DNA from: Bacteroidota bacterium
Lineage (GTDB): Bacteria; Bacteroidota; Ignavibacteria; Ignavibacteriales; Melioribacteraceae
Assembly (NCBI GenBank): GCA_018829205.1
Contig: JAHJUE010000011.1
Location: forward strand, 62,001 to 126,000
DNA: 64,000 bases
Direction of reading: 5' to 3'
The notes below the pieces were generated by a model. The model was not told the origin of the DNA. It was given only the letters and a program-made list of their open reading frames with translations, and did no database searches. The position numbers were made by a program, and so were the translations under genes. This document shows, piece by piece, positions 1 to 64,000 of the stretch; position 1 is the first letter of the stretch, and every line of letters starts with the position of its first letter.

Positions 1-418
1 AAAGCATAGCCATTGGATGAGAATCTTTTGGCATTGCTTTTAAGACATCAAAAACATATTCCGGTACCATTTTACGGTCGTTGAATTCTTTTGCTACCGA
101 TTCCGCTTCTTCTTTGTTCGGAACATCGCCCGTTAACAATAAATAAAAGAAAGCTTCAACCAAGGGCATTTCTCCGCCTTCGGCCGGCGGGAGTTTTTCA
201 AGTACTTCCGGAATTGTAAATCCTCTGAAACGGATACCTTCCATCGGGTCAAGATACGAGATATCAGTTGTTAATGATTTAACACTTCTCATTCCGCCGA
301 TAACCTGACTAATTGTTACTTCGCCGACTTTAACTTCACCGAATTCTTTCAATAATCTTGTAGTACGCGGTCTGTGAGCTTCGATCTTTTCGAAAAGTTT
401 TTCTTTTAAAGATACCAT
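1..418 (-). CDS. gltA: Citrate synthase, N-terminal part (runs off the left edge)
   Basis: Condenses oxaloacetate and acetyl-CoA to citrate at the entry of the TCA cycle. The 139 visible residues match the N-terminal region of the eukaryotic/mitochondrial-type citrate synthases rather than the common bacterial GltA: a helical start, then GEVTISQVIGGMR, then LDPMEGIRFRGFTIPE, then a PPAEGGEMPLVEAFFYLLLTG-like stretch and an HPM near the edge. The ATG at 416-418 is preceded by GGAGG at good spacing, which fixes the start. The catalytic C-terminal residues lie outside the window. The call rests on my memory of the family; the subtype is fairly secure, the length is unknown. Confidence 0.88.
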   Translation of the reverse strand, partial: MVSLKEKLFEKIEAHRPRTTRLLKEFGEVKVGEVTISQVIGGMRSVKSLTTDISYLDPMEGIRFRGFTIPEVLEKLPPAEGGEMPLVEAFFYLLLTGDVPNKEEAESVAKEFNDRKMVPEYVFDVLKAMPKDSHPMAML

Positions 419-442
419 ACATCCTCCGGATAATTAACTTGT

Positions 443-1759
443 TTATCTTATATTTGAAATTACAGAATCTGCAGCAATTCTACCACTTAAAACAGCTCCC
501 TCAATAGTAGAAGGCAATCCTGTATTACTCCAGTCGCCCGCAACAAATATATTTTTATATGAAAATTTTAATTTATTTCTAAGTTTAATCAGTTCGACAG
601 TTGGAACAAAGGTGGCTCTTTTTTCCTTCAGAATTAAATATTCTTTTACAACATTTTGATAAAATATAGGGAAATATTTTTCCAATTCCGAACATATTAT
701 TTTTATCAGTTCATCATCTTTCAGATTAATTATTTCATCTGCGGCGCTTGTAACAATAGTAACATATTTCCCGTGGTTAAAGAGCCAATGAACTTTAGAA
801 TCAATTAATCCGTAGAATTTCTCCTTAAACGGATTTCCATCAAGCCACAAATGAGCCGTTAATATTGGCGAATATTCAATCTCTAATTTCTGTTTGAATT
901 CTAAGTCAGATATGTTTATAATTTTTTCGAATGAATGATACGGCACCGCGAGAATTACAAAATCGAAATCGGAGTAGCTGTCTTTTGCTGTTCTAACTTT
1001 TATAACTTTTCCATTTTCGATAACTAATTCATTTACTTTTTCGGAAGTGGTTACCTTTCCCCCGTTTCTTTCAATAAAAGATTTTGAGTTTTCGCAGTAC
1101 ATTTCGGATAGACTTACTTTCGGAAGCACAACAACACTCGATTTATTTCCCGTAAAAAATATTTCTTTAAGTATTTTTATAAACATTCCGGCAGAAGCCT
1201 TTTGAGCCGTAGTGTTCAGTGTACCTACAATTATTATATCCCAAAGAGATTTAATAATACCGTCACTTTGTTTTTCAATATTAAGCCATTGATCGACTGT
1301 AATATTATTATAGTCATCAGGATTTATAAAAATAAGTTTTACAAAAAGTTTTATAATTGATAATCTCTCTTTAAAACTTACTGCAGTATAATTTAGAATT
1401 CCCAAAAGCAGATTGACAGGATAAAACAATTTTGAAGCGTTTAGGTTATGTTCAGTACCGCTGTTTTTAATAAATTTTATTTTAAGGTTTTCCTGAAATA
1501 AAACATTATTTTCGGCACCGATTAGTCTTAAAAATTCAAGTGTATTTTTATAACAGCCCATTAGAATATGCTGACCGTTATCTACATTTTCTGATTTAAA
1601 ACCGTCTGAGTCGATTTGATTTTTATAACTGAAGGAATAAGCCCGGCCGCCCAATTTTGGAGAGGCTTCAAGTAGATGAACCTTAATACCTTTATCGGCT
1701 AAAAAGCAAGCGGCTGATAAGCCGGCAAATCCCCCGCCGACAATTAAACATTTTGTCAT
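443..1759 (-). CDS. hpnE: Hydroxysqualene dehydroxylase HpnE (FAD-dependent)
   Basis: Third enzyme of the bacterial three-step squalene route: reduces hydroxysqualene to squalene. An N-terminal dinucleotide-binding motif (GGGFAGLSAA, about residues 8-17) followed by a LLEASPKLGGRA segment is typical of FAD amine-oxidase/phytoene-desaturase-like proteins. The C-terminal FVAGDWSNTGLPSTIEGAV segment is the conserved FAD-contacting end of HpnE. The frame is open to 1786, but I choose the ATG at 1757-1759 because its first base is the last base of the hpnD stop codon (TAATG), implying translational coupling. It is the last gene of hpnC-hpnD-hpnE. Length (about 438 aa) is normal for the family. Confidence 0.9.
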   Translation of the reverse strand: MTKCLIVGGGFAGLSAACFLADKGIKVHLLEASPKLGGRAYSFSYKNQIDSDGFKSENVDNGQHILMGCYKNTLEFLRLIGAENNVLFQENLKIKFIKNSGTEHNLNASKLFYPVNLLLGILNYTAVSFKERLSIIKLFVKLIFINPDDYNNITVDQWLNIEKQSDGIIKSLWDIIIVGTLNTTAQKASAGMFIKILKEIFFTGNKSSVVVLPKVSLSEMYCENSKSFIERNGGKVTTSEKVNELVIENGKVIKVRTAKDSYSDFDFVILAVPYHSFEKIINISDLEFKQKLEIEYSPILTAHLWLDGNPFKEKFYGLIDSKVHWLFNHGKYVTIVTSAADEIINLKDDELIKIICSELEKYFPIFYQNVVKEYLILKEKRATFVPTVELIKLRNKLKFSYKNIFVAGDWSNTGLPSTIEGAVLSGRIAADSVISNIR

Positions 1760-2601
1760 TAATAAACTAGGCTGTATTTTGCCCAAACTCCGATTGATAT
1801 TCCAACTTTCTCAAATTTTGATACGGAAATCTTTTCATCAAAAACGTTATAATTCTGGACCTCAATTTTCCTTAAGAGTTTTTCATAAATATGCTGCATT
1901 GCTCTAGCGGCGAACATGGAAGGCTTATCGTCGAAATCCAAAGAATCGTTTGCTTTACGGAAATATTCTTTTGCTCTATTTGCCTCTAAACTCATGAGTG
2001 AAACAAACTTATCGTTATAAATATATTTTTTCAGATCATCTTCAGAATAATTGTGGAGCTGCAAATCTTCGGCCGGAAGATAGATTCTCCCCTGTTCGGC
2101 GTCAATTTTTACGTCACGCAATATATTTGTAAGCTGCATTGCTAGTCCTAAATTTACAGCGTAATCCTTGGTCGACTTGTTTTTATAACCAAAAATTTCT
2201 ATACACATTAATCCTACAGTGGAGGCAACACGGTAGCAGTATTGCGCAAGATCATCAAATTTTAAATAGCGGTTTTTCTGAAGGTCCATTTCCATACCAA
2301 TAATAAGCTCATAAAATGGTTCGACAGGAATATTAAATTGTTTGATTATTCCCGCAAGTTTATTCAGTAATGGATATTCCGATATACCATGAAATCCTTT
2401 TTCAAGCTCAATGCGCCACTTGCGCAGTTTTTCATACCTTAAATCGAAAGAATCATTATTTTCATCAACAATATCATCTGTTTTCCTGCAGAAAGCATAA
2501 ACGGTATTCATCGCTTCCCGTTTATCTTCGGGAAGAAGATTAAAAGCATAATAGAAACTGCTTTTACTTTCTTTCGCTATTTGTTTTGCGTTTTCAGGCA
2601 T
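1759..2601 (-). CDS. hpnD: Presqualene diphosphate synthase HpnD
   Basis: Condenses two farnesyl diphosphates to presqualene diphosphate. It is an all-helical trans-isoprenyl diphosphate synthase of the squalene/phytoene synthase family. The first Mg-binding aspartate motif DDIVDE is at residues 42-47. The second lies in NILRDVKIDAEQGRIYLP (about 159-176), the form typical of HpnD. The length of 280 aa is standard. The gene starts one base after the hpnC stop region and its stop overlaps the hpnE start by one base, so the three genes form a compact operon. A phytoene synthase (CrtB) is the alternative reading, but the adjacent HpnC and HpnE relatives argue against it. Confidence 0.9.
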   Translation of the reverse strand: MPENAKQIAKESKSSFYYAFNLLPEDKREAMNTVYAFCRKTDDIVDENNDSFDLRYEKLRKWRIELEKGFHGISEYPLLNKLAGIIKQFNIPVEPFYELIIGMEMDLQKNRYLKFDDLAQYCYRVASTVGLMCIEIFGYKNKSTKDYAVNLGLAMQLTNILRDVKIDAEQGRIYLPAEDLQLHNYSEDDLKKYIYNDKFVSLMSLEANRAKEYFRKANDSLDFDDKPSMFAARAMQHIYEKLLRKIEVQNYNVFDEKISVSKFEKVGISIGVWAKYSLVY

Positions 2602-2602
2602 A

Positions 2603-3460
2603 TTAGATTAAAAATGATTTCAGCATTAAAATTATATAATCTGTTTTTTTTAATTTAGGGCGATAATTTAAAACATTAAAATCCAGGTTCTCAATTTTTT
2701 CCAAAATTTTCTCTCCGCCCAGCACTGTCCAAGAAATTTCAAATCTTAACCGCAGAGGAAGAAACTGGATTAGCTTTTTCCCTTCGGTAAATAAAACTCG
2801 CGTTCTTTCTACCTGATATCTTAACAGCTCTTTAAAATTAACATTATTATCCTTTTGTACAAATACATTTTCGTCAACATCAAATTTTTTCATTTCATCC
2901 AGGGGTATGTAAATACGTCCTTTTTTTATATCTATACTTATATCCTGGTAAAAATTTGTAAGCTGTAAAGCCGTGCATATATTATCGGAATATTTATTCA
3001 ATTTTTCATCGCGTATTTCAAATAATTCTAAAATTAATCTTCCTACCGGATTTGCCGAATAGCGGCAATAATTCAAAACATCGTTATAAGAGGCGTATTT
3101 TTTTATATCAACATCCTGTTTAAAGGCTTTTAACAAATCATAAAAATATTTTGGGGTAAGATTTTTTTCGTCTATTGTATTTTTTAGAGCTGCCCAAAAA
3201 TCATTCTTAAAATTATTCTTTAACGATTCGGCAAAATCAATCTCAAAAGAGTTTAATTTTTTTATTCTTTCCGATGCCGTATTATTCCCTTCATCGGCAA
3301 TATCATCAGCCATTCTAGCAAATTGATAAATTACAGCAATATGTTTTCTTAAACGCTTAGGAATAAATATTGATACTACGGGAAAATTTTCATAATGATT
3401 TGCCGCGTAAATAGACGCGTTCTTGTATGCTGTTTCTATTTCATTAATATTTTTCTGCAT
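2603..3460 (-). CDS. hpnC: Hydroxysqualene synthase HpnC
   Basis: Converts presqualene diphosphate to hydroxysqualene. It belongs to the same fold family as its neighbour HpnD but is clearly divergent from it. Aspartate motif 1 is DDIADE (residues 52-57) and motif 2 sits in TNFYQDISIDIKKGRIYIP near residue 170. The NHYENFPV segment in the first 30 residues is typical of HpnC. It is the first gene of the squalene operon, with the tRNA-Leu gene about 80 bases upstream. No squalene-hopene cyclase lies in the window, so the final product (hopanoid or squalene itself) cannot be decided here. Confidence 0.9.
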   Translation of the reverse strand: MQKNINEIETAYKNASIYAANHYENFPVVSIFIPKRLRKHIAVIYQFARMADDIADEGNNTASERIKKLNSFEIDFAESLKNNFKNDFWAALKNTIDEKNLTPKYFYDLLKAFKQDVDIKKYASYNDVLNYCRYSANPVGRLILELFEIRDEKLNKYSDNICTALQLTNFYQDISIDIKKGRIYIPLDEMKKFDVDENVFVQKDNNVNFKELLRYQVERTRVLFTEGKKLIQFLPLRLRFEISWTVLGGEKILEKIENLDFNVLNYRPKLKKTDYIILMLKSFLI

Positions 3461-3540
3461 TTTGAATTAATTTATTTTCCGGAAGTAATATTTCTTTTTT
3501 GGATATGCTGAATAAAGAAATGTAAAGTTAATTGAATCTG

Positions 3541-3624
3541 TGCCCGAAGGGGGACTCGAACCCCCATGGGAGTACTCCCACTAGACCCTGAACCTAGCGC
3601 GTCTACCAATTTCGCCATCCGGGC
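3541..3624 (-). tRNA. tRNA-Leu (anticodon CAG)
   Basis: An 84-base class II tRNA reads on the minus strand. The acceptor stem GCCCGGA pairs with TTCGGGC (with G-T pairs), followed by discriminator A. The anticodon stem-loop is CTAGG / TTCAGGG / TCTAG, giving anticodon CAG. A long variable arm (GGGAG-TA-CTCCC) marks it as leucine type, and the T arm is GGGGG-TTCGAGT-CCCCC. The 3' CCA is not encoded: CAG follows the discriminator base. Confidence 0.95.
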
Positions 3625-3727
3625 AGTCATTTAAAACTTAATATCAGAAATCGAATATTTCTAATTATTATGCATGTAAAAAATAATGAAGAAATAAAAT
3701 ATTTGCTAATGAATATTTATGTTAGTT

Positions 3728-6013
3728 TTACTCAATTTCAAACGCTTCATGCGCAGAGCTGTCAATTGCCATATACTTGTCGAAAATTTTTATTGTCGTA
3801 TCTCTGTCCGAATTAAAAGCACGCGGAATGTCTTTAAGATTTATTATATCAGTTATTGATCCTGTATTGCAATCGTTGGACATTAATTTAGGATCCCCTA
3901 ACTCAAAAATTGATTCTTTACAGAACTGTACAGGCACAACGTTACCGTTTGCAGGCGGTTCAAATGTTTCAAGTGGCATATCTATTGTTTCATAAACTTC
4001 TTTCATAAATATTCCCCAAATCGGCAAAGCCGCTCTTGCGCCTTGACCGTAATTACCGCTGAATTTTATTCTATTATCATCAAAGCCAACCCATACTCCG
4101 GCAGCTAATTGAGGCGTAAATCCGACAAACCATGCGTCACCGAATTCCTGAGTAGTTCCGGTTTTACCCGCGGCCGGTCTTCTAAAATAACTTCTAACTC
4201 TTAATCCAGAACCTTCATTTATTACCGTCTCCATCATATTAGTCATCATATACGCTGTTTCTTCAGGAATCGCTTCGCTTGTATGCGGGTAAAAATTGTC
4301 AACAATTATTCCGTCCTTATTTTCAATTTTTAATATTGAAATCGGTTCATTAAATATACCATGATTAGCAATAGTAGCATATGCGGAAGTTAATTCAATA
4401 GGCGATACACCCGATGTTCCCAAAGCAATTGAAGGATAAAGATCAAGTTTACTTTTTATTCCCATTCTTTGAGCATACAACCCAACCTTGTACAACTGAA
4501 CATGATCTTCAATTATAAGTCTGGCGCTAATTAGATTTAACGAATTTTTAAGTCCTTCGCGAAGAGTTATAAAATCCCCGGTTGACTTATCAAAGTTCTG
4601 AGGTTCCCATCCGTTAAAATTAAACGGCTGATTCAGAATAGGAAATGCGGGATAAAGTCCGTTGTCCAATGCTACGGTATATATAATGGGTTTGAATGAA
4701 GAACCGGGCTGACGTGAAATTTGTGTAGCGTGATTTAAGCCGTACGCAAAATCAAGATCCCTTCCGCCAACCATTGCTTTTATTTCGCCGGATTTAACAT
4801 CGAGTACAACAAAACCTACCTCAATTGTGGTAGCGTCTCTTTTAACCGAGTCAACAAATGCTTTATCATTTTTTAATAATTCGTATATAGATTTTTTATC
4901 ATCCTTTTCAGCTGTTTTATAAATTTGACTGTTCCTAATTGCCCTATTAAGGTGATCTTTAAGTACTTCTCTGCCTATTTCATTATTCCAGGACCAGCGG
5001 CTGTCAAATTGTTTTTGAAATTCCATTAAATGTTCAGTTACAGCTTTGTTAGCGGCTTTCTGCATACGCGTATCAAGCGAAGTATAAATAGTAAGACCGT
5101 CTTCGTATAAATCAAATCCATATTTATTTTCAAGAAGCGCCATTTGCTGACGCACGTATTCAACATAATGTGGAGAAATTACGCTCCGGAATCTAGCCTG
5201 CAGTTTATCCTGCGATAATGTAATTGGTTCTACTTTAAAGGCATCATATTCTTCACGGGTAATAAAATCCATTTCGAGCATATTATACATAACCAAATTT
5301 CTTCTCTGCAAAGAACGGTCATAATTTTTAGAAGGATCATATCTTACAGATGATTTTAGTAAAGCGACAAGAACCGCGCAATCCGGAATTGTAAGATTAC
5401 TTATTTGTTTATCAAAATAGATTTTAGCCGCGCTTTCAACTCCGTATGCACCTTTACCAAAGTAGGAAGTATTAAGGTACATTTCTATAATTTCTTTTTT
5501 CGTATAGGTTTTTTCAATTTGAATTGCTGTAATCCATTCACGTATTTTTCTAACAACGGTATCGAATGCAGTTTCGTCAATAATTTTCAGATCGTATAAA
5601 TTTTTCGCAAGCTGCTGAGTTATTGTGCTTGCTCCCTCTCTTTTAAATAGGAAAACAGTTTTGAACATTGCTTTTACAAAGCGTTCAAAATCGACACCCC
5701 AATGATCGTAAAAATCTCTATCCTCAGTTGCAATTAAGGCGTTTATTAAATATCCGGGAACGCTGTCAATATTTACTTCAACGCGATTCTGTTTGAAAAA
5801 CTGTCCTATTTCTACACCGTCGGCGCTAAAAACTGTGCTGGCTAAAGTCTGTTTGGGATTTTCCAATTGCTCAAGCGAAGGTAAACCTTCAGAAACATAT
5901 TGTATAAAAAGGAATGCTGAAACAATAAAGACTAAAGAAAGAAATCCTATAACAGACCAAAAGATTTTTTTGTTCCCCGTAATTGTTTTTTTTGCTGGTT
6001 TAGTTTTAGCCAT
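3728..6013 (-). CDS. Penicillin-binding protein 1A (bifunctional transglycosylase/transpeptidase)
   Basis: Polymerises and cross-links peptidoglycan at the inner membrane. A basic cytoplasmic N-terminus and one membrane segment (FWSVIGFLSLVFIVSAFLF) precede a GT51 domain with EDRDFYDHWG (catalytic Glu near residue 97) and GASTITQQLAKNLY. The transpeptidase domain carries SSFK (nucleophile Ser, near residue 440), SLN, and KTGTT near residue 620. About 761 aa is usual for the class A family. I prefer the ATG at 6011-6013 to the upstream in-frame codon at 6037, since it starts right at the stop of the preceding LpxH-type gene, which it overlaps by 8 bases. The C-terminus carries an acidic tail of unknown role. 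Confidence 0.93.
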   Translation of the reverse strand: MAKTKPAKKTITGNKKIFWSVIGFLSLVFIVSAFLFIQYVSEGLPSLEQLENPKQTLASTVFSADGVEIGQFFKQNRVEVNIDSVPGYLINALIATEDRDFYDHWGVDFERFVKAMFKTVFLFKREGASTITQQLAKNLYDLKIIDETAFDTVVRKIREWITAIQIEKTYTKKEIIEMYLNTSYFGKGAYGVESAAKIYFDKQISNLTIPDCAVLVALLKSSVRYDPSKNYDRSLQRRNLVMYNMLEMDFITREEYDAFKVEPITLSQDKLQARFRSVISPHYVEYVRQQMALLENKYGFDLYEDGLTIYTSLDTRMQKAANKAVTEHLMEFQKQFDSRWSWNNEIGREVLKDHLNRAIRNSQIYKTAEKDDKKSIYELLKNDKAFVDSVKRDATTIEVGFVVLDVKSGEIKAMVGGRDLDFAYGLNHATQISRQPGSSFKPIIYTVALDNGLYPAFPILNQPFNFNGWEPQNFDKSTGDFITLREGLKNSLNLISARLIIEDHVQLYKVGLYAQRMGIKSKLDLYPSIALGTSGVSPIELTSAYATIANHGIFNEPISILKIENKDGIIVDNFYPHTSEAIPEETAYMMTNMMETVINEGSGLRVRSYFRRPAAGKTGTTQEFGDAWFVGFTPQLAAGVWVGFDDNRIKFSGNYGQGARAALPIWGIFMKEVYETIDMPLETFEPPANGNVVPVQFCKESIFELGDPKLMSNDCNTGSITDIINLKDIPRAFNSDRDTTIKIFDKYMAIDSSAHEAFEIE

Positions 6014-6740
6014 TCTTTTTCCAATCAATAATTTCAAATTTATGGTTTTTATATATTCCGTAACAAGGACTATCTAACCATGTCCCCAGATTTATATAAA
6101 AACCGTTATTGTAATTTTCAAAAGCCCGGACATGAGAATGACCGAACAAAACATAATCATAACCATCTTTAATTTTACAACGCGCGGCTTCGAACAGACC
6201 GTCCTCTTCGCCGTAATTTTTTTTGGATGTATAATCACGGCTTTTCCTGCTTGATGAACTCGCTATATAAATTCCCAAATCAGGATGAATCAAAGAAAAT
6301 AATCTCTGTAAAAATTTATTTCTTAAAATCTTTTTAAGAATATTATAACCTGTATCATTTTTAATTAATCCGTCGCCGTGACCTAAAAAAAACTTTTTGC
6401 CTTCAATATTTATATCAAGCTCATCTTTGTAAAGTTTAACGCCTATTTCCTTTTCAAAAAAATCGCGGTGCATAAAATCATGATTACCAATCAAATAATG
6501 AACTGAAATGCCTGAATCGGTTATACTTTTAAGAGCCGTAAAAGTTCTAAAAAATCCTTTTTGAATAACCCTTCTATATTCAAACCAGTAATCGAATAAA
6601 TCTCCAAGAATAAACAGCTGATTACCGTTTTCTTTTACATAATTAAGAAATTCAATAAAAAGTTCTTCCCTGCTGTTTTCTTTTTCATTTGAAAGCAGAC
6701 CGAAATGCAAATCGGAAACAAAAAAATAGGTATTGTTCAA
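6006..6740 (-). CDS. UDP-2,3-diacylglucosamine diphosphatase-type metallophosphoesterase (LpxH-like)
   Basis: Likely hydrolyses UDP-2,3-diacylglucosamine to lipid X in lipid A synthesis. All calcineurin-type metal motifs are in order: DLHFG (residues 9-13), GDLFDYW, GNHD, GHGD and GHSH. This spacing and the DYWFEY segment resemble the LpxH branch of Bacteroidota. The start codon reads as TTG at 6738-6740; no in-frame ATG precedes the first metal motif, and no clear ribosome-binding site is visible. The gene overlaps the PBP1A start by 8 bases, so the two probably share a transcript. A related phosphoesterase with another substrate remains possible. Confidence 0.8.
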   Translation of the reverse strand: MNNTYFFVSDLHFGLLSNEKENSREELFIEFLNYVKENGNQLFILGDLFDYWFEYRRVIQKGFFRTFTALKSITDSGISVHYLIGNHDFMHRDFFEKEIGVKLYKDELDINIEGKKFFLGHGDGLIKNDTGYNILKKILRNKFLQRLFSLIHPDLGIYIASSSSRKSRDYTSKKNYGEEDGLFEAARCKIKDGYDYVLFGHSHVRAFENYNNGFYINLGTWLDSPCYGIYKNHKFEIIDWKKNG

Positions 6741-6820
6741 GTCATATTCTGTTTTTTGTGAATTATAAATTTATAACAATTTAGTGAAAAAGTTAAATCG
6801 AAGTGAAATAAATAATCAAA

Positions 6821-8515
6821 TTATTCCTTTTCTTCCCAAATGTGCGCAAGAAGCCATCCATTGGGATCAAGTCTTATATTATCCGGCTCAATTGAAGATT
6901 CAAAAATTATTTGAGTATCCGCCGATGTAATATAGAAACTATGAAATTCATCTTTATTATATTCCTGTAATAATACGTCAATTGGGAAATTATATTTTTC
7001 ATAACCTTTTTGAGTTTGTTTTATGGACAATATTATTTGTCCTCTATTTTCATAACTCCAATTATATCTAAGAGAAATTATTCCTTTTCCATCAAATAAC
7101 CATTGATTGAAAAAATAATCAAGATTTTTTTTCGCTGTTTTTTCGCATATATCCTTAAAGTCGATTGAAGACGCATTCTTATACTTATAATTTTTGTAAT
7201 AAGTTTTTAATACTTCAAAAAACACATCGTCTCCAATTTCGCGCCTTAGCATATGCAGCGTCCAGGCTCCTTTGTTATAAACCTTTCTGCTGAATAAATC
7301 CTTTCCAGGATCATAAAGCGGACTGTCGTCAAAATCACCATAAATTTCCTGCATTGCTGACTGCAAAGCGTTTTTACCTTTAGAATGTTCCCAGTAAAGG
7401 GCTTCCGAATATTTTGCGAAGCCTTCGTTAAGCCAGATATCCTTCCAGGTTTGGAGAGTTACTGCATTCCCCCACCATTGATGAGCAAGTTCATGAATTA
7501 GTACATCTGCGAAGAACTTGTTGCCAGTGTAATATTTAAAACTAAAACCTGTAATAGTTTGATGCTCCATCGCACCGCTTGACCATAAGAATTCCGCGAC
7601 GCCGTATTTTTCTTTTAGGAACGGGTATTCGCCAAATGTTGATTCCATAAAACTTAGGTAATTTTTATGATCTTCCATATCGATTAACGCGTCTTCAAAA
7701 TCTTCAGGGAAACTATAATAAACAAGTTTTAATGTATCGCCGGTAATGCTTATATAATCCTCGTTAAAAGACAAATAATCCGCCGAATAAATACAAATTA
7801 AATAAGTTGAAATTGGATAGTAGGTTTTCCAATGATAAGTTTTTTTGTCCCCAGTTGTTATAACATCTATTAAACTACCATTTGAGACTGAAACCTTTGA
7901 TGAATCATTAGTTATATAAATATCCATTAATGCTTTATCGGTTGTTAAATCATTACAAGGAAACCAGGTAGAAGCGTAATTAGGCTCACTTAATGAATGA
8001 ACCGCCGTTCTTCCGTTTAAGTCGCCGAATATAAAAGAACCGAATCCTAGATCAACAGGTTTCCCCGAATATTTTATAGTAATCTCAAAACTTTCTTTTT
8101 CATTTTTATTTGATATGGTCAGGTCGGTACCAATATTAGTATAATCAATTTTATAACCGTTTAACTTAACACTTTCAATTGAGAAGTTATCATAGAAATT
8201 AAGATGTATCTCATCAACCGGCTTTAATAATTTTCCTGTTATAGTTACTTCCCCTTTCAATAATTCTTTTTCCGGGATCAATTCAAACACCAAATTGTAG
8301 TGTTCAACATCAATATATTTTTGATTTTCCCGGTAATAGCCGTTAAAATCAAAAGAGCTGGTAAATTTTTGAAGATTTACAACCGGAAATTTAGCGTCAA
8401 TTTCATCGGAATAAAAATATATATTTACATTGGAGGTATAAATTGAAATACCGAGAAGAGCTATTAATATTGCTAAAAATAAGCTAAGTATAATGCGTTT
8501 GTTCTTGACTTTCAT
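6821..8515 (-). CDS. M1-family metallopeptidase (aminopeptidase), membrane-anchored
   Basis: Zinc aminopeptidase of the gluzincin M1 family. The active site HELAHQWWG (near residue 340) is followed 18 residues later by NEGFAKYSE, supplying the third zinc ligand. The exopeptidase motif GAMEH is present about 30 residues before the HExxH. One hydrophobic segment at residues 8-27 looks like an uncleaved anchor or signal peptide, placing the enzyme outside the cytoplasm. At 564 aa it has the N-terminal beta-sandwich and catalytic domain but not the long C-terminal helical domain of PepN. It diverges from glgC across a 116-base shared promoter region. Confidence 0.88.
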   Translation of the reverse strand: MKVKNKRIILSLFLAILIALLGISIYTSNVNIYFYSDEIDAKFPVVNLQKFTSSFDFNGYYRENQKYIDVEHYNLVFELIPEKELLKGEVTITGKLLKPVDEIHLNFYDNFSIESVKLNGYKIDYTNIGTDLTISNKNEKESFEITIKYSGKPVDLGFGSFIFGDLNGRTAVHSLSEPNYASTWFPCNDLTTDKALMDIYITNDSSKVSVSNGSLIDVITTGDKKTYHWKTYYPISTYLICIYSADYLSFNEDYISITGDTLKLVYYSFPEDFEDALIDMEDHKNYLSFMESTFGEYPFLKEKYGVAEFLWSSGAMEHQTITGFSFKYYTGNKFFADVLIHELAHQWWGNAVTLQTWKDIWLNEGFAKYSEALYWEHSKGKNALQSAMQEIYGDFDDSPLYDPGKDLFSRKVYNKGAWTLHMLRREIGDDVFFEVLKTYYKNYKYKNASSIDFKDICEKTAKKNLDYFFNQWLFDGKGIISLRYNWSYENRGQIILSIKQTQKGYEKYNFPIDVLLQEYNKDEFHSFYITSADTQIIFESSIEPDNIRLDPNGWLLAHIWEEKE

Positions 8516-8631
8516 AGTTTCAATAATTATCTATATCAAAAGGCAAATCGAGAATAATAAATTTAATAATTTCTTTAATTGAGATACTGAATTTATATAA
8601 ATATATTCAATAAAAAAATCACAGGTACTAT

Positions 8632-9867
8632 ATGGCATTTATTGGTTCATCCTTATTAAGAGAAACTTTAACAATGATATTGGCCGGCGGACAGGGTGAA
8701 AGACTTTCTCCATTAACGGAATTACGTTCAAAACCCAGTGTTCCGTTCGGCGGCAAGTACCGGATAATTGATTTTGCCTTGTCAAATTGTTTAAACTCCG
8801 GGTTAAGAAAAATACATGTCTTAACCCAGTACAAATCAGATTCTCTGAATCAGCATATTTATGAAGCCTGGAATATTTTTAATCCCGAGCTAGGCGAATA
8901 TATTTATTCCGTTCCTCCTCAGCAGAAAATTAGTAATAACTGGTATACCGGAACCGCAAATGCAATATTTCAGAATATCAATTTAATTTCGGATCAGAAT
9001 CATAAATGGGTAATAATACTTTCAGGCGATCACATTTATAAAATGGATTATCTCAAGATGCTGCAGTACCATATTGAAAAAGACGCTGATCTTTCAATTT
9101 CAAGTTTAGATGTTCCTAAAAGTACAGCAAGCAGATTCGGCGTACTTCAAATTGACACCGATTATAAAATTTTATCATTTATTGAAAAACCGAAATCACC
9201 GCCGGAAATTCCAGATAAACCGGGCAGTTCATTTGTTAATATGGGTACATATATATTTAAAGCATCAACTTTAATCAATACATTAAAGGAGATGGAAAAG
9301 AAAAAAATTCAAAATGATGATTTCGGTAAACATGTAATTCCTTATATGCTTGAACAGGGGCGTTCAATTTATTCCTATAGATTTGAAGATGAAAACAGGA
9401 AATCAAAACCTTATTGGGTAGATGTAGGAACCATTGACAGTTATTATGCCGCTAGTATGGATTTAATTAGTGTAAGTCCAGAGTTTAATTTGTACGACTC
9501 GCATTGGCCTTTAAGAACCGGGCAGCTTCAATTTCCGCCCGCTAAAACATTATCCCATGAGGGCGAAAGAGTAGGTCGCGCGTTTAATTCATTAATCTGC
9601 GACGGTACAATAATTTCCGGCGGACTTGTTGAAAGATCAATAATAAGCCCCAACGTAAGGGTTAACAGTTATACTTATATTACAGATTCAATTATTTTTA
9701 ATAACTGCAACATAGGAAGGCATTCAAGAATAAGACGCGCAATAATTGATAAGAACGTAAATATACCCGAAGGGACAGAAATTGGTTTTGATGTTGAAAC
9801 CGATAAAAAAAGATTTACGGTATCGGAAACCGGAATTGTGGTAATACCGAAAAATTATCAATTTTAG
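8632..9867 (+). CDS. glgC: Glucose-1-phosphate adenylyltransferase (ADP-glucose synthase)
   Basis: Makes ADP-glucose from glucose-1-phosphate and ATP for glycogen synthesis. The nucleotidyltransferase signature is at residues 17-30 (LAGGQGERLSPLTE), followed by SKPSVPFGGKYRIIDF and the NCLNSG motif typical of GlgC. GDHIYKMDY (metal and substrate binding) and PYWVDVGTIDSYYAA follow. The C-terminal part is a left-handed beta-helix with repeated I-containing hexapeptides. The length of 411 aa is normal. No other glycogen gene is adjacent. A strong intrinsic terminator follows 24 bases after the stop. Confidence 0.94.
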   Translation: MAFIGSSLLRETLTMILAGGQGERLSPLTELRSKPSVPFGGKYRIIDFALSNCLNSGLRKIHVLTQYKSDSLNQHIYEAWNIFNPELGEYIYSVPPQQKISNNWYTGTANAIFQNINLISDQNHKWVIILSGDHIYKMDYLKMLQYHIEKDADLSISSLDVPKSTASRFGVLQIDTDYKILSFIEKPKSPPEIPDKPGSSFVNMGTYIFKASTLINTLKEMEKKKIQNDDFGKHVIPYMLEQGRSIYSYRFEDENRKSKPYWVDVGTIDSYYAASMDLISVSPEFNLYDSHWPLRTGQLQFPPAKTLSHEGERVGRAFNSLICDGTIISGGLVERSIISPNVRVNSYTYITDSIIFNNCNIGRHSRIRRAIIDKNVNIPEGTEIGFDVETDKKRFTVSETGIVVIPKNYQF

Positions 9868-9890
9868 TAATACTTATAAATTTTACATTA

Positions 9891-9920
9891 AGGCTGATAA
9901 TTCATCAGCCTTTTTTTATT
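9891..9920 (+). terminator. Rho-independent terminator of glgC
   Basis: A perfect 8-bp stem (AGGCTGAT, 9891-9898, with ATCAGCCT, 9904-9911) has a 5-base loop and is followed by a run of seven T and a T-rich tail. It separates glgC from uvrC. Confidence 0.9.
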
Positions 9921-9971
9921 TTAAATACCTAATTAATATCGTCACTTAATAAATTGTTAAATTTGTTTCTT

Positions 9972-11807
9972 ATGAATGAGACATTAAAATCAAAACTCGA
10001 GAGTCTGCCTGCTTTACCGGGAATATATCAGTTCGCCGATAAAAACAATAAAATAATTTATATTGGCAAAGCCAAAAACCTGCGCAACAGAGTACGTTCG
10101 TACTTTCACAGCTCTGTAGATTCTCCAAAAACAAAAGCGCTTGTAAGCAAGGTAGAGGATTTTCAGCTGATTATTACCGACAGCGAAGTTGAGGCTCTTG
10201 TTTTGGAAAATAATCTTATTAAGGATTTAAAACCAAGATATAACATAAATTTAAAAGACGATAAATCATTCCCGTATATTAGAGTAACTAACGAACCATT
10301 CCCGCAAATATTCCCTACACGAGATATAATTAAAGACGGCTCAAAATACTTCGGTCCGTATACCGACGTGAAAAGCATGAAGGCCTCGCTTCGAATGATA
10401 AACAAATTATTCAAAATTAGAAGCTGTAAATATTTTATTGATGACGAAGTAATTCAAAAGAAAAAAATAAAAGTTTGTTTGGATTACCACATTAAAAAAT
10501 GCGACGGCCCGTGCGAAGGATTTGTTTCTGAATCCGATTATAATGATATGGTCGGCGAAGTTGTTAAATTAATGCGCGGGAAAACTGTCGATTTAATTAA
10601 CGATCTGAAAGAAAAAATGCATACGGCATCTTCGTTATTTAAATTTGAAAAAGCGGCGGAAATAAGAGATAAAATTGATCAGCTTCAGGTTTATTCGGAT
10701 AGGCAAAAAATTGTATCTAATGATTTTGAAGACCGCGATGTAATTTCGGCTGCCGTTGAAGGCAAGGATGTTGCTGCGACAATTTTAAATATCCGTTCCG
10801 GAAAACTTGTAGGTAAAAAAACGTTTAAACTTTCCATTGAACTTAACGAAGAACTGAATAAAATTTATACCGCAGTACTTAAATTTTATTATAATGAATA
10901 TGTTGAAGTTCCAAAGGAAATAATATTAGAAACCGAGCCTTATGAAAAAGATTCTATTTTAGAATGGCTGAACACAAAGGCATTTAAAACTACAAAACTT
11001 ATTGTGCCTCAAAGAAAAAGCGAAGCAATGTCGCTTCTAAATATGAGCAAACAGAATGCAATTCTTCAATTAAAAGAAATACAATTGCAGCGCATGAAAA
11101 AAGAAGGAAATATTCCTTATGTGTTATCTTCTCTAAAAAGAGATCTGCATTTAAAAAATATTCCTAAAAAGATAGAATGTTTTGATATATCAAATCTGCA
11201 AGGAACAGATACTGTTGCAAGTATGGTAGTATTTTCCGAAGGGAAACCTAAGAAAAGTGAGTACCGGCGTTATATTATTAAAAGCGTTGAAGGTCCCGAT
11301 GATTTCGCAAGTATGCAGGAAGTGATTGAAAGGAGGTATTCAAAATTGATTAGTGAAAATTTACCGCTCCCCGAATTAATAATGGTAGATGGAGGCAAGG
11401 GTCAGCTTTCAAGCACGGTAGAAATTCTCGACAATATTATCGGTAAAGATAAATATGAAATTATAGGACTCGCCAAAAGACTTGAAGAAGTAATATTAAA
11501 AGGAATAAGCGAACCTCAGTCAATCCCAAAAACATCATCAAGTTTAAAACTTCTGCAGCATATAAGAGATGAAGCGCACAGATTTGCAATTACATTTCAC
11601 AGGGAAAGAAGGAGCAAAAGAACATTTACTTCAGAACTTGTTGAAATTAAAGGTATCGGCAAAACAATAGCTGAGAAACTGTTAAAAGAGTTTAAAAGTA
11701 TTGAAGATATTAAAAATTCGTCAATTGAAGATATGGGTAAAATTATTGGAAAGGCAAAAGCTGTAATAGTTAAAAATCATTACTCCGCTGGTAATTCTGG
11801 CAATTAA
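9972..11807 (+). CDS. uvrC: UvrABC system protein C (excinuclease)
   Basis: Makes both incisions in nucleotide excision repair. The N-terminal GIY-YIG nuclease domain shows PGIYQF ... IIYIGKAKNLRNRVRSYF. A four-cysteine group (SCKYF ... KVCLDYHIKKCDGPC, near residues 140-170) matches the Fe-S ligands of UvrC. A UVR motif (FEKAAEIRDKIDQLQ) follows. The C-terminal RNase H-like nuclease carries CFDISNLQGTDTVASMV, VDGGKGQ and DEAHRFAITFHR, and a helix-hairpin-helix pair ends the protein. The ATG at 9972 is chosen over a TTG at 9954. It ends 8 bases before the convergent antiporter gene. A second, truncated UvrC-like protein lies at 57164-58819. Confidence 0.96.
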   Translation: MNETLKSKLESLPALPGIYQFADKNNKIIYIGKAKNLRNRVRSYFHSSVDSPKTKALVSKVEDFQLIITDSEVEALVLENNLIKDLKPRYNINLKDDKSFPYIRVTNEPFPQIFPTRDIIKDGSKYFGPYTDVKSMKASLRMINKLFKIRSCKYFIDDEVIQKKKIKVCLDYHIKKCDGPCEGFVSESDYNDMVGEVVKLMRGKTVDLINDLKEKMHTASSLFKFEKAAEIRDKIDQLQVYSDRQKIVSNDFEDRDVISAAVEGKDVAATILNIRSGKLVGKKTFKLSIELNEELNKIYTAVLKFYYNEYVEVPKEIILETEPYEKDSILEWLNTKAFKTTKLIVPQRKSEAMSLLNMSKQNAILQLKEIQLQRMKKEGNIPYVLSSLKRDLHLKNIPKKIECFDISNLQGTDTVASMVVFSEGKPKKSEYRRYIIKSVEGPDDFASMQEVIERRYSKLISENLPLPELIMVDGGKGQLSSTVEILDNIIGKDKYEIIGLAKRLEEVILKGISEPQSIPKTSSSLKLLQHIRDEAHRFAITFHRERRSKRTFTSELVEIKGIGKTIAEKLLKEFKSIEDIKNSSIEDMGKIIGKAKAVIVKNHYSAGNSGN

Positions 11808-11815
11808 AAAGTTCA

Positions 11816-13696
11816 CTAAACGAAAGCATCAGGTACATCCCTGCCGAATATTTTTAGAAAAATAAATAAACTAGCAAATATTAATCCTAATGCTATAAAC
11901 GGATTTAACCCGTAAGAAGTTAATATATCTCCAAGCAGCATGCATATAATTCCAACAACAACTGCATACGGCAGCTGTGTTTTTACATGATCAATATGGT
12001 TGCATCTTGATGCCATCGAACTTAAAATTGTAGTATCGGCAATTGGCGAGCAATGGTCACCGAAAACCGAACCGGCCAAGACAGAACTTATAACTCCGTG
12101 AAGAATTAGTATTGAATCGGAGTATGAGTAATCTGCAATTTGCGCCATTTTAAATCCCAGCGGTATTACAATGGGCATTATTATAGCCATTGTTCCCCAG
12201 CTTGTGCCGGTTGCAAAACTTATCAATGCGCAGATAACAAAAACAATAACTGGCAGAAATCTCGGATTCAAAGTTTCACTTACTAATGAAATTATATAAT
12301 CTGCAGTTCCAAGCTGATTTGTTACATCGCTTATTGCCCAAGCAAATACAAGTATAATACACGCGAAAAGCATTGACTGCAAACCTTTTGTCCATGCACT
12401 TATTGCGTTAGTTAAACTTATTATTTTCTGCCATGAGGACATTATTATAGCAACCAGGCAAGCGGCGAAACCGGCCCATAACAAAGATGAAAACGAATTT
12501 GAATTGCTTATTATTTGCCTTGCCGAATAATCGGTTATTCCCTGTTCATTTAACGAATTCATTCCGGTTAATATTAAACCGGCTATGGTACCGAATAAAA
12601 TAACCATAATTGGCACAAAACCATTAATCCATCTGGCTTTGTCTCCTTTATAAATCAAGGACTCATCTTCTGTTAATTCTTCTATCATTGAACCCGGATT
12701 TGAAACTTGTCCTTTTTTCCGCGCGCGTATTTCTGCACGGTACATTGGTCCGAAATCTCTTCTCATAAAAGATGTAAGAAAAACAAAAAATAATGCCGCT
12801 ATAGGATAAAACCTGTATGGAATTGTAGAAAGCAAAACTTCATAAGCATTTTCGGTTGAGTTTATAACTTTGAGTCCGGCATCAATTAATCCGATCTCAA
12901 ATCCAATCCATGAACTAATAATAAAAACACTTGCAACTGGTGCTGCGGTTGAATCTACAATATATGCAAGCTTCTCACGCGATATTTTAAGTTTATCTGT
13001 AATTGGCCGCATCATATTACCGATAATTAATGAGTTGGCATAATCGTCAAAAAATATAAGAATACCCATTAATGAACTGGATATCATTCCCATTCTGGCG
13101 TTTCTTGCGTACTTGGTTACAAGGTTCGAAAGTCCGATTGTCCCGCCGTTTTTTTGAATTACTCCAATTACTCCGCCGAATAAAAGTGTAAATAATATAA
13201 TAAACATATGGTCGGAGTTGATTAATGTATTTATCATTATTGTATCGGCGAGACGAAGCAATGCAGTAAAAGGATTGTAATTATAAATAAATATTGCGCC
13301 AATCCATATTCCGGCTAAAAGGGAAACCATCACTTCTCTTAAAACCAAGGAAAGAACTATCGCAATAAGCGGTGGAAGTATACTGAACCAGCCAGGCATA
13401 ACTCTAATAAAAGTTTCTTTTCCATTCATATCCAAAATAATATAGGTGCCCCACGTTTCAATTTTTAATTTCCATGAAGCTGCACCGTTAATTACCACTA
13501 AATTTTGAGTAGCTTTATTTCCTGAGGAGTTTATGATTTTAACTTCATATTCTTTTAATGAATCGGGAACGCCGTTTATTTTAATTTCGAATTCGATATC
13601 GGACAAAACAAATGAAGGGACTTTCATTTCCTGGGCTGAAAGTAATTTAGTCGCTGCAAAAAAAAGAATGAGAAAATGAATTAGTTTTATTTTCAA
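11816..13696 (-). CDS. NhaC-family Na+/H+ antiporter with N-terminal extracytoplasmic domain
   Basis: Predicted secondary transporter of the NhaC/ion-transporter superfamily. The transmembrane part begins near residue 105 (PPLIAIVLSLVLREVMVSLLAGI) and contains FFDDYANSLIIGNMMRPITDK and GSVFGDHCSPIADTT, both family hallmarks. Ahead of it are a signal-like segment ending at a SAQ site and roughly 85 residues rich in beta strands, which look like an immunoglobulin-like domain. About 625 aa is long for NhaC because of this extension. Exact substrate (sodium/proton versus an amino or organic acid) cannot be read from sequence. Confidence 0.85.
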   Translation of the reverse strand: MKIKLIHFLILFFAATKLLSAQEMKVPSFVLSDIEFEIKINGVPDSLKEYEVKIINSSGNKATQNLVVINGAASWKLKIETWGTYIILDMNGKETFIRVMPGWFSILPPLIAIVLSLVLREVMVSLLAGIWIGAIFIYNYNPFTALLRLADTIMINTLINSDHMFIILFTLLFGGVIGVIQKNGGTIGLSNLVTKYARNARMGMISSSLMGILIFFDDYANSLIIGNMMRPITDKLKISREKLAYIVDSTAAPVASVFIISSWIGFEIGLIDAGLKVINSTENAYEVLLSTIPYRFYPIAALFFVFLTSFMRRDFGPMYRAEIRARKKGQVSNPGSMIEELTEDESLIYKGDKARWINGFVPIMVILFGTIAGLILTGMNSLNEQGITDYSARQIISNSNSFSSLLWAGFAACLVAIIMSSWQKIISLTNAISAWTKGLQSMLFACIILVFAWAISDVTNQLGTADYIISLVSETLNPRFLPVIVFVICALISFATGTSWGTMAIIMPIVIPLGFKMAQIADYSYSDSILILHGVISSVLAGSVFGDHCSPIADTTILSSMASRCNHIDHVKTQLPYAVVVGIICMLLGDILTSYGLNPFIALGLIFASLFIFLKIFGRDVPDAFV

Positions 13697-13795
13697 TTGA
13701 ATAAAATAATTATTTCTGGAAAAGTAATTTGGGAATAAATATAAGCGACAATTAAAGAAATTAAAAGAGAAATTTTATTTTGAAGAAAAATAAAA

Positions 13796-13890
13796 TGCCA
13801 AGCTATCCTATTACACAAATTAAATACTTACCGCTGCTTCCTTCCGGATCTGACGGGGTTGGGCATTAACCTGTTAATAGGCGCTTGGCA
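13796..13890 (-). ncRNA. ffs: Signal recognition particle RNA, small bacterial type (4.5S-like)
   Basis: On the minus strand this is about 95 bases with closing arms TGCCAAGC/GCTTGGCA. The conserved apical domain reads GTCAGATCCGGAAGGAAGCAGC, matching the Ffh-binding loop (GGAA tetraloop and symmetric/asymmetric internal loops). A T-rich tract follows the 3' arm and probably ends transcription. It lacks an Alu domain, as expected for the short Gram-negative form. The gene stands alone between the antiporter and a glycosyltransferase. Confidence 0.95.
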
Positions 13891-13975
13891 AAATCAAAAT
13901 TTTGGATGTGAAATATAGTGAATTTGATGACGAATTAAAATTAATTTTGTTTTTTCTTTATTCTCTTATTTATTT

Positions 13976-14995
13976 TTAATCATTGGTCCTAAGTTTAGAT
14001 TTTAAAATATGTAATACGTTTTCCGCTGAAATTCCGCCCTCTCCTTCAAACGTGCATTTTTTCGGATCACCGGGACAAATAAGTTCACAATAATCAACTG
14101 AAGGTAATATAATTTCTGATTCATTTCCTAAAGGACCCCATAATTTTGGAGAGCATGCGGTCAGCGGACAAAAAAGTGATACTGTTTTTACTTTTAACGC
14201 AGCTGCAATATGCATAGGACCTGTACTTGCCGAAACAAGATAATCCAATGAAGCGAAATTAAGAATCGATTCCCTTAAATTAATGCCGGTATTCGGATAT
14301 TCGACATTGGAAATATTTTTTAGTCCATCTGGAATATTATTATCAGTAACTACAACCCTGAAATTATTGTACTGTGTTAATTTATGAATCAGTTTTAAAT
14401 ACTCTTCTGGAACCCAATTCGGCGCAGAGTTGCCGCTTGTCGAATGAATACCTACTAAATATTTTTTCTCTTTTAATAAATAGTTGCGGATACTATTAAC
14501 TTTTTCTTTTTCAATATCCGTTAAATAAATTTCGGGGTTTAGATCTTCGGCACTTACGCCTATTTTTCTTGCGAGATCCATACAATAATCAGCTTCATGT
14601 CTTAAGGGTATATATTTTTTTCTCCCGACAAATTTTGTAAAAGTTAAGAATTGGTAAAGTTTGTGCCCAACCCCGACTCTTACCGGAATGCCCGCAAAGA
14701 ATAATAAATAGTTCATATATTCTGTGGGAAGAAGCATTAATGCGTGAGTAAATTTATATTTACGAAGTTCTTTTGCTTTGTTTATAAAATCCTTAAACGA
14801 GCCTTTATTAAAATCGTTGGTTATAATTTCATCAACATAAGGATTGTTCAAATAAATATCTTTCGTATAATTGCGTAAGTAAACGGCGACAAATGCGCCG
14901 GGGAATGTTTTTTTAATTTCACGAGGTATTGGAGTAGATAGAACTACGTCACCTATTCTATCGGGGCGGATTATTAAAATTCGTTTTTGTTTCAT
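13976..14995 (-). CDS. Glycosyltransferase family 9 (heptosyltransferase-like)
   Basis: Predicted ADP-heptose:LPS heptosyltransferase-like enzyme. The N-terminus RILIIRPDRIGDVVLSTPI is the GT9 signature. The C-terminal half holds the nucleotide-sugar region (SASTGPMHIAAALKVKTVSLFCP, then WGPLGNESEII). A cysteine group near the C-terminus (CELICPGDPKKC) is common in this family. The start ATG is 30 bases from the divergent GT4 start at 15026. The acceptor sugar cannot be inferred, but with the neighbouring flippase and transferases it probably acts in LPS core or surface-glycan assembly. Confidence 0.88.
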   Translation of the reverse strand: MKQKRILIIRPDRIGDVVLSTPIPREIKKTFPGAFVAVYLRNYTKDIYLNNPYVDEIITNDFNKGSFKDFINKAKELRKYKFTHALMLLPTEYMNYLLFFAGIPVRVGVGHKLYQFLTFTKFVGRKKYIPLRHEADYCMDLARKIGVSAEDLNPEIYLTDIEKEKVNSIRNYLLKEKKYLVGIHSTSGNSAPNWVPEEYLKLIHKLTQYNNFRVVVTDNNIPDGLKNISNVEYPNTGINLRESILNFASLDYLVSASTGPMHIAAALKVKTVSLFCPLTACSPKLWGPLGNESEIILPSVDYCELICPGDPKKCTFEGEGGISAENVLHILKSKLRTND

Positions 14996-15025
14996 TAAAT
15001 TGAATTACCAATAAATAAATTAATT

Positions 15026-16156
15026 ATGAATACTAAAATTGCGATTCTAACATCAGGACACAGCCCATTTGACGAAAGATTATTTTATAAAATTGCACAC
15101 ACATTAAATAATAATAATTTTGAAACGTCAATCTTCTGCTCAACTCTTAAAATAGACGAAACAGCGGACGGCATTATTATTAAAGGTTTCGACAGCGAAA
15201 ACTTAACCAAACGGGAGAAGATTAACAAGTTTTCTGATTTGTTAATTGAGTTTAAACCCGATATAATTATTTGCGCTGAAATACTCCCGATTATTGCCGC
15301 CAATAATTACAAAAAAGAACTAAACAGAATTTGCAAAATTATTTATGACTTGACCGAGTGGTACCCTGAAAATTATTATTCAAAACTTTCCCCTATTGTA
15401 TATTATACCTTTTATCCGTTCTTCTATTTATTCCAGTACTACGCCATTCAAAAAGTTGACGGAATTATTTTCGGGGAAAAAAGGAAAATAAAAAGATTTA
15501 ATTTTTTAGCCCCGACTAAAAAGAAAAAACTTATTTCATATTACCCCGTATTAAAATATTTTGATTATTCTCCCCCTCAATTTAACGGGAAAGAATTAAC
15601 TTTGTGTTTTTCTGGGATACTTAACGAAGACCGCGGAATTTTAAGATTCATTAATCTAATTGATATTATTTCCGTTAAAAAACCTGATTTAAATTTTAAA
15701 GTGAAACTGATAGGAAGATTCATCGATAATTCCATAAAAGATATAATTGAAAATAAATTCAAAAATAAAAACAACTGTAAATTGGAAATAATTAACTGGC
15801 AGCCGTATAATGATATTTCAAAATCCTTAAGTGATGTGCATATTTGCTTCGATTTGAGAACTTCTAATTTTATTTATAATAACTCTCTTCCAATAAAAAT
15901 ATTTGAATATATGGCATGCGGCAAACCTGTCATTTATTCCGATATTCCGGCTATCAGAGATTTATTTGACGACGATCATTTCGGATATTTTGTGAATCCT
16001 GAAAATCAAAATGAAATTATAGACAAAATAAAAAATTATATCCATGACAATACAATTTTAGAAAGACATTCTAAAAACGGAAGAAAATTGGTAGAGGACA
16101 AATATAATTGGGATAGTATTGAAAATGATTTAATCGGATTTATCAGGGAGATTTAA
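15026..16156 (+). CDS. Glycosyltransferase, GT4-like (GT-B fold)
   Basis: Retaining GT-B glycosyltransferase. The C-terminal half has the donor-site pattern PIKIFEYMACGKPVIYSDIPAIRDLF (E-x7-E type, near residues 290-315) and ends in NGRKLVEDKYNWD, typical of GT1/GT4 enzymes. The N-terminal half begins with TSGHSPFDERLFYKIAHTL, a segment shared by many Bacteroidota GT4 proteins. It is the only plus-strand gene in a minus-strand glycan cluster, and its last 14 bases overlap the 3' end of the convergent flippase gene. Donor and acceptor are unknown. Confidence 0.85.
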   Translation: MNTKIAILTSGHSPFDERLFYKIAHTLNNNNFETSIFCSTLKIDETADGIIIKGFDSENLTKREKINKFSDLLIEFKPDIIICAEILPIIAANNYKKELNRICKIIYDLTEWYPENYYSKLSPIVYYTFYPFFYLFQYYAIQKVDGIIFGEKRKIKRFNFLAPTKKKKLISYYPVLKYFDYSPPQFNGKELTLCFSGILNEDRGILRFINLIDIISVKKPDLNFKVKLIGRFIDNSIKDIIENKFKNKNNCKLEIINWQPYNDISKSLSDVHICFDLRTSNFIYNNSLPIKIFEYMACGKPVIYSDIPAIRDLFDDDHFGYFVNPENQNEIIDKIKNYIHDNTILERHSKNGRKLVEDKYNWDSIENDLIGFIREI

Positions 16157-17576
16157 GGAAACTTAATATCCTTGTTAAATTAATATCTAAAATATACTTA
16201 AGCGACAATGTAAACATTATAATTACGATTACATCAACTAAAAATAAATTAATTAAATAACCGAAAGAAAAACAAACAGCTCCGCTAATTAATATTAAAC
16301 CTAACTTTTTCATTTCATAGTCAACATGTATTTTATCCTTACTTACAAACCAAAGATAAATCGTAATAACCGATAACCCGGCTAATGTCGCAACAGCCGC
16401 TCCCATTATACCCAAAGGTTTTATTAATATTATATTTAATACAATATTAATTGCAAGAGCGGAAAAATCAGAGATTAAAAAATGTCTGCTCTTCCCTGCA
16501 ACTAAAGGATAAACAGAATAAAAGCTTGCCAGCGCGCTGAAAATATAACCGAGCAATACAACAGGGATAACAGCTATTCCGGGTTCATAACTGGAATTGA
16601 ATATCTCGAATCCGAAAATATGAACGTTAAAAACGTCGCCTATAAGAAGTGTAACAAACAGAAATATAAATACTGTAGATGTAATTAATTTTGTAAATAT
16701 CTGGCCGAAGTCATAGGAATAGTTACCTTCCTTGTAATTATTAATTGCTCTAGGCGCCCATGCGGTTCTAAATGAAATAACAAATAAATTCATTATTAAT
16801 GCTATGCGGTATGAAAAGCTGTAAATACCTACTTCGCCTTTATCCAAATAAAAATCAATAAAAAACCTGTCTGCCACTTCTAAAAGAATTGCAAAAATAC
16901 TGCCAACAAATAATGGGGCGGAAAAAACGAAAATCCGTTTTATCAATTCCTTATCAATTGAAAAGAGAAAATCCTTAAATATTATCGGCACAAGAATAAA
17001 CACAACTATTGAGCTTGCAATAAGCTGGGAGATTATTATCCCCTGAATTCCGAGTTCAAGAAAATAAACAAGAAATATATTAAATGAGAAATTGACAATC
17101 GAAGAGATGGAAGTTATTACAACAACAAACTTTGAACGTTCGAGGGTTTTAAAATAATAGAGAAGGAAGTAAGATATATTTTCAAAAAAAAGAGTTATAA
17201 AAACGATAAACAACAATTCGGCAAATGCAGGACTGCCAAGGAGAAGAACCGAAATCTGATTTGTAAAAAATAATCCTATTGTAGATAATAATACTGAAAT
17301 TATAAAAACTGTATTTAATATGCTTGAAAGGACAATCTTCTTCTTGGCTTCATCATCTTCATCAAGATAAAATCTTGTGAATCCAATTCCAAAACCGGCT
17401 TGATAAATAATTAATGCAGTCGTATAAAAAGCCATAATTAAAGCGTAATTACCGAACTCATTCGGATCAAGGACCTGTGAATACATGGGCAGCAAAAAGA
17501 AACTTACCGCTCGCAGTATTAAGAACCCCGCGCCGTACCATGCAGTTGATTTAAATACACTAGGTTTTGCCTGCAT
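16143..17576 (-). CDS. Polysaccharide flippase (Wzx/MATE-like lipid-linked glycan exporter)
   Basis: Integral membrane protein with about 12-14 predicted helices across 477 residues and an N-terminal GAGFLILRAVSFFLLPMYSQVLDPNEFGNYAL-type region, the hallmark of oligosaccharide flippases. It would move an undecaprenyl-linked glycan across the inner membrane. The ATG at 17574-17576 is chosen over a TTG one codon upstream because it overlaps the preceding glycosyltransferase stop (TGATG). The 3' end overlaps the convergent GT4 gene by 14 bases. Its place among transferases supports an O-antigen or exopolysaccharide role. Confidence 0.88.
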   Translation of the reverse strand: MQAKPSVFKSTAWYGAGFLILRAVSFFLLPMYSQVLDPNEFGNYALIMAFYTTALIIYQAGFGIGFTRFYLDEDDEAKKKIVLSSILNTVFIISVLLSTIGLFFTNQISVLLLGSPAFAELLFIVFITLFFENISYFLLYYFKTLERSKFVVVITSISSIVNFSFNIFLVYFLELGIQGIIISQLIASSIVVFILVPIIFKDFLFSIDKELIKRIFVFSAPLFVGSIFAILLEVADRFFIDFYLDKGEVGIYSFSYRIALIMNLFVISFRTAWAPRAINNYKEGNYSYDFGQIFTKLITSTVFIFLFVTLLIGDVFNVHIFGFEIFNSSYEPGIAVIPVVLLGYIFSALASFYSVYPLVAGKSRHFLISDFSALAINIVLNIILIKPLGIMGAAVATLAGLSVITIYLWFVSKDKIHVDYEMKKLGLILISGAVCFSFGYLINLFLVDVIVIIMFTLSLKYILDINLTRILSFLKSP

Positions 17577-18652
17577 CAAATTATTCCATTTTCTCTGTAA
17601 AGTTCATAAAGTCTATTATTAACGCTTTCAAATCCGTGGTATTTATTTACCCATAATTTTCCCTTTGCGCCTAATTCGTCACGCAAATTTTGATCTTCTA
17701 TTAATTCAATTAATCGTTGATAAAGCTGGACTTCATTATTCGCAACAACAAACGGATTTTCGGGAAGCCATTCGTTATAATCATCAGTCATATTTGTAAT
17801 AGTCGGAATTCCCATACCAAGGGTTTCAATTCCGGCTTTACCGTATCCTGTACCTCCCATGGTTCCGCCAACCTGATCAATACAAATGTCGCAGCTTTTT
17901 TTAATGTTCAGTACTTCATGTCTGGGCAATTTTTCGAGAAGAATAAAATCAATGTTTTTTTGTTTTTTCAATTTATCAATAACCGAAATTATTAATTCCG
18001 TTCCTTTAAATTTTCTATTAGTAGGAGAATGAACTATTCTGATTTTCCCGGAATTATTAATTTCTCTTTGAGGCAATTCTGAAGTATCGTATGGATAGAA
18101 TATATATTTTAGATCTTTCTTAAGCGCGAGATGATCAAATTCAGAAGTAATATTTAAATCCGAGATTTCATCAAGTTCTTTAATTACACCTCGAGTGCGC
18201 AAATCACTTCCGTAATAACAGCATACGATTTTTTTCCCTTGATGTTTCCATTTAAGGGCTTGAGAAGAATTTCTAAAAAAATCCAATCCGGCGTCATAAT
18301 GAATAATATCAAAATCATTAAGCTGAAGTTTATCAATTATATCATCAACTTTGGATTTTCTAAAAAAATCATTTATAACAAAGTAATATTTTTCGAAAGC
18401 ATTTTTGAACTCGAAATAAGGAGCGGATGTTTTCCTTTCCAATTCTCTTGTTTCAAGTTTTTTTCTGCGCCATAATTTAGCGAGATTAAAATTTGGAAGA
18501 GGCAGATTAAGGTTTACATCTTCGGGAAGATCAAATTGATTTTTATGAAGTGTGATTAATCGTGAATGGTCGCCGCACGCATTATGCATTTGATAAAAAC
18601 CGTAAGGTACACCAGCGTAATTCTGCGGGGCGATATGTAAGATTTTGAGCAT
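17576..18652 (-). CDS. Glycosyltransferase (GT1/GT4-like)
   Basis: GT-B type transferase of 358 aa. The C-terminal half includes GKIRIVHSPTNRKFKGTELI, the CDICIDQVGGTMGGTGYGKAGIETLGMGIPTITNMT stretch with the expected donor-site glutamate, and an ending with KYHGFESVNNRLYELY. The first half starts LKILHIAPQNYAGVPYGFYQMH. It is translationally coupled at both ends: its ATG overlaps the stop of the FemAB-like gene (TAATG) and its stop overlaps the flippase start (TGATG). Substrates are unknown. Confidence 0.8.
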   Translation of the reverse strand: MLKILHIAPQNYAGVPYGFYQMHNACGDHSRLITLHKNQFDLPEDVNLNLPLPNFNLAKLWRRKKLETRELERKTSAPYFEFKNAFEKYYFVINDFFRKSKVDDIIDKLQLNDFDIIHYDAGLDFFRNSSQALKWKHQGKKIVCCYYGSDLRTRGVIKELDEISDLNITSEFDHLALKKDLKYIFYPYDTSELPQREINNSGKIRIVHSPTNRKFKGTELIISVIDKLKKQKNIDFILLEKLPRHEVLNIKKSCDICIDQVGGTMGGTGYGKAGIETLGMGIPTITNMTDDYNEWLPENPFVVANNEVQLYQRLIELIEDQNLRDELGAKGKLWVNKYHGFESVNNRLYELYRENGII

Positions 18653-19623
18653 TAGAGATTTTTATAAAATGTATCTCTAAAAATTCCTCTAGCGCCGAAA
18701 TTTTCTTTGAATCTTCCAAGTCCCCAATTTGGTTCCATATTAACGGTAAATATTCCGAAATCCAAAAACCTGTAACCCTCTTCCCCGTACCTTTTCATAA
18801 TTTCGTAAAACAATAAATTTACGGGGCGGTATTTCTGATAATCTTCATCGTGACTAATATAAAACGCCAAAACTACATTAGGGTTTGCGCTGAAGTTGCA
18901 TACGCCTGCGATTAAGGTTTCGCCCAGAAAAGCGCCGAACAATCTAATTTTGGCAGGGAACATTTTCTTCAGTTTAAGTAATTCGTCCAATGTATGAGTC
19001 GGATTCACGTTGTGGCGCATCTTTAAATTCTTTTTTAGAATTGCGTAATAATCTTCAAATCTATCTGTTTCAACAATTTCAATATTCTGGTTAATCGCCT
19101 TTCTAACCGCAGTGCGCGCCTCAAGTCTGAATGTTGAAAGCAGTTCCTCTTTTTTCACATCAAGCTGAACTACGCTTGAAATTTCTCTTTTTAAATAAAC
19201 AAAATCATTTCTGAATAACGCAAAGTCAAAATAGTTGGAATATTTAGTTTGATAAATCATCGGCGGCGCCGTTAATTGAATTGCGTCGAACTTTTGTTTC
19301 TTAGCGTATTTTAACAATGCCTCAACAGAATCAAAAGCATCGCGAATATTTAAATCCTGCTTATAAACAAATCCGCCGTAAGAAGCTCCCGAGTGGGATG
19401 ATAATATATTTTTCCCTTCCCTGTTAATTTTAACCGCCGGCAATAAGGACAGTGGTTTGCCGTCCTTTAAGACTACTAAAGACGAGTCAATAAATTTATC
19501 TTTGGGATGGTAAGATAAAAATTTTCTGGTATGAAAGATTGTTCCGTTATCTGAATTATCGACAAACTCTTCCCATTCTTTTTCAGATATACCTGAGCTT
19601 TTAAAAGGAATGATTTCCATCAT
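18652..19623 (-). CDS. FemAB/GNAT-like acyltransferase
   Basis: Resembles the FemAB-related GNAT family used for amino-acid or acyl transfer to envelope glycans. Recognisable parts are the N-terminal WEEFVDNSDNGTIFHTRKFL, a basic helix region (STFRLEARTAVRKAINQNIEIVE, near residues 165-187) and the C-terminal GNAT core with LIAGVCNFSANPNVVLAFYISHDEDYQKYRPVNLLFYEIMKRYGEEGYRFLDFG. It could transfer an acyl or aminoacyl group to the glycan made by the downstream genes, with which it is coupled by a TAATG overlap. Two in-frame ATGs open the gene (19623 and 19620). The function is inferred. Confidence 0.72.
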   Translation of the reverse strand: MMEIIPFKSSGISEKEWEEFVDNSDNGTIFHTRKFLSYHPKDKFIDSSLVVLKDGKPLSLLPAVKINREGKNILSSHSGASYGGFVYKQDLNIRDAFDSVEALLKYAKKQKFDAIQLTAPPMIYQTKYSNYFDFALFRNDFVYLKREISSVVQLDVKKEELLSTFRLEARTAVRKAINQNIEIVETDRFEDYYAILKKNLKMRHNVNPTHTLDELLKLKKMFPAKIRLFGAFLGETLIAGVCNFSANPNVVLAFYISHDEDYQKYRPVNLLFYEIMKRYGEEGYRFLDFGIFTVNMEPNWGLGRFKENFGARGIFRDTFYKNL

Positions 19624-19631
19624 GTAGGTAT

Positions 19632-20531
19632 CTATTTAAAGTTATACATTAGCGAAATTGTGTGAGAACTGCCTAAATCAAAATCATAAGGAGTAAATGC
19701 ATAATCAAAATTTATACTGCTCCAGAATATGCCTAGTCCGGCTGTTAAACCTTTAGTTTCATATCCCGACATATAACCGGCTCTAACGGCAAACATTTTT
19801 TTAAATAAAAATTCTGCGCCGAGATGTATATGTGAATTGTCCGACGCGGTATATTTCTGTAATCCGCCTGTAACCGTAATATCCGATTCAAGATTATTAA
19901 CGGCAAAACTATACGCAGCGCCGATTCTGAGATCTACAGGCAGTTCTGTTTTTTCGTGAAGCAGTTCATTCATAGAGCCTATATTTCTTAATGAAGCGCC
20001 TATATTTAATCCTTCAATTACGTTTTTATAATTCGCGCCGAAATCAAATCCCCAGCCGTTTGCTTCCGCGAGGAACAAATTCTCATTCAAATATTTTGCA
20101 GTTACACCTAGTGATAAATTTTCTGTTATATCAAAACCGGAAGAAAGACTAACATAAAAATAATTTATATTAAATGATGATTGAGCTTCGCCGGGCTGAG
20201 TTCTTATTTCAATATCTGAGATTGTTGTTGTGTTTATACCTAAAGCGAAAGGCAGATTAAATAGTGAAAAACTTGCCCCGAACAATTCGCTTCTAGAATC
20301 TTGGATTAACTCATTGTGTGTAAACAATAATTGAGATTTAGTGAATCCGGAAATTAAAGCCGGATTATAATTTAACGCTGTTACATCATTTGCCGTAGCA
20401 ACGCCTAAATCGCCCATTGCAATATTTCTTGCGCCGAATCCGAGTTTTAAAAATGCCAGTCCGGAATTACCTGCTGTTTGAGCCGTTAAAATTGAAGAAG
20501 ATATTAAAACAATAAAGAATAATTTTTTCAT
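19632..20531 (-). CDS. PorV/PorQ-family outer-membrane beta-barrel protein
   Basis: Signal peptide (about 17 residues, ending LTAQ) followed by GNSGLAFLKLGFGARNIAMGDLGVATANDVTALNYNPALIS, the signature opening of PorV/PorQ proteins of the FadL-like barrel superfamily. The rest is alternating beta strands ending in a strand with terminal aromatic-like SLMYNFK, consistent with barrel assembly. PorV acts as a shuttle in T9SS cargo maturation in other Bacteroidota. Here it lies directly after a second PorV-like gene and a T9SS cargo gene, which supports a related role. At 299 aa it is shorter than classical PorV. Confidence 0.82.
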   Translation of the reverse strand: MKKLFFIVLISSSILTAQTAGNSGLAFLKLGFGARNIAMGDLGVATANDVTALNYNPALISGFTKSQLLFTHNELIQDSRSELFGASFSLFNLPFALGINTTTISDIEIRTQPGEAQSSFNINYFYVSLSSGFDITENLSLGVTAKYLNENLFLAEANGWGFDFGANYKNVIEGLNIGASLRNIGSMNELLHEKTELPVDLRIGAAYSFAVNNLESDITVTGGLQKYTASDNSHIHLGAEFLFKKMFAVRAGYMSGYETKGLTAGLGIFWSSINFDYAFTPYDFDLGSSHTISLMYNFK

Positions 20532-20540
20532 AAGTAATTT

Positions 20541-21578
20541 CTAGAAATTTATGTTTACGCCAATTATATGCTGATCGCTTGATGAATATGGTTCAATTAC
20601 AAATGCATAATCAACACCGATAATCATATTATTTAGTTTATAAAAATACGAAAATCCCAATGAAGGTCTAACAGGAAAATCGGGATTCTGCAGATTCCAT
20701 TTATCCAATCCGCCTCTTAAAAATAGACTTTCAACTATATTATATTCAACTCCAAATCTAAGATATGAAGTTTCTGCGCTGCTGCTTTCAAATTCTACGG
20801 CTGCAATTATATTGGGTTCATCAAATTTATACGCAATTCCAATTTTTTTCAGTAATGGGAATTTATCTTCGCTAGCTTTACCGTTAGTTCCGTAAATTTC
20901 TGAAGTGTCCCATTTATATTTTGTATTTAAGTCGGTTAGTACCGCCGAAATAGTAATATTATCGTTCAGCGAATAAAGGGCGCCAATATCAAATCCTAAT
21001 GAAGTTGACGTAACATCTTCATAAAGCTTATAGTAATAAAATTTGAAAGCTATTCCTATCGCAAGTTTACCCGAGAAGCGGTTTGACACGCTGAAGAAAA
21101 ACTGGTTTTCTGAAGTGCTTAAATTCCCTGTCTGCTCTCCTGATCCGTCATATTGCGGAATATCACTTACACCGGCGTTTATTATTCCCGCGCTGAAACC
21201 TGCAATGGAGCGCGGTTCGTTTTCACCTTTTTCATTTTGCTTTGTGCCGAACGGAAAAGTTTTAGTATAATTCAGAAAATTTAATGATCTATCAAGTGAT
21301 AAAAATGAATAAGAAGTTTGGAAATTATTTTTATTCTGAAACGCGCTAAGTGCCGGATTATAATATGAAACTACATTCCCGTATTTAACCGCGGACATTG
21401 AATTACCCATACCCATGCCTCTTGCTCCGAATCCCATACGGCTGAATGCACCGGGCAAACTTGCTATGTCGCTAGTCTGCGCCTGACCGAAAGTTAATTG
21501 TGTGAATAATAAAATTACAAATACTAGATAAGATTTACTCAGAGTATATTTTGCAATACCGTTAAAATCCCATAACAT
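20541..21578 (-). CDS. PorV/PorQ-family protein, second copy
   Basis: Contains SLPGAFSRMGFGARGMGMGNSMSAVKYGNVVSYYNPALSAFQNKN, the PorV/PorQ opening, then barrel-like strands. The frame stays open to 21695, but that upstream part is made of a palindromic repeat found at two other places in the window, so I start at the ATG at 21576-21578. This gives an N-region of about 17 residues and a hydrophobic signal segment (YLVFVILLFTQLTFGQA). An ATG at 21588-21590 is also possible. It differs clearly from its downstream paralogue, so this is not a recent duplication. Confidence 0.75.
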   Translation of the reverse strand: MLWDFNGIAKYTLSKSYLVFVILLFTQLTFGQAQTSDIASLPGAFSRMGFGARGMGMGNSMSAVKYGNVVSYYNPALSAFQNKNNFQTSYSFLSLDRSLNFLNYTKTFPFGTKQNEKGENEPRSIAGFSAGIINAGVSDIPQYDGSGEQTGNLSTSENQFFFSVSNRFSGKLAIGIAFKFYYYKLYEDVTSTSLGFDIGALYSLNDNITISAVLTDLNTKYKWDTSEIYGTNGKASEDKFPLLKKIGIAYKFDEPNIIAAVEFESSSAETSYLRFGVEYNIVESLFLRGGLDKWNLQNPDFPVRPSLGFSYFYKLNNMIIGVDYAFVIEPYSSSDQHIIGVNINF

Positions 21579-21590
21579 CAAAAATTCCAT

Positions 21591-21670
21591 CCTAGTGTCT
21601 TTGTGTCTTTGTGGCTTCTCTTTAAATTTTATTTGTGCTTTAATTGCCGCAAAGGCACTAAGGCACGAAG
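21591..21670. repeat. Imperfect palindromic intergenic repeat, copy 1
   Basis: The left arm (21591-21615, CTAGTGTCTTTGTGTCTTTGTGGC core) and the right arm (21646-21670) are reverse complements with about seven mismatches over 25 bases, around a 30-base A/T-rich spacer. Related copies are at 36060-36127 and 58823-58880. This copy separates the T9SS cargo gene from the PorV-like gene and extends that gene's reading frame artificially. Confidence 0.8.
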
Positions 21671-21733
21671 AAGTTTTATTATACATTTTTTCCATATCAA
21701 TTTTTCGTTAATGAATTATAAGTTTCTATAATT

Positions 21734-23305
21734 TTAATTTAATATCATAATTTTTCCAAAGAGCGGATCGTTATTTCCTATGTCAATTCTATAGAAATAA
21801 ACTCCGTTGGGCACAACTTTTCCTTTTTCGTTTCTGCCGTCCCAGAATTCAAAATATTCATCAAAAGCGGAAGTACGCGGAGCATTCTGCAAAAGTGTTT
21901 TTACAAGGTTCATCCCGAAATCAAAAATTCTAATTGAAATTTCCGCGTCCGTATTATTTGTACTGAATTGAATTTTTATTTTTTCCTGCGAAGGTGAAAA
22001 AGGGTTTGGAAAAGCTTTGGTTGAAGAAGGGTCTGTTAGTTTCTCTGAGGCTAAGAATACTTTCCATAAACCATCCCATGCCGAAGCGCCCTGTTGTTCC
22101 GTTATTCTCCCCATACCATTACTATTTGATCCTACCCAAATATTATTTTCGGATTCACCTTCTTGAATTTCAATGGAGCGAAAGTTATTCGAAGCAAGTT
22201 TTACTTTTGTAATACTATCAAATATTTGAGGAGCGGTTAACCATAATATCCCGTCATTGTAACTTCTATAAACTCCTTCTTCAGATGCTACAATTACCTG
22301 GGATGGTCCATCGCCGTAACTTATAAAATCAAATTCGTGAGCTCTAAAACCTGGTAGAAATACTTCCCAATTATTTCCGCCATTAGTTGTCCGACTTACC
22401 GCCCAATATTCTGTTTGTCCTTCAGCTTTCCATGTTGTAGCCCACAAAGATTTATCAAACTCGTTGTAGTTCATCTCAATTATATGATTGCCGCTGATCG
22501 AGTTTGCTTGGTTGGTGTGATTAAACTTCACCCATGAAATACCACCATCATCGGATTTATTAATTCCGCCTGCAGTTCCTGCAAAAATCACCCCATCATT
22601 CGTTATTTCAAGAGAATAAGCGATATAATTTAGGTGGTGTTCAGGTTCGTTTTTCCTTTTAGGCTGCATTCTAAAATTTAGTGTGTCAGTTGGTTTAATA
22701 GAATCCAGATAATCCGGCGGAACAACAACTCTCTGCCATGTTTGACCCATGTTTGAAGACTTGCGGAATCCACCTGCATGATCAGCAATAAAAATTGTGT
22801 TGTTTAGGAAGTCAATATCTCTAATAAGATTATCCCCTGCTTTAGTCTCGGCTTCAGCATATAGTATATTATTACCATAAGTGACTAAAGTATCACCAGG
22901 TTCATCAAGCGGTTGAGGAACTATAGTCCAAGTTTCACCGTTATCCAGAGAATATCTTAACCCCGAACCTTCAAAAGCACCTTCAACGTCTTTCGATAAA
23001 TGCCATGTGGAGGCCCAAATTGCGCCATTATTATATGCGACAGTTGCTACGCTCTCAGTACCGAATGCTTCTGTGTTATAATAATTTGTCCATGTTACGC
23101 CGTTATCTAATGACCGACTCAACCCTTCACCTGTCGCAAGCCATATAGTATCTCCAATAGCTAATATATCTTCAATAGTGTTACCCGCTGGAGTTTCGTC
23201 ATTAGTTTTTTTTAATGTACTACCGCCTAACTCATAACCTTTCGGCATTGTTTGAGCACAAACAGCACTTGTAAATACTATGATTGCAATAATTACTTTT
23301 TTCAT
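21734..23305 (-). CDS. Secreted BNR/beta-propeller-like protein with T9SS type A sorting domain
   Basis: Signal peptide (about 17 residues ending VCAQ). The body has repeated motifs such as SLDNGVTWTNYY, SLDNGETWTIV, SNMGQTWQRV, SDDGGISWVKF and TNGGNNWEVF, which are Asp-box/BNR repeats as in sialidase-like propellers. The C-terminal 95 residues begin FPNPFSPSQEKIKIQFS and end GVYFYRIDIGNNDPLFGKIMILN, a type IX secretion sorting domain (FlgD-like Ig fold). No catalytic sialidase residues can be assigned, so I do not call an enzyme. It overlaps the upstream lipoprotein gene by 4 bases (ATGA). Confidence 0.85.
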   Translation of the reverse strand: MKKVIIAIIVFTSAVCAQTMPKGYELGGSTLKKTNDETPAGNTIEDILAIGDTIWLATGEGLSRSLDNGVTWTNYYNTEAFGTESVATVAYNNGAIWASTWHLSKDVEGAFEGSGLRYSLDNGETWTIVPQPLDEPGDTLVTYGNNILYAEAETKAGDNLIRDIDFLNNTIFIADHAGGFRKSSNMGQTWQRVVVPPDYLDSIKPTDTLNFRMQPKRKNEPEHHLNYIAYSLEITNDGVIFAGTAGGINKSDDGGISWVKFNHTNQANSISGNHIIEMNYNEFDKSLWATTWKAEGQTEYWAVSRTTNGGNNWEVFLPGFRAHEFDFISYGDGPSQVIVASEEGVYRSYNDGILWLTAPQIFDSITKVKLASNNFRSIEIQEGESENNIWVGSNSNGMGRITEQQGASAWDGLWKVFLASEKLTDPSSTKAFPNPFSPSQEKIKIQFSTNNTDAEISIRIFDFGMNLVKTLLQNAPRTSAFDEYFEFWDGRNEKGKVVPNGVYFYRIDIGNNDPLFGKIMILN

Positions 23306-24120
23306 TCTTGAACTAAAATTATTTGAGAAATTTCATTACTTAAAAGGCCGCCTTTATCTTCGGCACGGAATACAAAAGTCCATTCGCCCAATTGTGCAGC
23401 TTCACTTGATGAGCCGTCGGAAAAAGAATTTTTAAACGAATAAATTCCGTCTCCGGCTGTCTCATCACCCAAATTAATATCTCCGTTATCAACCATTAAA
23501 ATTGTACCGGAGCTTGTATTATCGGGGCGCGTAAATTGAAAGTAAACTTGACTAATATCTGCCAGAGTATTTTCGTCAGTTACTTTAATTGTAAAAATAA
23601 AATCTACACCTCTTTTAATTGAATCCGGCATAACCAAATCGGAAATAACAGGCGCAATTTTATTCTGCCCGTTATCAAATTCTAATTGATGGAAACCGAC
23701 AACCCTAATATTATCATCTTCATTGTTTACATTATCTTTTACATAAAACTGAAGCAAATATTTTCCGCTTGGTATTGATTTTCCGAGATATGTTTTACCG
23801 GAGTATATGCCGTCACCTGCTTCTTCATCTCCATAGTTGGCTTTATTACCGTCGTCAAACATTGCAACATTGTTTATTACCGTTTCAGAAGCGTTTGGTG
23901 TTATAACATTATACCATACTTGTGAAATTACATCAGAATTATCAATTTTGATTGAAGCAACTAGCGAAGAATCAGTTTCTTGAAAAACTATATACTCCGG
24001 CGCTGTAATATCTGAAACTCTGTATTCCGAATTCGGTGAATTTACAATATCATCCGTTAATCCGTCGCACGAATAAAAAACAATCGTTAATAAAATTAAT
24101 AATATCTTAAAATTTTTCAT
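23302..24120 (-). CDS. Surface lipoprotein with two tandem beta-sandwich-like repeats
   Basis: A short signal peptide ends in a lipobox (IVFYSC), so Cys18 is probably lipidated. Two similar segments follow, each with an aspartate/glycine-rich calcium-like pattern: MFDDGNKANYGDEEAGDGIYS near residue 95-115 and MVDNGDINLGDETAGDGIYS near 210-230. These resemble bacterial Ig-like or choice-of-anchor-type domains. I recognise no enzymatic motif. It is the first gene of the unit leading to the T9SS cargo and PorV-like genes, so the products probably meet at the outer membrane. Confidence 0.7.
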   Translation of the reverse strand: MKNFKILLILLTIVFYSCDGLTDDIVNSPNSEYRVSDITAPEYIVFQETDSSLVASIKIDNSDVISQVWYNVITPNASETVINNVAMFDDGNKANYGDEEAGDGIYSGKTYLGKSIPSGKYLLQFYVKDNVNNEDDNIRVVGFHQLEFDNGQNKIAPVISDLVMPDSIKRGVDFIFTIKVTDENTLADISQVYFQFTRPDNTSSGTILMVDNGDINLGDETAGDGIYSFKNSFSDGSSSEAAQLGEWTFVFRAEDKGGLLSNEISQIILVQE

Positions 24121-24422
24121 TTTCAGTTTATTTTTGTTTGAAATTATTTCGGAAGGAATTCTTAAAAGGTAAAAAAATAGGAAGATATTTTTTAAGAGAA
24201 TTTGCTTTCCGAAACGTTAATTAAATTAATAAATAACAAGTTAAAAACAGTAGCAGAATTCTCTATATAATATTTTCCTTTATTTGACAGCCAAAATTTA
24301 ACTAAGTAAAGCGCACAATGTCAAGTCATTAAAATATAAACTTGTCATTCCCGCATGCTTTTGGCGGGAATTTCCTAACTATCACTTGCAGATTCCGGCA
24401 AAAGGCATGCCGGAATGACATA
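24121..24422. other. Intergenic stretch with one palindromic element
   Basis: About 300 bases without a gene, upstream of the lipoprotein gene and downstream of the M50 protease gene. The left 220 bases are A/T-rich and presumably hold the promoter of the lipoprotein/T9SS unit, though I see no convincing motif. The right 78 bases are an inverted repeat described separately. Confidence 0.6.
24343..24420. repeat. REP-like inverted repeat (TGTCATTCC...GGAATGACA)
   Basis: The outer arms 24343-24371 and 24392-24420 are near-perfect reverse complements over about 29 bases, with a 20-base spacer. Each arm also contains its own smaller GCATGC / CCGGAA-type symmetry. The TGTCATTCC...GGAATGACA ends are typical of bacterial REP/MITE-like elements. 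It begins 3 bases past the stop of the M50 protease gene and could act as its terminator. Only one copy is visible here. Confidence 0.75.
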
Positions 24423-25430
24423 TTAGTTAATTGTAACTAAAAAAGGTGTTGGTGAAAATGATACTACTAAAATAAAAATGCTTATGTAACCCAATATCAT
24501 TCTTTTAGTATCAAGAATATAATAATCGCGGACAGGCGGATGTTTTATTTTTATAACAAACAATAAAATAATAGCCCAAAAAAGCCAGCCGATCCATCCA
24601 ATTCCTAAATCAAGTTCCAAAAAGTTATCTATTACGCCAATAAAACCTAAAATTCCCAATACTATCATACTAATACTTGCAATTGCTTCATGTTTTTTTG
24701 AACCGAACATGCTGTAAACTATATGTCCGCCGTCAAGCTGACCGACAGGCACCATATTCATTGCAGTAACAAACAAACCAAACCAGCCGACACACAAATA
24801 AGGATAATGATAAATTTCAGACATTGGAGGAATAAACTGTCCTGGTTCTGTAAGAATATTTCTTAGGAAAGAAAATAAAATAGTGTCGCCGAAGGCAAGA
24901 CTGACTCCTTGTATACCGTATTCAGGAGAAAAGTAATCGGGATGAATTGCCAAAATATAATCTTCACCCGGCAGATTGAGGAAACCGTAAATTATTAAAA
25001 TTAAACAAGCAATAAATCCGGCTAAAGGACCTGCGATTCCAATATCAAACATTGCTTTGTTATTAAGTACGGGGGATTTTGTTTTAATTACAGCTCCCAT
25101 CGTACCGAAATTAAAAAATCCCGGGAGCGGAGGAAACGGAATATAATAAGGAAGCGTTGCTTTTACCTTATGATATTTTGCCGCGAAGTAATGACCGAAT
25201 TCATGCGAAGAAAGCATGAATAAAACCGATACCGCATACGGCAAACCGCTTACAAGATCTGTAAATGTATATGGTCCTATTGAACCTGTTGTCCAGCTGA
25301 TTCCCGCAATAAGCGTTGTAATAAAGGTTACAACAAATAAAAAAATGTGCACAGGAAGAGATGTTAAAAAACTATACTTTTTTAAGATAACACCAAATTT
25401 ACTAGCTAACTTTTCTTGATTTTCAGGCAT
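24423..25430 (-). CDS. Site-2 protease family protein (M50 membrane metalloprotease)
   Basis: Intramembrane zinc protease. HEFGH (near residue 77) supplies two zinc ligands and the catalytic Glu. The second motif NMVPVGQLDGGH (near residue 232) supplies the third ligand. About seven hydrophobic segments surround these. No PDZ domain is visible, so it belongs to a minimal, RseP-unlike group. It is the last gene of the eight-gene minus-strand operon, one base after the DUF1207-like gene. The substrate is unknown; association with a lipid/glycan operon may be only transcriptional. Confidence 0.88.
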   Translation of the reverse strand: MPENQEKLASKFGVILKKYSFLTSLPVHIFLFVVTFITTLIAGISWTTGSIGPYTFTDLVSGLPYAVSVLFMLSSHEFGHYFAAKYHKVKATLPYYIPFPPLPGFFNFGTMGAVIKTKSPVLNNKAMFDIGIAGPLAGFIACLILIIYGFLNLPGEDYILAIHPDYFSPEYGIQGVSLAFGDTILFSFLRNILTEPGQFIPPMSEIYHYPYLCVGWFGLFVTAMNMVPVGQLDGGHIVYSMFGSKKHEAIASISMIVLGILGFIGVIDNFLELDLGIGWIGWLFWAIILLFVIKIKHPPVRDYYILDTKRMILGYISIFILVVSFSPTPFLVTIN

Positions 25431-25431
25431 A

Positions 25432-26262
25432 TTATAAATCTAAATTAATTCCGATTGCCGAATATTCTTTATTAAAATCAAAGTATTCGCCGTGAATACT
25501 TTTACCGGAGTAGTAAGCGTAATATAAACTTAATCCCCTTCCTTCTTTTTTCCCTAATTTAATCCCAATATTTATCGAATTATTAATCGAGTATTTATCC
25601 AGATGAATAACTTTTAAATCATATGCAAAATAGGGATTCAAATTTTCACCTAAAATATCATCAATAAAATATTCTGCTCCAACTTGATAATTATCTTTTT
25701 TAATACTTGAAGGATCAACGTGATAAAGATAAGCCGCGCCGGCGTAAATCCTTAGGTTATTAATTTTATAATATGCTATAAGCTCTAAAAATTCTCTGCT
25801 GTAAACTCTTGGTAATTGCCCGTCACGCCACTGCTGGTTTGAACCGTCATAATGACCGTCGACAAAATGAGCGCTTATGTGACTTAATCTTAATCGAGCG
25901 CCGATTTCTTTAACTTCATTTATTTTATTTTTATAACCGAAATTTACGCCGAATAAATAGTCAACCGCATCAACCGGAAAATGGAAATCTGTTTCACCTC
26001 TTAAAAGAGTGTATGTGAATAAGTCGGCCCCAAATGACCATATTTCATTTTCACATTTATGATATTTAATAATATCCGCCGAGCTGCCTATATCAAGTCT
26101 CAATTCATTATCACCAAGCTGAAATAAACTTCCTAATCTAGGTTCTAATATATTAGCCGTAAACGGCTGTATATTTAAATCACCCGGGAATAATTCAATT
26201 TTATCTTGAGCGTTAATTTCTGAAAGGCTTGCAAAAAAAAGAACAAATAAAATTTTCTTCAT
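25432..26262 (-). CDS. DUF1207-like outer-membrane-associated protein
   Basis: A signal peptide of 18 residues (ending INAQ) is followed by FPGDLNIQPFTANILEPRLGSLFQLG, then GADLFTYTLLRGETDFHFPVDAVDYLFGVNFGYK and RLRLSHISAHFVDGHY. This order matches my memory of the DUF1207 family, which has no established function. Alternating strands up to the C-terminus suggest a beta-barrel-like protein. It sits 2 bases from the radical SAM gene and 1 base from the protease gene in the operon. Confidence 0.65.
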   Translation of the reverse strand: MKKILFVLFFASLSEINAQDKIELFPGDLNIQPFTANILEPRLGSLFQLGDNELRLDIGSSADIIKYHKCENEIWSFGADLFTYTLLRGETDFHFPVDAVDYLFGVNFGYKNKINEVKEIGARLRLSHISAHFVDGHYDGSNQQWRDGQLPRVYSREFLELIAYYKINNLRIYAGAAYLYHVDPSSIKKDNYQVGAEYFIDDILGENLNPYFAYDLKVIHLDKYSINNSINIGIKLGKKEGRGLSLYYAYYSGKSIHGEYFDFNKEYSAIGINLDL

Positions 26263-26264
26263 TA

Positions 26265-27263
26265 TTATAAACTGCCTGTATTGTTGGTATATGATTTTTT
26301 TAGAATTTTTTGTTTAATTAATTTGTTATAACCGTACTTAAATTTCGACGTTAAACTCACAAGCCCGTATAAATTTGTCGGGAACGCGAATGAAGGCTCA
26401 AAATAACAATTAACGGTGCAGCCGCTGCAGAAATCAAATTTCCCCTCATTCTTTTTATAATACTGCAACTCTTCGGAATTTCTTATTTCTTTAATCGGCC
26501 TGTCAATAGGTATACTTTTATTTTCAAAATGATAACACGGCAAAACAATTTCGTTATAAGGTGAAATTACGACAACCCGTGAAACAGCTTTGCACAAAGG
26601 GTCATTAATATTGTTGCCGCCGGCTCTTCTCAATTTCAAGTATGCTTTATTCAAATAGATGTTCATTTTACCGTTTACATATTCTTCAATAAAATTAATG
26701 GCTTCTTCACTTAAACCGGGATTACCGAAATAAGAAAACACAGGGTTTACAATTAAAACAAGATTAAGTTTCTCTGCAATTTCATGCATACGAGGAAGTT
26801 TTTTATAAGTTTCATTTGTTACGGTAAATAGAATATCAGGAAATTCACCCAACGATTTAGCGATATTAATACTTTCGAATACATGATTAAAACAATTTAC
26901 CTTACGAATTTTATTGTGTTCATCTTCATCCGGCGAGTCAAGAGAAAAATGAAGAAGGTTTACCTTGCCGGCTAAACTCTCTGCAAATTTGGGATAAAGC
27001 AAGGCATTACTTGTAATACTTGTCTGCATTTTTTTACTTTTCGCAAATGCGGCCATCTCCGCAATTGTTTTATTAAGAAGCGGTTCACCGCCTGTTAAAT
27101 CAATAAACTTTACTCCGAGTTCGGCAAGCTGTGATACGTTTGATTTAAAATCTTCAAGTTTTGCTTCGGGTGTTCCTTTAAACTTACCGTGATCGGCAAA
27201 ATGGCAGAACTCGCAAAAGGCATTGCATCTATATGTTACATAATAATTGCACAGCAGAAGCAT
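26265..27263 (-). CDS. Radical SAM protein with C-terminal cysteine cluster
   Basis: The [4Fe-4S]/SAM motif CNAFCEFC lies at about residues 14-21, followed by FIDLTGGEPLLNKT (SAM-binding GGE), TSITSNALL and LLHFSLDSPDEDEHNKIR. The C-terminal third has further cysteines (DPLCKAV, LPCYHF, DFCSGCTVNCYFEP), as in SPASM/twitch-type auxiliary cluster domains. The frame extends to 27284, but the ATG at 27261-27263 overlaps the GT2 stop codon (TAATG) and is preceded by GGAAGGGAAGAG, so I use it. The reaction is unknown; the operon context of GT2 enzymes and a deacetylase suggests a carbohydrate or lipid substrate. Confidence 0.82.
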   Translation of the reverse strand: MLLLCNYYVTYRCNAFCEFCHFADHGKFKGTPEAKLEDFKSNVSQLAELGVKFIDLTGGEPLLNKTIAEMAAFAKSKKMQTSITSNALLYPKFAESLAGKVNLLHFSLDSPDEDEHNKIRKVNCFNHVFESINIAKSLGEFPDILFTVTNETYKKLPRMHEIAEKLNLVLIVNPVFSYFGNPGLSEEAINFIEEYVNGKMNIYLNKAYLKLRRAGGNNINDPLCKAVSRVVVISPYNEIVLPCYHFENKSIPIDRPIKEIRNSEELQYYKKNEGKFDFCSGCTVNCYFEPSFAFPTNLYGLVSLTSKFKYGYNKLIKQKILKKSYTNNTGSL

Positions 27264-28354
27264 TAATATTCTCTTCCCTTCCATGAAACTTTTTTATTAA
27301 AAAGAACAATAAACGGTAAAACGAAAACGTAAATTACAAAATAGATTTCAAATACAAGAAAATGTTTTAGATTTAATTTCATTTTTAGTTTTCTATAAAC
27401 CGGATTTAAAAAATAATAATCGGTCGCAATTTTAAATAATAGAATATAAAAGGACTCTGTCGATAAGAAAAACGGGATTAACAATATTCCTGCATTTGAA
27501 ATCCACCCCAAAGTCATAACCGTAAATCCGGCTAATTCACTTTGCAATCCACCGACTCCCCATCTTTTCTTTTGATTATATAATGATTTAATATTTTTGC
27601 ATGGTTTTGATTTTACAAGCATGCCTGGGTCGGTTGGATGTATAATTTTGTATTTTCCCAGTTTATGAATAGCCATAAGCAGAGCAAAATCTTCGGTAAC
27701 CGAAAACTTAAGCGATTGATAGCCGCCGACTTCATTGTAAACAGATTTTCTGTAAGACATGTTGTTGCCGATACAGCTCATAGGTTTATCCAGATTCATT
27801 ACACCGCCAGCTACCGAAAGCAGATAAATAAAATCGACCGACTGCATACCTTCAAACGAATTTCTTTCAAACTGGGAAGTATGACCGCTTACCATAGCGA
27901 CATCATTTGAAAAATATGAAACGACTGTTTTAACCCACTGTGGATTGGGCAGACAATCAGCGTCTGTAGTTAATATTATTTCACCTTTGGATATTTTGAC
28001 GGCTTGATCAATAGCGTTTGCTTTGCCTTTTAAATGACCTTCACCTTTATTCGGAATGATTGTTACGAATTTTGGTTTGTCTTTTATATATGAAGCTATG
28101 ATATTTCTGGTTTCATCTTCTGACTCATCATTTACAATTATTATTTCAATTCTATCCTCAGGATATTCGAGTTTATCCAAAGCCGTCATACAATTAAGAA
28201 TATTATCTTCTTCGTTTCTTGCCGAAACTATTACCGATATAAAAGGCAAATCTTTTACCGGCAATTTTTCTAATGATTTATTTAACCCAATAGTAAATAT
28301 TACTGTTTGAATAAAATATAATGAAACCGCGGCAAGGAATATTATTTCAAACAT
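27263..28354 (-). CDS. Membrane glycosyltransferase, family 2 (processive-type motifs)
   Basis: An N-terminal membrane segment precedes a GT-A domain with ISVIVSARNEEDNILNC, VNDESEDET (first Asp), TTDADCLPNPQW (DAD metal site), SVTEDFALL (catalytic ED) and NQKKRWGVGG (QxxRW). Two or more C-terminal membrane helices follow. These motifs are those of NodC/PgaC/hyaluronan-synthase-like enzymes, though HpnI-type transferases to lipids share the layout. It overlaps the deacetylase gene by 13 bases upstream and the radical SAM gene by one base downstream. Donor and acceptor are unknown; UDP-GlcNAc is plausible given the deacetylase. Confidence 0.85.
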   Translation of the reverse strand: MFEIIFLAAVSLYFIQTVIFTIGLNKSLEKLPVKDLPFISVIVSARNEEDNILNCMTALDKLEYPEDRIEIIIVNDESEDETRNIIASYIKDKPKFVTIIPNKGEGHLKGKANAIDQAVKISKGEIILTTDADCLPNPQWVKTVVSYFSNDVAMVSGHTSQFERNSFEGMQSVDFIYLLSVAGGVMNLDKPMSCIGNNMSYRKSVYNEVGGYQSLKFSVTEDFALLMAIHKLGKYKIIHPTDPGMLVKSKPCKNIKSLYNQKKRWGVGGLQSELAGFTVMTLGWISNAGILLIPFFLSTESFYILLFKIATDYYFLNPVYRKLKMKLNLKHFLVFEIYFVIYVFVLPFIVLFNKKVSWKGREY

Positions 28355-28977
28355 TCTTCCGGTTCTCCGAATTCAAATCCTTTTATATATGCTTCCTCAA
28401 CTATAATTTTAATTGAATCAGTAATAATACTTTTAGATTTAAGGCTGTCGTGTAAAACAACAATTGAGTTTTTTCTTAAGTATTTTTTCACTGCATTTTT
28501 AACTATCTGCGGATCATTTTTATAATCATAAGTTAATAGAGACCACATCACGTTTTTCAATTTAGATTCTTTAATTAAATTTCCAGTTTTGAGATTAAAT
28601 CTGCCGTGAGGCGGCCGGAAATAAAGTGGAATAAAACCCGGAATATCTCCGGCAATTCCGTTGAACATTTCTATCTCTTTTTTTGCATCAGATTCCGAAA
28701 GCTTTGTTATTACTTTATGATTATATGTATGATTAGCCATTAAATGGCCGTTAGTCAATATATCTTTGGCCAGCTGCCGATTTAAACTGATGTTATTTCC
28801 GACACAAAAGAACGCCGCTTTCAAATTTTGATTATTCAACTCATTTAATATCAGTTCCGTAGTACCCGGGTTTGGTCCGTCGTCGAAAGTTAATAATATT
28901 TTATTATTGGAAGTTTCCCATATAAAATCATTAAATATCTTCTTCATAATCAAAGGAGGATTGTACAAATAGCGCAT
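28342..28977 (-). CDS. Polysaccharide deacetylase (NodB homology domain)
   Basis: CE4 deacetylase of about 211 aa. Motifs in order: LTFDDGPNPGT (metal and base Asp), NHTYNH (metal His pair), RPPHGRF and VVLHDS. All catalytic residues appear intact. There is no signal peptide or membrane anchor, so a cytoplasmic action on a lipid-linked or nucleotide-linked amino sugar is possible. I use the ATG at 28975-28977, which overlaps the preceding GT2 stop (TGATG); the frame itself is open to 29004. Flanked by two GT2 genes, it likely removes an N-acetyl group from their product. Confidence 0.88.
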   Translation of the reverse strand: MRYLYNPPLIMKKIFNDFIWETSNNKILLTFDDGPNPGTTELILNELNNQNLKAAFFCVGNNISLNRQLAKDILTNGHLMANHTYNHKVITKLSESDAKKEIEMFNGIAGDIPGFIPLYFRPPHGRFNLKTGNLIKESKLKNVMWSLLTYDYKNDPQIVKNAVKKYLRKNSIVVLHDSLKSKSIITDSIKIIVEEAYIKGFEFGEPEECLK

Positions 28978-30104
28978 CAGCGTTCGAGCTCCCGTTCTTT
29001 CCATCTAAAATTTCCGAACAGCCCCATTAATCCCGACAATATTATATAAGGAATCTGCATAATTTCAGCTAATAAAAAAACATTATTAATAGATTTGTCG
29101 AACAATAAACTGATCCCTTTTTTAAGCACAAAATATTCAGAAGTAATTTTTACAAGCATAGTAAATAATAGTGTATATAAAAATATTTCGTTATAAAATA
29201 CTCCTAACAATATTTGCGCAATAATGGAAAGGTAAAATAAAAATATTAGAATCAATTTTATTATTAACAATTTATTTTTATAATATAAGCCTTTACTGGC
29301 CCAGCGTTTTCTTTGATTTAGAAATTCCTTTAATGAACTCATAGGAGCAGTTTTAACTACAGCCTTTCTATTCATGCAGAATTTTATATCATAATTAGTT
29401 TTTGAAGCTATCTTCTGCATTAATAATTCATCTTCGCCGGAAGATAAATTCATCAAGTCATCATAACCACCAACTTCATAAAATATATGTTTTCTGAAAG
29501 CCGAGTTTGCGCCGTTGCAGATTATTGGGGTTTTATTCCCTATAAGTCCGGCGCCAGTGATAATAAGTCCGGCAAATTCTAATTTTTGCAGTTTCCCGAA
29601 TAACGAATCGGAATTATAGAACTCTACCGGACCTGACACAAATGCAGTGTTGCCGCTAAAAGATGAAACAATTGATTTGAGCCATTCTTTACCATGTGTG
29701 CAATCCGCGTCTGTTGTGATAATTATTTCGCCTTTCGCATTTTCTATCCCGAATTTTACAGCAGCTTTTTTATGTCCTCTTTTGCCTTCGAAATTATTGA
29801 GGCTAAGTAAATGTACGTTTGCAGTTAGGATATTTTCATTCAGCAAATCAATCGATCTATCGCTGGAGCCATCATCAACAAAAATAATTTCATACTTGTT
29901 TTTATCATATTCCTGTTCTTCAATACTTTTAAGACATTTAATTATATTTTTCTCTTCATTTCTAAAGGGAATAATAACTGAAACAAATTTATCAACTATA
30001 TTTTCCTTGTTGGATATTTTATTGAGTCCCCGGTAAACGGAAAAAATAAAATATGAATAATGCAACATCAGCAGAATAAAGAAAACAATTAATAAATCAA
30101 TCAT
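28977..30104 (-). CDS. Membrane glycosyltransferase, family 2 (second copy)
   Basis: Same layout as the other GT2 in this operon: N-terminal helix, FVSVIIPFRNEEKNIIKCL, VDDGSSDRS, TTDADCTHGKEW, SSGEDELLM, NQRKRWASKG (QxxRW), then several C-terminal helices. The two proteins are homologous but well diverged. Its start overlaps the end of the LPG-synthase-TM-like gene by 8 bases and its stop overlaps the deacetylase start by one base. The presence of two such enzymes around a deacetylase suggests either a disaccharide or two successive transfers onto a lipid. Confidence 0.85.
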   Translation of the reverse strand: MIDLLIVFFILLMLHYSYFIFSVYRGLNKISNKENIVDKFVSVIIPFRNEEKNIIKCLKSIEEQEYDKNKYEIIFVDDGSSDRSIDLLNENILTANVHLLSLNNFEGKRGHKKAAVKFGIENAKGEIIITTDADCTHGKEWLKSIVSSFSGNTAFVSGPVEFYNSDSLFGKLQKLEFAGLIITGAGLIGNKTPIICNGANSAFRKHIFYEVGGYDDLMNLSSGEDELLMQKIASKTNYDIKFCMNRKAVVKTAPMSSLKEFLNQRKRWASKGLYYKNKLLIIKLILIFLFYLSIIAQILLGVFYNEIFLYTLLFTMLVKITSEYFVLKKGISLLFDKSINNVFLLAEIMQIPYIILSGLMGLFGNFRWKERELER

Positions 30105-31089
30105 ACTTTTTTGTAATTATTAGAAATAGTCCAACAATTGAAGGTAAAACCAGATTAATAAAAAATAATATTATAGCTGCGTTGAAACCCGCTGCGGCGG
30201 ATAATCCGACCAAGTTCATAAAAAATACCGTTGAACCTTCCCGGATACCCAATTCTGCTATTGTAACTTGAGGTATAATAGTCTGAGAGAATATGACAAG
30301 ATTACTTATCCATAAATAATTTAATAAATCGTATTGATGTAAAAATGCCGCAATCAGTAATGCCATTTGAGTTGTAAACGTTAAATAGTACAGAAATGTT
30401 ATAAAGGTCAGCTGCCATGTAATTTTTGATGATAGTTTTCCAAGCAGTTTAAATTTGGAAACATGATTTTTCAAGAATCTTATTTGTGATATTTTATCAA
30501 AAATAATATCGTTCCAAAATTTTTTATTGTTCACAATAATAAACAAGAAATAGAACAATATTATATAAATTATTAAAAGCGAAACAGTGATTAATATATT
30601 TACGGCATGAAAATAATGAACAAAAAGCAGAGCTGATAAACCACCTATAAAACTCACTACAATTAATGGGAAAAGTTTATCAATAAAAGTAGCAAGCGAT
30701 ATTTCAATTATCCCTACTGTTTTTATAGGAATTGCACGAGCAACAAATTCGCCGATTTTAAATGGCGTTACAATTCCTCCGCTGAACCCAATAAAAAGCG
30801 ATTTGGCAATTATTCCTTTATCAAATATGTTCAATGAATGGCGGCATATTATCTCCCATTTTTTGTATTGAAGAAATACATTTACACCGGTTAATAATAG
30901 AGCAGATAGAACAAAGATATAGTTTGCGGATCCAAGTGTTTCTATAATTTTTTTATAATCAATTATATTTATTAAATAAACTAATAATGAAGCAGTAATA
31001 ATTATTTTCAGCAAATTAAAAAATAATTTTTTATTTGCGAATCTTTTGCCTGTATTTAACTCAAATGCTTCCAAAATGTTATTCTTCAA
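30097..31089 (-). CDS. Lysylphosphatidylglycerol-synthase transmembrane-domain-like protein (HpnL/AglD-type)
   Basis: Integral membrane protein with about eight helices. LLSALLLTGVNVFLQYKKWEIICR and FIGFSGGIVTPFKIGEFVARA are hallmarks of the LPG-synthase TM (flippase-like) superfamily, as is TIAELGIREGSTVFFM in the second half. It lacks the cytoplasmic acyltransferase-like domain of MprF. Relatives include HpnL of hopanoid clusters and archaeal AglD. It may move or present a lipid-linked intermediate. The first codon appears to be TTG at 31087-31089, overlapping the radical SAM gene by 11 bases; another TTG lies five codons on. Confidence 0.8.
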   Translation of the reverse strand: MKNNILEAFELNTGKRFANKKLFFNLLKIIITASLLVYLINIIDYKKIIETLGSANYIFVLSALLLTGVNVFLQYKKWEIICRHSLNIFDKGIIAKSLFIGFSGGIVTPFKIGEFVARAIPIKTVGIIEISLATFIDKLFPLIVVSFIGGLSALLFVHYFHAVNILITVSLLIIYIILFYFLFIIVNNKKFWNDIIFDKISQIRFLKNHVSKFKLLGKLSSKITWQLTFITFLYYLTFTTQMALLIAAFLHQYDLLNYLWISNLVIFSQTIIPQVTIAELGIREGSTVFFMNLVGLSAAAGFNAAIILFFINLVLPSIVGLFLIITKKYD

Positions 31090-32089
31090 CTATATTTATT
31101 TTTAGTCCTTCGGTACAGTTAGTGCACATATCGATAGCTTTCCTGTTATTTAAAACCGCTCTTCTGAAATTATTATACTTCCCGCTTTGCCAAATCTCTG
31201 AAAAAGATTTACCATCTAAAACTCCGATTTCATATTTTGCATCTTTATCAAAACAACAAGGAACAATTTTACCGTCCCAGGTTACCACCGAAGTACGCCA
31301 CAATGCAAAACAATGGTTCCGTAATTCAGCCTTCATTTCAACTTTACCGTTTTCAATTGTATATCTTCTGTATTTTTCATCAGCCGGTAAAAACTTCAAA
31401 GCGTTTTCATAAGAAGAAACCTGCATTGTCTTTAGAACAACTTTATCAACTCCGACTTCTTTTCCATACTGAAATACTTTTTCAATTTGGTTTTCGTTCT
31501 GCTTCATAACAATAAACTGAAACTCAACAAATGGCTTTTTATATTTTCGCTCCTTTTTCATTTTCATAAACAAGCGTAGGCACGCGTCAGCTTCTTTGAA
31601 CGTACCTCCTACTCTATAATTCTGATATGAGTTCTCATCTAATCCGTCAATTGAAAATATTAATTTATCAGGAGAGTTATTTAATATTACATCTATTTTT
31701 TTCTCAGTAATTAATAAACCGTTTGTACTAATCGAAACATATATGTTTTTGGACTGAGCGTATTTTATCATCTCAGGAAGTTCTTTATTAATAAATGGTT
31801 CCCCTTGAAAAAATAATTGAATATAAAAACAATGCCCGTAAATTTGATCAATAACTTCCTTGAATTTTTCAAATTTCAAAAGTCCAAGCGGACGGGTCAA
31901 AGCACCTAACCCCGACGGGCATTCAGGGCATTCTAGGTTACAATGGTTTGTAGGTTCTATTGAAATAGTCAGCGGTTTCCCCCATACAACCGGCTTTCTA
32001 ATTAATCTAGAAATTTGAAATGAAGTAATTATTTTAAAAAGATTAATTATTCTTTCGATTGTGAAATACTTTAGATAATTTATTTCCAC
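31079..32089 (-). CDS. Radical SAM/SPASM domain protein
   Basis: Radical SAM core with CNLECPEC (residues 49-56 region), then FFQGEPFINKEL and VSISTNGLL and LIFSIDGLDENSYQNYRVGG. The SPASM C-terminus carries NHCFALW, GKIVPCCFDKD and DMCTNC, giving the ligands for an auxiliary Fe-S cluster. The start is a GTG at 32087-32089 with GAAAGAAG upstream. It is the first gene of the eight-gene operon and diverges from the B12 radical SAM gene at 32277. SPASM proteins often modify peptides, but no precursor peptide gene is apparent here, and related proteins occur in lipid and sugar clusters. Confidence 0.85.
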   Translation of the reverse strand: MEINYLKYFTIERIINLFKIITSFQISRLIRKPVVWGKPLTISIEPTNHCNLECPECPSGLGALTRPLGLLKFEKFKEVIDQIYGHCFYIQLFFQGEPFINKELPEMIKYAQSKNIYVSISTNGLLITEKKIDVILNNSPDKLIFSIDGLDENSYQNYRVGGTFKEADACLRLFMKMKKERKYKKPFVEFQFIVMKQNENQIEKVFQYGKEVGVDKVVLKTMQVSSYENALKFLPADEKYRRYTIENGKVEMKAELRNHCFALWRTSVVTWDGKIVPCCFDKDAKYEIGVLDGKSFSEIWQSGKYNNFRRAVLNNRKAIDMCTNCTEGLKINIVEE

Positions 32090-32276
32090 TGTTCTTCTTT
32101 CTTTTATAGAATAGGTAATTAAAATACAGATATTTTTCAGTCAAATATTACGGTTAATTTAACAATCTATCTGCTAAAATGATAATCAAGAAAATGAGAA
32201 TTCTGCTTCAAAATAGTTAAGTTTATTTTCTCATTTTTTAAAAGTACATTATGTGTTATTAACAATAATTTTTGTA

Positions 32277-33788
32277 ATGAATATACTACTTTTATACCCG
32301 AAAATGACGGACACATTCTGGTCGATGAACCACCTGCTGAAAGTGGTAGGGAAAAAAGGAAGCTACCCTCCGCTCGGTTTGTTAACAGTTGCTTCTTTAC
32401 TTCCAAAAGACTGGAATAAAAAATTAATCGATTTAAATACAGAAAAACTTAATGATGAAGAAATTCATTGGGCTGATTATGTATTTATAAGCGCGATGAA
32501 TGTTCAGTCTGTTTCCGCCCGAGAAGTTATTAAACGATGTAAATCGTGCGGAGTAAATATTGTATGCGGCGGAACTCTTTTTACTCATGAGTATGAATCA
32601 TTTCCGCAAGTAGATCATTTTGTATTGAACGAAGCAGAAATCACTCTTCCGCTTTTTCTGAAAGATCTTGAAAAAAACAATCTTAAAAGAATTTATAAAA
32701 CTGAAATGTTTGCGAATGTTGCTGAGTCCCCGCTGCCGCAATGGGATTTAATTAATATTAAAAATTACGAATACTCAATTGTTCAGTACTCGCGCGGCTG
32801 TCCGTATTTATGCGACTTCTGCGATGTTACCGCATTATTCGGAAGGATTCCGCGTGTAAAATCTCCCGCCCAAATTATTAATGAACTTAATGAAATTTTA
32901 AAAGCCGGCCATTCGGATATGATTTTGTTCGCGGATGATAATTTAATCGGCAACAAAAATGTTTTGAAAAGTGAACTGCTTCCGGCATTAATTGAATGGC
33001 GGTCGCAAAATGAATTCGCTCCCGGTTTTGCAACTCAGGTAACAATTAACCTTGCCGATGATGATGAGCTTATGCGGCTTATGCTTGAAGCGGGATTCAG
33101 ACATATCTTTATAGGCATTGAAACTCCGGAAGAAGAAAGTTTATTAGCGAGCAGAAAAAAACAGAACGCAAAAAGAAAACTTCTTCAAAATATAAAACAC
33201 CTTCAGACATCAGGTTTTATTGTAACCGGCGGTTTTATTGTGGGATTTGATACCGACACGCCTTCGATATTTGATAACCAAATTAAGTTTATTTCCGAAA
33301 GCAATATTGTTATTGCAACAATAAATTTATTAAAAGCTCCGCCTGGGACTGAACTTCATGAACGAATGAAAAAAGAAAACAGGTTAATTGATAAATTTGA
33401 TTTTGATGAGAATATGTCAAACATACGTTTTAAAATAGACAGAGAAATAATAAATGAAGGTTACAAAAGTGTTTTAAATAATGTTTACTCGCCGGAAAAA
33501 GTTTACAAACGCGCTATAAATTTTCTTAAATATTACAACGGCGCTAAAGTTGCTAATCCTATTAAACGGAAAATTAAATTTAGTGATTATATAACTTTAC
33601 TAAGAATTATTATATATGTAGGCATACTCGGGAACTGCCGTATACATTTCTGGAAATTAATTATTTGGACGTTAAAGAAATACCCGGCAAAACTTGATTA
33701 TGCCTTTCTTTTTGTTTTATTGATGTTTCAATTTAATAAAATGTTTGAAAGATACCTGAGCCTAAATCATAAAATTCCGGAAAATTAA
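32277..33788 (+). CDS. B12-binding radical SAM protein (HpnP/DUF4070-type)
   Basis: N-terminal cobalamin-binding-like domain starting MNILLLYPKMTDTFWSMNH and SYPPLGLLTVASLLP, followed by a radical SAM core with CPYLCDFC (near residue 180), LFADDNLIGNK and HIFIGIETPEEESL, and a C-terminal region like DUF4070. This order matches the subfamily containing the hopanoid C-2 methylase HpnP as I remember it, but several unrelated members exist. The classic DxHxxG cobalamin motif is not obvious, as in HpnP. I start at the ATG at 32277 rather than the GTG at 32253. It diverges from the operon that begins with radical SAM/SPASM. Confidence 0.82.
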   Translation: MNILLLYPKMTDTFWSMNHLLKVVGKKGSYPPLGLLTVASLLPKDWNKKLIDLNTEKLNDEEIHWADYVFISAMNVQSVSAREVIKRCKSCGVNIVCGGTLFTHEYESFPQVDHFVLNEAEITLPLFLKDLEKNNLKRIYKTEMFANVAESPLPQWDLINIKNYEYSIVQYSRGCPYLCDFCDVTALFGRIPRVKSPAQIINELNEILKAGHSDMILFADDNLIGNKNVLKSELLPALIEWRSQNEFAPGFATQVTINLADDDELMRLMLEAGFRHIFIGIETPEEESLLASRKKQNAKRKLLQNIKHLQTSGFIVTGGFIVGFDTDTPSIFDNQIKFISESNIVIATINLLKAPPGTELHERMKKENRLIDKFDFDENMSNIRFKIDREIINEGYKSVLNNVYSPEKVYKRAINFLKYYNGAKVANPIKRKIKFSDYITLLRIIIYVGILGNCRIHFWKLIIWTLKKYPAKLDYAFLFVLLMFQFNKMFERYLSLNHKIPEN

Positions 33789-33791
33789 AAC

Positions 33792-34265
33792 TTGGAACTA
33801 ATAATCTTTCTATCGGCAATTATATTCTGGATAATTTATTATGTTTTTGAAGGTTTGCACGATACTGCATTCATAAAAGAACGGGACATAATAAAAGAAA
33901 AAGTAAAAGAGGAAAATTATAAAAGCATAGACAACCGTGTGAAATATTATGAGAAGCTTTGGCACAGATTCGATAGTTTTGAAAAATCTCTTGTTAAGAT
34001 TGTATTTTCAATTTTAGTTTATTTGATTACCGACAATATATTGTTTTCATTTCAGCTTCTTTGTCTTGCGCTTACTATAAGAATTATTATGCACGACTTA
34101 GTAGTCGCAATTGGATTAGGCAAAGGAATAAATCATATCGGCCCTTCTCAAGATATTTGGTGGGATTCATTTTTAAGAAAAATGAATTCGGCCGGAATAA
34201 ATCAATATTTTATAAAAGCTGTTCCGTTAATCACTATTTTATTATGGGTAATTTACACTTTGTGA
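33792..34265 (+). CDS. Small membrane protein of unknown function
   Basis: 157 aa with a hydrophobic N-terminal helix (IIFLSAIIFWIIYYVFEGLHD), a polar charged middle, two hydrophobic segments (LVKIVFSILVYLI and ILFSFQLLCLALTIRIIMHD) and a C-terminal helix. A GPSQDIWWDSFLRKM stretch is distinctive. I do not recognise the family. It begins with TTG at 33792, three bases after the stop of the B12 radical SAM gene, so the two are probably co-transcribed. It may be a membrane partner or accessory of that enzyme; this is inference from position only. Confidence 0.6.
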   Translation: MELIIFLSAIIFWIIYYVFEGLHDTAFIKERDIIKEKVKEENYKSIDNRVKYYEKLWHRFDSFEKSLVKIVFSILVYLITDNILFSFQLLCLALTIRIIMHDLVVAIGLGKGINHIGPSQDIWWDSFLRKMNSAGINQYFIKAVPLITILLWVIYTL

Positions 34266-34340
34266 GTTTATAAACCTTTTTTATTTAAAGGTTAGAAATT
34301 GTCGAGTATTTTACAAAATAAAACTTAATCTTAATTTTAC

Positions 34341-34370
34341 TTTAGTTTCAAAAGATAATTTGTATTTTTG
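34341..34370 (+). promoter_or_regulatory. Bacteroidota-type promoter upstream of bshC
   Basis: TATTTTTG at 34363-34370 matches the -7 consensus TAnnTTTG, with TTTAG at 34341-34345 as a weak -33 (TTTG-like) element 17 bases upstream. The bshC start follows 26 bases downstream after a GAGGGG ribosome-binding site. Pattern match only. Confidence 0.4.
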
Positions 34371-34396
34371 CAGTTAGAATATTTCGAGGGGAAATA

Positions 34397-36022
34397 ATGT
34401 TTATAAACTTTTCAGACCTGCCCGCGCATCAAAATATATTTTTAGATTATTTATACGAATTTGAAAAAGTAGAAAAATACTTCAATAAAAATTTCCGAGA
34501 TGTTGACGAATACCCCGTTTTTTTAAGTGAGCTTGCAAATTACAACAGACCTCACAGAGATGCCGTAATTAATATTATTAAAAAACAGTATCAAAATTTA
34601 AATGCTTCAAAACAGACAGAGGTTAACCTAGAACTGCTAGCTTCAAAAAAAACATTGGCAGTTGTAACCGGTCAGCAGCTTGGAATTTTCGGCGGACCAA
34701 TGTATACTTTTTATAAAACCATAACCGCTATTAAACTTTGCAGATCACTAAAAGAAAAATTTGAAGGATATAATTTTGTCCCCGTATTCTGGCTTGAAGG
34801 AGACGATCACGATCTTGATGAAGTTAGCAGTCTAAATATCATTGATAAATCAAATGAGCTGAAGGTTCTGAAATACGGAGATGCTCTTGAGGAAGGAACC
34901 AATAAAGGAAGCGTAGGCCATATAAAACTTACCGAAGATATTAGGAAATTCATTAAAGAATTTAATGATGAAACAAGAGATTCCGATTTTAAGGAAGATT
35001 TAATGAATAGACTTAACTCTTCTTATAAAGAAGGTGTTACTTTTAACGCGGCATTTAAAAACCTTATTTTCGATATTTTTGATGAATACGGATTGATAAT
35101 TTTTAATCCCCAAGAGATTGAAATTAAAAGAATTCTAAAAGACATATTTAAAAATGAACTTGAAAACTTCCGCGAGCATACCGATGTTTTAGTTGAAAAA
35201 AGCGCGGAACTTGAGGAAGAATATCATGCTCAAGTTAAAGTAAAACCAATAAATTTATTTGCATCCGAAAAAGACGGAAGATTTTTAATTGAACCTGTCG
35301 ACGAAAATTACAGGCTTAAAGGAAAAAGAAAAACCTTAACAAAAGATGAATTATTTGAATGGCTTGAAAGAGCCCCGGAAGATTTTAGTCCGAATGTACT
35401 TCTACGTCCAATTTGCCAGGACTACCTGCTTCCAACCGCATTTTATATTGCAGGTCCGGGAGAGATAAGTTACTTCGCTCAAGTGACACCGTTATATGGA
35501 TTTTTTAATATCCCGCAGCCTTATATTTATCCAAGAGGATCGGCAACAATTGTTGAAAAGAACATAACAAATGTATTGGAAAAATATAATCTGAAATACA
35601 CAGATTTATTTTTTGATGAAAAGGAATTAATTGAAAAAGTTATAGGTTCTTTATCAGAAGCAAAAATTGACGACGACATTTTAGAAGCTAAAAATTTAAT
35701 TGAAGAAAAAATAATTAAGATTAGAGAAAACTTTCTGCAAATTGATCAAACACTCGGAGACGTAACCGATAAATCTCTTGAAAGAATAAACCAGACTCTG
35801 GACCAATTAATGCAGAAGGCGAAAAAAGCAGAAGAAAGAAATCATGAAACTGCTATAAGACAAGTAACTAAAGCGCGTAATTTATTTTACCCTAATAATA
35901 ATCTTCAAGAACGTGAATTAAATTTCACATATATAGTTAATAAATACGGAATTGAAATGCTGAAATGGATTCTTGAAGAATTGGCTGTAAATAAGTTTGA
36001 ACACCAGATAATTGAATTATAA
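34397..36022 (+). CDS. bshC: Bacillithiol biosynthesis cysteine-adding enzyme BshC
   Basis: Adds cysteine to glucosaminyl-malate in the last step of bacillithiol synthesis. AVVTGQQLGIFGGPMYTFYKTITAIKL (near residues 95-121) and PVFWLEGDDHDLDEV (near 133-147) are the nucleotide-binding-like signatures of BshC. A long coiled-coil insertion lies in the C-terminal third, as usual. Length 541 aa is normal. The ATG at 34397 has a clear GAGGGG at the right distance. BshA and BshB genes are not in the window. A cysteine-synthase-like gene lies about 8 kb downstream, but there is no operon link. Confidence 0.93.
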   Translation: MFINFSDLPAHQNIFLDYLYEFEKVEKYFNKNFRDVDEYPVFLSELANYNRPHRDAVINIIKKQYQNLNASKQTEVNLELLASKKTLAVVTGQQLGIFGGPMYTFYKTITAIKLCRSLKEKFEGYNFVPVFWLEGDDHDLDEVSSLNIIDKSNELKVLKYGDALEEGTNKGSVGHIKLTEDIRKFIKEFNDETRDSDFKEDLMNRLNSSYKEGVTFNAAFKNLIFDIFDEYGLIIFNPQEIEIKRILKDIFKNELENFREHTDVLVEKSAELEEEYHAQVKVKPINLFASEKDGRFLIEPVDENYRLKGKRKTLTKDELFEWLERAPEDFSPNVLLRPICQDYLLPTAFYIAGPGEISYFAQVTPLYGFFNIPQPYIYPRGSATIVEKNITNVLEKYNLKYTDLFFDEKELIEKVIGSLSEAKIDDDILEAKNLIEEKIIKIRENFLQIDQTLGDVTDKSLERINQTLDQLMQKAKKAEERNHETAIRQVTKARNLFYPNNNLQERELNFTYIVNKYGIEMLKWILEELAVNKFEHQIIEL

Positions 36023-36059
36023 AAATATCAACTATCTCAAAAGTAATTTTATTTTGTTT

Positions 36060-36127
36060 CCTAGTGCCTTTGTGGCAAAAAAATGATTACCAATCAAATG
36101 CCACAAAGTCACCAAGGATCACAAAGC
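36060..36127. repeat. Imperfect palindromic intergenic repeat, copy 2
   Basis: Left arm CCTAGTGCCTTTGTGGC (36060-36076) and right arm 36100-36127 (GCCACAAAGTCACCAAGGATCACAAAG core) are related as an imperfect inverted repeat around a 23-base A/T-rich spacer. It lies between the convergent bshC and crotonase-like genes and may end transcription from both sides. It shares its arm sequence with the copies at 21591 and 58823. Confidence 0.8.
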
Positions 36128-36248
36128 GTTCTTGAAACAGTTATTTTTTTTACGCTTATATAAGTTATTGTTCTCGAAAAAAATCTTTCAATACAGAATA
36201 TTCATTTAAAAAAATAAATACCGACACACGGTTAAAAATTAATTTTCT

Positions 36249-37022
36249 TTAGCTAAACAGGTAATTTGATTCAATATCAAAATACTTATTGATTTCTTTT
36301 CTATAATAATAAGATAATTGCTTTGTCACCTTTACAAAATGAAGATTTAATTTGCAGATATTTTTAACCTCATTTAAGCTGTTTTCATAAAATTCATTTA
36401 CCGGCAAAACTGCATTTACAATATTCATTTGCAGAGCCTCTTCTGATGTAATTTTTCCACCTCTCAGCAAATATTCAATTGATTTTGTTTGACCTATATA
36501 ATGCGGCAGAAAAAAAGGAAGTCCTCCGCTTGGATGCAGCGAGTATTTGCTGTGTGTTAATAAAAAGGTTGTCTGTGAATCAATATAGCGGAAATCTGAG
36601 GCCAGCGACAATCCGAAGAAAGGAGTTACAATTTCACCCTGCATCGCGCTTACAAATATTTTATTAAAATTAATAATCTTACGAATAAAATTCATAAGCA
36701 TATTTATTTCAATTGCGCGTATTTCTGATTTGGCAAATTTCTTTATTTCTTCGGGATGTTCGTGGTTTATTTCCTTGCCTGAGGCATCGGACAAAAATTT
36801 AACATAATTTTTTTCACCGTAACATTCACTTTCGGAAATTGACAATACGCCTTTTACCTTTGATTGTTCTACAAGGTCGAACCATGCAAGCATCTCGGTG
36901 TCAAAATCAATATTTAAAAGATGGTCGAAAATATTGCATGATAATTTTAACACCGCAATGTCGTCAACAACTGTGCAGGACAATCCTTTATTTTCAAATT
37001 CTACAGATTTTATCTTATTCAT
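36249..37022 (-). CDS. Crotonase-fold protein, possibly lacking catalytic glutamates
   Basis: Enoyl-CoA hydratase/isomerase superfamily, recognisable from IFVSAMQGEIVTPFFGLSLASDFRYIDSQTTFLLTHSKYSLHPSGGLPFFLPHYIGQTKSIEYLLRGGKITSEEAL-type order in the middle. The two glutamates of true hydratases seem replaced: GLSLASDFR lacks the usual E in the first loop, and SLHPSGGLPFFL has S where the second usually lies. Oxyanion-hole residues are plausible but unproven. A strong GGAGGAG site precedes the ATG. It follows the RND gene by 36 bases on the same strand, so it may be the distal gene of that operon. Confidence 0.75.
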   Translation of the reverse strand: MNKIKSVEFENKGLSCTVVDDIAVLKLSCNIFDHLLNIDFDTEMLAWFDLVEQSKVKGVLSISESECYGEKNYVKFLSDASGKEINHEHPEEIKKFAKSEIRAIEINMLMNFIRKIINFNKIFVSAMQGEIVTPFFGLSLASDFRYIDSQTTFLLTHSKYSLHPSGGLPFFLPHYIGQTKSIEYLLRGGKITSEEALQMNIVNAVLPVNEFYENSLNEVKNICKLNLHFVKVTKQLSYYYRKEINKYFDIESNYLFS

Positions 37023-37057
37023 AACTCCTCCACAATTAAAATGTTTTTAGATATTAA

Positions 37058-40000
37058 TCATTTTTTAGCCGACGTTAAATAATAAAATGCAGGAATAACA
37101 ATTAACGTTAAAACCGTAGAAACAAGCAACCCGCCTATGCTTACAATTCCCAATGGAATTCTCATTTCTTTTCCAGCGTCTCCTATGCCTATTGCCATCG
37201 GAAGCATACCTAGTATTAATGCAAGCGTCGACATTAAAATAGGTTTTAATTTCGTTGGACATGCTTTTACCAAAGCATCTTTCGCAATAATCCCTTCTTC
37301 GCGTACAAGCTGATTTGTATAATCAAGCATAAGAATTGCATTGTTTACAACAATACCGATAAGCATAATTAATCCCATTAACGACGTAATTCCGAATGCA
37401 ACGTTTGAATAGTACAAAAATGAAAACACTCCAATTAATGCCAGCGGAAGTGTAAGTAGTATAAGCAAAGGCTGCAAGAAACTTTCAAGTATCGCCGCTA
37501 AAAGCATATAAGTAAGAACAATAGCCAATACAAATGCGAACAGCATATCGGCAACCATTTCATTCATCATTTTTGTATTTCCGCCCCACGATATTTTATA
37601 ACCCGAAGGTAAATTAATTTCACTTAACCTGCTTTCAATTGCGCCTGTAACATTACCAAGCGGAACACCTGTTGCCGGAGAACCGGTAAATTGTATTGAT
37701 GTATATTTATCTCTGTGCAGTATTTTTGTATAACCGTTTGTGAATTCAATATTAGCTAGCTGTGCCAGTCTATACATTACACCCTTTTGAGAGAATACAG
37801 GTATCCGGCTAATATTTTCCGGAGAACTAACGGCCTCGTCATTTACGGTTAATGTAATATCATATTCGTTGCCGAGTTCTCTGTACTTAGAGGCTTCCAA
37901 TCCTTCAATTGTAGAACGAAGAGTTAATGCTACTTGTTGAGCCGTGATGCCGGCGTCGGCAAGTTTTTCTCTTATAGGAAAAACTGTAATTTCCGGTTTC
38001 CCTGCGCGAGAACTATTATCAAAGTTTATTAATCCGGGCGTATCTTTAACCTTGGTTATTATTACTTCTTTTAATTCCTCAAGTTTGTTTAAGTCCTGCC
38101 CCATTAAGTAAAATTGAACCGGCGCGCCGCCCATTCCCGTATGAGAACCGTAACCGACAGTTATTTTGGCGTTTGGAATATCAGCCAGTTCTGATACAAA
38201 TACCGAAATCATTTCACTTAATTTGATTTCCCTAAAATCGGGCCCTACAAGCTGTATATCCATTGTAGCTTTGTTTGGACCTGTATCAAGATCGCTGATT
38301 TTACCAAGATTTGTTAAAATATATTTTACCTCGGGATGGTGCTTAATTCGCTGTTCAATAAGTTTAAGTACATTAGCGCATTCATTTAAATTTATTCCTT
38401 CAGGAAGTTCCACATCTACTTTTACTTTGCCGTCGTCAAACTGAGGCATAAATTCGAATCCGAGTTTCGGACCGTAATACATTAACGAAGCAATAAATAA
38501 AGTAAATGCAGATATAAGAATTATTAAACTGTTTCTCTTTGTCAATATCCTTGAAAGTATTCCTCCGTACCAGGCGTCCCATGAATCGTAAATTTTGTTT
38601 AACTTCGCGCTTATTCTGCCTTCCTTTTCAGTTTTGGGAAGCATAAGCGAAGCAAGCATAGGCGTAAGCGTAAATGAAAAAAGAAGTGAAAAAATTGTTG
38701 CAAACGATGCCGCAAGCGCAAGTTCTTTTAAAAATCTTCCAACCATTGAAGACATATTAAGTATCGGAAGAAATACGACAAGATTTGTAAGCGTTGATGC
38801 AACAACCGCAACGGTTACTTCAATTGTTCCTGTATAAGCCGCGTCTTTATTTTCCCGGCCTAATTTTTTATGCCGGAATATATTTTCAAGTACAACTACT
38901 GAATTAGCCACAAGTACACCAACCGACACCGAAATTCCCATTAAGGTCATCATATTTAGTGTTAACCCGAACGCCTGCAATAAAAAGAAAGTTGATATAA
39001 TAGAAATTGGCATTGTAAGAGCTACAATAAATGTAGAACGAATATGAGTTAGAAATACAAACAATACGATAGATGTAAACAAAACTCCGAGAAGAATATT
39101 GCTCATTGTATCATTAACAGTGCTTTTTGTAAAATCGGATCTGTCGTTTACAATTTCAAGGTTTACATTTTCAGGAAGTGTTTCTTTTATTTCAGGGAGA
39201 GAATTTCTGACGGCTTCAGCAACATTCACAACATTTCCTTCAACACTTTTTATAATTCCGAGTTTAACTACGTTTTCGTTTCTGTAATTATTTTCTACAT
39301 CAAAATATACGGCACGCTGCCTTATATCTTTGCCGCCGTCAATTACATTTGCAATCTGGTTTAATTTCTTATGTCCGAAAACCGTAGGCACCTGAAGATT
39401 TTTTATCGTTTCAATATTGTTGTATTCACCTTGCATTCTAACGGTAAATTCCTGGTCTTTAATCTGGAAATAACCGCCGGGAATATTAATATTCTGCATT
39501 GCTAATACTTGGAGCAGCTGAGGCAATGAAATCATATTTTCGTAAATTGATTTGTTGTCCAAAATAACGCGTATCTCTCTTTCCTGTCCTCCAATCACAT
39601 CAACACGCGCAACACCTTCAATTTGAGAAAACCTGTCGCGTAATGTTTTATCTGCAATTTCATAAAGTTCACGCGGATCAATCTCCCCGCTTAACACAAC
39701 ATCCACAATCGGAAAAGCACGAATATCAACCTTCTCAACTATAGGTTTATTTGCGTCATCGGGAAGATCGTTTAATATACCGTCTACTTTATCTTTAACT
39801 TCTTGGTTGGCAATATTTACATCTTTATTTAATTTGAATTCTATAATTACAATTGAAAATCCGTCAAGAGAATAAGATTCAATTCTTTCTATTTCGCTAA
39901 TGGTTGAAACAGCATCTTCAATTCTTTTACTTATTAGTGTTTCGACTTCTTTTGGTCCGGCACCTGCATAAACTGTTTGAACAATTACATATGGGACTTC

Positions 40001-40120
40001 GACATCGGGCATCTGATTCAAGTTTAGAGAATAAAAAGCAATAGCACCGAAAATAACGAAAACAAGTATCCCCATTGTAGTGGCTACCGGACGATTTATT
40101 GATACTTTAGCTAGAAACAT
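37058..40120 (-). CDS. RND-family efflux transporter permease (inner-membrane subunit)
   Basis: 1020 aa, twelve-helix RND transporter with two large extracytoplasmic loops, starting FLAKVSINRPVATTMGILVFVIFG. It forms a tripartite pump with the adaptor and TolC-like protein encoded just upstream. TM4 reads VSVGVLVANSVVVLEN near residue 402, where AcrB-type pumps carry the proton-relay Asp pair (LLVDDAIVVVEN). TM10 reads GIVVNNAIL near residue 925, where AcrB has a Lys (SAKNAIL). The relay residues are therefore absent in this protein. The substrate is unknown. It starts 9 bases after the adaptor stop. Confidence 0.92.
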   Translation of the reverse strand: MFLAKVSINRPVATTMGILVFVIFGAIAFYSLNLNQMPDVEVPYVIVQTVYAGAGPKEVETLISKRIEDAVSTISEIERIESYSLDGFSIVIIEFKLNKDVNIANQEVKDKVDGILNDLPDDANKPIVEKVDIRAFPIVDVVLSGEIDPRELYEIADKTLRDRFSQIEGVARVDVIGGQEREIRVILDNKSIYENMISLPQLLQVLAMQNINIPGGYFQIKDQEFTVRMQGEYNNIETIKNLQVPTVFGHKKLNQIANVIDGGKDIRQRAVYFDVENNYRNENVVKLGIIKSVEGNVVNVAEAVRNSLPEIKETLPENVNLEIVNDRSDFTKSTVNDTMSNILLGVLFTSIVLFVFLTHIRSTFIVALTMPISIISTFFLLQAFGLTLNMMTLMGISVSVGVLVANSVVVLENIFRHKKLGRENKDAAYTGTIEVTVAVVASTLTNLVVFLPILNMSSMVGRFLKELALAASFATIFSLLFSFTLTPMLASLMLPKTEKEGRISAKLNKIYDSWDAWYGGILSRILTKRNSLIILISAFTLFIASLMYYGPKLGFEFMPQFDDGKVKVDVELPEGINLNECANVLKLIEQRIKHHPEVKYILTNLGKISDLDTGPNKATMDIQLVGPDFREIKLSEMISVFVSELADIPNAKITVGYGSHTGMGGAPVQFYLMGQDLNKLEELKEVIITKVKDTPGLINFDNSSRAGKPEITVFPIREKLADAGITAQQVALTLRSTIEGLEASKYRELGNEYDITLTVNDEAVSSPENISRIPVFSQKGVMYRLAQLANIEFTNGYTKILHRDKYTSIQFTGSPATGVPLGNVTGAIESRLSEINLPSGYKISWGGNTKMMNEMVADMLFAFVLAIVLTYMLLAAILESFLQPLLILLTLPLALIGVFSFLYYSNVAFGITSLMGLIMLIGIVVNNAILMLDYTNQLVREEGIIAKDALVKACPTKLKPILMSTLALILGMLPMAIGIGDAGKEMRIPLGIVSIGGLLVSTVLTLIVIPAFYYLTSAKK

Positions 40121-40129
40121 ATTTCCCTC

Positions 40130-41176
40130 TTAATCAATCACTTTTATTTTTTCTTCACCAATTAATCCTGATGCCCCTTTAATTATAATTTTACTTCCGG
40201 CATCAATACCTTCTGTTACTTCTATATTAATTCCGCTTTCTAAACCGGTTTTTATATAATTTTTAATTGATTTCCCGTTTCCTGCGGTAAATATATACAT
40301 GCCTGTTTCATCTTGACTTATAATATTTCTTGGGATAACTAATGCATTTTTATTTTCATAGATTTTTATTTTAATATCTGCGGTAACCCCGCTTTTCAAA
40401 TTCAAGCCCGGATTGTCAAATTGAATCTCGGCATAAAACGCCTGAGTAGCCGGATCTGCTTTTATAGCAACTTCAGATACTCTGCCTTCATAAATTTTTT
40501 CACTGTTTTTTATATAGGCCATCATCGATTTTTTTATTGTTTTAATCTCATCTTCATTTGCCCACACTTTGGCCGATAATTTATTTAATTGAGCTATTGA
40601 AAATAAAGGGGTTTTATCCTGCACATTATCTTTTTCGTTTACTTTAATTTCAGTTATCAACCCTTCAAAGGGAGCTTCAATAAATAACAGCTGCTTCTGC
40701 ATTTCGTAGTTGCTTTTATCGACAAGATATTTAGTATTAATTCCGTCAAAATTTGCCTGTGAAGTTTCTCCTGCTTCAAGCAGTGATTTTGCTCTTTCAT
40801 AATTTTTACGCGAATTCTCAAAAGCCGATTCGGCCTGTTCATACATTGCGCCCGGGGCGTTAACCGGGAACTCTATAATTACATCACCCTTTTTTACCTT
40901 GTCGCCTACCTTAAAATTAATCTTTTCAATTCTACCGCCAATTTTCGCGCCTTCCGTAGTTTCTTTTATTCCGCGCAGCTTAGCAAAAAAGCTTAGTTCT
41001 TTTGTGAATAGCTGAGGCTCAATTATTTTTACTTCAACAGGAATACCTTCTTCTGCCTGGATCTGCGTCATACTTTTTGATTCCGTATTATCATTTCCGC
41101 CGCAGCTTATAAATAATGCAGATAGCGAAAACGTAAATAAGGCAGCAATCAGTATCTTGAAATTCATTTTGTTCAT
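40130..41176 (-). CDS. RND efflux periplasmic adaptor (membrane fusion protein), lipoprotein
   Basis: A signal sequence ends in a lipobox (LFISCGG), so Cys25 is probably lipidated. A barrel-sandwich/lipoyl-like hairpin follows (GGRIEKINFKVGDKVKKGDVIIEF near residue 83-106), then an alpha-hairpin (ENSRKNYERAKSLLEAGETSQANFD) and a second lipoyl half (APFEGLITEIKVNEKDNVQ). This is the standard MFP order at 348 aa. It lies between the TolC-like and RND genes. Translation is probably coupled to the RND gene. Confidence 0.9.
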   Translation of the reverse strand: MNKMNFKILIAALFTFSLSALFISCGGNDNTESKSMTQIQAEEGIPVEVKIIEPQLFTKELSFFAKLRGIKETTEGAKIGGRIEKINFKVGDKVKKGDVIIEFPVNAPGAMYEQAESAFENSRKNYERAKSLLEAGETSQANFDGINTKYLVDKSNYEMQKQLLFIEAPFEGLITEIKVNEKDNVQDKTPLFSIAQLNKLSAKVWANEDEIKTIKKSMMAYIKNSEKIYEGRVSEVAIKADPATQAFYAEIQFDNPGLNLKSGVTADIKIKIYENKNALVIPRNIISQDETGMYIFTAGNGKSIKNYIKTGLESGINIEVTEGIDAGSKIIIKGASGLIGEEKIKVID

Positions 41177-41202
41177 TTTAAGTCCCGCTTATTTTTTAGT
41201 TA

Positions 41203-42621
41203 TTATTCTTCAGTTATTTCGTTTTTATATTTTGAATCAACTCTTCCGAGCAGCTGATCTAGTTCAGCTTCTGCTATTATATAATCATGTACGGATTTTA
41301 TAAGGTTTGTTTTTGCGCTTCGCAATTCAACATCAGCGTTTTTAATTTCAAGCTGAGTTCCAGTTCCTTCTTTATAACGCGTTGTACTGATATTATATGC
41401 TTTTTGAGCTAATTCTACGTTTCTATTTAATGCCTTTATCTGCGATTTAACTTTTTTTAAATCAAGAATTTTTACGGTTACTTGAGATGTTATAAAATCT
41501 TCGGTTAATGAAATTTGTTCTTGTGTCTGCATTGTTGCTATATTCGCCTGTTCAATTCTATTTGCAGCCCTTCCCCCTTTAAATAGATTAAGAGAAAATG
41601 TTACTCCAACCATTGAAGAATTATAAGTTTGGAAATTCCAATCATCCGAAGAACCTGCATACGAATAATTTCCGAATGCGGCAATTGTAGGCCAGTAATC
41701 AGCTCTTTCAATATTTATAAATTCTTCATCAACATTCTTTTTAATACGCAGCGAATTAATATCTAAGTTATTTTTCAGCGCAAGCAGCGAAGCATCTTCA
41801 ATTAAAGGAAGCTCTTCATCTTTATATTCAAAGCTTCCTATGACTTCAATTGAATCAGATAAATTTACACTGAGAAGAATCTTTAAACCGTTTAGCGCGT
41901 TTAAGTATGTATTCTCCAGTTCCCTGACTGAAGGTCTAATGTTTTCAACCTGTACCTCGGCTTGCAGAGCATCAAAATCGGATGTAAGGCCCTGCTCATA
42001 AAGGGCATTAATGTTCTTTAGATTTTCTTCAGCATTTATTAAACTGCATTTGATAATGTTTAAAAGTTCTTTTGAAAGAAGAACACCGTAAAATGCTTTT
42101 TTTACATTAAGAATTGTATTCGTTTTGGCGGCTTCATATTGAACTTTCGCCAGGTCTAAATATATTTGTGAAGCTCCGATACCGCGGAAAACTGCTGAAT
42201 TAAACAAAATCTGCGTTACTTGAGCTTTTGTTTCGAAACTGTTTGTTTGAGCAAAAGACTGAAGCTTTGTTGCCATAGATTTAAATTTATCATCATCACG
42301 AGGAAGGACATTTTCATCAAATAAAATATTATACGTAGCATTTGTAAGCAATGCTTCAAAATCCGGGAAAGCAGTTTTGGGTTTCTCTATCATATGAGCT
42401 AAGTTTGCGGTAATATCAAGCGACGGCAAGGCATAACCGAAGGCTTCGTCAACAGCTGCTTCTGATTTCCTGACATTCATTTCGGAGATAATTACATCCC
42501 TGTTATTTTTTAATGCGGCTGTAATGGCTTCTTCCAATGTATAAGTTAATTTCTGCGCATATAATTGAATTGAAATTATACATAATAAAATTCCAACAAT
42601 TGACATTCTAGATAATGACAT
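41203..42621 (-). CDS. TolC-family outer-membrane efflux protein
   Basis: Signal peptide of about 22 residues (ending LYAQ), then two repeats of long helices typical of outer-membrane efflux proteins: YTLEEAITAALKNNRDVIISEMNVRKSEAAVDEAFGYALPSLDI in the first and DASLLALKNNLDINSLRIKKNVDEEFINIERADYWPTIAAFGNYSYAG in the second. The C-terminal part ends in heptad-like helices with TTRYKEGTGTQLEIKNADVELRSAKTN. It forms the exit duct for the pump encoded downstream. Length 472 aa is normal. Confidence 0.92.
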   Translation of the reverse strand: MSLSRMSIVGILLCIISIQLYAQKLTYTLEEAITAALKNNRDVIISEMNVRKSEAAVDEAFGYALPSLDITANLAHMIEKPKTAFPDFEALLTNATYNILFDENVLPRDDDKFKSMATKLQSFAQTNSFETKAQVTQILFNSAVFRGIGASQIYLDLAKVQYEAAKTNTILNVKKAFYGVLLSKELLNIIKCSLINAEENLKNINALYEQGLTSDFDALQAEVQVENIRPSVRELENTYLNALNGLKILLSVNLSDSIEVIGSFEYKDEELPLIEDASLLALKNNLDINSLRIKKNVDEEFINIERADYWPTIAAFGNYSYAGSSDDWNFQTYNSSMVGVTFSLNLFKGGRAANRIEQANIATMQTQEQISLTEDFITSQVTVKILDLKKVKSQIKALNRNVELAQKAYNISTTRYKEGTGTQLEIKNADVELRSAKTNLIKSVHDYIIAEAELDQLLGRVDSKYKNEITEE

Positions 42622-42673
42622 ATCTTGCTCTATATTTAATTAGTAATTATTTTCAAGTGAAGGTATTAATTGC

Positions 42674-43279
42674 TTATACTTTTAATCCTTTTAAAACTAG
42701 ATTAACAATAGATACTACCTTCTTTTCTATATTTGGGAAATCTATTTCGTTTACTGAAGTAATCTGGTTGGAATGGAACTCTTTGTATTGCAGAGCATCG
42801 ATGAAACTAAAAATGTTGTCGGCTAATTCCGCTGTATTATGTTTTTTCAGTTCACCTGAATTTACACCGTCTGTTAGGACATTTTTAATAATTTTTTTTG
42901 TTGAGACTGTAAAAACTTTGTGAGAATTTTCTATTATTTCACCAATCTCAATAATTACTTTTAACGGCATTGTAAGAAGATTGGATTTCTCTTTCGCGTA
43001 ATAAATCATATTATGAATTATAATATTGATTTTTTTATCTATTGTTTTTGCTTTCTCAATTTCATCTATTAAACTTTCTATGAACAAATCTGCTTCTTCT
43101 ACCACTATTTCATTAAATATGGCTTCCTTGCTCGGGAAATAATAATAAAGTGAATTCTTTTTTATCCCAAGCTGATCGGCAATATCATCCAAGGTGGTTT
43201 TATGATATCCGTACCGCGCAAAGGAATTCATTGAAGCTTTTTTAATTTGTTCTTTCTTTTTTTCGTAGGTGCCGAACAT
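42674..43279 (-). CDS. TetR/AcrR-family transcriptional regulator
   Basis: Helix-turn-helix domain in the first 55 residues: IKKASMNSFARYGYHKTTLDDIADQLGIKKNSLYYYFPSKEAIFNEIV, a textbook TetR N-terminus. The ligand-binding C-terminal domain is divergent, as usual. It is the first gene of the efflux operon (53 bases before tolC-like). A perfect palindrome lies only 4 bases upstream of its ATG, so it most likely represses its own operon. The inducing ligand is unknown. Confidence 0.93.
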   Translation of the reverse strand: MFGTYEKKKEQIKKASMNSFARYGYHKTTLDDIADQLGIKKNSLYYYFPSKEAIFNEIVVEEADLFIESLIDEIEKAKTIDKKINIIIHNMIYYAKEKSNLLTMPLKVIIEIGEIIENSHKVFTVSTKKIIKNVLTDGVNSGELKKHNTAELADNIFSFIDALQYKEFHSNQITSVNEIDFPNIEKKVVSIVNLVLKGLKV

Positions 43280-43283
43280 AATC

Positions 43284-43320
43284 TAATTTTCGAACGTTTA
43301 GTATGATTGTTCGAAAATTA
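43284..43320. promoter_or_regulatory. Perfect palindrome, likely TetR-family operator
   Basis: Arms TAATTTTCGAAC (43284-43295) and GTTCGAAAATTA (43309-43320) are exact reverse complements of 12 bases around a 13-base spacer. It ends 4 bases from the regulator's start codon, in the place expected for an autoregulatory operator. Its position leaves no room for a Shine-Dalgarno between it and the ATG. Confidence 0.72.
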
Positions 43321-43425
43321 TAAAATAGAGAAATAATAATCAAGTTAATTAATGATAATGCGTTTACTTTTGTCGCAATAATATTCTTCTTAATACTTTT
43401 CGGAAATAAGTTAACTGAAAGGATA

Positions 43426-43623
43426 TTACTTTTTATCTTTTTTATGCTTTCTAATCGAATCGTTTTTTATTTTTAAATTTTCATTAATTCTACTTTCGGC
43501 AGGAACCGCAAAGACAAACCGTCCGTTTAAAACGCATCCGTTACGTCCCGGTACGCAAGTTTGTTTTAACCTAATACAATGATCATTTTTTAAATCAATA
43601 AATTGGCAGGAGAATGAACTCAT
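43426..43623 (-). CDS. Small cysteine-containing protein of unknown function
   Basis: 65 aa with four cysteines: SFSCQFIDLKNDHCIRLKQTCVPGRNGCVLNGRFVFAVP, then a lysine-rich C-terminus. The Cys pattern CX8CX6CX5C suggests a metal-binding or Fe-S-like site, or a disulfide-rich fold. An AGAGGAAAG ribosome-binding site precedes the ATG, and the composition is not that of a chance frame. I believe similar small proteins occur in related genomes but cannot name a family. It follows the LamG-like gene by 18 bases on the same strand, so the pair may be co-transcribed. Confidence 0.6.
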   Translation of the reverse strand: MSSFSCQFIDLKNDHCIRLKQTCVPGRNGCVLNGRFVFAVPAESRINENLKIKNDSIRKHKKDKK

Positions 43624-43641
43624 GACTTTCCTCTGCTTACA

Positions 43642-44334
43642 TTAATTAATTTTATAGAATTTGTAAAATTCGGACGGGGTTAAAGCTTCATGTGTAATTT
43701 TTACTAGGGCGACCGCGCCTTTAAACCATGATCTTTTATCCATTCTAGTTCCAATTGATGTGAAGGCATTAGAAATAGGCAGATAATTGATTCCGCCCGA
43801 TATTTCCTTTTCCCCGTTAACATAATGCGTCATTACTCCATTACTGTAAACCAGCGCAGCATGCGACCAATCGTCGGCGGAATGCAGTTTGTTTGGAGAA
43901 ACCAATGTCAATTCCTCGGTTTCCGCTTTAATAAATGTATCTAAATACCATTTATGATTTTCGGTCATCCGTAATTCAATTAAAACCCGGCGGCTGCTGT
44001 TAGAGGAATCTTGAATATGTAAAAATCTTTGTTCAATATTTCCCGGATACGAAGTATCCGGTTTAAATATAATTTCAATAGTAAAGTTTTCCGCACCTTT
44101 AAGCGGATTAGATTCCACGATTAATCCGTCATTAATTCCGTTGAACCTTACAACATTGTCATGTTCTTTTGTATATACAACCTCCGGATTTCCTAACACA
44201 TTAGTTTTAAAACCGGCGATACTGCTGTTGTTGTCAATGCGCCAATTAACCGAAAATACGTTTTCCATCTCTTGTCCGTATGAACTAAAATAAATTATAT
44301 TCAAAAATGTGAGAATCATTAATAATATTTTCAT
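43642..44334 (-). CDS. Secreted LamG/concanavalin-like domain protein
   Basis: A signal peptide (MKILLMILTFLNIIYFSSYGQ from the ATG at 44332-44334) precedes one jelly-roll domain: VVRFNGINDGLIVESNPLKGAENFTIEIIFKPD, then DWSHAALVYSNGVMTHYVNGEKE and SIGTRMDKRSWFKGAVALVKITHEALTPSEF. This is the usual order of LamG/LamG_3 domains. Such domains often bind glycans, but no substrate is implied here. An earlier in-frame ATG at 44349 lacks a ribosome-binding site. No sorting or anchor domain is visible at the C-terminus. Confidence 0.8.
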   Translation of the reverse strand: MKILLMILTFLNIIYFSSYGQEMENVFSVNWRIDNNSSIAGFKTNVLGNPEVVYTKEHDNVVRFNGINDGLIVESNPLKGAENFTIEIIFKPDTSYPGNIEQRFLHIQDSSNSSRRVLIELRMTENHKWYLDTFIKAETEELTLVSPNKLHSADDWSHAALVYSNGVMTHYVNGEKEISGGINYLPISNAFTSIGTRMDKRSWFKGAVALVKITHEALTPSEFYKFYKIN

Positions 44335-44464
44335 AGCATTCCAATTCATTATTTTTTTTTGATGCTGCCAAAACCTTTGATTATTTATCTGTTTAATAAT
44401 TTATAATATATAATATTCCAATAACACAATAAAACATAATTTTGTAAAATAAGGTGTCGGAATA

Positions 44465-45397
44465 TTATTTTGCGTAAACATCTGTACTAAGGTATTTAAG
44501 GCCGGAATCAGCCATCAGCGTTACAACTATTTCTTCCGGTCCCAATTTTTCTGCAACCCGGATAGCCGCAACAACATTTGCTCCTGATGAGGTTCCTGCA
44601 AAAAGTCCTTCCTCTTTAGCCAACCTCCTAGTCATAGTTTTTGCGTCTTCAGTTTTTACATTAATAATTTCATCTGCAAGACTCTGATCCCAAAGAGGCG
44701 GAGTATATCCGATCCCTACTCCTTCAATTTTATGAGGTCCGGGTTGTCCTCCTAACAATACTGATGATTCCGCCGGTTCGACCGCAACGGTTTTAATTTG
44801 CGGTTTATACTTTTTCAGAATTTCCGAAACGCCTCGGAAAGAAGCTGAAGTACCAACAGAATGAACAAAAGCGCCTACCTTTCCGCCTGTTTGTTGCCAT
44901 ATTTCCTCGGCTAAAGGATAATAACCGGTAATACTATCGAAATTTTTAAGCTGGTTTGTCAAATATGTATTTGGTTTGTTGCTTATTTTGCGTGCTGCTT
45001 CAATCATGTCCAATATTAATTTCTTTGTTGTTAGTCCGCCTTCACTTGGAATTAAGGTTAGCTCTGCTCCAAATGCAGCCATTTGATTCAGCTTATCACG
45101 GCTGAAAGCATCGGAAGTAATAATATGAATATGGTAGCCTTTTGCAATACTTATTAAAGCAAGTGATATACCTGTGCTGCCGCCCGTGTATTCAACAATC
45201 GTATCTCCTTTTTTCAATCTTCCGTCTTCCTCGGCCCGCGATATCATTGCAAGCGCAGTTCGATCTTTCATACTGCCGCTCGGATTTTCCCATTCAAGTT
45301 TAACATAGATTTTCGCGCACCCGCGGGGAACAACATTATTTAATTTTACTAATGAAGTATTTCCTATAGTATCCAAAATGTTATCAGCAATTCTCAT
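44465..45397 (-). CDS. PLP-dependent cysteine-synthase-like enzyme (divergent CysK/CysM group)
   Basis: Fold-type II PLP enzyme. NPSGSMKDRTA (near residues 38-48) carries the Schiff-base lysine. The substrate loop reads EYTGGSTGISLAL where classic cysteine synthases have PTSGNTG, and the phosphate loop reads VGTSASFRG instead of GTGGTxxG. The rest (KTVAVEPAESSVLLGG, EGVGIGYTPP, GLFAGTSSGANVVAA, DSGLKYLS) follows the CysK pattern. The cysteine synthase activity is therefore probable but not certain. At 310 aa the length is normal. It diverges from serA across 275 A/T-rich bases; both act around serine-to-cysteine metabolism, so joint regulation is plausible. Confidence 0.82.
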   Translation of the reverse strand: MRIADNILDTIGNTSLVKLNNVVPRGCAKIYVKLEWENPSGSMKDRTALAMISRAEEDGRLKKGDTIVEYTGGSTGISLALISIAKGYHIHIITSDAFSRDKLNQMAAFGAELTLIPSEGGLTTKKLILDMIEAARKISNKPNTYLTNQLKNFDSITGYYPLAEEIWQQTGGKVGAFVHSVGTSASFRGVSEILKKYKPQIKTVAVEPAESSVLLGGQPGPHKIEGVGIGYTPPLWDQSLADEIINVKTEDAKTMTRRLAKEEGLFAGTSSGANVVAAIRVAEKLGPEEIVVTLMADSGLKYLSTDVYAK

Positions 45398-45672
45398 ATT
45401 TTCCCCTATACAATATTCTGTGATAATTAGTAATAAATTATAAATGTCTTAATAATTTTTAATACTAATTTTTATAAAACAAAATTAGCGACTAAAAAAT
45501 AAGTATCAAATTGTAAGAATACAAATAACCTAAATTTTTGAATATTTTTTTCAGCGGAAAAATATTTGAGTTTGGATTACTTTTCAAATAGTAGTTCAGA
45601 AGGTATTTTTATTCTGAAAAACATTTATGCGTAAATAGTTATATTGCAAAACAAATAATTTTACAAAGGAAA

Positions 45673-46917
45673 ATGGAACATAAAAACCGGGTTTACTCGT
45701 TATCAAAAAACAAAATTAAAATTCTGCTTTTGGAAGGGATTCATGAAAATTCAATGAACTTCTTAAAAGAAAGCGATTATACTAATATTGAATATCTAAT
45801 TACATCGCTTAATAAAGAAGAATTGATTCAAAAGATTAAAAATGTTCACATGATCGGAATCAGATCTAGAACTAATATTACAAAAGATATTTTGCAATAT
45901 GCTGAAAATTTAATTGCGATAGGATGTTTCAGCATTGGGACAAACCAGGTTGACCTTCACACCGCAAAGTTAAAAGGCATACCGGTTTTTAATGCGCCTT
46001 TTTCAAATACACGTTCAGTTGCAGAACTGGTAATTAGCGAATGTATTATGCTCCTTAGAAGAATTCCGGAAAAGAATGCCGCCGCACACCAAGGGAAATG
46101 GATGAAAGAAGCAAATTCATCTTTTGAGATACGCGGGAAAAATATCGGAATTATTGGTTACGGACATATAGGTTCTCAAGTTTCCATACTTGCTGAAAAT
46201 TTAGGAATGAATATATATTATTATGACATTGAAAAGAAATTAAGTTTAGGAAATGCAAAATCATGCAGTTCATTAAAAGAATTGTTAAAGATTTCCGATG
46301 TAGTAACACTTCATGTGCCCGAAACAGAACTTACCAAAAACATGATTACTAAAACCGAACTTTCTCTAATGAAAAAAGGCGCTTGTATTATAAATGCCTC
46401 CCGCGGAACTATAATTAATATTGAACATTTAAGCGAATCTCTAAAGTCCAAGCATTTAAACGGTGCGGCGATAGACGTATTCCCGGAGGAACCGACTTCA
46501 GTTAACGAACTTTTTAATTCACCTCTTCAACATTTGCCGAATGTTATTTTGACGCCTCACATTGGAGGCAGCACGATAGAAGCGCAGGCAAATATCGCAG
46601 TTGAAGTTTCCGAAAAACTTATTAATTACAGTAACATAGGAGCAACACTCGGAGCTACAAATTTTGTTGAAATATCCTTGCCGCCGAATATCAATAAAAA
46701 GCGTTATCTGCACATACATGAAAACAAACCCGGTGTAATGAATAAAATTACCTCCGTTTTTACGTCACGTAAAATTAATATCGCGTCGCAGTATCTACAG
46801 ACCGACCCTGATATCGGTTACGTAATAATTGATATAGACGGTAAACAGAAGTCTGGTGATATTTTGAAAGAACTAAAAGCAATTCCAAAAACAATTAAAG
46901 CAAGGATGCTATTTTAA
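45673..46917 (+). CDS. serA: D-3-phosphoglycerate dehydrogenase
   Basis: First step of serine synthesis from 3-phosphoglycerate. NAD-binding GYGHIGSQVSILAENLGM (near residues 165-182), catalytic region NASRGTIINIEHL, active-site HIGGST, and a C-terminal ACT domain (HIHENKPGVMNKITSVFTSRKINIASQYL) that mediates serine feedback. The N-terminal and core sequence is strikingly like the E. coli type (GCFSIGTNQVDLHTAKLKGIPVFNAPFSNTRSVAELVI), with matching length (414 aa). AAAGGA precedes the ATG. No serC or serB adjoins it. Confidence 0.95.
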   Translation: MEHKNRVYSLSKNKIKILLLEGIHENSMNFLKESDYTNIEYLITSLNKEELIQKIKNVHMIGIRSRTNITKDILQYAENLIAIGCFSIGTNQVDLHTAKLKGIPVFNAPFSNTRSVAELVISECIMLLRRIPEKNAAAHQGKWMKEANSSFEIRGKNIGIIGYGHIGSQVSILAENLGMNIYYYDIEKKLSLGNAKSCSSLKELLKISDVVTLHVPETELTKNMITKTELSLMKKGACIINASRGTIINIEHLSESLKSKHLNGAAIDVFPEEPTSVNELFNSPLQHLPNVILTPHIGGSTIEAQANIAVEVSEKLINYSNIGATLGATNFVEISLPPNINKKRYLHIHENKPGVMNKITSVFTSRKINIASQYLQTDPDIGYVIIDIDGKQKSGDILKELKAIPKTIKARMLF

Positions 46918-47065
46918 ACTATTGAAAAACCTTCAAAGGTTATACATAAGAATACAGTTAGTGATAAAATTCATCGCAAAACTCAACCGCGTATTTGATT
47001 AGATTATTTTTTAAATCAGTGTTTTAATCTTTGTAATATTTTTAGTACTCAAATTTCCTAAAATA

Positions 47066-47998
47066 TTACTTTAATAAGCTCATTTTTTTTACAAGATTTA
47101 TCATGCCTGATCGCAATCTATAAAAATAAATCCCAGTAGCAAGGCTTGATGCATCAACTAAAATTGAATGATTGCCTGCAGTGAAAATTTGATCAACAAG
47201 AATTTTTATTTCATTTCCAAGAATATCATGAATAGAAAGTTTAACATGTTCAACCGTTGGGATTGAAAAATTAATTCTCGTACTCGGGTTGAAAGGATTG
47301 GGATAATTTTGTTCTAAACTGAATCCCTGCGCTAAATTACTTACTTCTTCAATAGAAGTTACATTAGTGCTTGTATATGCGAAAGTTATTTGTACATCAT
47401 CTACTGTTAACCATCCCGGAATTGTTCCAGCGCTCATTTGTTCCGAACTCCATGCGTAAAATCTAATATTTGAAATTACCGGAATGGAAGTTTCCGGTAA
47501 TTCACCAAAGTATGTCTGCATTTCTTCTGTTAAATATGTTTTAAAAATTAGTGTATGTGTGCCAAATCTCTCAACATAATAAGCTGCGAGAGTATCGGGA
47601 CCAGTTCCTGTTCTTTTAGCTTTTAAACTTACTTTATTACTCTTTCTTAATAGGACTAAATTTTCACCAAGAAATGGCCCGATAGAAAAATATAAATACT
47701 TATCATAATTGATAACACCGTTGCCGGTCCATCCGCTACTCTTATAATTTGCCTCAATTGAACTTTCACAAACAACTCCTTGTCTGCTGAACTCGCTAAA
47801 CGAAACTTTTGGAGTACTGCTTGTTATTGCATCGTGTTCTAATAAACCGCATGGACCTCCATTTAAAGCATATATTCCAAATCCGTTTATTGTATCCCCG
47901 TTAGCTGAAATAAAATCCATCGCTGAATATGGAGGGATTAAGGGGATAAGAAGTATTATTATCAATTTGATTATTTTACCTGTCATAACTATCACCAT
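47066..47998 (-). CDS. Secreted protein with T9SS type A sorting domain
   Basis: Hydrophobic signal segment at the N-terminus (IIKLIIILLIPLIPPYSA). The middle (about residues 25-210) has beta-rich sequence and no motif I recognise. The C-terminal 80 residues (SLEQNYPNPFNPSTRINFSIPTVEHVKLSIHDILGNEIK ... GIYFYRLRSGMINLVKKMSLLK) are a canonical type IX sorting domain, so the protein is predicted to be secreted and attached to the cell surface. Start may be the ATG at 47998 or at 47986, the latter with GGTGAT nearby. It is convergent with serA. Confidence 0.82.
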   Translation of the reverse strand: MVIVMTGKIIKLIIILLIPLIPPYSAMDFISANGDTINGFGIYALNGGPCGLLEHDAITSSTPKVSFSEFSRQGVVCESSIEANYKSSGWTGNGVINYDKYLYFSIGPFLGENLVLLRKSNKVSLKAKRTGTGPDTLAAYYVERFGTHTLIFKTYLTEEMQTYFGELPETSIPVISNIRFYAWSSEQMSAGTIPGWLTVDDVQITFAYTSTNVTSIEEVSNLAQGFSLEQNYPNPFNPSTRINFSIPTVEHVKLSIHDILGNEIKILVDQIFTAGNHSILVDASSLATGIYFYRLRSGMINLVKKMSLLK

Positions 47999-48177
47999 TA
48001 ATAAATTTATTTCTATTGAATTATTTTTTTGATTTTTGCTCAGGTTAAACAGCAGCGCTTAAAGGTTTTGCAATTTTTAAATTTTGTTTAATCTGGAATC
48101 TTTTCAATAGAAATTTGGTAAATATTAATATCAAATTCTATATAGTTATTAAGTTCACAAATACTTGTTTTAAAAGT

Positions 48178-48201
48178 CCTCCCCTTCGTTTGAAGGGGGG
48201 G
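48178..48201. repeat. Hairpin CCCCTTC-GTTT-GAAGGGG downstream of SWIB gene
   Basis: A 7-bp core stem (48181-48187 with 92-98) extends with further pairs to 10, with a 4-base loop. On the minus strand it is followed by AGGACTTTT, so it could serve as a terminator for the SWIB gene that ends at 48284. Similar CCCC/GGGG hairpins are common intergenic repeats in Bacteroidota; one copy is visible here. Confidence 0.5.
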
Positions 48202-48283
48202 ATTTATAAGGGGTTTACCGCGAAACAGCAAAACCTTTGGAAACTTCTGAGGTTTGGGGAAATTGAATCCAAAATTTTAAATA

Positions 48284-48610
48284 TTATTCTATATTTGCAC
48301 CAACAACTGCGGCCATTTGCATCATGTCTATTGTCTGCCCTTCTTGCAGATTTGTAAAATCAGTTAACTTGCCTGATTTGCTAGTCGATTTTGTATTTTT
48401 GAAGATAGGCAGTAACTTTGCATCGGCAACAATGAACTTGCCTGCGTTTTCAGGTTTACCATTTTCTGTTTTTGTTTGAAGTTGGTTTGCTTTAATATAG
48501 TCCCATAATTTTTTGGTGATATCAGTTCTAGGTAATTCTGTTTCTCCGAGAAACTCCGCCAATTCATGTTTCAATTTTACAGGTTTCTTCAATCCTTTTG
48601 CTTCTTCCAT
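48284..48610 (-). CDS. SWIB/MDM2-domain protein
   Basis: 108 aa consisting almost entirely of a SWIB domain: LKHELAEFLGETELPRTDITKKLWDYIKANQLQ (residues 14-46), then IVADAKLLPIFKN and DMMQMAAVVGANIE. In bacteria these domains are stand-alone or fused to topoisomerase I. Here there is no topoisomerase or other fusion. A role in nucleoid organisation is suggested by chlamydial and other examples but is not shown by the sequence. It is a single gene with about 200 bases of A/T-rich DNA upstream. Confidence 0.88.
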   Translation of the reverse strand: MEEAKGLKKPVKLKHELAEFLGETELPRTDITKKLWDYIKANQLQTKTENGKPENAGKFIVADAKLLPIFKNTKSTSKSGKLTDFTNLQEGQTIDMMQMAAVVGANIE

Positions 48611-48816
48611 TTTTTAACTCCATTATTTTAATTTATGAATTTATTACTGAGACTTTTGTTTGTATAGGCACAAATTACTCTTAAAGAAAAGCCTATTCTT
48701 TTGTTACTATATTCCAATTTCCAATTAGTCGATAATAAAATATTTTTTTACAGCCACTGTGCTGGCGCAACTGCCTTTAATCCTTTGTTTAGTTATTCAT
48801 TATAAATTATTATCCA

Positions 48817-50109
48817 TTATCCGGCTTCATCTGTTGTGATTATTTGAACCTGCTCCAAAAAACTCGGATTCGAAATACTCACACACTCAAAATTTTCAAT
48901 GCTTCCTCCTTGCTCTAAAACAAGAGAAAGTATTGAAAAAGCCATTGCGATTCTGTGGTCGTGATAACTTTGAAATGTAATTTTTCTTGAAGAAATATTT
49001 CCGCTTACTTTATAGCCGTCTTCGAATTCTTCAACTGACAAGCCGAGAAGTTTTAAGTTTTCGCAGACGGATGTAATTCTATCGGATTCTTTGGCGCGGA
49101 GTTCTTTTGCGTCGCGGATTATAAAATCGCCTTCGGCAAAAATTCCGGCAATTGTAAGGATTGGTATTTCATCAATTATGTTGGGTATAATTTCTTCAGG
49201 TATTTCTATGTTTTTAAGTTTGCTGCTTTTAATTAAAATGTCGCCGTACATTTCGCCGCTGGAAATTTTTTGATCAATGATTTCAATATTTCCGCCCATT
49301 GCTTTCAGTACATTTAGAATTCCCGTGCGCGTTTCATTCAATAAAATATTTTTGATAATCAGTTCGCTGTTTTTTAACAATAGCGTAAGAACTATAAAAA
49401 AAGCAGAGGAAGAAATATCCGAAGGGACAAAATATTCTTTCGGTTCCGGGTAATCTTTATGCGAAACATATATTTTATTTCCGCCTCCCCGTTTTTCAGT
49501 TTTTAAACCGAGCATTGTTTCAGTATGATTACGCGAAGGAAGATTTTCAACTACAGTTGTTGTTTCTTCAAGATGGAGTCCCGCTAAAAGCACGGCGCTT
49601 TTTATCTGCGCGCTGGCTACTGGCAGATTATATTCAATTGCTTTTAATCTATTTGATGGGTTTATAATTACAGGTAATGTACCGTTTTCAGAAGTCTCAA
49701 TCTCCGCGCCCATTAATTTTAAGGGTTCGGATATTCTTTTCATAGGACGTTTAGAAAGCGACTCATCACCGGTTAGTGTAGTTGTGAAATTCTGCGATGC
49801 TAATATTCCGCAAATTAATCTAGAAGTTGTTCCGGAATTGCCCATATACAAAGGACGAAAAGGTTCTTTAAAATTTTTAAAACCAGCGCCTTTTACCGAA
49901 AAACGGTTCTGATATTTAACAATATCACAGCCCATATCTCTAAAAGCGTTGATTGTAGAATAAATATCTTCGGATTCAAGCAGATTATAGATTACTGAAT
50001 CGCCTTTAGCAAGTGAAGCGAACATTACGGCGCGGTGCGAAACTGATTTATCGCCGGGAAGTTTTAATTCACCATTAACTTTATTAATCTGGTTAAATTC
50101 TTGTATCAC
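48817..50109 (-). CDS. aroA: 3-phosphoshikimate 1-carboxyvinyltransferase (EPSP synthase)
   Basis: Shikimate pathway enzyme. LPGDKSVSHRAVMFASLAKG (near residue 17-36), GNSGTTSRLICGILASQ, and late DAKELRAKESDRI and DHRIAMAF signatures are present. The catalytic and PEP-binding residues (Lys of GDKS, Asp and Arg of KESDR, His-Arg of DHR) are intact. Length 430 aa is normal. It opens with GTG at 50107-50109 and overlaps the TrmH stop by 4 bases (GTGA), so it is coupled to the gene upstream. The combination deoC-hicB-trmH-aroA is unusual but seems to be one transcript. Confidence 0.95.
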   Translation of the reverse strand: MIQEFNQINKVNGELKLPGDKSVSHRAVMFASLAKGDSVIYNLLESEDIYSTINAFRDMGCDIVKYQNRFSVKGAGFKNFKEPFRPLYMGNSGTTSRLICGILASQNFTTTLTGDESLSKRPMKRISEPLKLMGAEIETSENGTLPVIINPSNRLKAIEYNLPVASAQIKSAVLLAGLHLEETTTVVENLPSRNHTETMLGLKTEKRGGGNKIYVSHKDYPEPKEYFVPSDISSSAFFIVLTLLLKNSELIIKNILLNETRTGILNVLKAMGGNIEIIDQKISSGEMYGDILIKSSKLKNIEIPEEIIPNIIDEIPILTIAGIFAEGDFIIRDAKELRAKESDRITSVCENLKLLGLSVEEFEDGYKVSGNISSRKITFQSYHDHRIAMAFSILSLVLEQGGSIENFECVSISNPSFLEQVQIITTDEAG

Positions 50110-50696
50110 TTATCGCACCATTCGTCTATTAATTTATTCAATTCATCTTCGCTCAATTCAGTTCTATTATATAGTCCTTTTAATACCCGCTGTCTCTGCG
50201 CTTCGTAAAGCGTAACTGCTGCGGCTACGGATACGTTCAAACTTTGGATCATTCCTCTCATCGGAATATAATAACATTCGTCTGCTAATTCTGCGGCTTC
50301 CTCACTTACTCCTCTGCTTTCATTGCCCATAACAATTGCTACTTTCTCTGTTAGATCAATATCATAAAGATTTACAGCTTTTTCATTAAGCAATGAAGCG
50401 TATATTTTGAAACCTTGTTTATGAAGTTCATCATAACATTCTTTTGTGCTTTTAAACTTTTCTTTTTCAACCCATTTAAATGCCGAGGCAGAAGTCACCT
50501 TGCTAATTTTAGGAAATTCCTCATATGTATAAAGCAATGAAACTTTGGGAACTCCTACGGCATCGCATGTTCTGAAAATTGCGCTAACATTATGCGGATC
50601 GTGTACATTTTCAATTACGACTCTTAAAGAAGCCTGACGGGAATTAGCAACATTTACTATTTTATTCAGCCTGCTGTCGGTTTTAAATTTTCTCAA
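50106..50696 (-). CDS. trmH: tRNA (guanosine-18-2'-O)-methyltransferase-type SpoU enzyme (TrmH)
   Basis: SPOUT-fold methyltransferase of 196 aa. VIENVHDPHNVSAIFRTCDAVGVPKVSLL (residues 26-54) holds the catalytic Asn/Arg region, VAIVMGNESRGVSEEAAELADECYYIPMRGMIQSLNVSVAAAVTLYE holds the SAM-binding knot. These fit TrmH best, although other SpoU enzymes cannot be excluded. The start is TTG at 50694-50696, immediately after the HicB-like stop codon; no in-frame ATG precedes the conserved core. It overlaps aroA by 4 bases. Confidence 0.88.
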   Translation of the reverse strand: MRKFKTDSRLNKIVNVANSRQASLRVVIENVHDPHNVSAIFRTCDAVGVPKVSLLYTYEEFPKISKVTSASAFKWVEKEKFKSTKECYDELHKQGFKIYASLLNEKAVNLYDIDLTEKVAIVMGNESRGVSEEAAELADECYYIPMRGMIQSLNVSVAAAVTLYEAQRQRVLKGLYNRTELSEDELNKLIDEWCDK

Positions 50697-50927
50697 TTAC
50701 AGCTCTTTATGAAAAATTAATTTATAAATAATTTTATCAGAATTTTTTCTTGCGCGGTCTATTTTAATTTCTTGCTCTTTGGGTAAGTTTAAATAATATC
50801 TTAAGAAATCTACTGCATTATTAATGGCGTCATCTTCTTTATGCGCCCAGCTTTCGCACCCGTTAATAGAAGGCACATTAGCGGTAAATCCATCTCCCGT
50901 ATTTGTAACAATTAAATCAATAACCAC
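50697..50927 (-). CDS. HicB-like small protein without a HicA partner
   Basis: 76 aa with a HicB-like beta-alpha-beta fold: LIVTNTGDGFTANVPSINGCESWAHKEDDAINNAVDFLRYYL. This is the partial RNase H-like fold of HicB antitoxins and related pseudo-antitoxins. No DNA-binding tail and no neighbouring HicA-type toxin are present, so a toxin-antitoxin role is doubtful. It begins with GTG overlapping the deoC stop by one base (TAGTG) and ends directly before the trmH start. Lone HicB-like proteins inside operons with other genes are known, and the function of this one is unknown. Confidence 0.7.
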   Translation of the reverse strand: MVIDLIVTNTGDGFTANVPSINGCESWAHKEDDAINNAVDFLRYYLNLPKEQEIKIDRARKNSDKIIYKLIFHKEL

Positions 50928-51793
50928 TAATAACCGCCTGTTACTTTTTCGCCGGTTACTATTTTTACGCTTGCGCTGGCGCCGATTCTTTCGGCTCCGA
51001 CTTCTATCATAGCTTTAGCGTCTTCGGTTGAGCGAACGCCTCCGGAAGCTTTAACACCGACAGTACTCCCAACTACATATTTCATTAGGGCAACATCGCC
51101 GACAGTTGCGCCGCCTTTGCTGAAACCCGTAGATGTTTTAACAAAATCAGCTTTTGCTTTTTTGGCTATCAAACATGCCTTAATTTTTTCTTCGTCGGTT
51201 AAAAGAGCGGTTTCAATAATTACTTTGCAAAGTGCTTTGTGATTTTTAGCGGCAAGTACAACCTGATTTATATCGTTAAATATGTAGTCGTATTCGCCTT
51301 GTTTTAATTTACCGACATTTATAACCATATCAATTTCTTTCGCGCCGTTTTCCAATGCTTCTTCAGCTTCAGCTCTTTTAATTTTTGTAGTATTAGAACC
51401 CAAAGGGAAACCTATTACAGTGCACACTTTTACCGGCGTGTTTTTTAACAATTCATAACAGAGCGGAACATAAACAGGATTAATGCATACCGACGCGAAA
51501 CCGTATTCTTTTGCTTCCGAACATAGTACTTTTATTTCATCGGGTGTGGCATCCGGCTTTAATAAAGTATGGTCAATCATGCGGGCAATATTTCTATCAG
51601 GCAATTCTTCTCCAATGCCTATACCCGCGGCAATTCTATCCGCTCCTTTATCAATAATTTTTTTTACGGTGTTAGGCTGATCAAGAACGTTTCTTTCCCA
51701 TCCCACGCAAGTTTCGCCCACGCAATAAAAATCGTGAAGCGCTTTTTCAGTAAAAACCTGATTTACAATTTTATCAATTTGAGAAGAACTCAT
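50927..51793 (-). CDS. deoC: Deoxyribose-phosphate aldolase with N-terminal extension
   Basis: Cleaves deoxyribose-5-phosphate to acetaldehyde and glyceraldehyde-3-phosphate. The aldolase core begins near residue 70 with [11 protein letters not shown], and has [43 protein letters not shown] (Schiff-base Lys) and GVKASGGVR. Ahead of it is a 68-residue extension: an amphipathic helix-like opening [20 protein letters not shown], then a [10 protein letters not shown] segment and a [12 protein letters not shown] stretch. Such openings resemble bacterial-microcompartment encapsulation peptides; classic DeoC is about 220-260 aa. Confidence 0.92.
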
Positions 51794-51982
51794 TTGGTCA
51801 CCAAATTTCTAATTATTAGTTTTATATAACTTTCAAAAGCATCTAATTCTTTAGCTCACTTACTAACTTATAAGATTGGATGAACGGTTGAATGGATGAT
51901 TGGGTTAAAATCATTGAAACAATCAGTCTTTCAGTCAATCTTCATATTATAGTAATTCAAAAATCACAATTATAATTTATAA

Positions 51983-52870
51983 TTATGATTTTACATTCTC
52001 GATCTTTAAAAACGCTTCATAAGTATTTCTTAAAAGCATCGCGATAGTCATTAAACCAACTCCGCCGGGAACCGGGGTAATGTAAGAAGATTTTGCTTTT
52101 ACGTTCTCAAAATCGACATCGCCGACAATTTTATAACCTTTTTTTGAGGCAGTATCTTCCACGCGGTTTATACCCACATCAATTACGACAACACCTTCCT
52201 TGACCATATCAGCGGTTATAAAATTCGCTTTTCCAATTGCGGCAATTAAAATATCGGCTTGTTTCGTATATTGGGTTAAATCTTCCGCTGCCGAATGACA
52301 TACAGTTACAATTGCGTTAGCGCCTTCTTTTTTCTGAAGCATTATATTTGCGGCAGGCTTGCCAACAATATTGCTTCTGCCTACAACTACAACATGTTTG
52401 CCTTTTGTTTCTATTTTATATCGCTTCAGCAATTCTAAAATTCCATACGGAGTGCACGGCAGAAAAGTATCCTTTCCAATTACAAGTTTACCGACACTTA
52501 TAGGATGAAAGCCGTCAACATCTTTTGAGGGACTTATCGCCTCAATTATTTTATCCTCATCAATATGTTTTGGCAAAGGAAGCTGAACTAAAATTCCGTG
52601 TATTTTTTTATCATTATTATATTTTTCAATTAATTGAAGCAGTTCCATTTCACTAATTGATTCATCAAGCAGATCAACTTGTGAAAACATACCGATTTCT
52701 TTGCATGATTTTGCTTTGCTGTTGACATAAAATGTAGAAGCAGGATTATCACCTACAAGGATTGTAACTAGTCCGGGAACCTTTCCCGTTTTCATTTTTA
52801 ATTGATCAACATTAATTTTAAGTTCTTCTTTAATTCTGCCTGATATTTCTTTACCGTCGATTATTTGCAT
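51983..52870 (-). CDS. folD: Bifunctional methylenetetrahydrofolate dehydrogenase/cyclohydrolase
   Basis: Interconverts methylene-, methenyl- and formyl-tetrahydrofolate. Catalytic Lys/Tyr region YVNSKAKSCKEIGM, GILVQLPLPKHIDEDKI, VVGRSNIVGKPAANIML (NADP site) and the C-terminal TPVPGGVGLMTIAMLLRNTYEA are all present. Length of 295 aa is normal. It follows the orphan DNA methyltransferase by 41 bases on the same strand. The 190-base gap after it, before deoC, is A/T-rich with no motif I can assign. Confidence 0.95.
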   Translation of the reverse strand: MQIIDGKEISGRIKEELKINVDQLKMKTGKVPGLVTILVGDNPASTFYVNSKAKSCKEIGMFSQVDLLDESISEMELLQLIEKYNNDKKIHGILVQLPLPKHIDEDKIIEAISPSKDVDGFHPISVGKLVIGKDTFLPCTPYGILELLKRYKIETKGKHVVVVGRSNIVGKPAANIMLQKKEGANAIVTVCHSAAEDLTQYTKQADILIAAIGKANFITADMVKEGVVVIDVGINRVEDTASKKGYKIVGDVDFENVKAKSSYITPVPGGVGLMTIAMLLRNTYEAFLKIENVKS

Positions 52871-52911
52871 ATAATTTCTCTTGTTAAAACATGTATTAAG
52901 ATTGCTCTTTA

Positions 52912-53904
52912 TTAATAATTCCTTTTATAAATTATATTGTAATTTTTCTTCAAATAATTTTTAATACTTCTGCTTTCCAAAATTTCTTCGGCAAAAGGAT
53001 TAGAGTTCTGCCAGCCGGTATTTCCCGATTCTCTCAAATTTTCCAATCTTCGTATAGCAATTTCACAATAAATCGGGTCTATATCAACAGTTAAACATTT
53101 ACGTTTTAATCTTTCACAAGCTATTAAAGTAGTTCCGGCATGGGCAAAAAAATCAACTACCCTGTCATTCGGACAGCTTGAAACATTAATAATTCTTTCA
53201 ATAGCTTTTAGAGGTTTCTGTGCGAAACATCCGTTTACGTTTTCTATCAGAAGATGGAACACCTGCTGAACATCAATCCAGACATTACCGGCTCTTATAT
53301 TAACAGATTTACTTCTTTCCAGATTTTCTGTTTTTATGCCTTTTATTTCTTTGTAATATCCTTTTAATACCTTGGGTATGTCTGTATAAACACTTTCTAT
53401 ATTAAAAACTGGTTTGCCTTTTGTATAATAAAGCAGTTCTTGACGGATGGACATCCAGTTCATTTGAGTACCGTATCCGCGCTGATTCCGCATTGTTATA
53501 AAACTTCGGGAATTAAAACCAGTATTTCTCATCATTAATATAAACTCGGCAAAAGGTTCAAGATGATTTTTCTGATCAGCTCCAAGCCAAACATAAAGAG
53601 ATGAATCTTCGGAAAGTATTTCTTCAGTGTTCTTAATCCATGAGCTGCACCATCTTGCAAAATCTTCGGCTTTGGTTTTTTGAAACGCAACCATATTATA
53701 AGGAGGATCATGAACGGCAAGAGCGGCTTTATTTCTACCCATAAGATTTTTGATAGAAACAGAATCTTCGGCATTAAAACATCCGACTTTATGTTTCCTT
53801 TTGGGATCTTGCCAGACTTCACCATTTTTAAGTCTGCAGAACTTGAGAAGATAATTTCTAAGTTTATCGTCCCTATCCAATCTTGGCAGTGGAAAATTTA
53901 TCAT
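52912..53904 (-). CDS. Orphan DNA methyltransferase (N6-adenine/N4-cytosine, beta type)
   Basis: Site-specific DNA methylase. Catalytic motif IV DPPYN is at about residues 66-70, preceding the SAM-binding motif I VVDFFAHAGTTLIACERLKRKCLTVDIDP near residue 265-290. This motif order (IV before I) marks the beta class of DNA methylase N-4/N-6 enzymes. The N-terminal 60 residues and the mid region have no recognised target-recognition repeats. No restriction endonuclease gene is adjacent. It lies 2 bases after the YmdB-like gene, in an otherwise housekeeping unit. Confidence 0.85.
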   Translation of the reverse strand: MINFPLPRLDRDDKLRNYLLKFCRLKNGEVWQDPKRKHKVGCFNAEDSVSIKNLMGRNKAALAVHDPPYNMVAFQKTKAEDFARWCSSWIKNTEEILSEDSSLYVWLGADQKNHLEPFAEFILMMRNTGFNSRSFITMRNQRGYGTQMNWMSIRQELLYYTKGKPVFNIESVYTDIPKVLKGYYKEIKGIKTENLERSKSVNIRAGNVWIDVQQVFHLLIENVNGCFAQKPLKAIERIINVSSCPNDRVVDFFAHAGTTLIACERLKRKCLTVDIDPIYCEIAIRRLENLRESGNTGWQNSNPFAEEILESRSIKNYLKKNYNIIYKRNY

Positions 53905-53906
53905 TT

Positions 53907-54707
53907 TTAGTTAAGCTTCCTGACAAATTCCGGTAATAAAATTCTTTCTACTTCAATAGTTTTGCCTGTTTCAGTATCAACTTTAAAAAACATTCCGCAA
54001 AGGTGAACCTGACCTTCGGCATTAATATATTTTTGAGGAGTTTGAAACAAAAATCTGTTTATTGCGGCTTCTGTTTTCATACCAATAATAGAGTCATACG
54101 GACCAGTCATTCCTACATCAGTTATATATCCGGTTCCTTTTGAAAATATTCTTTCATCAGCTGTTTGAATATGTGTATGAGTGCCTACAACGCAGCTTAC
54201 CTTACCGTCAAAGAAATTCGCAAAAGCAAGTTTTTCGGCAGTGGCTTCACCGTGAAAATCAATAAATATTACCTTAGTTTCCGATGAAATCTTTTTAAGC
54301 GCCCATTCGGCAGTTCTAAAAGGACAATCAATAGGAGCCATAAATGCCCTGCCCTGGACATTCATTACCGCTACCTTACCTTTTTTTGTTTCCGCAATAT
54401 AATACCCGTTTCCGTATGTTCCTTTTGGATAATTCAATGGTCTAAGCGAGCGCGGTTCCTGTTTTAAATAATCTTGCGATTGATGTTTGTCCCATGTATG
54501 ATTTCCGCCGGTAATAACCGAAACACCCAATTCAAATAACTGTTTGCCTTCTTTTTCGGTACAACCTTTTCCGTCGGCGGCATTTTCACCGTTTACGATT
54601 GTAATATCTGCGTTATATTTTTTTTGAAGTCCCGGCAGCCACATGTTTACCATATCTAATCCGGGTTTTCCTACTATGTCTCCGATAAATAAAATATTTA
54701 TGTTCAT
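53907..54707 (-). CDS. YmdB-type metallophosphoesterase (TIGR00282-like)
   Basis: Dimetal phosphodiesterase. ILFIGDIVGKPG at the start, VNGENAADGKG, GGNHTWDK, VVGTHTHIQTADERI and DVGMTGP-YDS are the hallmarks of the YmdB group (2',3'-cyclic or cyclic-dinucleotide phosphodiesterases). Length of 266 aa fits. It is followed by the DNA methyltransferase and folD on the same strand and is the first gene of that unit. The natural substrate is unresolved even in studied relatives. Confidence 0.88.
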   Translation of the reverse strand: MNINILFIGDIVGKPGLDMVNMWLPGLQKKYNADITIVNGENAADGKGCTEKEGKQLFELGVSVITGGNHTWDKHQSQDYLKQEPRSLRPLNYPKGTYGNGYYIAETKKGKVAVMNVQGRAFMAPIDCPFRTAEWALKKISSETKVIFIDFHGEATAEKLAFANFFDGKVSCVVGTHTHIQTADERIFSKGTGYITDVGMTGPYDSIIGMKTEAAINRFLFQTPQKYINAEGQVHLCGMFFKVDTETGKTIEVERILLPEFVRKLN

Positions 54708-55055
54708 TAATGCCCTGTTTAATAAGTAATAAATTGCAAATTCTTATAACAAATTCGATGTTAAATATATCGAAAAAACGATGAAGATAAAACAACTTAT
54801 ATATATAGGAATGATTCTACAGTTTTAGTACTAATTTGTTGTTGATTTAATTTGTTTGCAATTCAAATACTTAGGAATTGTTACCATTTGTTACATAAAA
54901 TTTGATGTTAACAATCAAATTTATTATACTTTATACAACTTAAGCTTTTCAAAAAGCTTTAGATGTTTAATAGATTTATAAAAAGGATGATTTAAATTCG
55001 TTATAAACAAGAAATAAAACGAAAAATAATGCTTGAATATTTCAACAATAAGGTA

Positions 55056-55135
55056 TGTTCGGAAATAATAAGCATTAAAGATTATACATTTATTTAACCG
55101 CATCATTTAGATAGCATTTCTATTATTTCCGGACA
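55056..55135. repeat. 80-base element bounded by 15-base inverted repeats
   Basis: TGTTCGGAAATAATA (55056-55070) and TATTATTTCCGGACA (55121-55135) are reverse complements with one mismatch. The 50 bases between are A/T-rich without a reading frame. It could be a MITE-like insertion or a long stem in a 5' leader. Confidence 0.5.
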
Positions 55136-55155
55136 AAATTCATTATCAGAAACAT

Positions 55156-55179
55156 TTCTTCACTTTATTATGTGAAGAA
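55156..55179 (+). promoter_or_regulatory. Hairpin in the leader of the stress-type cluster
   Basis: A perfect 8-bp stem (TTCTTCAC/GTGAAGAA) with an 8-base loop lies 45 bases upstream of the first start codon. No T run follows, so a terminator is unlikely; an RNA stability or regulator-binding role is possible. Confidence 0.35.
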
Positions 55180-55223
55180 TAAAGTCGGTTAATGCAATTA
55201 AAATTAATAAAAGGAGAGTTATT

Positions 55224-55517
55224 ATGGACGACAGAAAAATTTATATCGATAAGTTAGCATCTCAATTAAAAACATGGGATGATGATATAAAAAAATTTGA
55301 AACAAAGGCTAAAAATTCCGCGAGTAATGTAAGATCTCAAATTGAAAGTAAAATTTCGGAAATGCGGATCAAAAAAACAAAGTTTGAGAAACAATTCAAT
55401 GAATTAAAAAACAGCGGCGTCGACGCCTGGAAGGAAATAAAAAACGGCATTGAGAAAGCTGAAAACAATATGAAAGACTCAGTTATAAATGCTAAAGAAA
55501 AATTTATGGATAATTAG
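55224..55517 (+). CDS. Small coiled-coil protein (stress-associated sll1863-like family)
   Basis: 97 aa, almost wholly helical with heptad-like charge patterns: MDDRKIYIDKLASQLKTWDDDIKKFETKAKNSASNV, then FEKQFNELKNSGVDAWKEIKNGIEKAENNMKDSV. This opening and the DAWKEIKNGIEKA stretch resemble small coiled-coil proteins often next to PRC-barrel genes in other bacteria, as I remember them. Their molecular function is not known. The ATG has a good AGGAGA site. It is the first of three plus-strand genes leading to sodC. No signal peptide or membrane helix is visible. Confidence 0.7.
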   Translation: MDDRKIYIDKLASQLKTWDDDIKKFETKAKNSASNVRSQIESKISEMRIKKTKFEKQFNELKNSGVDAWKEIKNGIEKAENNMKDSVINAKEKFMDN

Positions 55518-55588
55518 TTCAGCATAAGAAACTAATTAAACGATTCGAATATGCAGTGAATGTTTGATTGAAAAATATCGGAGGAACT

Positions 55589-56344
55589 ATGTTACATGAA
55601 GCAAAAGAACTTGAACGACTTAAAATTAATGCCAGGGACGGAAACCTTGGTTATGTTTACGATTTTTATTTTGATGATTTGAAGTGGATAACGCGCTACT
55701 TAGTTGTTGATACCGGGAACTGGTTAACTGGCAGAAGGGTTTTAATTTCACCACATTCTATTAACAAACCGGATTACGATAAGAAAGAACTTGCCGTTAA
55801 TCTTGATAAAGAACAAATAGTAGATAGTCCGCATATTTCCGAAGACGAACCTATTTCGCAACAGCACCAGAAGGTACTTGCCGATTATTACGGCTGGCCA
55901 ATTTATTGGTCTGTTGATCCGGCTTTAAATGCCATGGGCGCAATGGAAATGTCCAAAGAAAAAAACAAAGAGGGCGATCCTCATTTAAGAAGTATCCGAG
56001 AAGTAAGGAATTATAACATTGAAGCTACTGACGGGAATATCGGTTATGTTGAGAATTTTATTATTGATGATGAGAACTGGGACATTAAATATCTAATATT
56101 AGATACAAGAAAATGGATGCACTGGCTGCCCGGCGGTGAATACATACTAATAACACCCGGGCTGATTGATAAAATAGACTGGGCAGCATCAAATGTTTAT
56201 ATAAAACTTGATAAAGAAACAATTAAAAACGCTCCTGTATACGAAACTAAAAAGCAAATAGACAATAAATTCGAATATAAATTATATGAGTGGATGAAAG
56301 AATTTATTGATGATACAAAAGAGCACAGCACTTTGCTTAAATAG
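55589..56344 (+). CDS. Tandem PRC-barrel domain protein
   Basis: Two homologous PRC-barrel units. The first is LKINARDGNLGYVYDFYFDDLKWITRYLVVDTGNWLTGRRVLISPHSI (about residues 9-56). The second is YNIEATDGNIGYVENFIIDDENWDIKYLILDTRKWMHWLPGGEYILITPGLI (about 140-190). PRC-barrels serve in RNA processing (RimM), photosynthetic reaction centres and many stress-gene clusters. I start at the ATG at 55589 because a GGAGGAAC site lies 2-9 bases upstream; a TTG at 55568 lacks one. It follows the coiled-coil gene by 71 bases and precedes sodC by 24. Confidence 0.8.
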   Translation: MLHEAKELERLKINARDGNLGYVYDFYFDDLKWITRYLVVDTGNWLTGRRVLISPHSINKPDYDKKELAVNLDKEQIVDSPHISEDEPISQQHQKVLADYYGWPIYWSVDPALNAMGAMEMSKEKNKEGDPHLRSIREVRNYNIEATDGNIGYVENFIIDDENWDIKYLILDTRKWMHWLPGGEYILITPGLIDKIDWAASNVYIKLDKETIKNAPVYETKKQIDNKFEYKLYEWMKEFIDDTKEHSTLLK

Positions 56345-56368
56345 AAAATAGATTTTGGAGGTATCAAT

Positions 56369-56917
56369 ATGAAAAAAATATTATTCTCGTTTTTTGTGTT
56401 TTCCCTTTTATTAGCGGGATGTAAAAATGAAAGAATGGATTACACAAAAAAAACTGAAATAATTGATAAAGCCGTTGCTGTCCTGCAGCCTTTAAACGGA
56501 AGCAGCGTCAGCGGCATAGTATATTTTAAAGAAAAAGGCGGTACTGTAGAAGTTATCGCTGATGTGAAAGGTTTAACTCCAGGCGAACATGGTTTTCATA
56601 TTCATACTTTCGGCGATCTGCGTGCAAACGACGGAAGTTTAACCGGCGGACATTTTAATCCGACAAATATGAAGCACGGCGGACCGGCAACAGAAGAAAG
56701 GCACATTGGCGACCTAGGCAACATTCTCGCTCTTGACGATTCAACAGCACAGTACGTACAAGATAAGATTGCATTTACTATAAACGGAACTAATTCAATA
56801 CTCGGAAGATCCGTTGTAATTCATTCCGGTGAAGATGATTTTAAAACCCAGCCTACGGGAAATTCGGGAACTAAAATTGCTGCAGGAATAATTGGCATTC
56901 AAAACTATGAACAGTAA
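56369..56917 (+). CDS. sodC: Cu/Zn superoxide dismutase-family lipoprotein
   Basis: Signal peptide with lipobox (LLLAGC), so anchored in the outer or inner membrane. Copper ligands: HIH in GFHIHTFGD, the bridging His in GGHFNP, and His in VVIHSGEDD. Zinc ligands: His in MKHGGP, His and Asp in RHIGDLGN. All are present. However, apart from the lipobox there is no cysteine, so the subunit disulfide of classic enzymes is absent. The active-site Arg (usually in GNxGSRxAC) is Lys here: GNSGTKIAAG. Catalysis may be weakened. A terminator follows at 56926. Confidence 0.85.
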   Translation: MKKILFSFFVFSLLLAGCKNERMDYTKKTEIIDKAVAVLQPLNGSSVSGIVYFKEKGGTVEVIADVKGLTPGEHGFHIHTFGDLRANDGSLTGGHFNPTNMKHGGPATEERHIGDLGNILALDDSTAQYVQDKIAFTINGTNSILGRSVVIHSGEDDFKTQPTGNSGTKIAAGIIGIQNYEQ

Positions 56918-56925
56918 TATAAAAT

Positions 56926-56970
56926 GAATGCTGCCGCGGATTTTTAATAACCCCGGCAGCATTCTTTGTC
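56926..56970 (+). terminator. Intrinsic terminator after sodC
   Basis: GAATGCTGCCG (56926-56936) pairs perfectly with CGGCAGCATTC (56954-56964), an 11-bp stem with a 17-base loop, followed by a short T-containing tail (TTTGTCTT). It closes the coiled-coil/PRC/sodC unit. Confidence 0.75.
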
Positions 56971-57163
56971 TTAAATAATTTTAATTATAAATTCCGGTTC
57001 TTAATGAAAACTTAATAACATTTATTCTGTTCCTTTTTTTACTTTTATATTTTCCTGCCAAAAACAATAATATTAATAATTTCATCAATGCTAATTTATA
57101 TTGATAGATTTTTCTTGCTCGCAATTTTTAATTAACTTTACTCATCACAATTTTACATATCCA

Positions 57164-58819
57164 ATGCAGAATATTGAGTTAGAAAATATTTCAATTGACG
57201 AAGCAGAATATTCTGTTTTTGATTTTGAAACTACAGGAACATCGGCTAAGTACGATAAAGTAATTGAAATCGGAATCGTTAAAATAAAAGGCAACGAAAT
57301 AGTTGACACCTACTCAACTTATATAAATCCCGGCAGACAAATTCCGTATTACATAACCGATATAACCGGTATAAAAACAGAAGATATAGCTGACGCGCCG
57401 TATTTTGAAGATATTGTTAATAATATCGAAGATTTTTTCGGCGATTCTATTTTAGTTGCTCATAATTTACAGTTCGATCAATCATTTCTGAAAAGTGAGC
57501 TTTACCAAATAGGACGCGATGAGTTTAAAAACTCAAATTTATGCACCTTAAAAATTGCGAGAAAACTTTATCCGGAATTAAAAAGTAAATCTCTCGGAAG
57601 TTTAGTATCACATTTTAGAATTCTTCACAAGGGAATACACCGCGCACTGGGAGACGCCAGAGCTACAGCGGAAATATTTTTAAAAATGATGAAACACTTA
57701 AAGGATGATCATGATATTGAAACAATATCAGATCTTATAAATTTTCAAAGTGTTCCTTCATCTAAATCATCTTTTAGAATTATCAAAAAAAAGCTTGTTG
57801 GCGATTTTGTATCACTCCCCGATTCACCGGGCGTATATTTTTTTAAAGACGCTAAGGATAAAATAATTTATATTGGCAAAGCTAAGTCGCTTAAAAAACG
57901 AGTAAAAAATTATTTTTCCAACACAGCCGCCAAAAAAGCGAAGAAAATAGTCAGGCAGGCTTCAAGGTTGGGATATCATAAAACCAACTCCGAATTAACC
58001 GCATTACTGACTGAAGCGGAATTAATTAAAAAACATAATCCGCAGCACAATACCATGTTAAAAAAGTTTTCGCAGAATTATTTTATCTGCGCGCAAAATT
58101 CTCATAAATATCCGGACGTAAAAGTAGTTACCGCATTTGACTTTGACGGGAATGATTATTTCGGCCCTTATACATCGCGGGAAACCGCAAACACTCTTGT
58201 TGAAATAGTTAATAAAACTTTTATGATCAGAGAGTGTAATGAAAAAGAATTCGTTAAAAAAAGGAAATGTTATTTGGCAGATATTGAAAGATGCATTGCG
58301 CCGTGCATAAATGATAATATAAAGAAAGAATACAACGAGGAATTAATAAAAGTTTATGATTTTCTTTCAGGCAATAATCAAAATGCCGTTGACAGACTTT
58401 TAAATAAAATGAAAACGCTCGCCGAAAATAAAAAGTATGAAGAGGCGGCAGAAATTAGAGATTCGGTAAATTTAATTTTAAGTCAGCTTAACCGTTCTTC
58501 AATAATTGCCGAACCGATTAATAACGCCAATGTTCTTGTGGAAATAAATGATTTTATAAATAAAGATTTTATTCTTCTTCTTGAGGGAAAAGTTTTTATT
58601 AAGGATTATCTTCTAAATGAAAAAGATTATTTTGAAACAGCGCTGGAGGATTATTTCCAAGGATCAATTCACCTCTTTCAAAATATAAACAGCAAGGACC
58701 TTGAAAAAATAAAAATCGCCGTAGCGTGGATGGTAAAAAACAGAAACAATATTAAAATATATTATTTAAAAGATTATGATAGCTACGAGGATTTGAAAAT
58801 GAAAAGGGCTTTAAGGTAA
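57164..58819 (+). CDS. DnaQ-like exonuclease fused to a UvrC-like GIY-YIG nuclease
   Basis: Two nuclease domains in one chain. Residues 12-165: DEDDh exonuclease with VFDFETTGT (DxE), HNLQFDQSFL and HRALGDARATAEIF (HxxxxD). Residues 215-310: GIY-YIG domain with PGVYFFKDAKDKIIYIGKAKSLKKRVKNYF and a downstream TEAELIKKHNP Glu. A four-cysteine group (IRECNEK ... KRKC ... IERCIAPC) matches the UvrC Fe-S site, then comes a UVR helix (KYEEAAEIRDSVNLI). The UvrC RNase H-like domain and helix-hairpin-helix are missing. I use the ATG at 57164. Similar fusions are known in Actinobacteria and Bacteroidota; the role is probably DNA repair. Confidence 0.85.
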   Translation: MQNIELENISIDEAEYSVFDFETTGTSAKYDKVIEIGIVKIKGNEIVDTYSTYINPGRQIPYYITDITGIKTEDIADAPYFEDIVNNIEDFFGDSILVAHNLQFDQSFLKSELYQIGRDEFKNSNLCTLKIARKLYPELKSKSLGSLVSHFRILHKGIHRALGDARATAEIFLKMMKHLKDDHDIETISDLINFQSVPSSKSSFRIIKKKLVGDFVSLPDSPGVYFFKDAKDKIIYIGKAKSLKKRVKNYFSNTAAKKAKKIVRQASRLGYHKTNSELTALLTEAELIKKHNPQHNTMLKKFSQNYFICAQNSHKYPDVKVVTAFDFDGNDYFGPYTSRETANTLVEIVNKTFMIRECNEKEFVKKRKCYLADIERCIAPCINDNIKKEYNEELIKVYDFLSGNNQNAVDRLLNKMKTLAENKKYEEAAEIRDSVNLILSQLNRSSIIAEPINNANVLVEINDFINKDFILLLEGKVFIKDYLLNEKDYFETALEDYFQGSIHLFQNINSKDLEKIKIAVAWMVKNRNNIKIYYLKDYDSYEDLKMKRALR

Positions 58820-58822
58820 AAC

Positions 58823-58880
58823 TCTGTGGCTTTGTGTCTCTGTGGTAAAATAATTTGCCACAAAGACACGAAGCCACAAT
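58823..58880. repeat. Imperfect palindromic intergenic repeat, copy 3
   Basis: Left arm 58823-58850 (TCTGTGGCTTTGTGTCTCTGTGG core) and right arm 58854-58880 (TTTGCCACAAAGACACGAAGCCACAAT core) are imperfect reverse complements with only a few bases between. It fills the 71-base space between the convergent fusion-nuclease and htpG genes, and so may serve as a two-way terminator. It shares arm sequence with 21591-21670 and 36060-36127. Confidence 0.8.
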
Positions 58881-58890
58881 GAAAGTAAAA

Positions 58891-60792
58891 CTATATTTTT
58901 TTCATAGTAGTATACCAATCGCTGGATTCAGTAAGCATCTGATTAATTCTATTTACAAGTTTATGAGGATCAGCCAAATACCCTTCCATCAGCAGCGAAG
59001 ACTCATATAATTGTTCGGTAACGTTGCTTATATACTCATCGTTCGCGTTCTGTTTGAATACTTTCAGCAGATTACGTATCAATTTATGATCTTCGTTTAA
59101 CTCAAGTACATGAGCGGGAATCGAAGTATCCTTATTAACAATATTCATTATTTTCTGCATTGAAGCAGACATGCCGGTATTCGGATTTACAAGACATGCG
59201 GGGCTTCCTTTTAATCTTTTGGATATTTTAACCTCGGTAACTTTATCGCCAAGAATTTCTTTCATCTTAGAAAATAAACTGTCGAGATGTTTTTTGTCGT
59301 CTTTATTTAGTTCTTCTTTTTTATCCTTTGTTTCTTCCGCGCTTTCAAATTTTTCAAGTGTGGCGAGATCGGCTTGATCAACGGAACGCAAATCAAAATC
59401 CTTGTATTTCATCATTGAGCTTAGAGCGAATTCATCAATCGGATCATAAAGATAAAACACTTCTAATCCCTTACTTTTAAATATTTCAAGATGCGGATCC
59501 TGATCAATTGCCTCTCTGCTCGGACCCATTTTATAATAAATTTCTTTTTGTTCCTTTTTCATTCTGCCTGAATAATCAGCGAATGAAACCAGTTCTTTTT
59601 CATCGGCGGAAACGGATGAGTTAAATCTCAAAAGCTCCAGGTATTTATCTTTATTGGCATAATCGCTGTAACCCAGTTTAAATACTTTGCCGTGTTCTTT
59701 CCAAAATTCGGTAAATTTTTCTTTTTCTTTCTCTGCCATTTTCGTAAGAAATGTAAGAACTTGAGATGTAATACTACTTGAAATTTTGTTAAACACAACA
59801 TTTTCCTGCAGAGTTTCGCGTGAAATATTCAAAGGAAGATCTTCCGAATCCACCACACCTTTAACAAAGCTCAAATATTCCGGCAGGAGATCTTTATTCT
59901 GATGCTGTATTAATACACGTCTTACATATAAATCAAGGCCGTAATTATCACGGTTCATTCCGAACAAATCAAAATTCTTTTTAGGTAAAAACATTAAACT
60001 GTGGAATTGAATCGGAGCATCGATGGATAGATGAATATAATCCAGCGGAGGCTCGTTATCATAAGATAAGAATTTATAAAACTCATCGTACTGTTCTTTT
60101 TTAATATTTGATTTCGGTTCGCGCCAAAGAGCGGTTACTTTATTAATTTGTTCATTTTCAATTTTGATCGGGAAGTTAATAAAATTAGAATGTTTCTTAA
60201 CAATTTGTTCAAGTTTCCATTTATCAGAAAATTCTTTTTCATCTTCTTTTAAATGAACTTCAATAATTGTTCCTCTATCCAGCTTTTCATCAAGTTCCAC
60301 AATTTCATAACTGCCAAGTCCGTCGGAGGTCCATTTTACGGGTTTTTCGTCAGCTTTAAACGATTTGGTTCTTATAGAGACTTTATCCGCAACCATAAAT
60401 ACCGAATAAAAACCGACTCCGAATTTACCTATTATATTGCTAGCGTCCTGCTTATTCTCATTTAATTTTTTTATAAACTCCTCGGAACCTGATTTTGCGA
60501 TTGTTCCGATATTCTTGATTAATTCATCCTTGGTCATTCCAATCCCGGTATCTGAGATTGTAAGAGTATTTTTTTCTTTGTCGAAAGCTAAATTAATTTC
60601 CAACGGTAGGTTTTTATTTTCTATTTCAGTTCCTCTTGTCGATTCGAATCTAAGTTTGTCAAGAGCGTCGGAAGCGTTTGAAATTAGTTCACGCAAAAAT
60701 ATTTCTTTATTAGTATAAAGAGAATGCACTAAAATATTAAGAAGCTGTTTTATTTCAGCCTTAAATTCATATTGTTTTGTTGATCCGGTCAT
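58891..60792 (-). CDS. htpG: Molecular chaperone HtpG (Hsp90)
   Basis: ATP-dependent cytosolic chaperone. GHKL motifs: IFLRELISNASDALDKLRF (N-box), TISDTGIGMTKDEL (G1) and KFGVGFYSVFMVA (G2). The middle domain (DYIHLSIDAPIQFHSLMFLPKK, YVRRVLI, LPLNISRETLQ with the catalytic Arg) and the C-terminal dimerisation part (SKRLKGSPACLVN, HVLELNEDHKL) are intact. Length 633 aa is standard. AGGAG sits 6 bases before the ATG, and a TAnnTTTG-type promoter precedes it. Confidence 0.96.
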   Translation of the reverse strand: MTGSTKQYEFKAEIKQLLNILVHSLYTNKEIFLRELISNASDALDKLRFESTRGTEIENKNLPLEINLAFDKEKNTLTISDTGIGMTKDELIKNIGTIAKSGSEEFIKKLNENKQDASNIIGKFGVGFYSVFMVADKVSIRTKSFKADEKPVKWTSDGLGSYEIVELDEKLDRGTIIEVHLKEDEKEFSDKWKLEQIVKKHSNFINFPIKIENEQINKVTALWREPKSNIKKEQYDEFYKFLSYDNEPPLDYIHLSIDAPIQFHSLMFLPKKNFDLFGMNRDNYGLDLYVRRVLIQHQNKDLLPEYLSFVKGVVDSEDLPLNISRETLQENVVFNKISSSITSQVLTFLTKMAEKEKEKFTEFWKEHGKVFKLGYSDYANKDKYLELLRFNSSVSADEKELVSFADYSGRMKKEQKEIYYKMGPSREAIDQDPHLEIFKSKGLEVFYLYDPIDEFALSSMMKYKDFDLRSVDQADLATLEKFESAEETKDKKEELNKDDKKHLDSLFSKMKEILGDKVTEVKISKRLKGSPACLVNPNTGMSASMQKIMNIVNKDTSIPAHVLELNEDHKLIRNLLKVFKQNANDEYISNVTEQLYESSLLMEGYLADPHKLVNRINQMLTESSDWYTTMKKI

Positions 60793-60827
60793 AATAACTC
60801 CTAATATTTCTGAAAATTTTAAGGATA

Positions 60828-60860
60828 CAAAAATAATTTTTTTTATTGAAATTTTCCAAA
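60828..60860 (-). promoter_or_regulatory. Bacteroidota-type promoter for htpG
   Basis: On the minus strand, TTTG (60857-60860) and TATTTTTG (60828-60835) are separated by 21 bases and match the -33 TTTG / -7 TAnnTTTG pattern of the Bacteroidota primary sigma factor. The htpG ATG is 36 bases downstream. Pattern match only. Confidence 0.45.
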
Positions 60861-60895
60861 TATGCCGCAGAAAAAAAGATTGGATATATAAGCAA

Positions 60896-61180
60896 TTATA
60901 AAAATCTTTGAATTATCATCTTAACCGCCAATCCGCAAATTAAGGCGATTGCTATATACATCAATAGTGTTTTAAATGATTCGAATGTAAAACCAAGGGT
61001 TGATTTATAACCTCTCCAGCCGCATTCCTTGCATCTAAATAATTTTAATACTGTAAATCTTTTTATTAAAGTTTCCCATATATTTCTTGAGCGTGATACT
61101 CTAAGAGTTCCGTTTTTTTTGCATTCAGGACATTTTTGAAATACGGAATCTTTTTTAAATAATATATTTGTACCGGGCAT
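60896..61180 (-). CDS. Zinc-ribbon membrane protein of unknown function
   Basis: 94 aa. A zinc-ribbon pair, CPECKK (residues 17-22) and CKECGW (about 50-55), is separated by a basic stretch (RVSRSRNIWETLIKRF). A single hydrophobic helix lies near the C-terminus (LLMYIAIALICGLAVKMII). The family is unknown to me. The cytoplasmic ribbon plus one membrane anchor suggests a protein- or nucleic-acid-contacting adaptor. It is a lone gene between htpG and the S41 protease, on the same strand, with gaps of 74 and 103 bases. Confidence 0.65.
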   Translation of the reverse strand: MPGTNILFKKDSVFQKCPECKKNGTLRVSRSRNIWETLIKRFTVLKLFRCKECGWRGYKSTLGFTFESFKTLLMYIAIALICGLAVKMIIQRFL

Positions 61181-61254
61181 TTGTTTATTATTTTATTTAT
61201 GAAAATAATATCCGGATATTTTTGAAAATTTAATTACAACCCGGATATATTTAC

Positions 61255-62904
61255 TTAATTATTGCCGTTCAGCATTTTATTGTATAACTGATCATCATTC
61301 AAAACACTTAAAGCAATTTCAAATTGTTTATCATGGTTTAATGAAGCTTTTATTCTACCTTCCCTACCGGAAATTCTTGTCGCTAATTCTTTTTCAATTT
61401 CTGAAATAATTTCATTTTTTTCGTTTAACAATTGGGTATTAAGAATTTCATCTGTTTTAAGATTCAATTTATCTATATCGCTTTTTAATTCGCTTAATAA
61501 ATTCTCTTTTTCCGCAGCGTCCAACAACTGTTCCAACAATCTACTTGTCTGCGAATGATATTCATAATCCTGTGATTCAAGGTATTCAACAAAATCATTA
61601 AATAGCTCATCGTCGGGAATTTTATCCAAATCTATATCTATATGCGTATTAGAATAATTTGTGGCAAATTGAAAAAACTGACCCTGGGCAAGAAGATATT
61701 TCACCTGAATTGATTCTGAAGAATTTTTCACTAGCGAATCGGGGTAAAGTCCGCCGGCAGAATAAACAGTTCTTTTATTGTCCGTCTTATATGTCTCTTT
61801 AATAACACTAATTACGGGTTTAACAATTTTACTGTCTTTTGCATAATCAATTTTTTGAATACATCTTCCGCTAGGAGTATAATATTTTCCTGTAGTAACC
61901 TTTAAGGAAGTGTTATAAGATAGAGGTATAACGGTCTGAACCAATCCTTTACCGAATGACGGCGTACCAATCACAACTCCCCTATCGTGGTCCTGAACTG
62001 CACCTGTAACAATTTCAGAAGCAGAAGCAGTGCCTCCGTCAATTAATACAACAAGTCTGCTGTTTCCGGCAATCGGTTCTTCTTCTGAAAAATATTCAGT
62101 AATGCTAGATGTATCTCTTCCGATTACAGAAACAACAAGCTGGCCTTTATTTACAAATTTTTCGGAAACGTCAATAGCCGCATCCAGAAGTCCGCCAGGA
62201 TTTCCGCGTAAATCCAAAATAATAGTTTTTATTTCTTTTTGTTTTTTTAATTCCGTAAGAGCTTTTTCTACTTCTTTTCCTGAAGATCTACCGAAGCCGC
62301 TTAATTTTAAGTAAACATTATTACTTTCTTTTGGAATGAATCCGTAATATGTAAGATTTTTTATTTCAATTTCCTCGCGGATCAGATTAAAAACAAGCGC
62401 ACCGTTTCCGTTTCTTTTTATGTTAATTTTAACCGTTGTCCCTGCAGCTCCCTGCATATGTTTATTTAATTCGTCATAATTTTCTTTATTAATTTTTACA
62501 TCGTTAACGTGAGTAATAACATCGCCTATCCTAATTCCCTGCCGTTGAGCCGAATAACCTTCGAGCAAATCAACAACGATAATTTCATCGTTTCTTAAAC
62601 CTACTGTAGCTCCTATTCCTCCGTATTTCCCTATTGTTATTAAATCGACATCCTTCTGCATGTTTTCATCAATGTACATTGTATAAGGATCGAGAGATTC
62701 AAGCATTCCTTTAACGCCGGAAAGCATAAATTCTTCAGGATCAACGTTATCAACATAATTTAGATTTATCTCTTTATATATTTTTCCGAAAATATCTATA
62801 CTTTTCGAAATCTTAAAATAAATATCGCTGTCGCTTTGAACGAAACCTGAAAGCAATAAAACCGCCAAAGGGGCAATTAAAATTTTAATTTTATTTTTCA
62901 ACAT
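61255..62904 (-). CDS. S41-family C-terminal processing peptidase
   Basis: Secreted or periplasmic serine protease. A signal-like hydrophobic segment (ILIAPLAVLLLSGFV) precedes a CTP-type N-terminal helix region, a PDZ domain (GLRNDEIIVVDLLEGYSAQRQGIRIGDVITHVNDVKI, near residues 100-140) and the S41 catalytic domain (DLRGNPGGLLDAAI, then GGTASASEIVTGAVQDH with the nucleophile Ser, then PSFGKGLVQT with the catalytic Lys). The C-terminus is helical. I use the ATG at 62902-62904, giving 549 aa and a 14-base overlap with tmk; the frame is open to 62931. Confidence 0.9.
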   Translation of the reverse strand: MLKNKIKILIAPLAVLLLSGFVQSDSDIYFKISKSIDIFGKIYKEINLNYVDNVDPEEFMLSGVKGMLESLDPYTMYIDENMQKDVDLITIGKYGGIGATVGLRNDEIIVVDLLEGYSAQRQGIRIGDVITHVNDVKINKENYDELNKHMQGAAGTTVKINIKRNGNGALVFNLIREEIEIKNLTYYGFIPKESNNVYLKLSGFGRSSGKEVEKALTELKKQKEIKTIILDLRGNPGGLLDAAIDVSEKFVNKGQLVVSVIGRDTSSITEYFSEEEPIAGNSRLVVLIDGGTASASEIVTGAVQDHDRGVVIGTPSFGKGLVQTVIPLSYNTSLKVTTGKYYTPSGRCIQKIDYAKDSKIVKPVISVIKETYKTDNKRTVYSAGGLYPDSLVKNSSESIQVKYLLAQGQFFQFATNYSNTHIDIDLDKIPDDELFNDFVEYLESQDYEYHSQTSRLLEQLLDAAEKENLLSELKSDIDKLNLKTDEILNTQLLNEKNEIISEIEKELATRISGREGRIKASLNHDKQFEIALSVLNDDQLYNKMLNGNN

Positions 62905-63529
62905 ATTTTGTAGACCTTTCTTCAAATGCAAATATTTCTCTTAAAATATCCTGATGAATCTCTTCTATAGATTTGGAGCCGTTGATGACTTTAAATCTTT
63001 TTTCTTCATCCGCGAGTTTTAAGTACCCGTCTCTTACATTTTCATAAAACTTTCGTTCCGAAATTTCTATTCTATCCAGTTTATTTTTTTTTACTTTAGC
63101 TTTTCTTTTTTCAATTTCATCAAGCGGAATATCAATGAAAAAGGTGATATCAGGCAAGGCATTTTCAATTACAAATTTATTTAAGCTCTTAATAAAATTT
63201 TGATTAAGCCCTCTTCCAAAAGCCTGATATGCTGTTGTTGAATCATGAAATCTGTCAGAAATAAGAAAGATTCCTTTTTTAAGATCGGGTATAATAACTT
63301 CGCGAACAAGCTGGGCGCGGCTTGAAGAAAAAAGCAGTAATTCCGTTTCGTCAAACATTTCTGAATTTTTCTTTTCAAGCAGAATTTTTCGTACCTGTTC
63401 CGATATTAAGGTACCGCCGGGTTCGCGTATAACCTTAACTGTTTTATTTCTTTCTTCAAGATATTTTACCAGTAATACAACCTGCGTTGATTTACCGCAG
63501 AAATCGAGACCTTCAAAAGTTATAAACAT
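62891..63529 (-). CDS. tmk: Thymidylate kinase
   Basis: Phosphorylates dTMP to dTDP. P-loop ITFEGLDFCGKSTQ (Cys in place of the more common Gly/Ala), REPGGT, SDRFHDSTTAYQAFGRG (DRY-like motif as DRF) and the lid IRERK-like region are present. 212 aa is normal. It lies 1 base after the YbbR-like gene and overlaps the S41 gene by 14 bases, so three genes form a unit. Confidence 0.93.
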   Translation of the reverse strand: MFITFEGLDFCGKSTQVVLLVKYLEERNKTVKVIREPGGTLISEQVRKILLEKKNSEMFDETELLLFSSSRAQLVREVIIPDLKKGIFLISDRFHDSTTAYQAFGRGLNQNFIKSLNKFVIENALPDITFFIDIPLDEIEKRKAKVKKNKLDRIEISERKFYENVRDGYLKLADEEKRFKVINGSKSIEEIHQDILREIFAFEERSTKYVEK

Positions 63530-63530
63530 A

Positions 63531-64000
63531 TTAGAATTGTTTTATTATATATTCAAGTTTACGGGGTTTTTTATCTATTACGGTAGTATACTCAGGAGAT
63601 TCCACATAAGGTTCAATTGCTCCCAAAGAATCGTATAGAGCCTGATTATAATTAATATAGGCTTTTACATCATCGTTGCTGAGTTTCCCCAAAATATTTA
63701 TACCGCCGCGCAGCACAACATTAATTTTGGCCGGAAACAGCAAAAGCTCTCTTGACGCCGGCACATATCTAATTCCGACTAAAATATTTTCAAAGGTTTT
63801 ATCAACTATTTTTTGTACATCAAATTGTATGTTTGTTTTTTCAAAAGACATTTCAATAAAATTAATTTTCTGAAGATTTATCGATTCATTAATCGCTCTA
63901 TCGGTATTTTCAAATTTCTTCTTTTCAGTATAAACTTTATTGATTTTTGAAACAATACTTTCCGGCCCTGTTATTTCAACCGAATCAGGGGATAAATTAA
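63531..64000 (-). CDS. YbbR-like domain protein, C-terminal part (runs off the right edge)
   Basis: The frame is open to the right edge of the window, so the gene starts beyond it. The first readable residues are NLSPDSVEITGPESIVSKIN, the typical YbbR/CdaR repeat pattern (PxSVxVxGPxxxxxxI), followed by a long beta-rich segment ending RKLEYIIKQF. YbbR domains occur on membrane-anchored CdaR partners of diadenylate cyclase; here only about 156 residues are visible. An internal ATG at 63849-63851 should not be mistaken for the start. It precedes tmk by 1 base. Confidence 0.85.
   Translation of the reverse strand, partial: NLSPDSVEITGPESIVSKINKVYTEKKKFENTDRAINESINLQKINFIEMSFEKTNIQFDVQKIVDKTFENILVGIRYVPASRELLLFPAKINVVLRGGINILGKLSNDDVKAYINYNQALYDSLGAIEPYVESPEYTTVIDKKPRKLEYIIKQF

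Follow-up and report, generated by a model that had tools for sequence, protein, structure and literature searches.

A membrane glycosyltransferase, deacetylase and radical SAM gene set in Ignavibacteriales, and its possible place in a glycolipid-type pathway

The window analysed here, a stretch of 64,000 nucleotides of contig JAHJUE010000011.1, contains in full, by ORF calling, a block of eight open reading frames on the minus strand between positions 24423 and 32089. The coordinates agree with a preliminary description of this DNA, which had the genes overlapping or lying one to two bases apart: A and B share 11 bp, B and C 8 bp, C and D 28 bp, D and E 13 bp and E and F 22 bp, and gaps of 2 bp and 1 bp separate F from G and G from H. 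Gaps of 163 and 302 bp flank the block. Each of the eight proteins exceeds the cut-off of its Pfam family.

31079 to 32089, minus strand: A, radical SAM/SPASM protein of 336 amino acids, GTG start (PF04055 and PF13186)
30097 to 31089, minus strand: B, flippase-like (LPG_synthase_TM) membrane protein of 330 amino acids, TTG start (PF03706, 58.3 bits)
28977 to 30104, minus strand: C, membrane GT2 glycosyltransferase (PF00535, PF13506; DAD, ED, QRKRW)
28342 to 29004, minus strand: D, CE4 (NodB) deacetylase lacking a hydrophobic segment (PF01522, 87.9 bits), probable start 28977
27263 to 28354, minus strand: E, membrane GT2 glycosyltransferase (PF00535, PF13506; DAD, ED, QKKRW)
26265 to 27284, minus strand: F, radical SAM protein with a cysteine-rich C-terminal domain (PF04055, 77.6 bits)
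25432 to 26262, minus strand: G, DUF1207 protein (PF06727, 44.1 bits)
24423 to 25430, minus strand: H, M50 metalloprotease-like membrane protein (PF02163)

The second ATG of D, at 28977, overlaps the stop codon of C as TGATG, and conservation of the D N-terminus among orthologues suggests that it is the true start. No acceptor, sugar-nucleotide or lipid genes were found within the eight-gene block.

A and F both belong to the radical SAM superfamily, scoring 57.8 and 77.6 bits against PF04055 (cut-off 29.5) and carrying the CxxxCxxC motif, as C50xxxC54xxC57 in A and C20xxxC24xxC27 in F. A also has a SPASM domain (PF13186, 59.8 bits against a cut-off of 21.5). F gave no PF13186 match at E ≤ 0.01 despite five further cysteines, C231, C250, C286, C289 and C293, which are invariant across 52 sequences, as are those of the motif; its C-terminal domain probably holds one auxiliary cluster. 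The predicted structure of F (pLDDT 88.8) finds its closest solved fold in the VIA-align lists in the cytosylglucuronate decarboxylase BlsE (Z 24.5, 3.5 Å over 290 residues), which is also its best sequence match in the PDB (E = 4.4e-13). The likeness is one of fold only: identity is 20%, the BlsE model TIGR04466 gives F 54.5 bits (cut-off 400), and a nucleoside substrate is not expected for F. A family absent from the VIA-align lists was not taken as excluded.

C and E match the GT2 family PF00535 with 97.2 and 95.1 bits, have C-terminal hydrophobic segments and carry complete DAD, ED and QxxRW motifs, which in E are invariant among 52 sequences. Among solved structures, the predicted structure of E (pLDDT 94.1) is nearest to those of hyaluronan synthase, PcManGT and BcsA; in the same lists the alignments span 311-345 residues, and TM-scores are 0.56-0.69 for these three, against 0.40-0.42 for ArnC. 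D matches PF01522 far above its cut-off of 23.1 bits and has the metal-binding and catalytic motifs TFDD, HTYNH, RPPHG and HD, so that the claim of complete GT2 and CE4 motifs holds; residues D41, D42, H92, H96, R130, W154, D160 and H185 are invariant in eight diverse orthologues. A hydrophobic segment was looked for in D and none was seen, unlike secreted PNAG or peptidoglycan deacetylases, which carry one. B has multiple hydrophobic segments and adjoins C in loci of families f1/f2, f3 and f21.

The presence of A, C, D, E, F and H was compiled by hand from match tables for 116 related genomes of the same taxonomic order. E is found in 112 of them, H in 109, F-positive and F-negative alike, C in 85 and F in 54. 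Orthologues of A number 31, of which 28 are in F-positive genomes, at a threshold of E < 1e-80 that was chosen after seeing the gap to 1e-41 and drops seven of 38 matching genomes. C and D occupy almost the same genomes (both in 84, neither in 28, discordant in four), even where their modules lie apart. D accompanies F in 52 of the 54 F-positive genomes, a count that includes G073, where E and F share a locus without D and the CE4 matches, 34-35% identical, lie elsewhere. Two F-positive genomes lack D: in G047 the locus ends at a contig end and in G033 E is partial.

Gene order was read at loci from 40 of the 54 F-positive and 20 of the 62 F-negative genomes. It had been stated beforehand that failure of the order to recur elsewhere would count against the proposal; E-F adjacency is in fact kept at 40/40 F-positive loci, D-E-F at 39/40, the sole exception lying at a contig end, and F-G at 39/40, and the order reappears in family f21 (see below). 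In 17 genomes a separate C locus was read, mostly A-B-C or B-C, with A, B and C in a row at 11. G is present at all 20 F-negative loci. The block is accordingly not one unit but three modules, A-B-C, D-E-F and G-H; the tight layout behind the operon first proposed is real, but the eight genes are not a single unit, since genomes lacking F also retain G and H. These two are neighbours not specific to the set, their neighbourhood persisting throughout the order whether or not F is there, which bears out the earlier remark that the pathway leaves the DUF1207-like and M50 genes unexplained. A single window can thus make genes that always adjoin a pathway look like part of it.

A strict rule by which F occurs only where D does, and D only where E does, was tried; most genomes obey it, but G120, G191 and G073 do not. 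On a tree of protein H (60 loci, two without H; C entered by hand as present in G072, whose locus has a divergent C, G047 left stateless), F needs only seven changes and D four. The counts above are uncorrected for ancestry, and with so few independent changes no ancestry-corrected test of co-occurrence is possible within the order.

Outside the order, B-C-D-E-F recurs in the same gene order in 4/4 F-positive genomes of f21, which belongs to another class; their F proteins are 49-52% identical to that of the window and the others 22-35%. In a phylum-wide set, the F and D searches being taken as covering the same 395 genomes from their shared handles and family tallies being made by hand, a D-profile match occurs in 32 of 33 F-positive but 121 of 362 F-negative genomes. 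Four weak F matches (G273, G303, G357 and G390) were excluded, and two of the 32 genomes (G073 and G191) have no proper D. Of the 19 F-positive genomes that lie outside the order, 16 were examined for the surroundings of D, as were 16 of the 121 F-negative D-positive ones, the latter hand-picked to spread over families; among the loci read, four F-positive ones fetched twice were counted once. A C- or E-type GT2 lies beside D in 14 of 15 such F-positive genomes with a match, against five of 16 F-negative D loci. Two F-positive genomes of f24 carry E and F at separate places and no D-type CE4.

F is also carried by cultured Hymenobacter, Pontibacter and Spirosoma. At 80 loci fetched from named genomes, mainly Hymenobacter and relatives, it is solitary: in up to 10 kb on each side C and D are each absent at 79/80, and A, B and E were sought and not found. 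The neighbours look like housekeeping genes, names such as RtcB, archease, AccD and endonuclease III having been given to neighbours by eye, and no reading of the function of solitary F emerged from them.

The set had been said to mirror the logic of hopanoid side-chain genes. In the published order, HpnI, HpnK and HpnJ, a glycosyltransferase, a deacetylase and a radical SAM enzyme, lead from BHT N-acetylglucosamine through BHT glucosamine to BHT cyclitol ether, and partial sets occur. The parallel in logic stands: the block has, clustered and in order, a GT2, a deacetylase and a radical SAM enzyme, and again partial sets are seen. The differences are a CE4 in place of the HpnK family, as already noted in the preliminary description, and a lack of any B12-binding Pfam match in F. 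D gave no HpnK match, its eight NCBIfam models at E ≤ 0.01 all being of polysaccharide-deacetylase type. The HpnI cut-off of 310 bits is not reached by E (47.7) or C (32.4), nor that of HpnH (225.05) by A (51.1) or F (40.0), and HpnJ (cut-off 577.6) is not among the 25 best NCBIfam models listed for either A or F. Squalene-hopene cyclase (TIGR01507, E ≤ 1e-20) was found in 0/116 genomes, the window's own included; a control on 14 genomes, in which only Bacillus subtilis matched, and that below the cut-off, speaks for sensitivity to distant homologues without an above-cut-off match. Kinship with the hopanoid genes is therefore not upheld, the hopanoid pathway was rejected, and a hopanoid product is very unlikely since no cyclase was found in the 116 genomes and the proteins fall far short of the Hpn cut-offs listed.

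A divergent gene at 32253-33788, encoding a B12-binding radical SAM protein that scores 55.8 bits on HpnJ, was considered as a member of the system and rejected, as it has no tblastn match in 97 related loci.

The reading that we prefer, with a probability of about 0.52, is that B-C-D-E, with F and A as optional radical SAM enzymes, form a glycolipid-type pathway. The best reading of its course, by analogy, would be a cytoplasm-facing route following HpnI-HpnK-HpnJ logic but assembled from other families. The membrane GT2s C and E would move sugars to a membrane acceptor, presumably a lipid, on the cytoplasmic face, at least one of these being an N-acetylated amino sugar, probably an N-acetylhexosamine. 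Soluble D would strip the acetyl group on the same face; F could then alter the sugar head group by radical chemistry (decarboxylation, dehydrogenation, epimerisation or a ring change), A might perform a second radical change, and B may move, or assist in moving, the product over the inner membrane. G, H and the downstream genes would have no specific part. The making or remodelling of an amino-sugar lipid, as first suggested, thus stays probable, its lipid acceptor and product being inferred. Counted for the pathway were the kept gene order and its return in f21, the co-occurrence of C with D and of D with F, the GT2 genes beside D in F-positive genomes outside the order, the lack of a hydrophobic segment in D, the fold of E, the parallel with the published order of HpnI, HpnK and HpnJ, and the closest fold to F, BlsE, a radical SAM enzyme that decarboxylates a sugar acid. 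Counted against it were the polymer synthases among the nearest folds of E, the f24 and G073 exceptions together with solitary F in 80 loci and the few tree changes, and the lack in the block of an acceptor, sugar-nucleotide or lipid gene.

The pairing of a GT2 with a CE4-like enzyme recalls undecaprenyl-phosphate 4-amino-4-deoxyarabinose synthesis, in which the deformylase ArnD, CE4-like, acts after the GT2 ArnC and a membrane mover follows. Here the GT2 would load an N-acyl amino sugar onto undecaprenyl phosphate, the CE4 deacylate it, the flippase move it and another enzyme place it on lipid A or protein. D-type CE4 genes do adjoin a large membrane protein in three F-negative genomes of f30, taken to be Flavobacteriaceae, and one of f55; this protein is presumably a DUF2723 member resembling polyprenyl-sugar transferases. 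Against this, the ArnC model (NF007986, cut-off 529) fits C and E poorly (54.2 and 24.5 bits), as does the ArnC fold E; both GT2s have QxxRW and C-terminal hydrophobic segments, the block adds radical SAM enzymes, and an ArnT-like gene is absent among the eight. We regard this route as improbable, if the strongest of the alternatives.

F might instead be a general Bacteroidota enzyme acting on a separate substrate, and its position next to E and D in the order and in f21 would then be inherited or incidental. Solitary F beside housekeeping-looking genes, its occurrence without D in f24 and the few independent tree changes all fit, but E-F adjacency at every locus read in the order and again in f21, the GT2-flanked D of F-positive genomes elsewhere and the presence of E even in both f24 exceptions make it unlikely. 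Less likely still is assembly of a known surface polysaccharide or oligosaccharide, such as a PNAG-like polymer or O-antigen subunits, with radical SAM enzymes modifying the sugars. PgaC/IcaA and NodC/NodB likewise pair a GT2 with a CE4 deacetylase, PgaC/IcaA (TIGR03937) is the best NCBIfam match of both C (92.3 bits) and E (100.4 bits), and E resembles hyaluronan and cellulose synthases. Both scores nevertheless lie far under the cut-off of 422.3, all block scores on PgaC, NodC and NodB models are below cut-off, and the block differs in having two small GT2s of different subfamilies plus radical SAM enzymes; no Wzx, Wzy, PgaB or PgaD appears among the models listed for the eight genes, no NodA match was shown for the block, and D has no hydrophobic export segment. 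Least probable by far is a glycosylated peptide-derived cofactor or RiPP made, as for mycofactocin, by a SPASM radical SAM enzyme and a GT2: A is similar to SPASM maturases and MftF matches C (68.6 bits) and E (62.2 bits), but the MftF cut-off of 280 is missed by far, A is below cut-off on all 25 models listed and the gaps inside the block are too small for a precursor gene.

Returning to the glycolipid-type pathway, literature searches, at the level of titles, found no description of such a cluster and no paper joining radical SAM, glycosyltransferase, polysaccharide deacetylase and Ignavibacteria; searches on lipids yielded nothing usable. It is conceivable, though on balance doubtful, that the product is an undescribed membrane glycolipid of the Bacteroidota-Chlorobi group, with an amino-sugar head remodelled by F after deacetylation and by A in the flippase/GT2 branch, and that it represents a second, unrelated invention of hopanoid cyclitol-ether logic in hosts without hopanoids. 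If the glycolipid-type reading is right, it would identify the genes behind a modified amino-sugar lipid across a large bacterial group that includes Hymenobacter, Pontibacter and Spirosoma, would predict that a sugar lipid undergoes radical chemistry and would offer a genetic way into polar lipids that are still unassigned.

As for G, a literature search on DUF1207 found no paper. A role as a PagL-like deacylase was left as a guess; no solved structure matches its profile, and Pfam gives only DUF1207. The conserved DUF1207 motif RxRxxHxSxHxVDG is, to our eye, reminiscent of PagL, and the N-terminus of G, also judged by eye, resembles a signal peptide.

The genome measures 4.59 Mb and the window lies on its contig 4; eight adjoining minus-strand ORFs occupy positions 24423-32089:

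31079-32089, minus: A, radical SAM/SPASM protein
30097-31089, minus: B, flippase-like protein
28977-30104, minus: C, GT2 glycosyltransferase
28342-29004, minus: D, CE4 deacetylase
27263-28354, minus: E, second GT2
26265-27284, minus: F, second radical SAM protein
25432-26262, minus: G, DUF1207 protein
24423-25430, minus: H, M50 protease

Every named domain passes its Pfam cut-off. The genes overlap by 8-28 bp, apart from two gaps of 2 and 1 bp, and D probably starts at its second ATG, fused to the stop codon of C as TGATG. Catalytic motifs are complete in the window's proteins and those of D, E and F are invariant across aligned relatives. A divergently oriented radical SAM gene that carries a B12-binding domain and DUF4070 (32253-33788, plus) adjoins the block; it had no match among 97 related loci.

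The preliminary description treated all eight genes as one tightly coupled operon. The compact layout stands, but the operon is modular. Among 116 genomes of the order, including the window's own, F is present in 54, E in 112, H in 109, D in 87 and C in 85; A has an ortholog in 31, a figure that rises to 38 if every match at E<=1e-25 is counted. At 40 F-positive loci that were read, E-F is kept in all, G lies behind F in 39 and H is present in 38; B, C and A are part of the locus in 18, 17 and five cases. A further 20 loci were picked by their H gene from genomes without F: all 20 have E, G and H, eight have B, C and D, and none has F. In genomes that carry it, F stands between E and G. The order thus keeps a common neighbourhood, with or without F, made up of E, G, H and two genes downstream (23302-24120 and 21734-23305), so that G and H are not specific partners of F; the earlier remark that the pathway does not explain these two genes agrees with their presence at all 20 F-negative loci. 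The expectation that gene order would recur in relatives was borne out, with D-E-F at 39/40 F-positive loci and B-C-D-E-F again in four genomes of f21, a family from another class.

In one family of the order (f3), C is often located elsewhere in the genome. Seventeen separate C loci were read (15 f3 genomes and two of family f1), giving A-B-C in a row in 11, B-C in five and C alone in one; BshC lies inside the fetched stretch at 12 of them. Genes upstream of the E-F half were read at three f3 loci. It stands there behind an apparent archease and RtcB; two of the loci have D in between, and the third lacks it. C and D still go together across the 116 genomes despite this separation: 84 have both and 28 have neither. 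Of the 31 genomes with A, 28 also have F; the others are G057, G103 and G112, and the last of these gave no match to H and only a distant one to GT2. Fisher values for co-occurrence within the order are inflated by shared ancestry. On the tree of H the minimum numbers of changes are at least 7 for F, 4 for D, 4 for C and 9 for A, too few for pair tests to reach significance, and no pair runs in the opposite direction.

A strong F occurs in 33 of 395 genomes of the phylum set, four weak matches being left out. Several are MAGs of Chlorobiales, Thermochlorobacteriaceae and Chloroherpetonaceae (100% DNA identity), and others are close to Hymenobacter (75-87%) or to relatives of Spirosoma (76-80%). 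Leaving aside the four F-positive f21 genomes, 15 F-positive genomes lie outside the order, and in none of them does F adjoin B-C-D-E genes. Named genomes were scanned as well, with 80 loci kept of at least 568; carriers occur in Hymenobacter, Pontibacter, Rufibacter, Adhaeribacter, Spirosoma, Emticicia, Fulvivirga, Chlorobiales-type MAGs and others. By profile search F is solitary there, with one C match, one weak D match and no A, B or E among the 80.

Sixteen F-positive genomes outside the order were tested with the D profile, which matches 15 of them; in the whole phylum set it matches 32/33 F-positive against 121/362 F-negative genomes. A C- or E-type GT2 adjoins D in 14 of the 15 F-positive genomes with a match, against five of 16 F-negative D loci (Fisher p 0.0006; by family 8/9 against 4/12, p 0.02; both ignoring shared ancestry). 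The CE4 enzyme alone is therefore common, and it is a CE4 beside GT2s that marks F-positive genomes. Against this reading, no D-type enzyme was found in the two F-positive genomes of family f24: G120 has no D-profile match, and the match in G191 starts with a hydrophobic leader. Both have E, away from F, and D was likewise not found at the E-F locus of G073, so that F tracks E more strictly than D. In three genomes of family f30 and one of f55 a D-type CE4 has no adjoining GT2 and stands next to a large membrane protein which we take to resemble DUF2723, an arrangement in which the deacetylase may serve another purpose.

The F model, built from 52 sequences (pLDDT 88.8, pTM 0.88), best matches BlsE among solved folds (Z 24.5, 3.5 A, 290 residues), followed by SuiB (Z 23.2), SkfB (22.0), MoaA (21.8) and viperin (21.0), a spread that leaves the reaction unfixed. 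BlsE is described as a radical SAM decarboxylase acting on a sugar acid (PMC3715490). Five cysteines of F beyond CxxxCxxC are invariant, which suggests an auxiliary cluster. Solved folds matched by the E model (pLDDT 94.1) include hyaluronan synthase (Z 29.5 over 344 residues), archaeal PcManGT, a mannosyltransferase (Z 27.8 over 311 residues), and BcsA (Z at most 24.8); ArnC fits more poorly (TM 0.40-0.42).

The published hopanoid route runs from HpnI (GlcNAc transfer) through HpnK (deacetylation) to the radical SAM enzyme HpnJ, which gives the cyclitol ether; incomplete sets of these genes are known there too (PMC12583986). The mirroring of this logic noticed earlier holds for step order, namely GT2, deacetylase and radical SAM, but the enzyme families differ. 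Kinship with the hopanoid families themselves was not supported, since the block's proteins miss the Hpn models by far in profile searches. A search of the 116 genomes gave no squalene-hopene cyclase either; the sole control genome with a signal in that search fell below the cut-off. The set is therefore a hopanoid work-alike rather than a member. No hydrophobic segment was found in D, which should therefore act in the cytoplasm; deacetylation would then take place on the same membrane side as the GT2 active sites, as placed by their family, ahead of any flipping by B. We infer a lipid acceptor, a change made by F to the sugar, and the step assigned to A. None of the enzymes falls outside known superfamilies; the novelty lies in how they are combined, two radical SAM enzymes included, and no description of the cluster was found in a literature search that covered subscription journals in part.

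HpnE, HpnD and HpnC (443-3460, minus) all exceed NCBIfam cut-offs, so the window's genome probably makes squalene, yet it is among the 116 genomes in which no cyclase was seen. BshC (34397-36022, plus; 493.7 bits, cut-off 265.8) stands beside the block, or beside A-B-C where that half lies apart, in many relatives; it is near the f21 clusters too, and no tie to bacillithiol is evident. A second DUF1207 gene often heads the B-C half (L036:1829-2695, L328:10622-11539 and L334:10442-11332, in three related loci), so that this family flanks both halves. Its motif RxRxxHxSxHxVDGH is invariant in six aligned sequences, and the protein is possibly an outer-membrane enzyme. The downstream block (19632-24120, minus) encodes two PorV-family proteins, one of them over the cut-off. 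It also encodes a choice-of-anchor X protein and one whose C-terminus weakly matches the PorU type; at almost every locus read, the genes for these last two accompany E-G-H. Elsewhere in the window, an ORF assigned by eye (57101-58819, plus) apparently fuses a DnaQ-type exonuclease to a UvrC-like nuclease; a full UvrC-like ORF is also present at 9954-11807.
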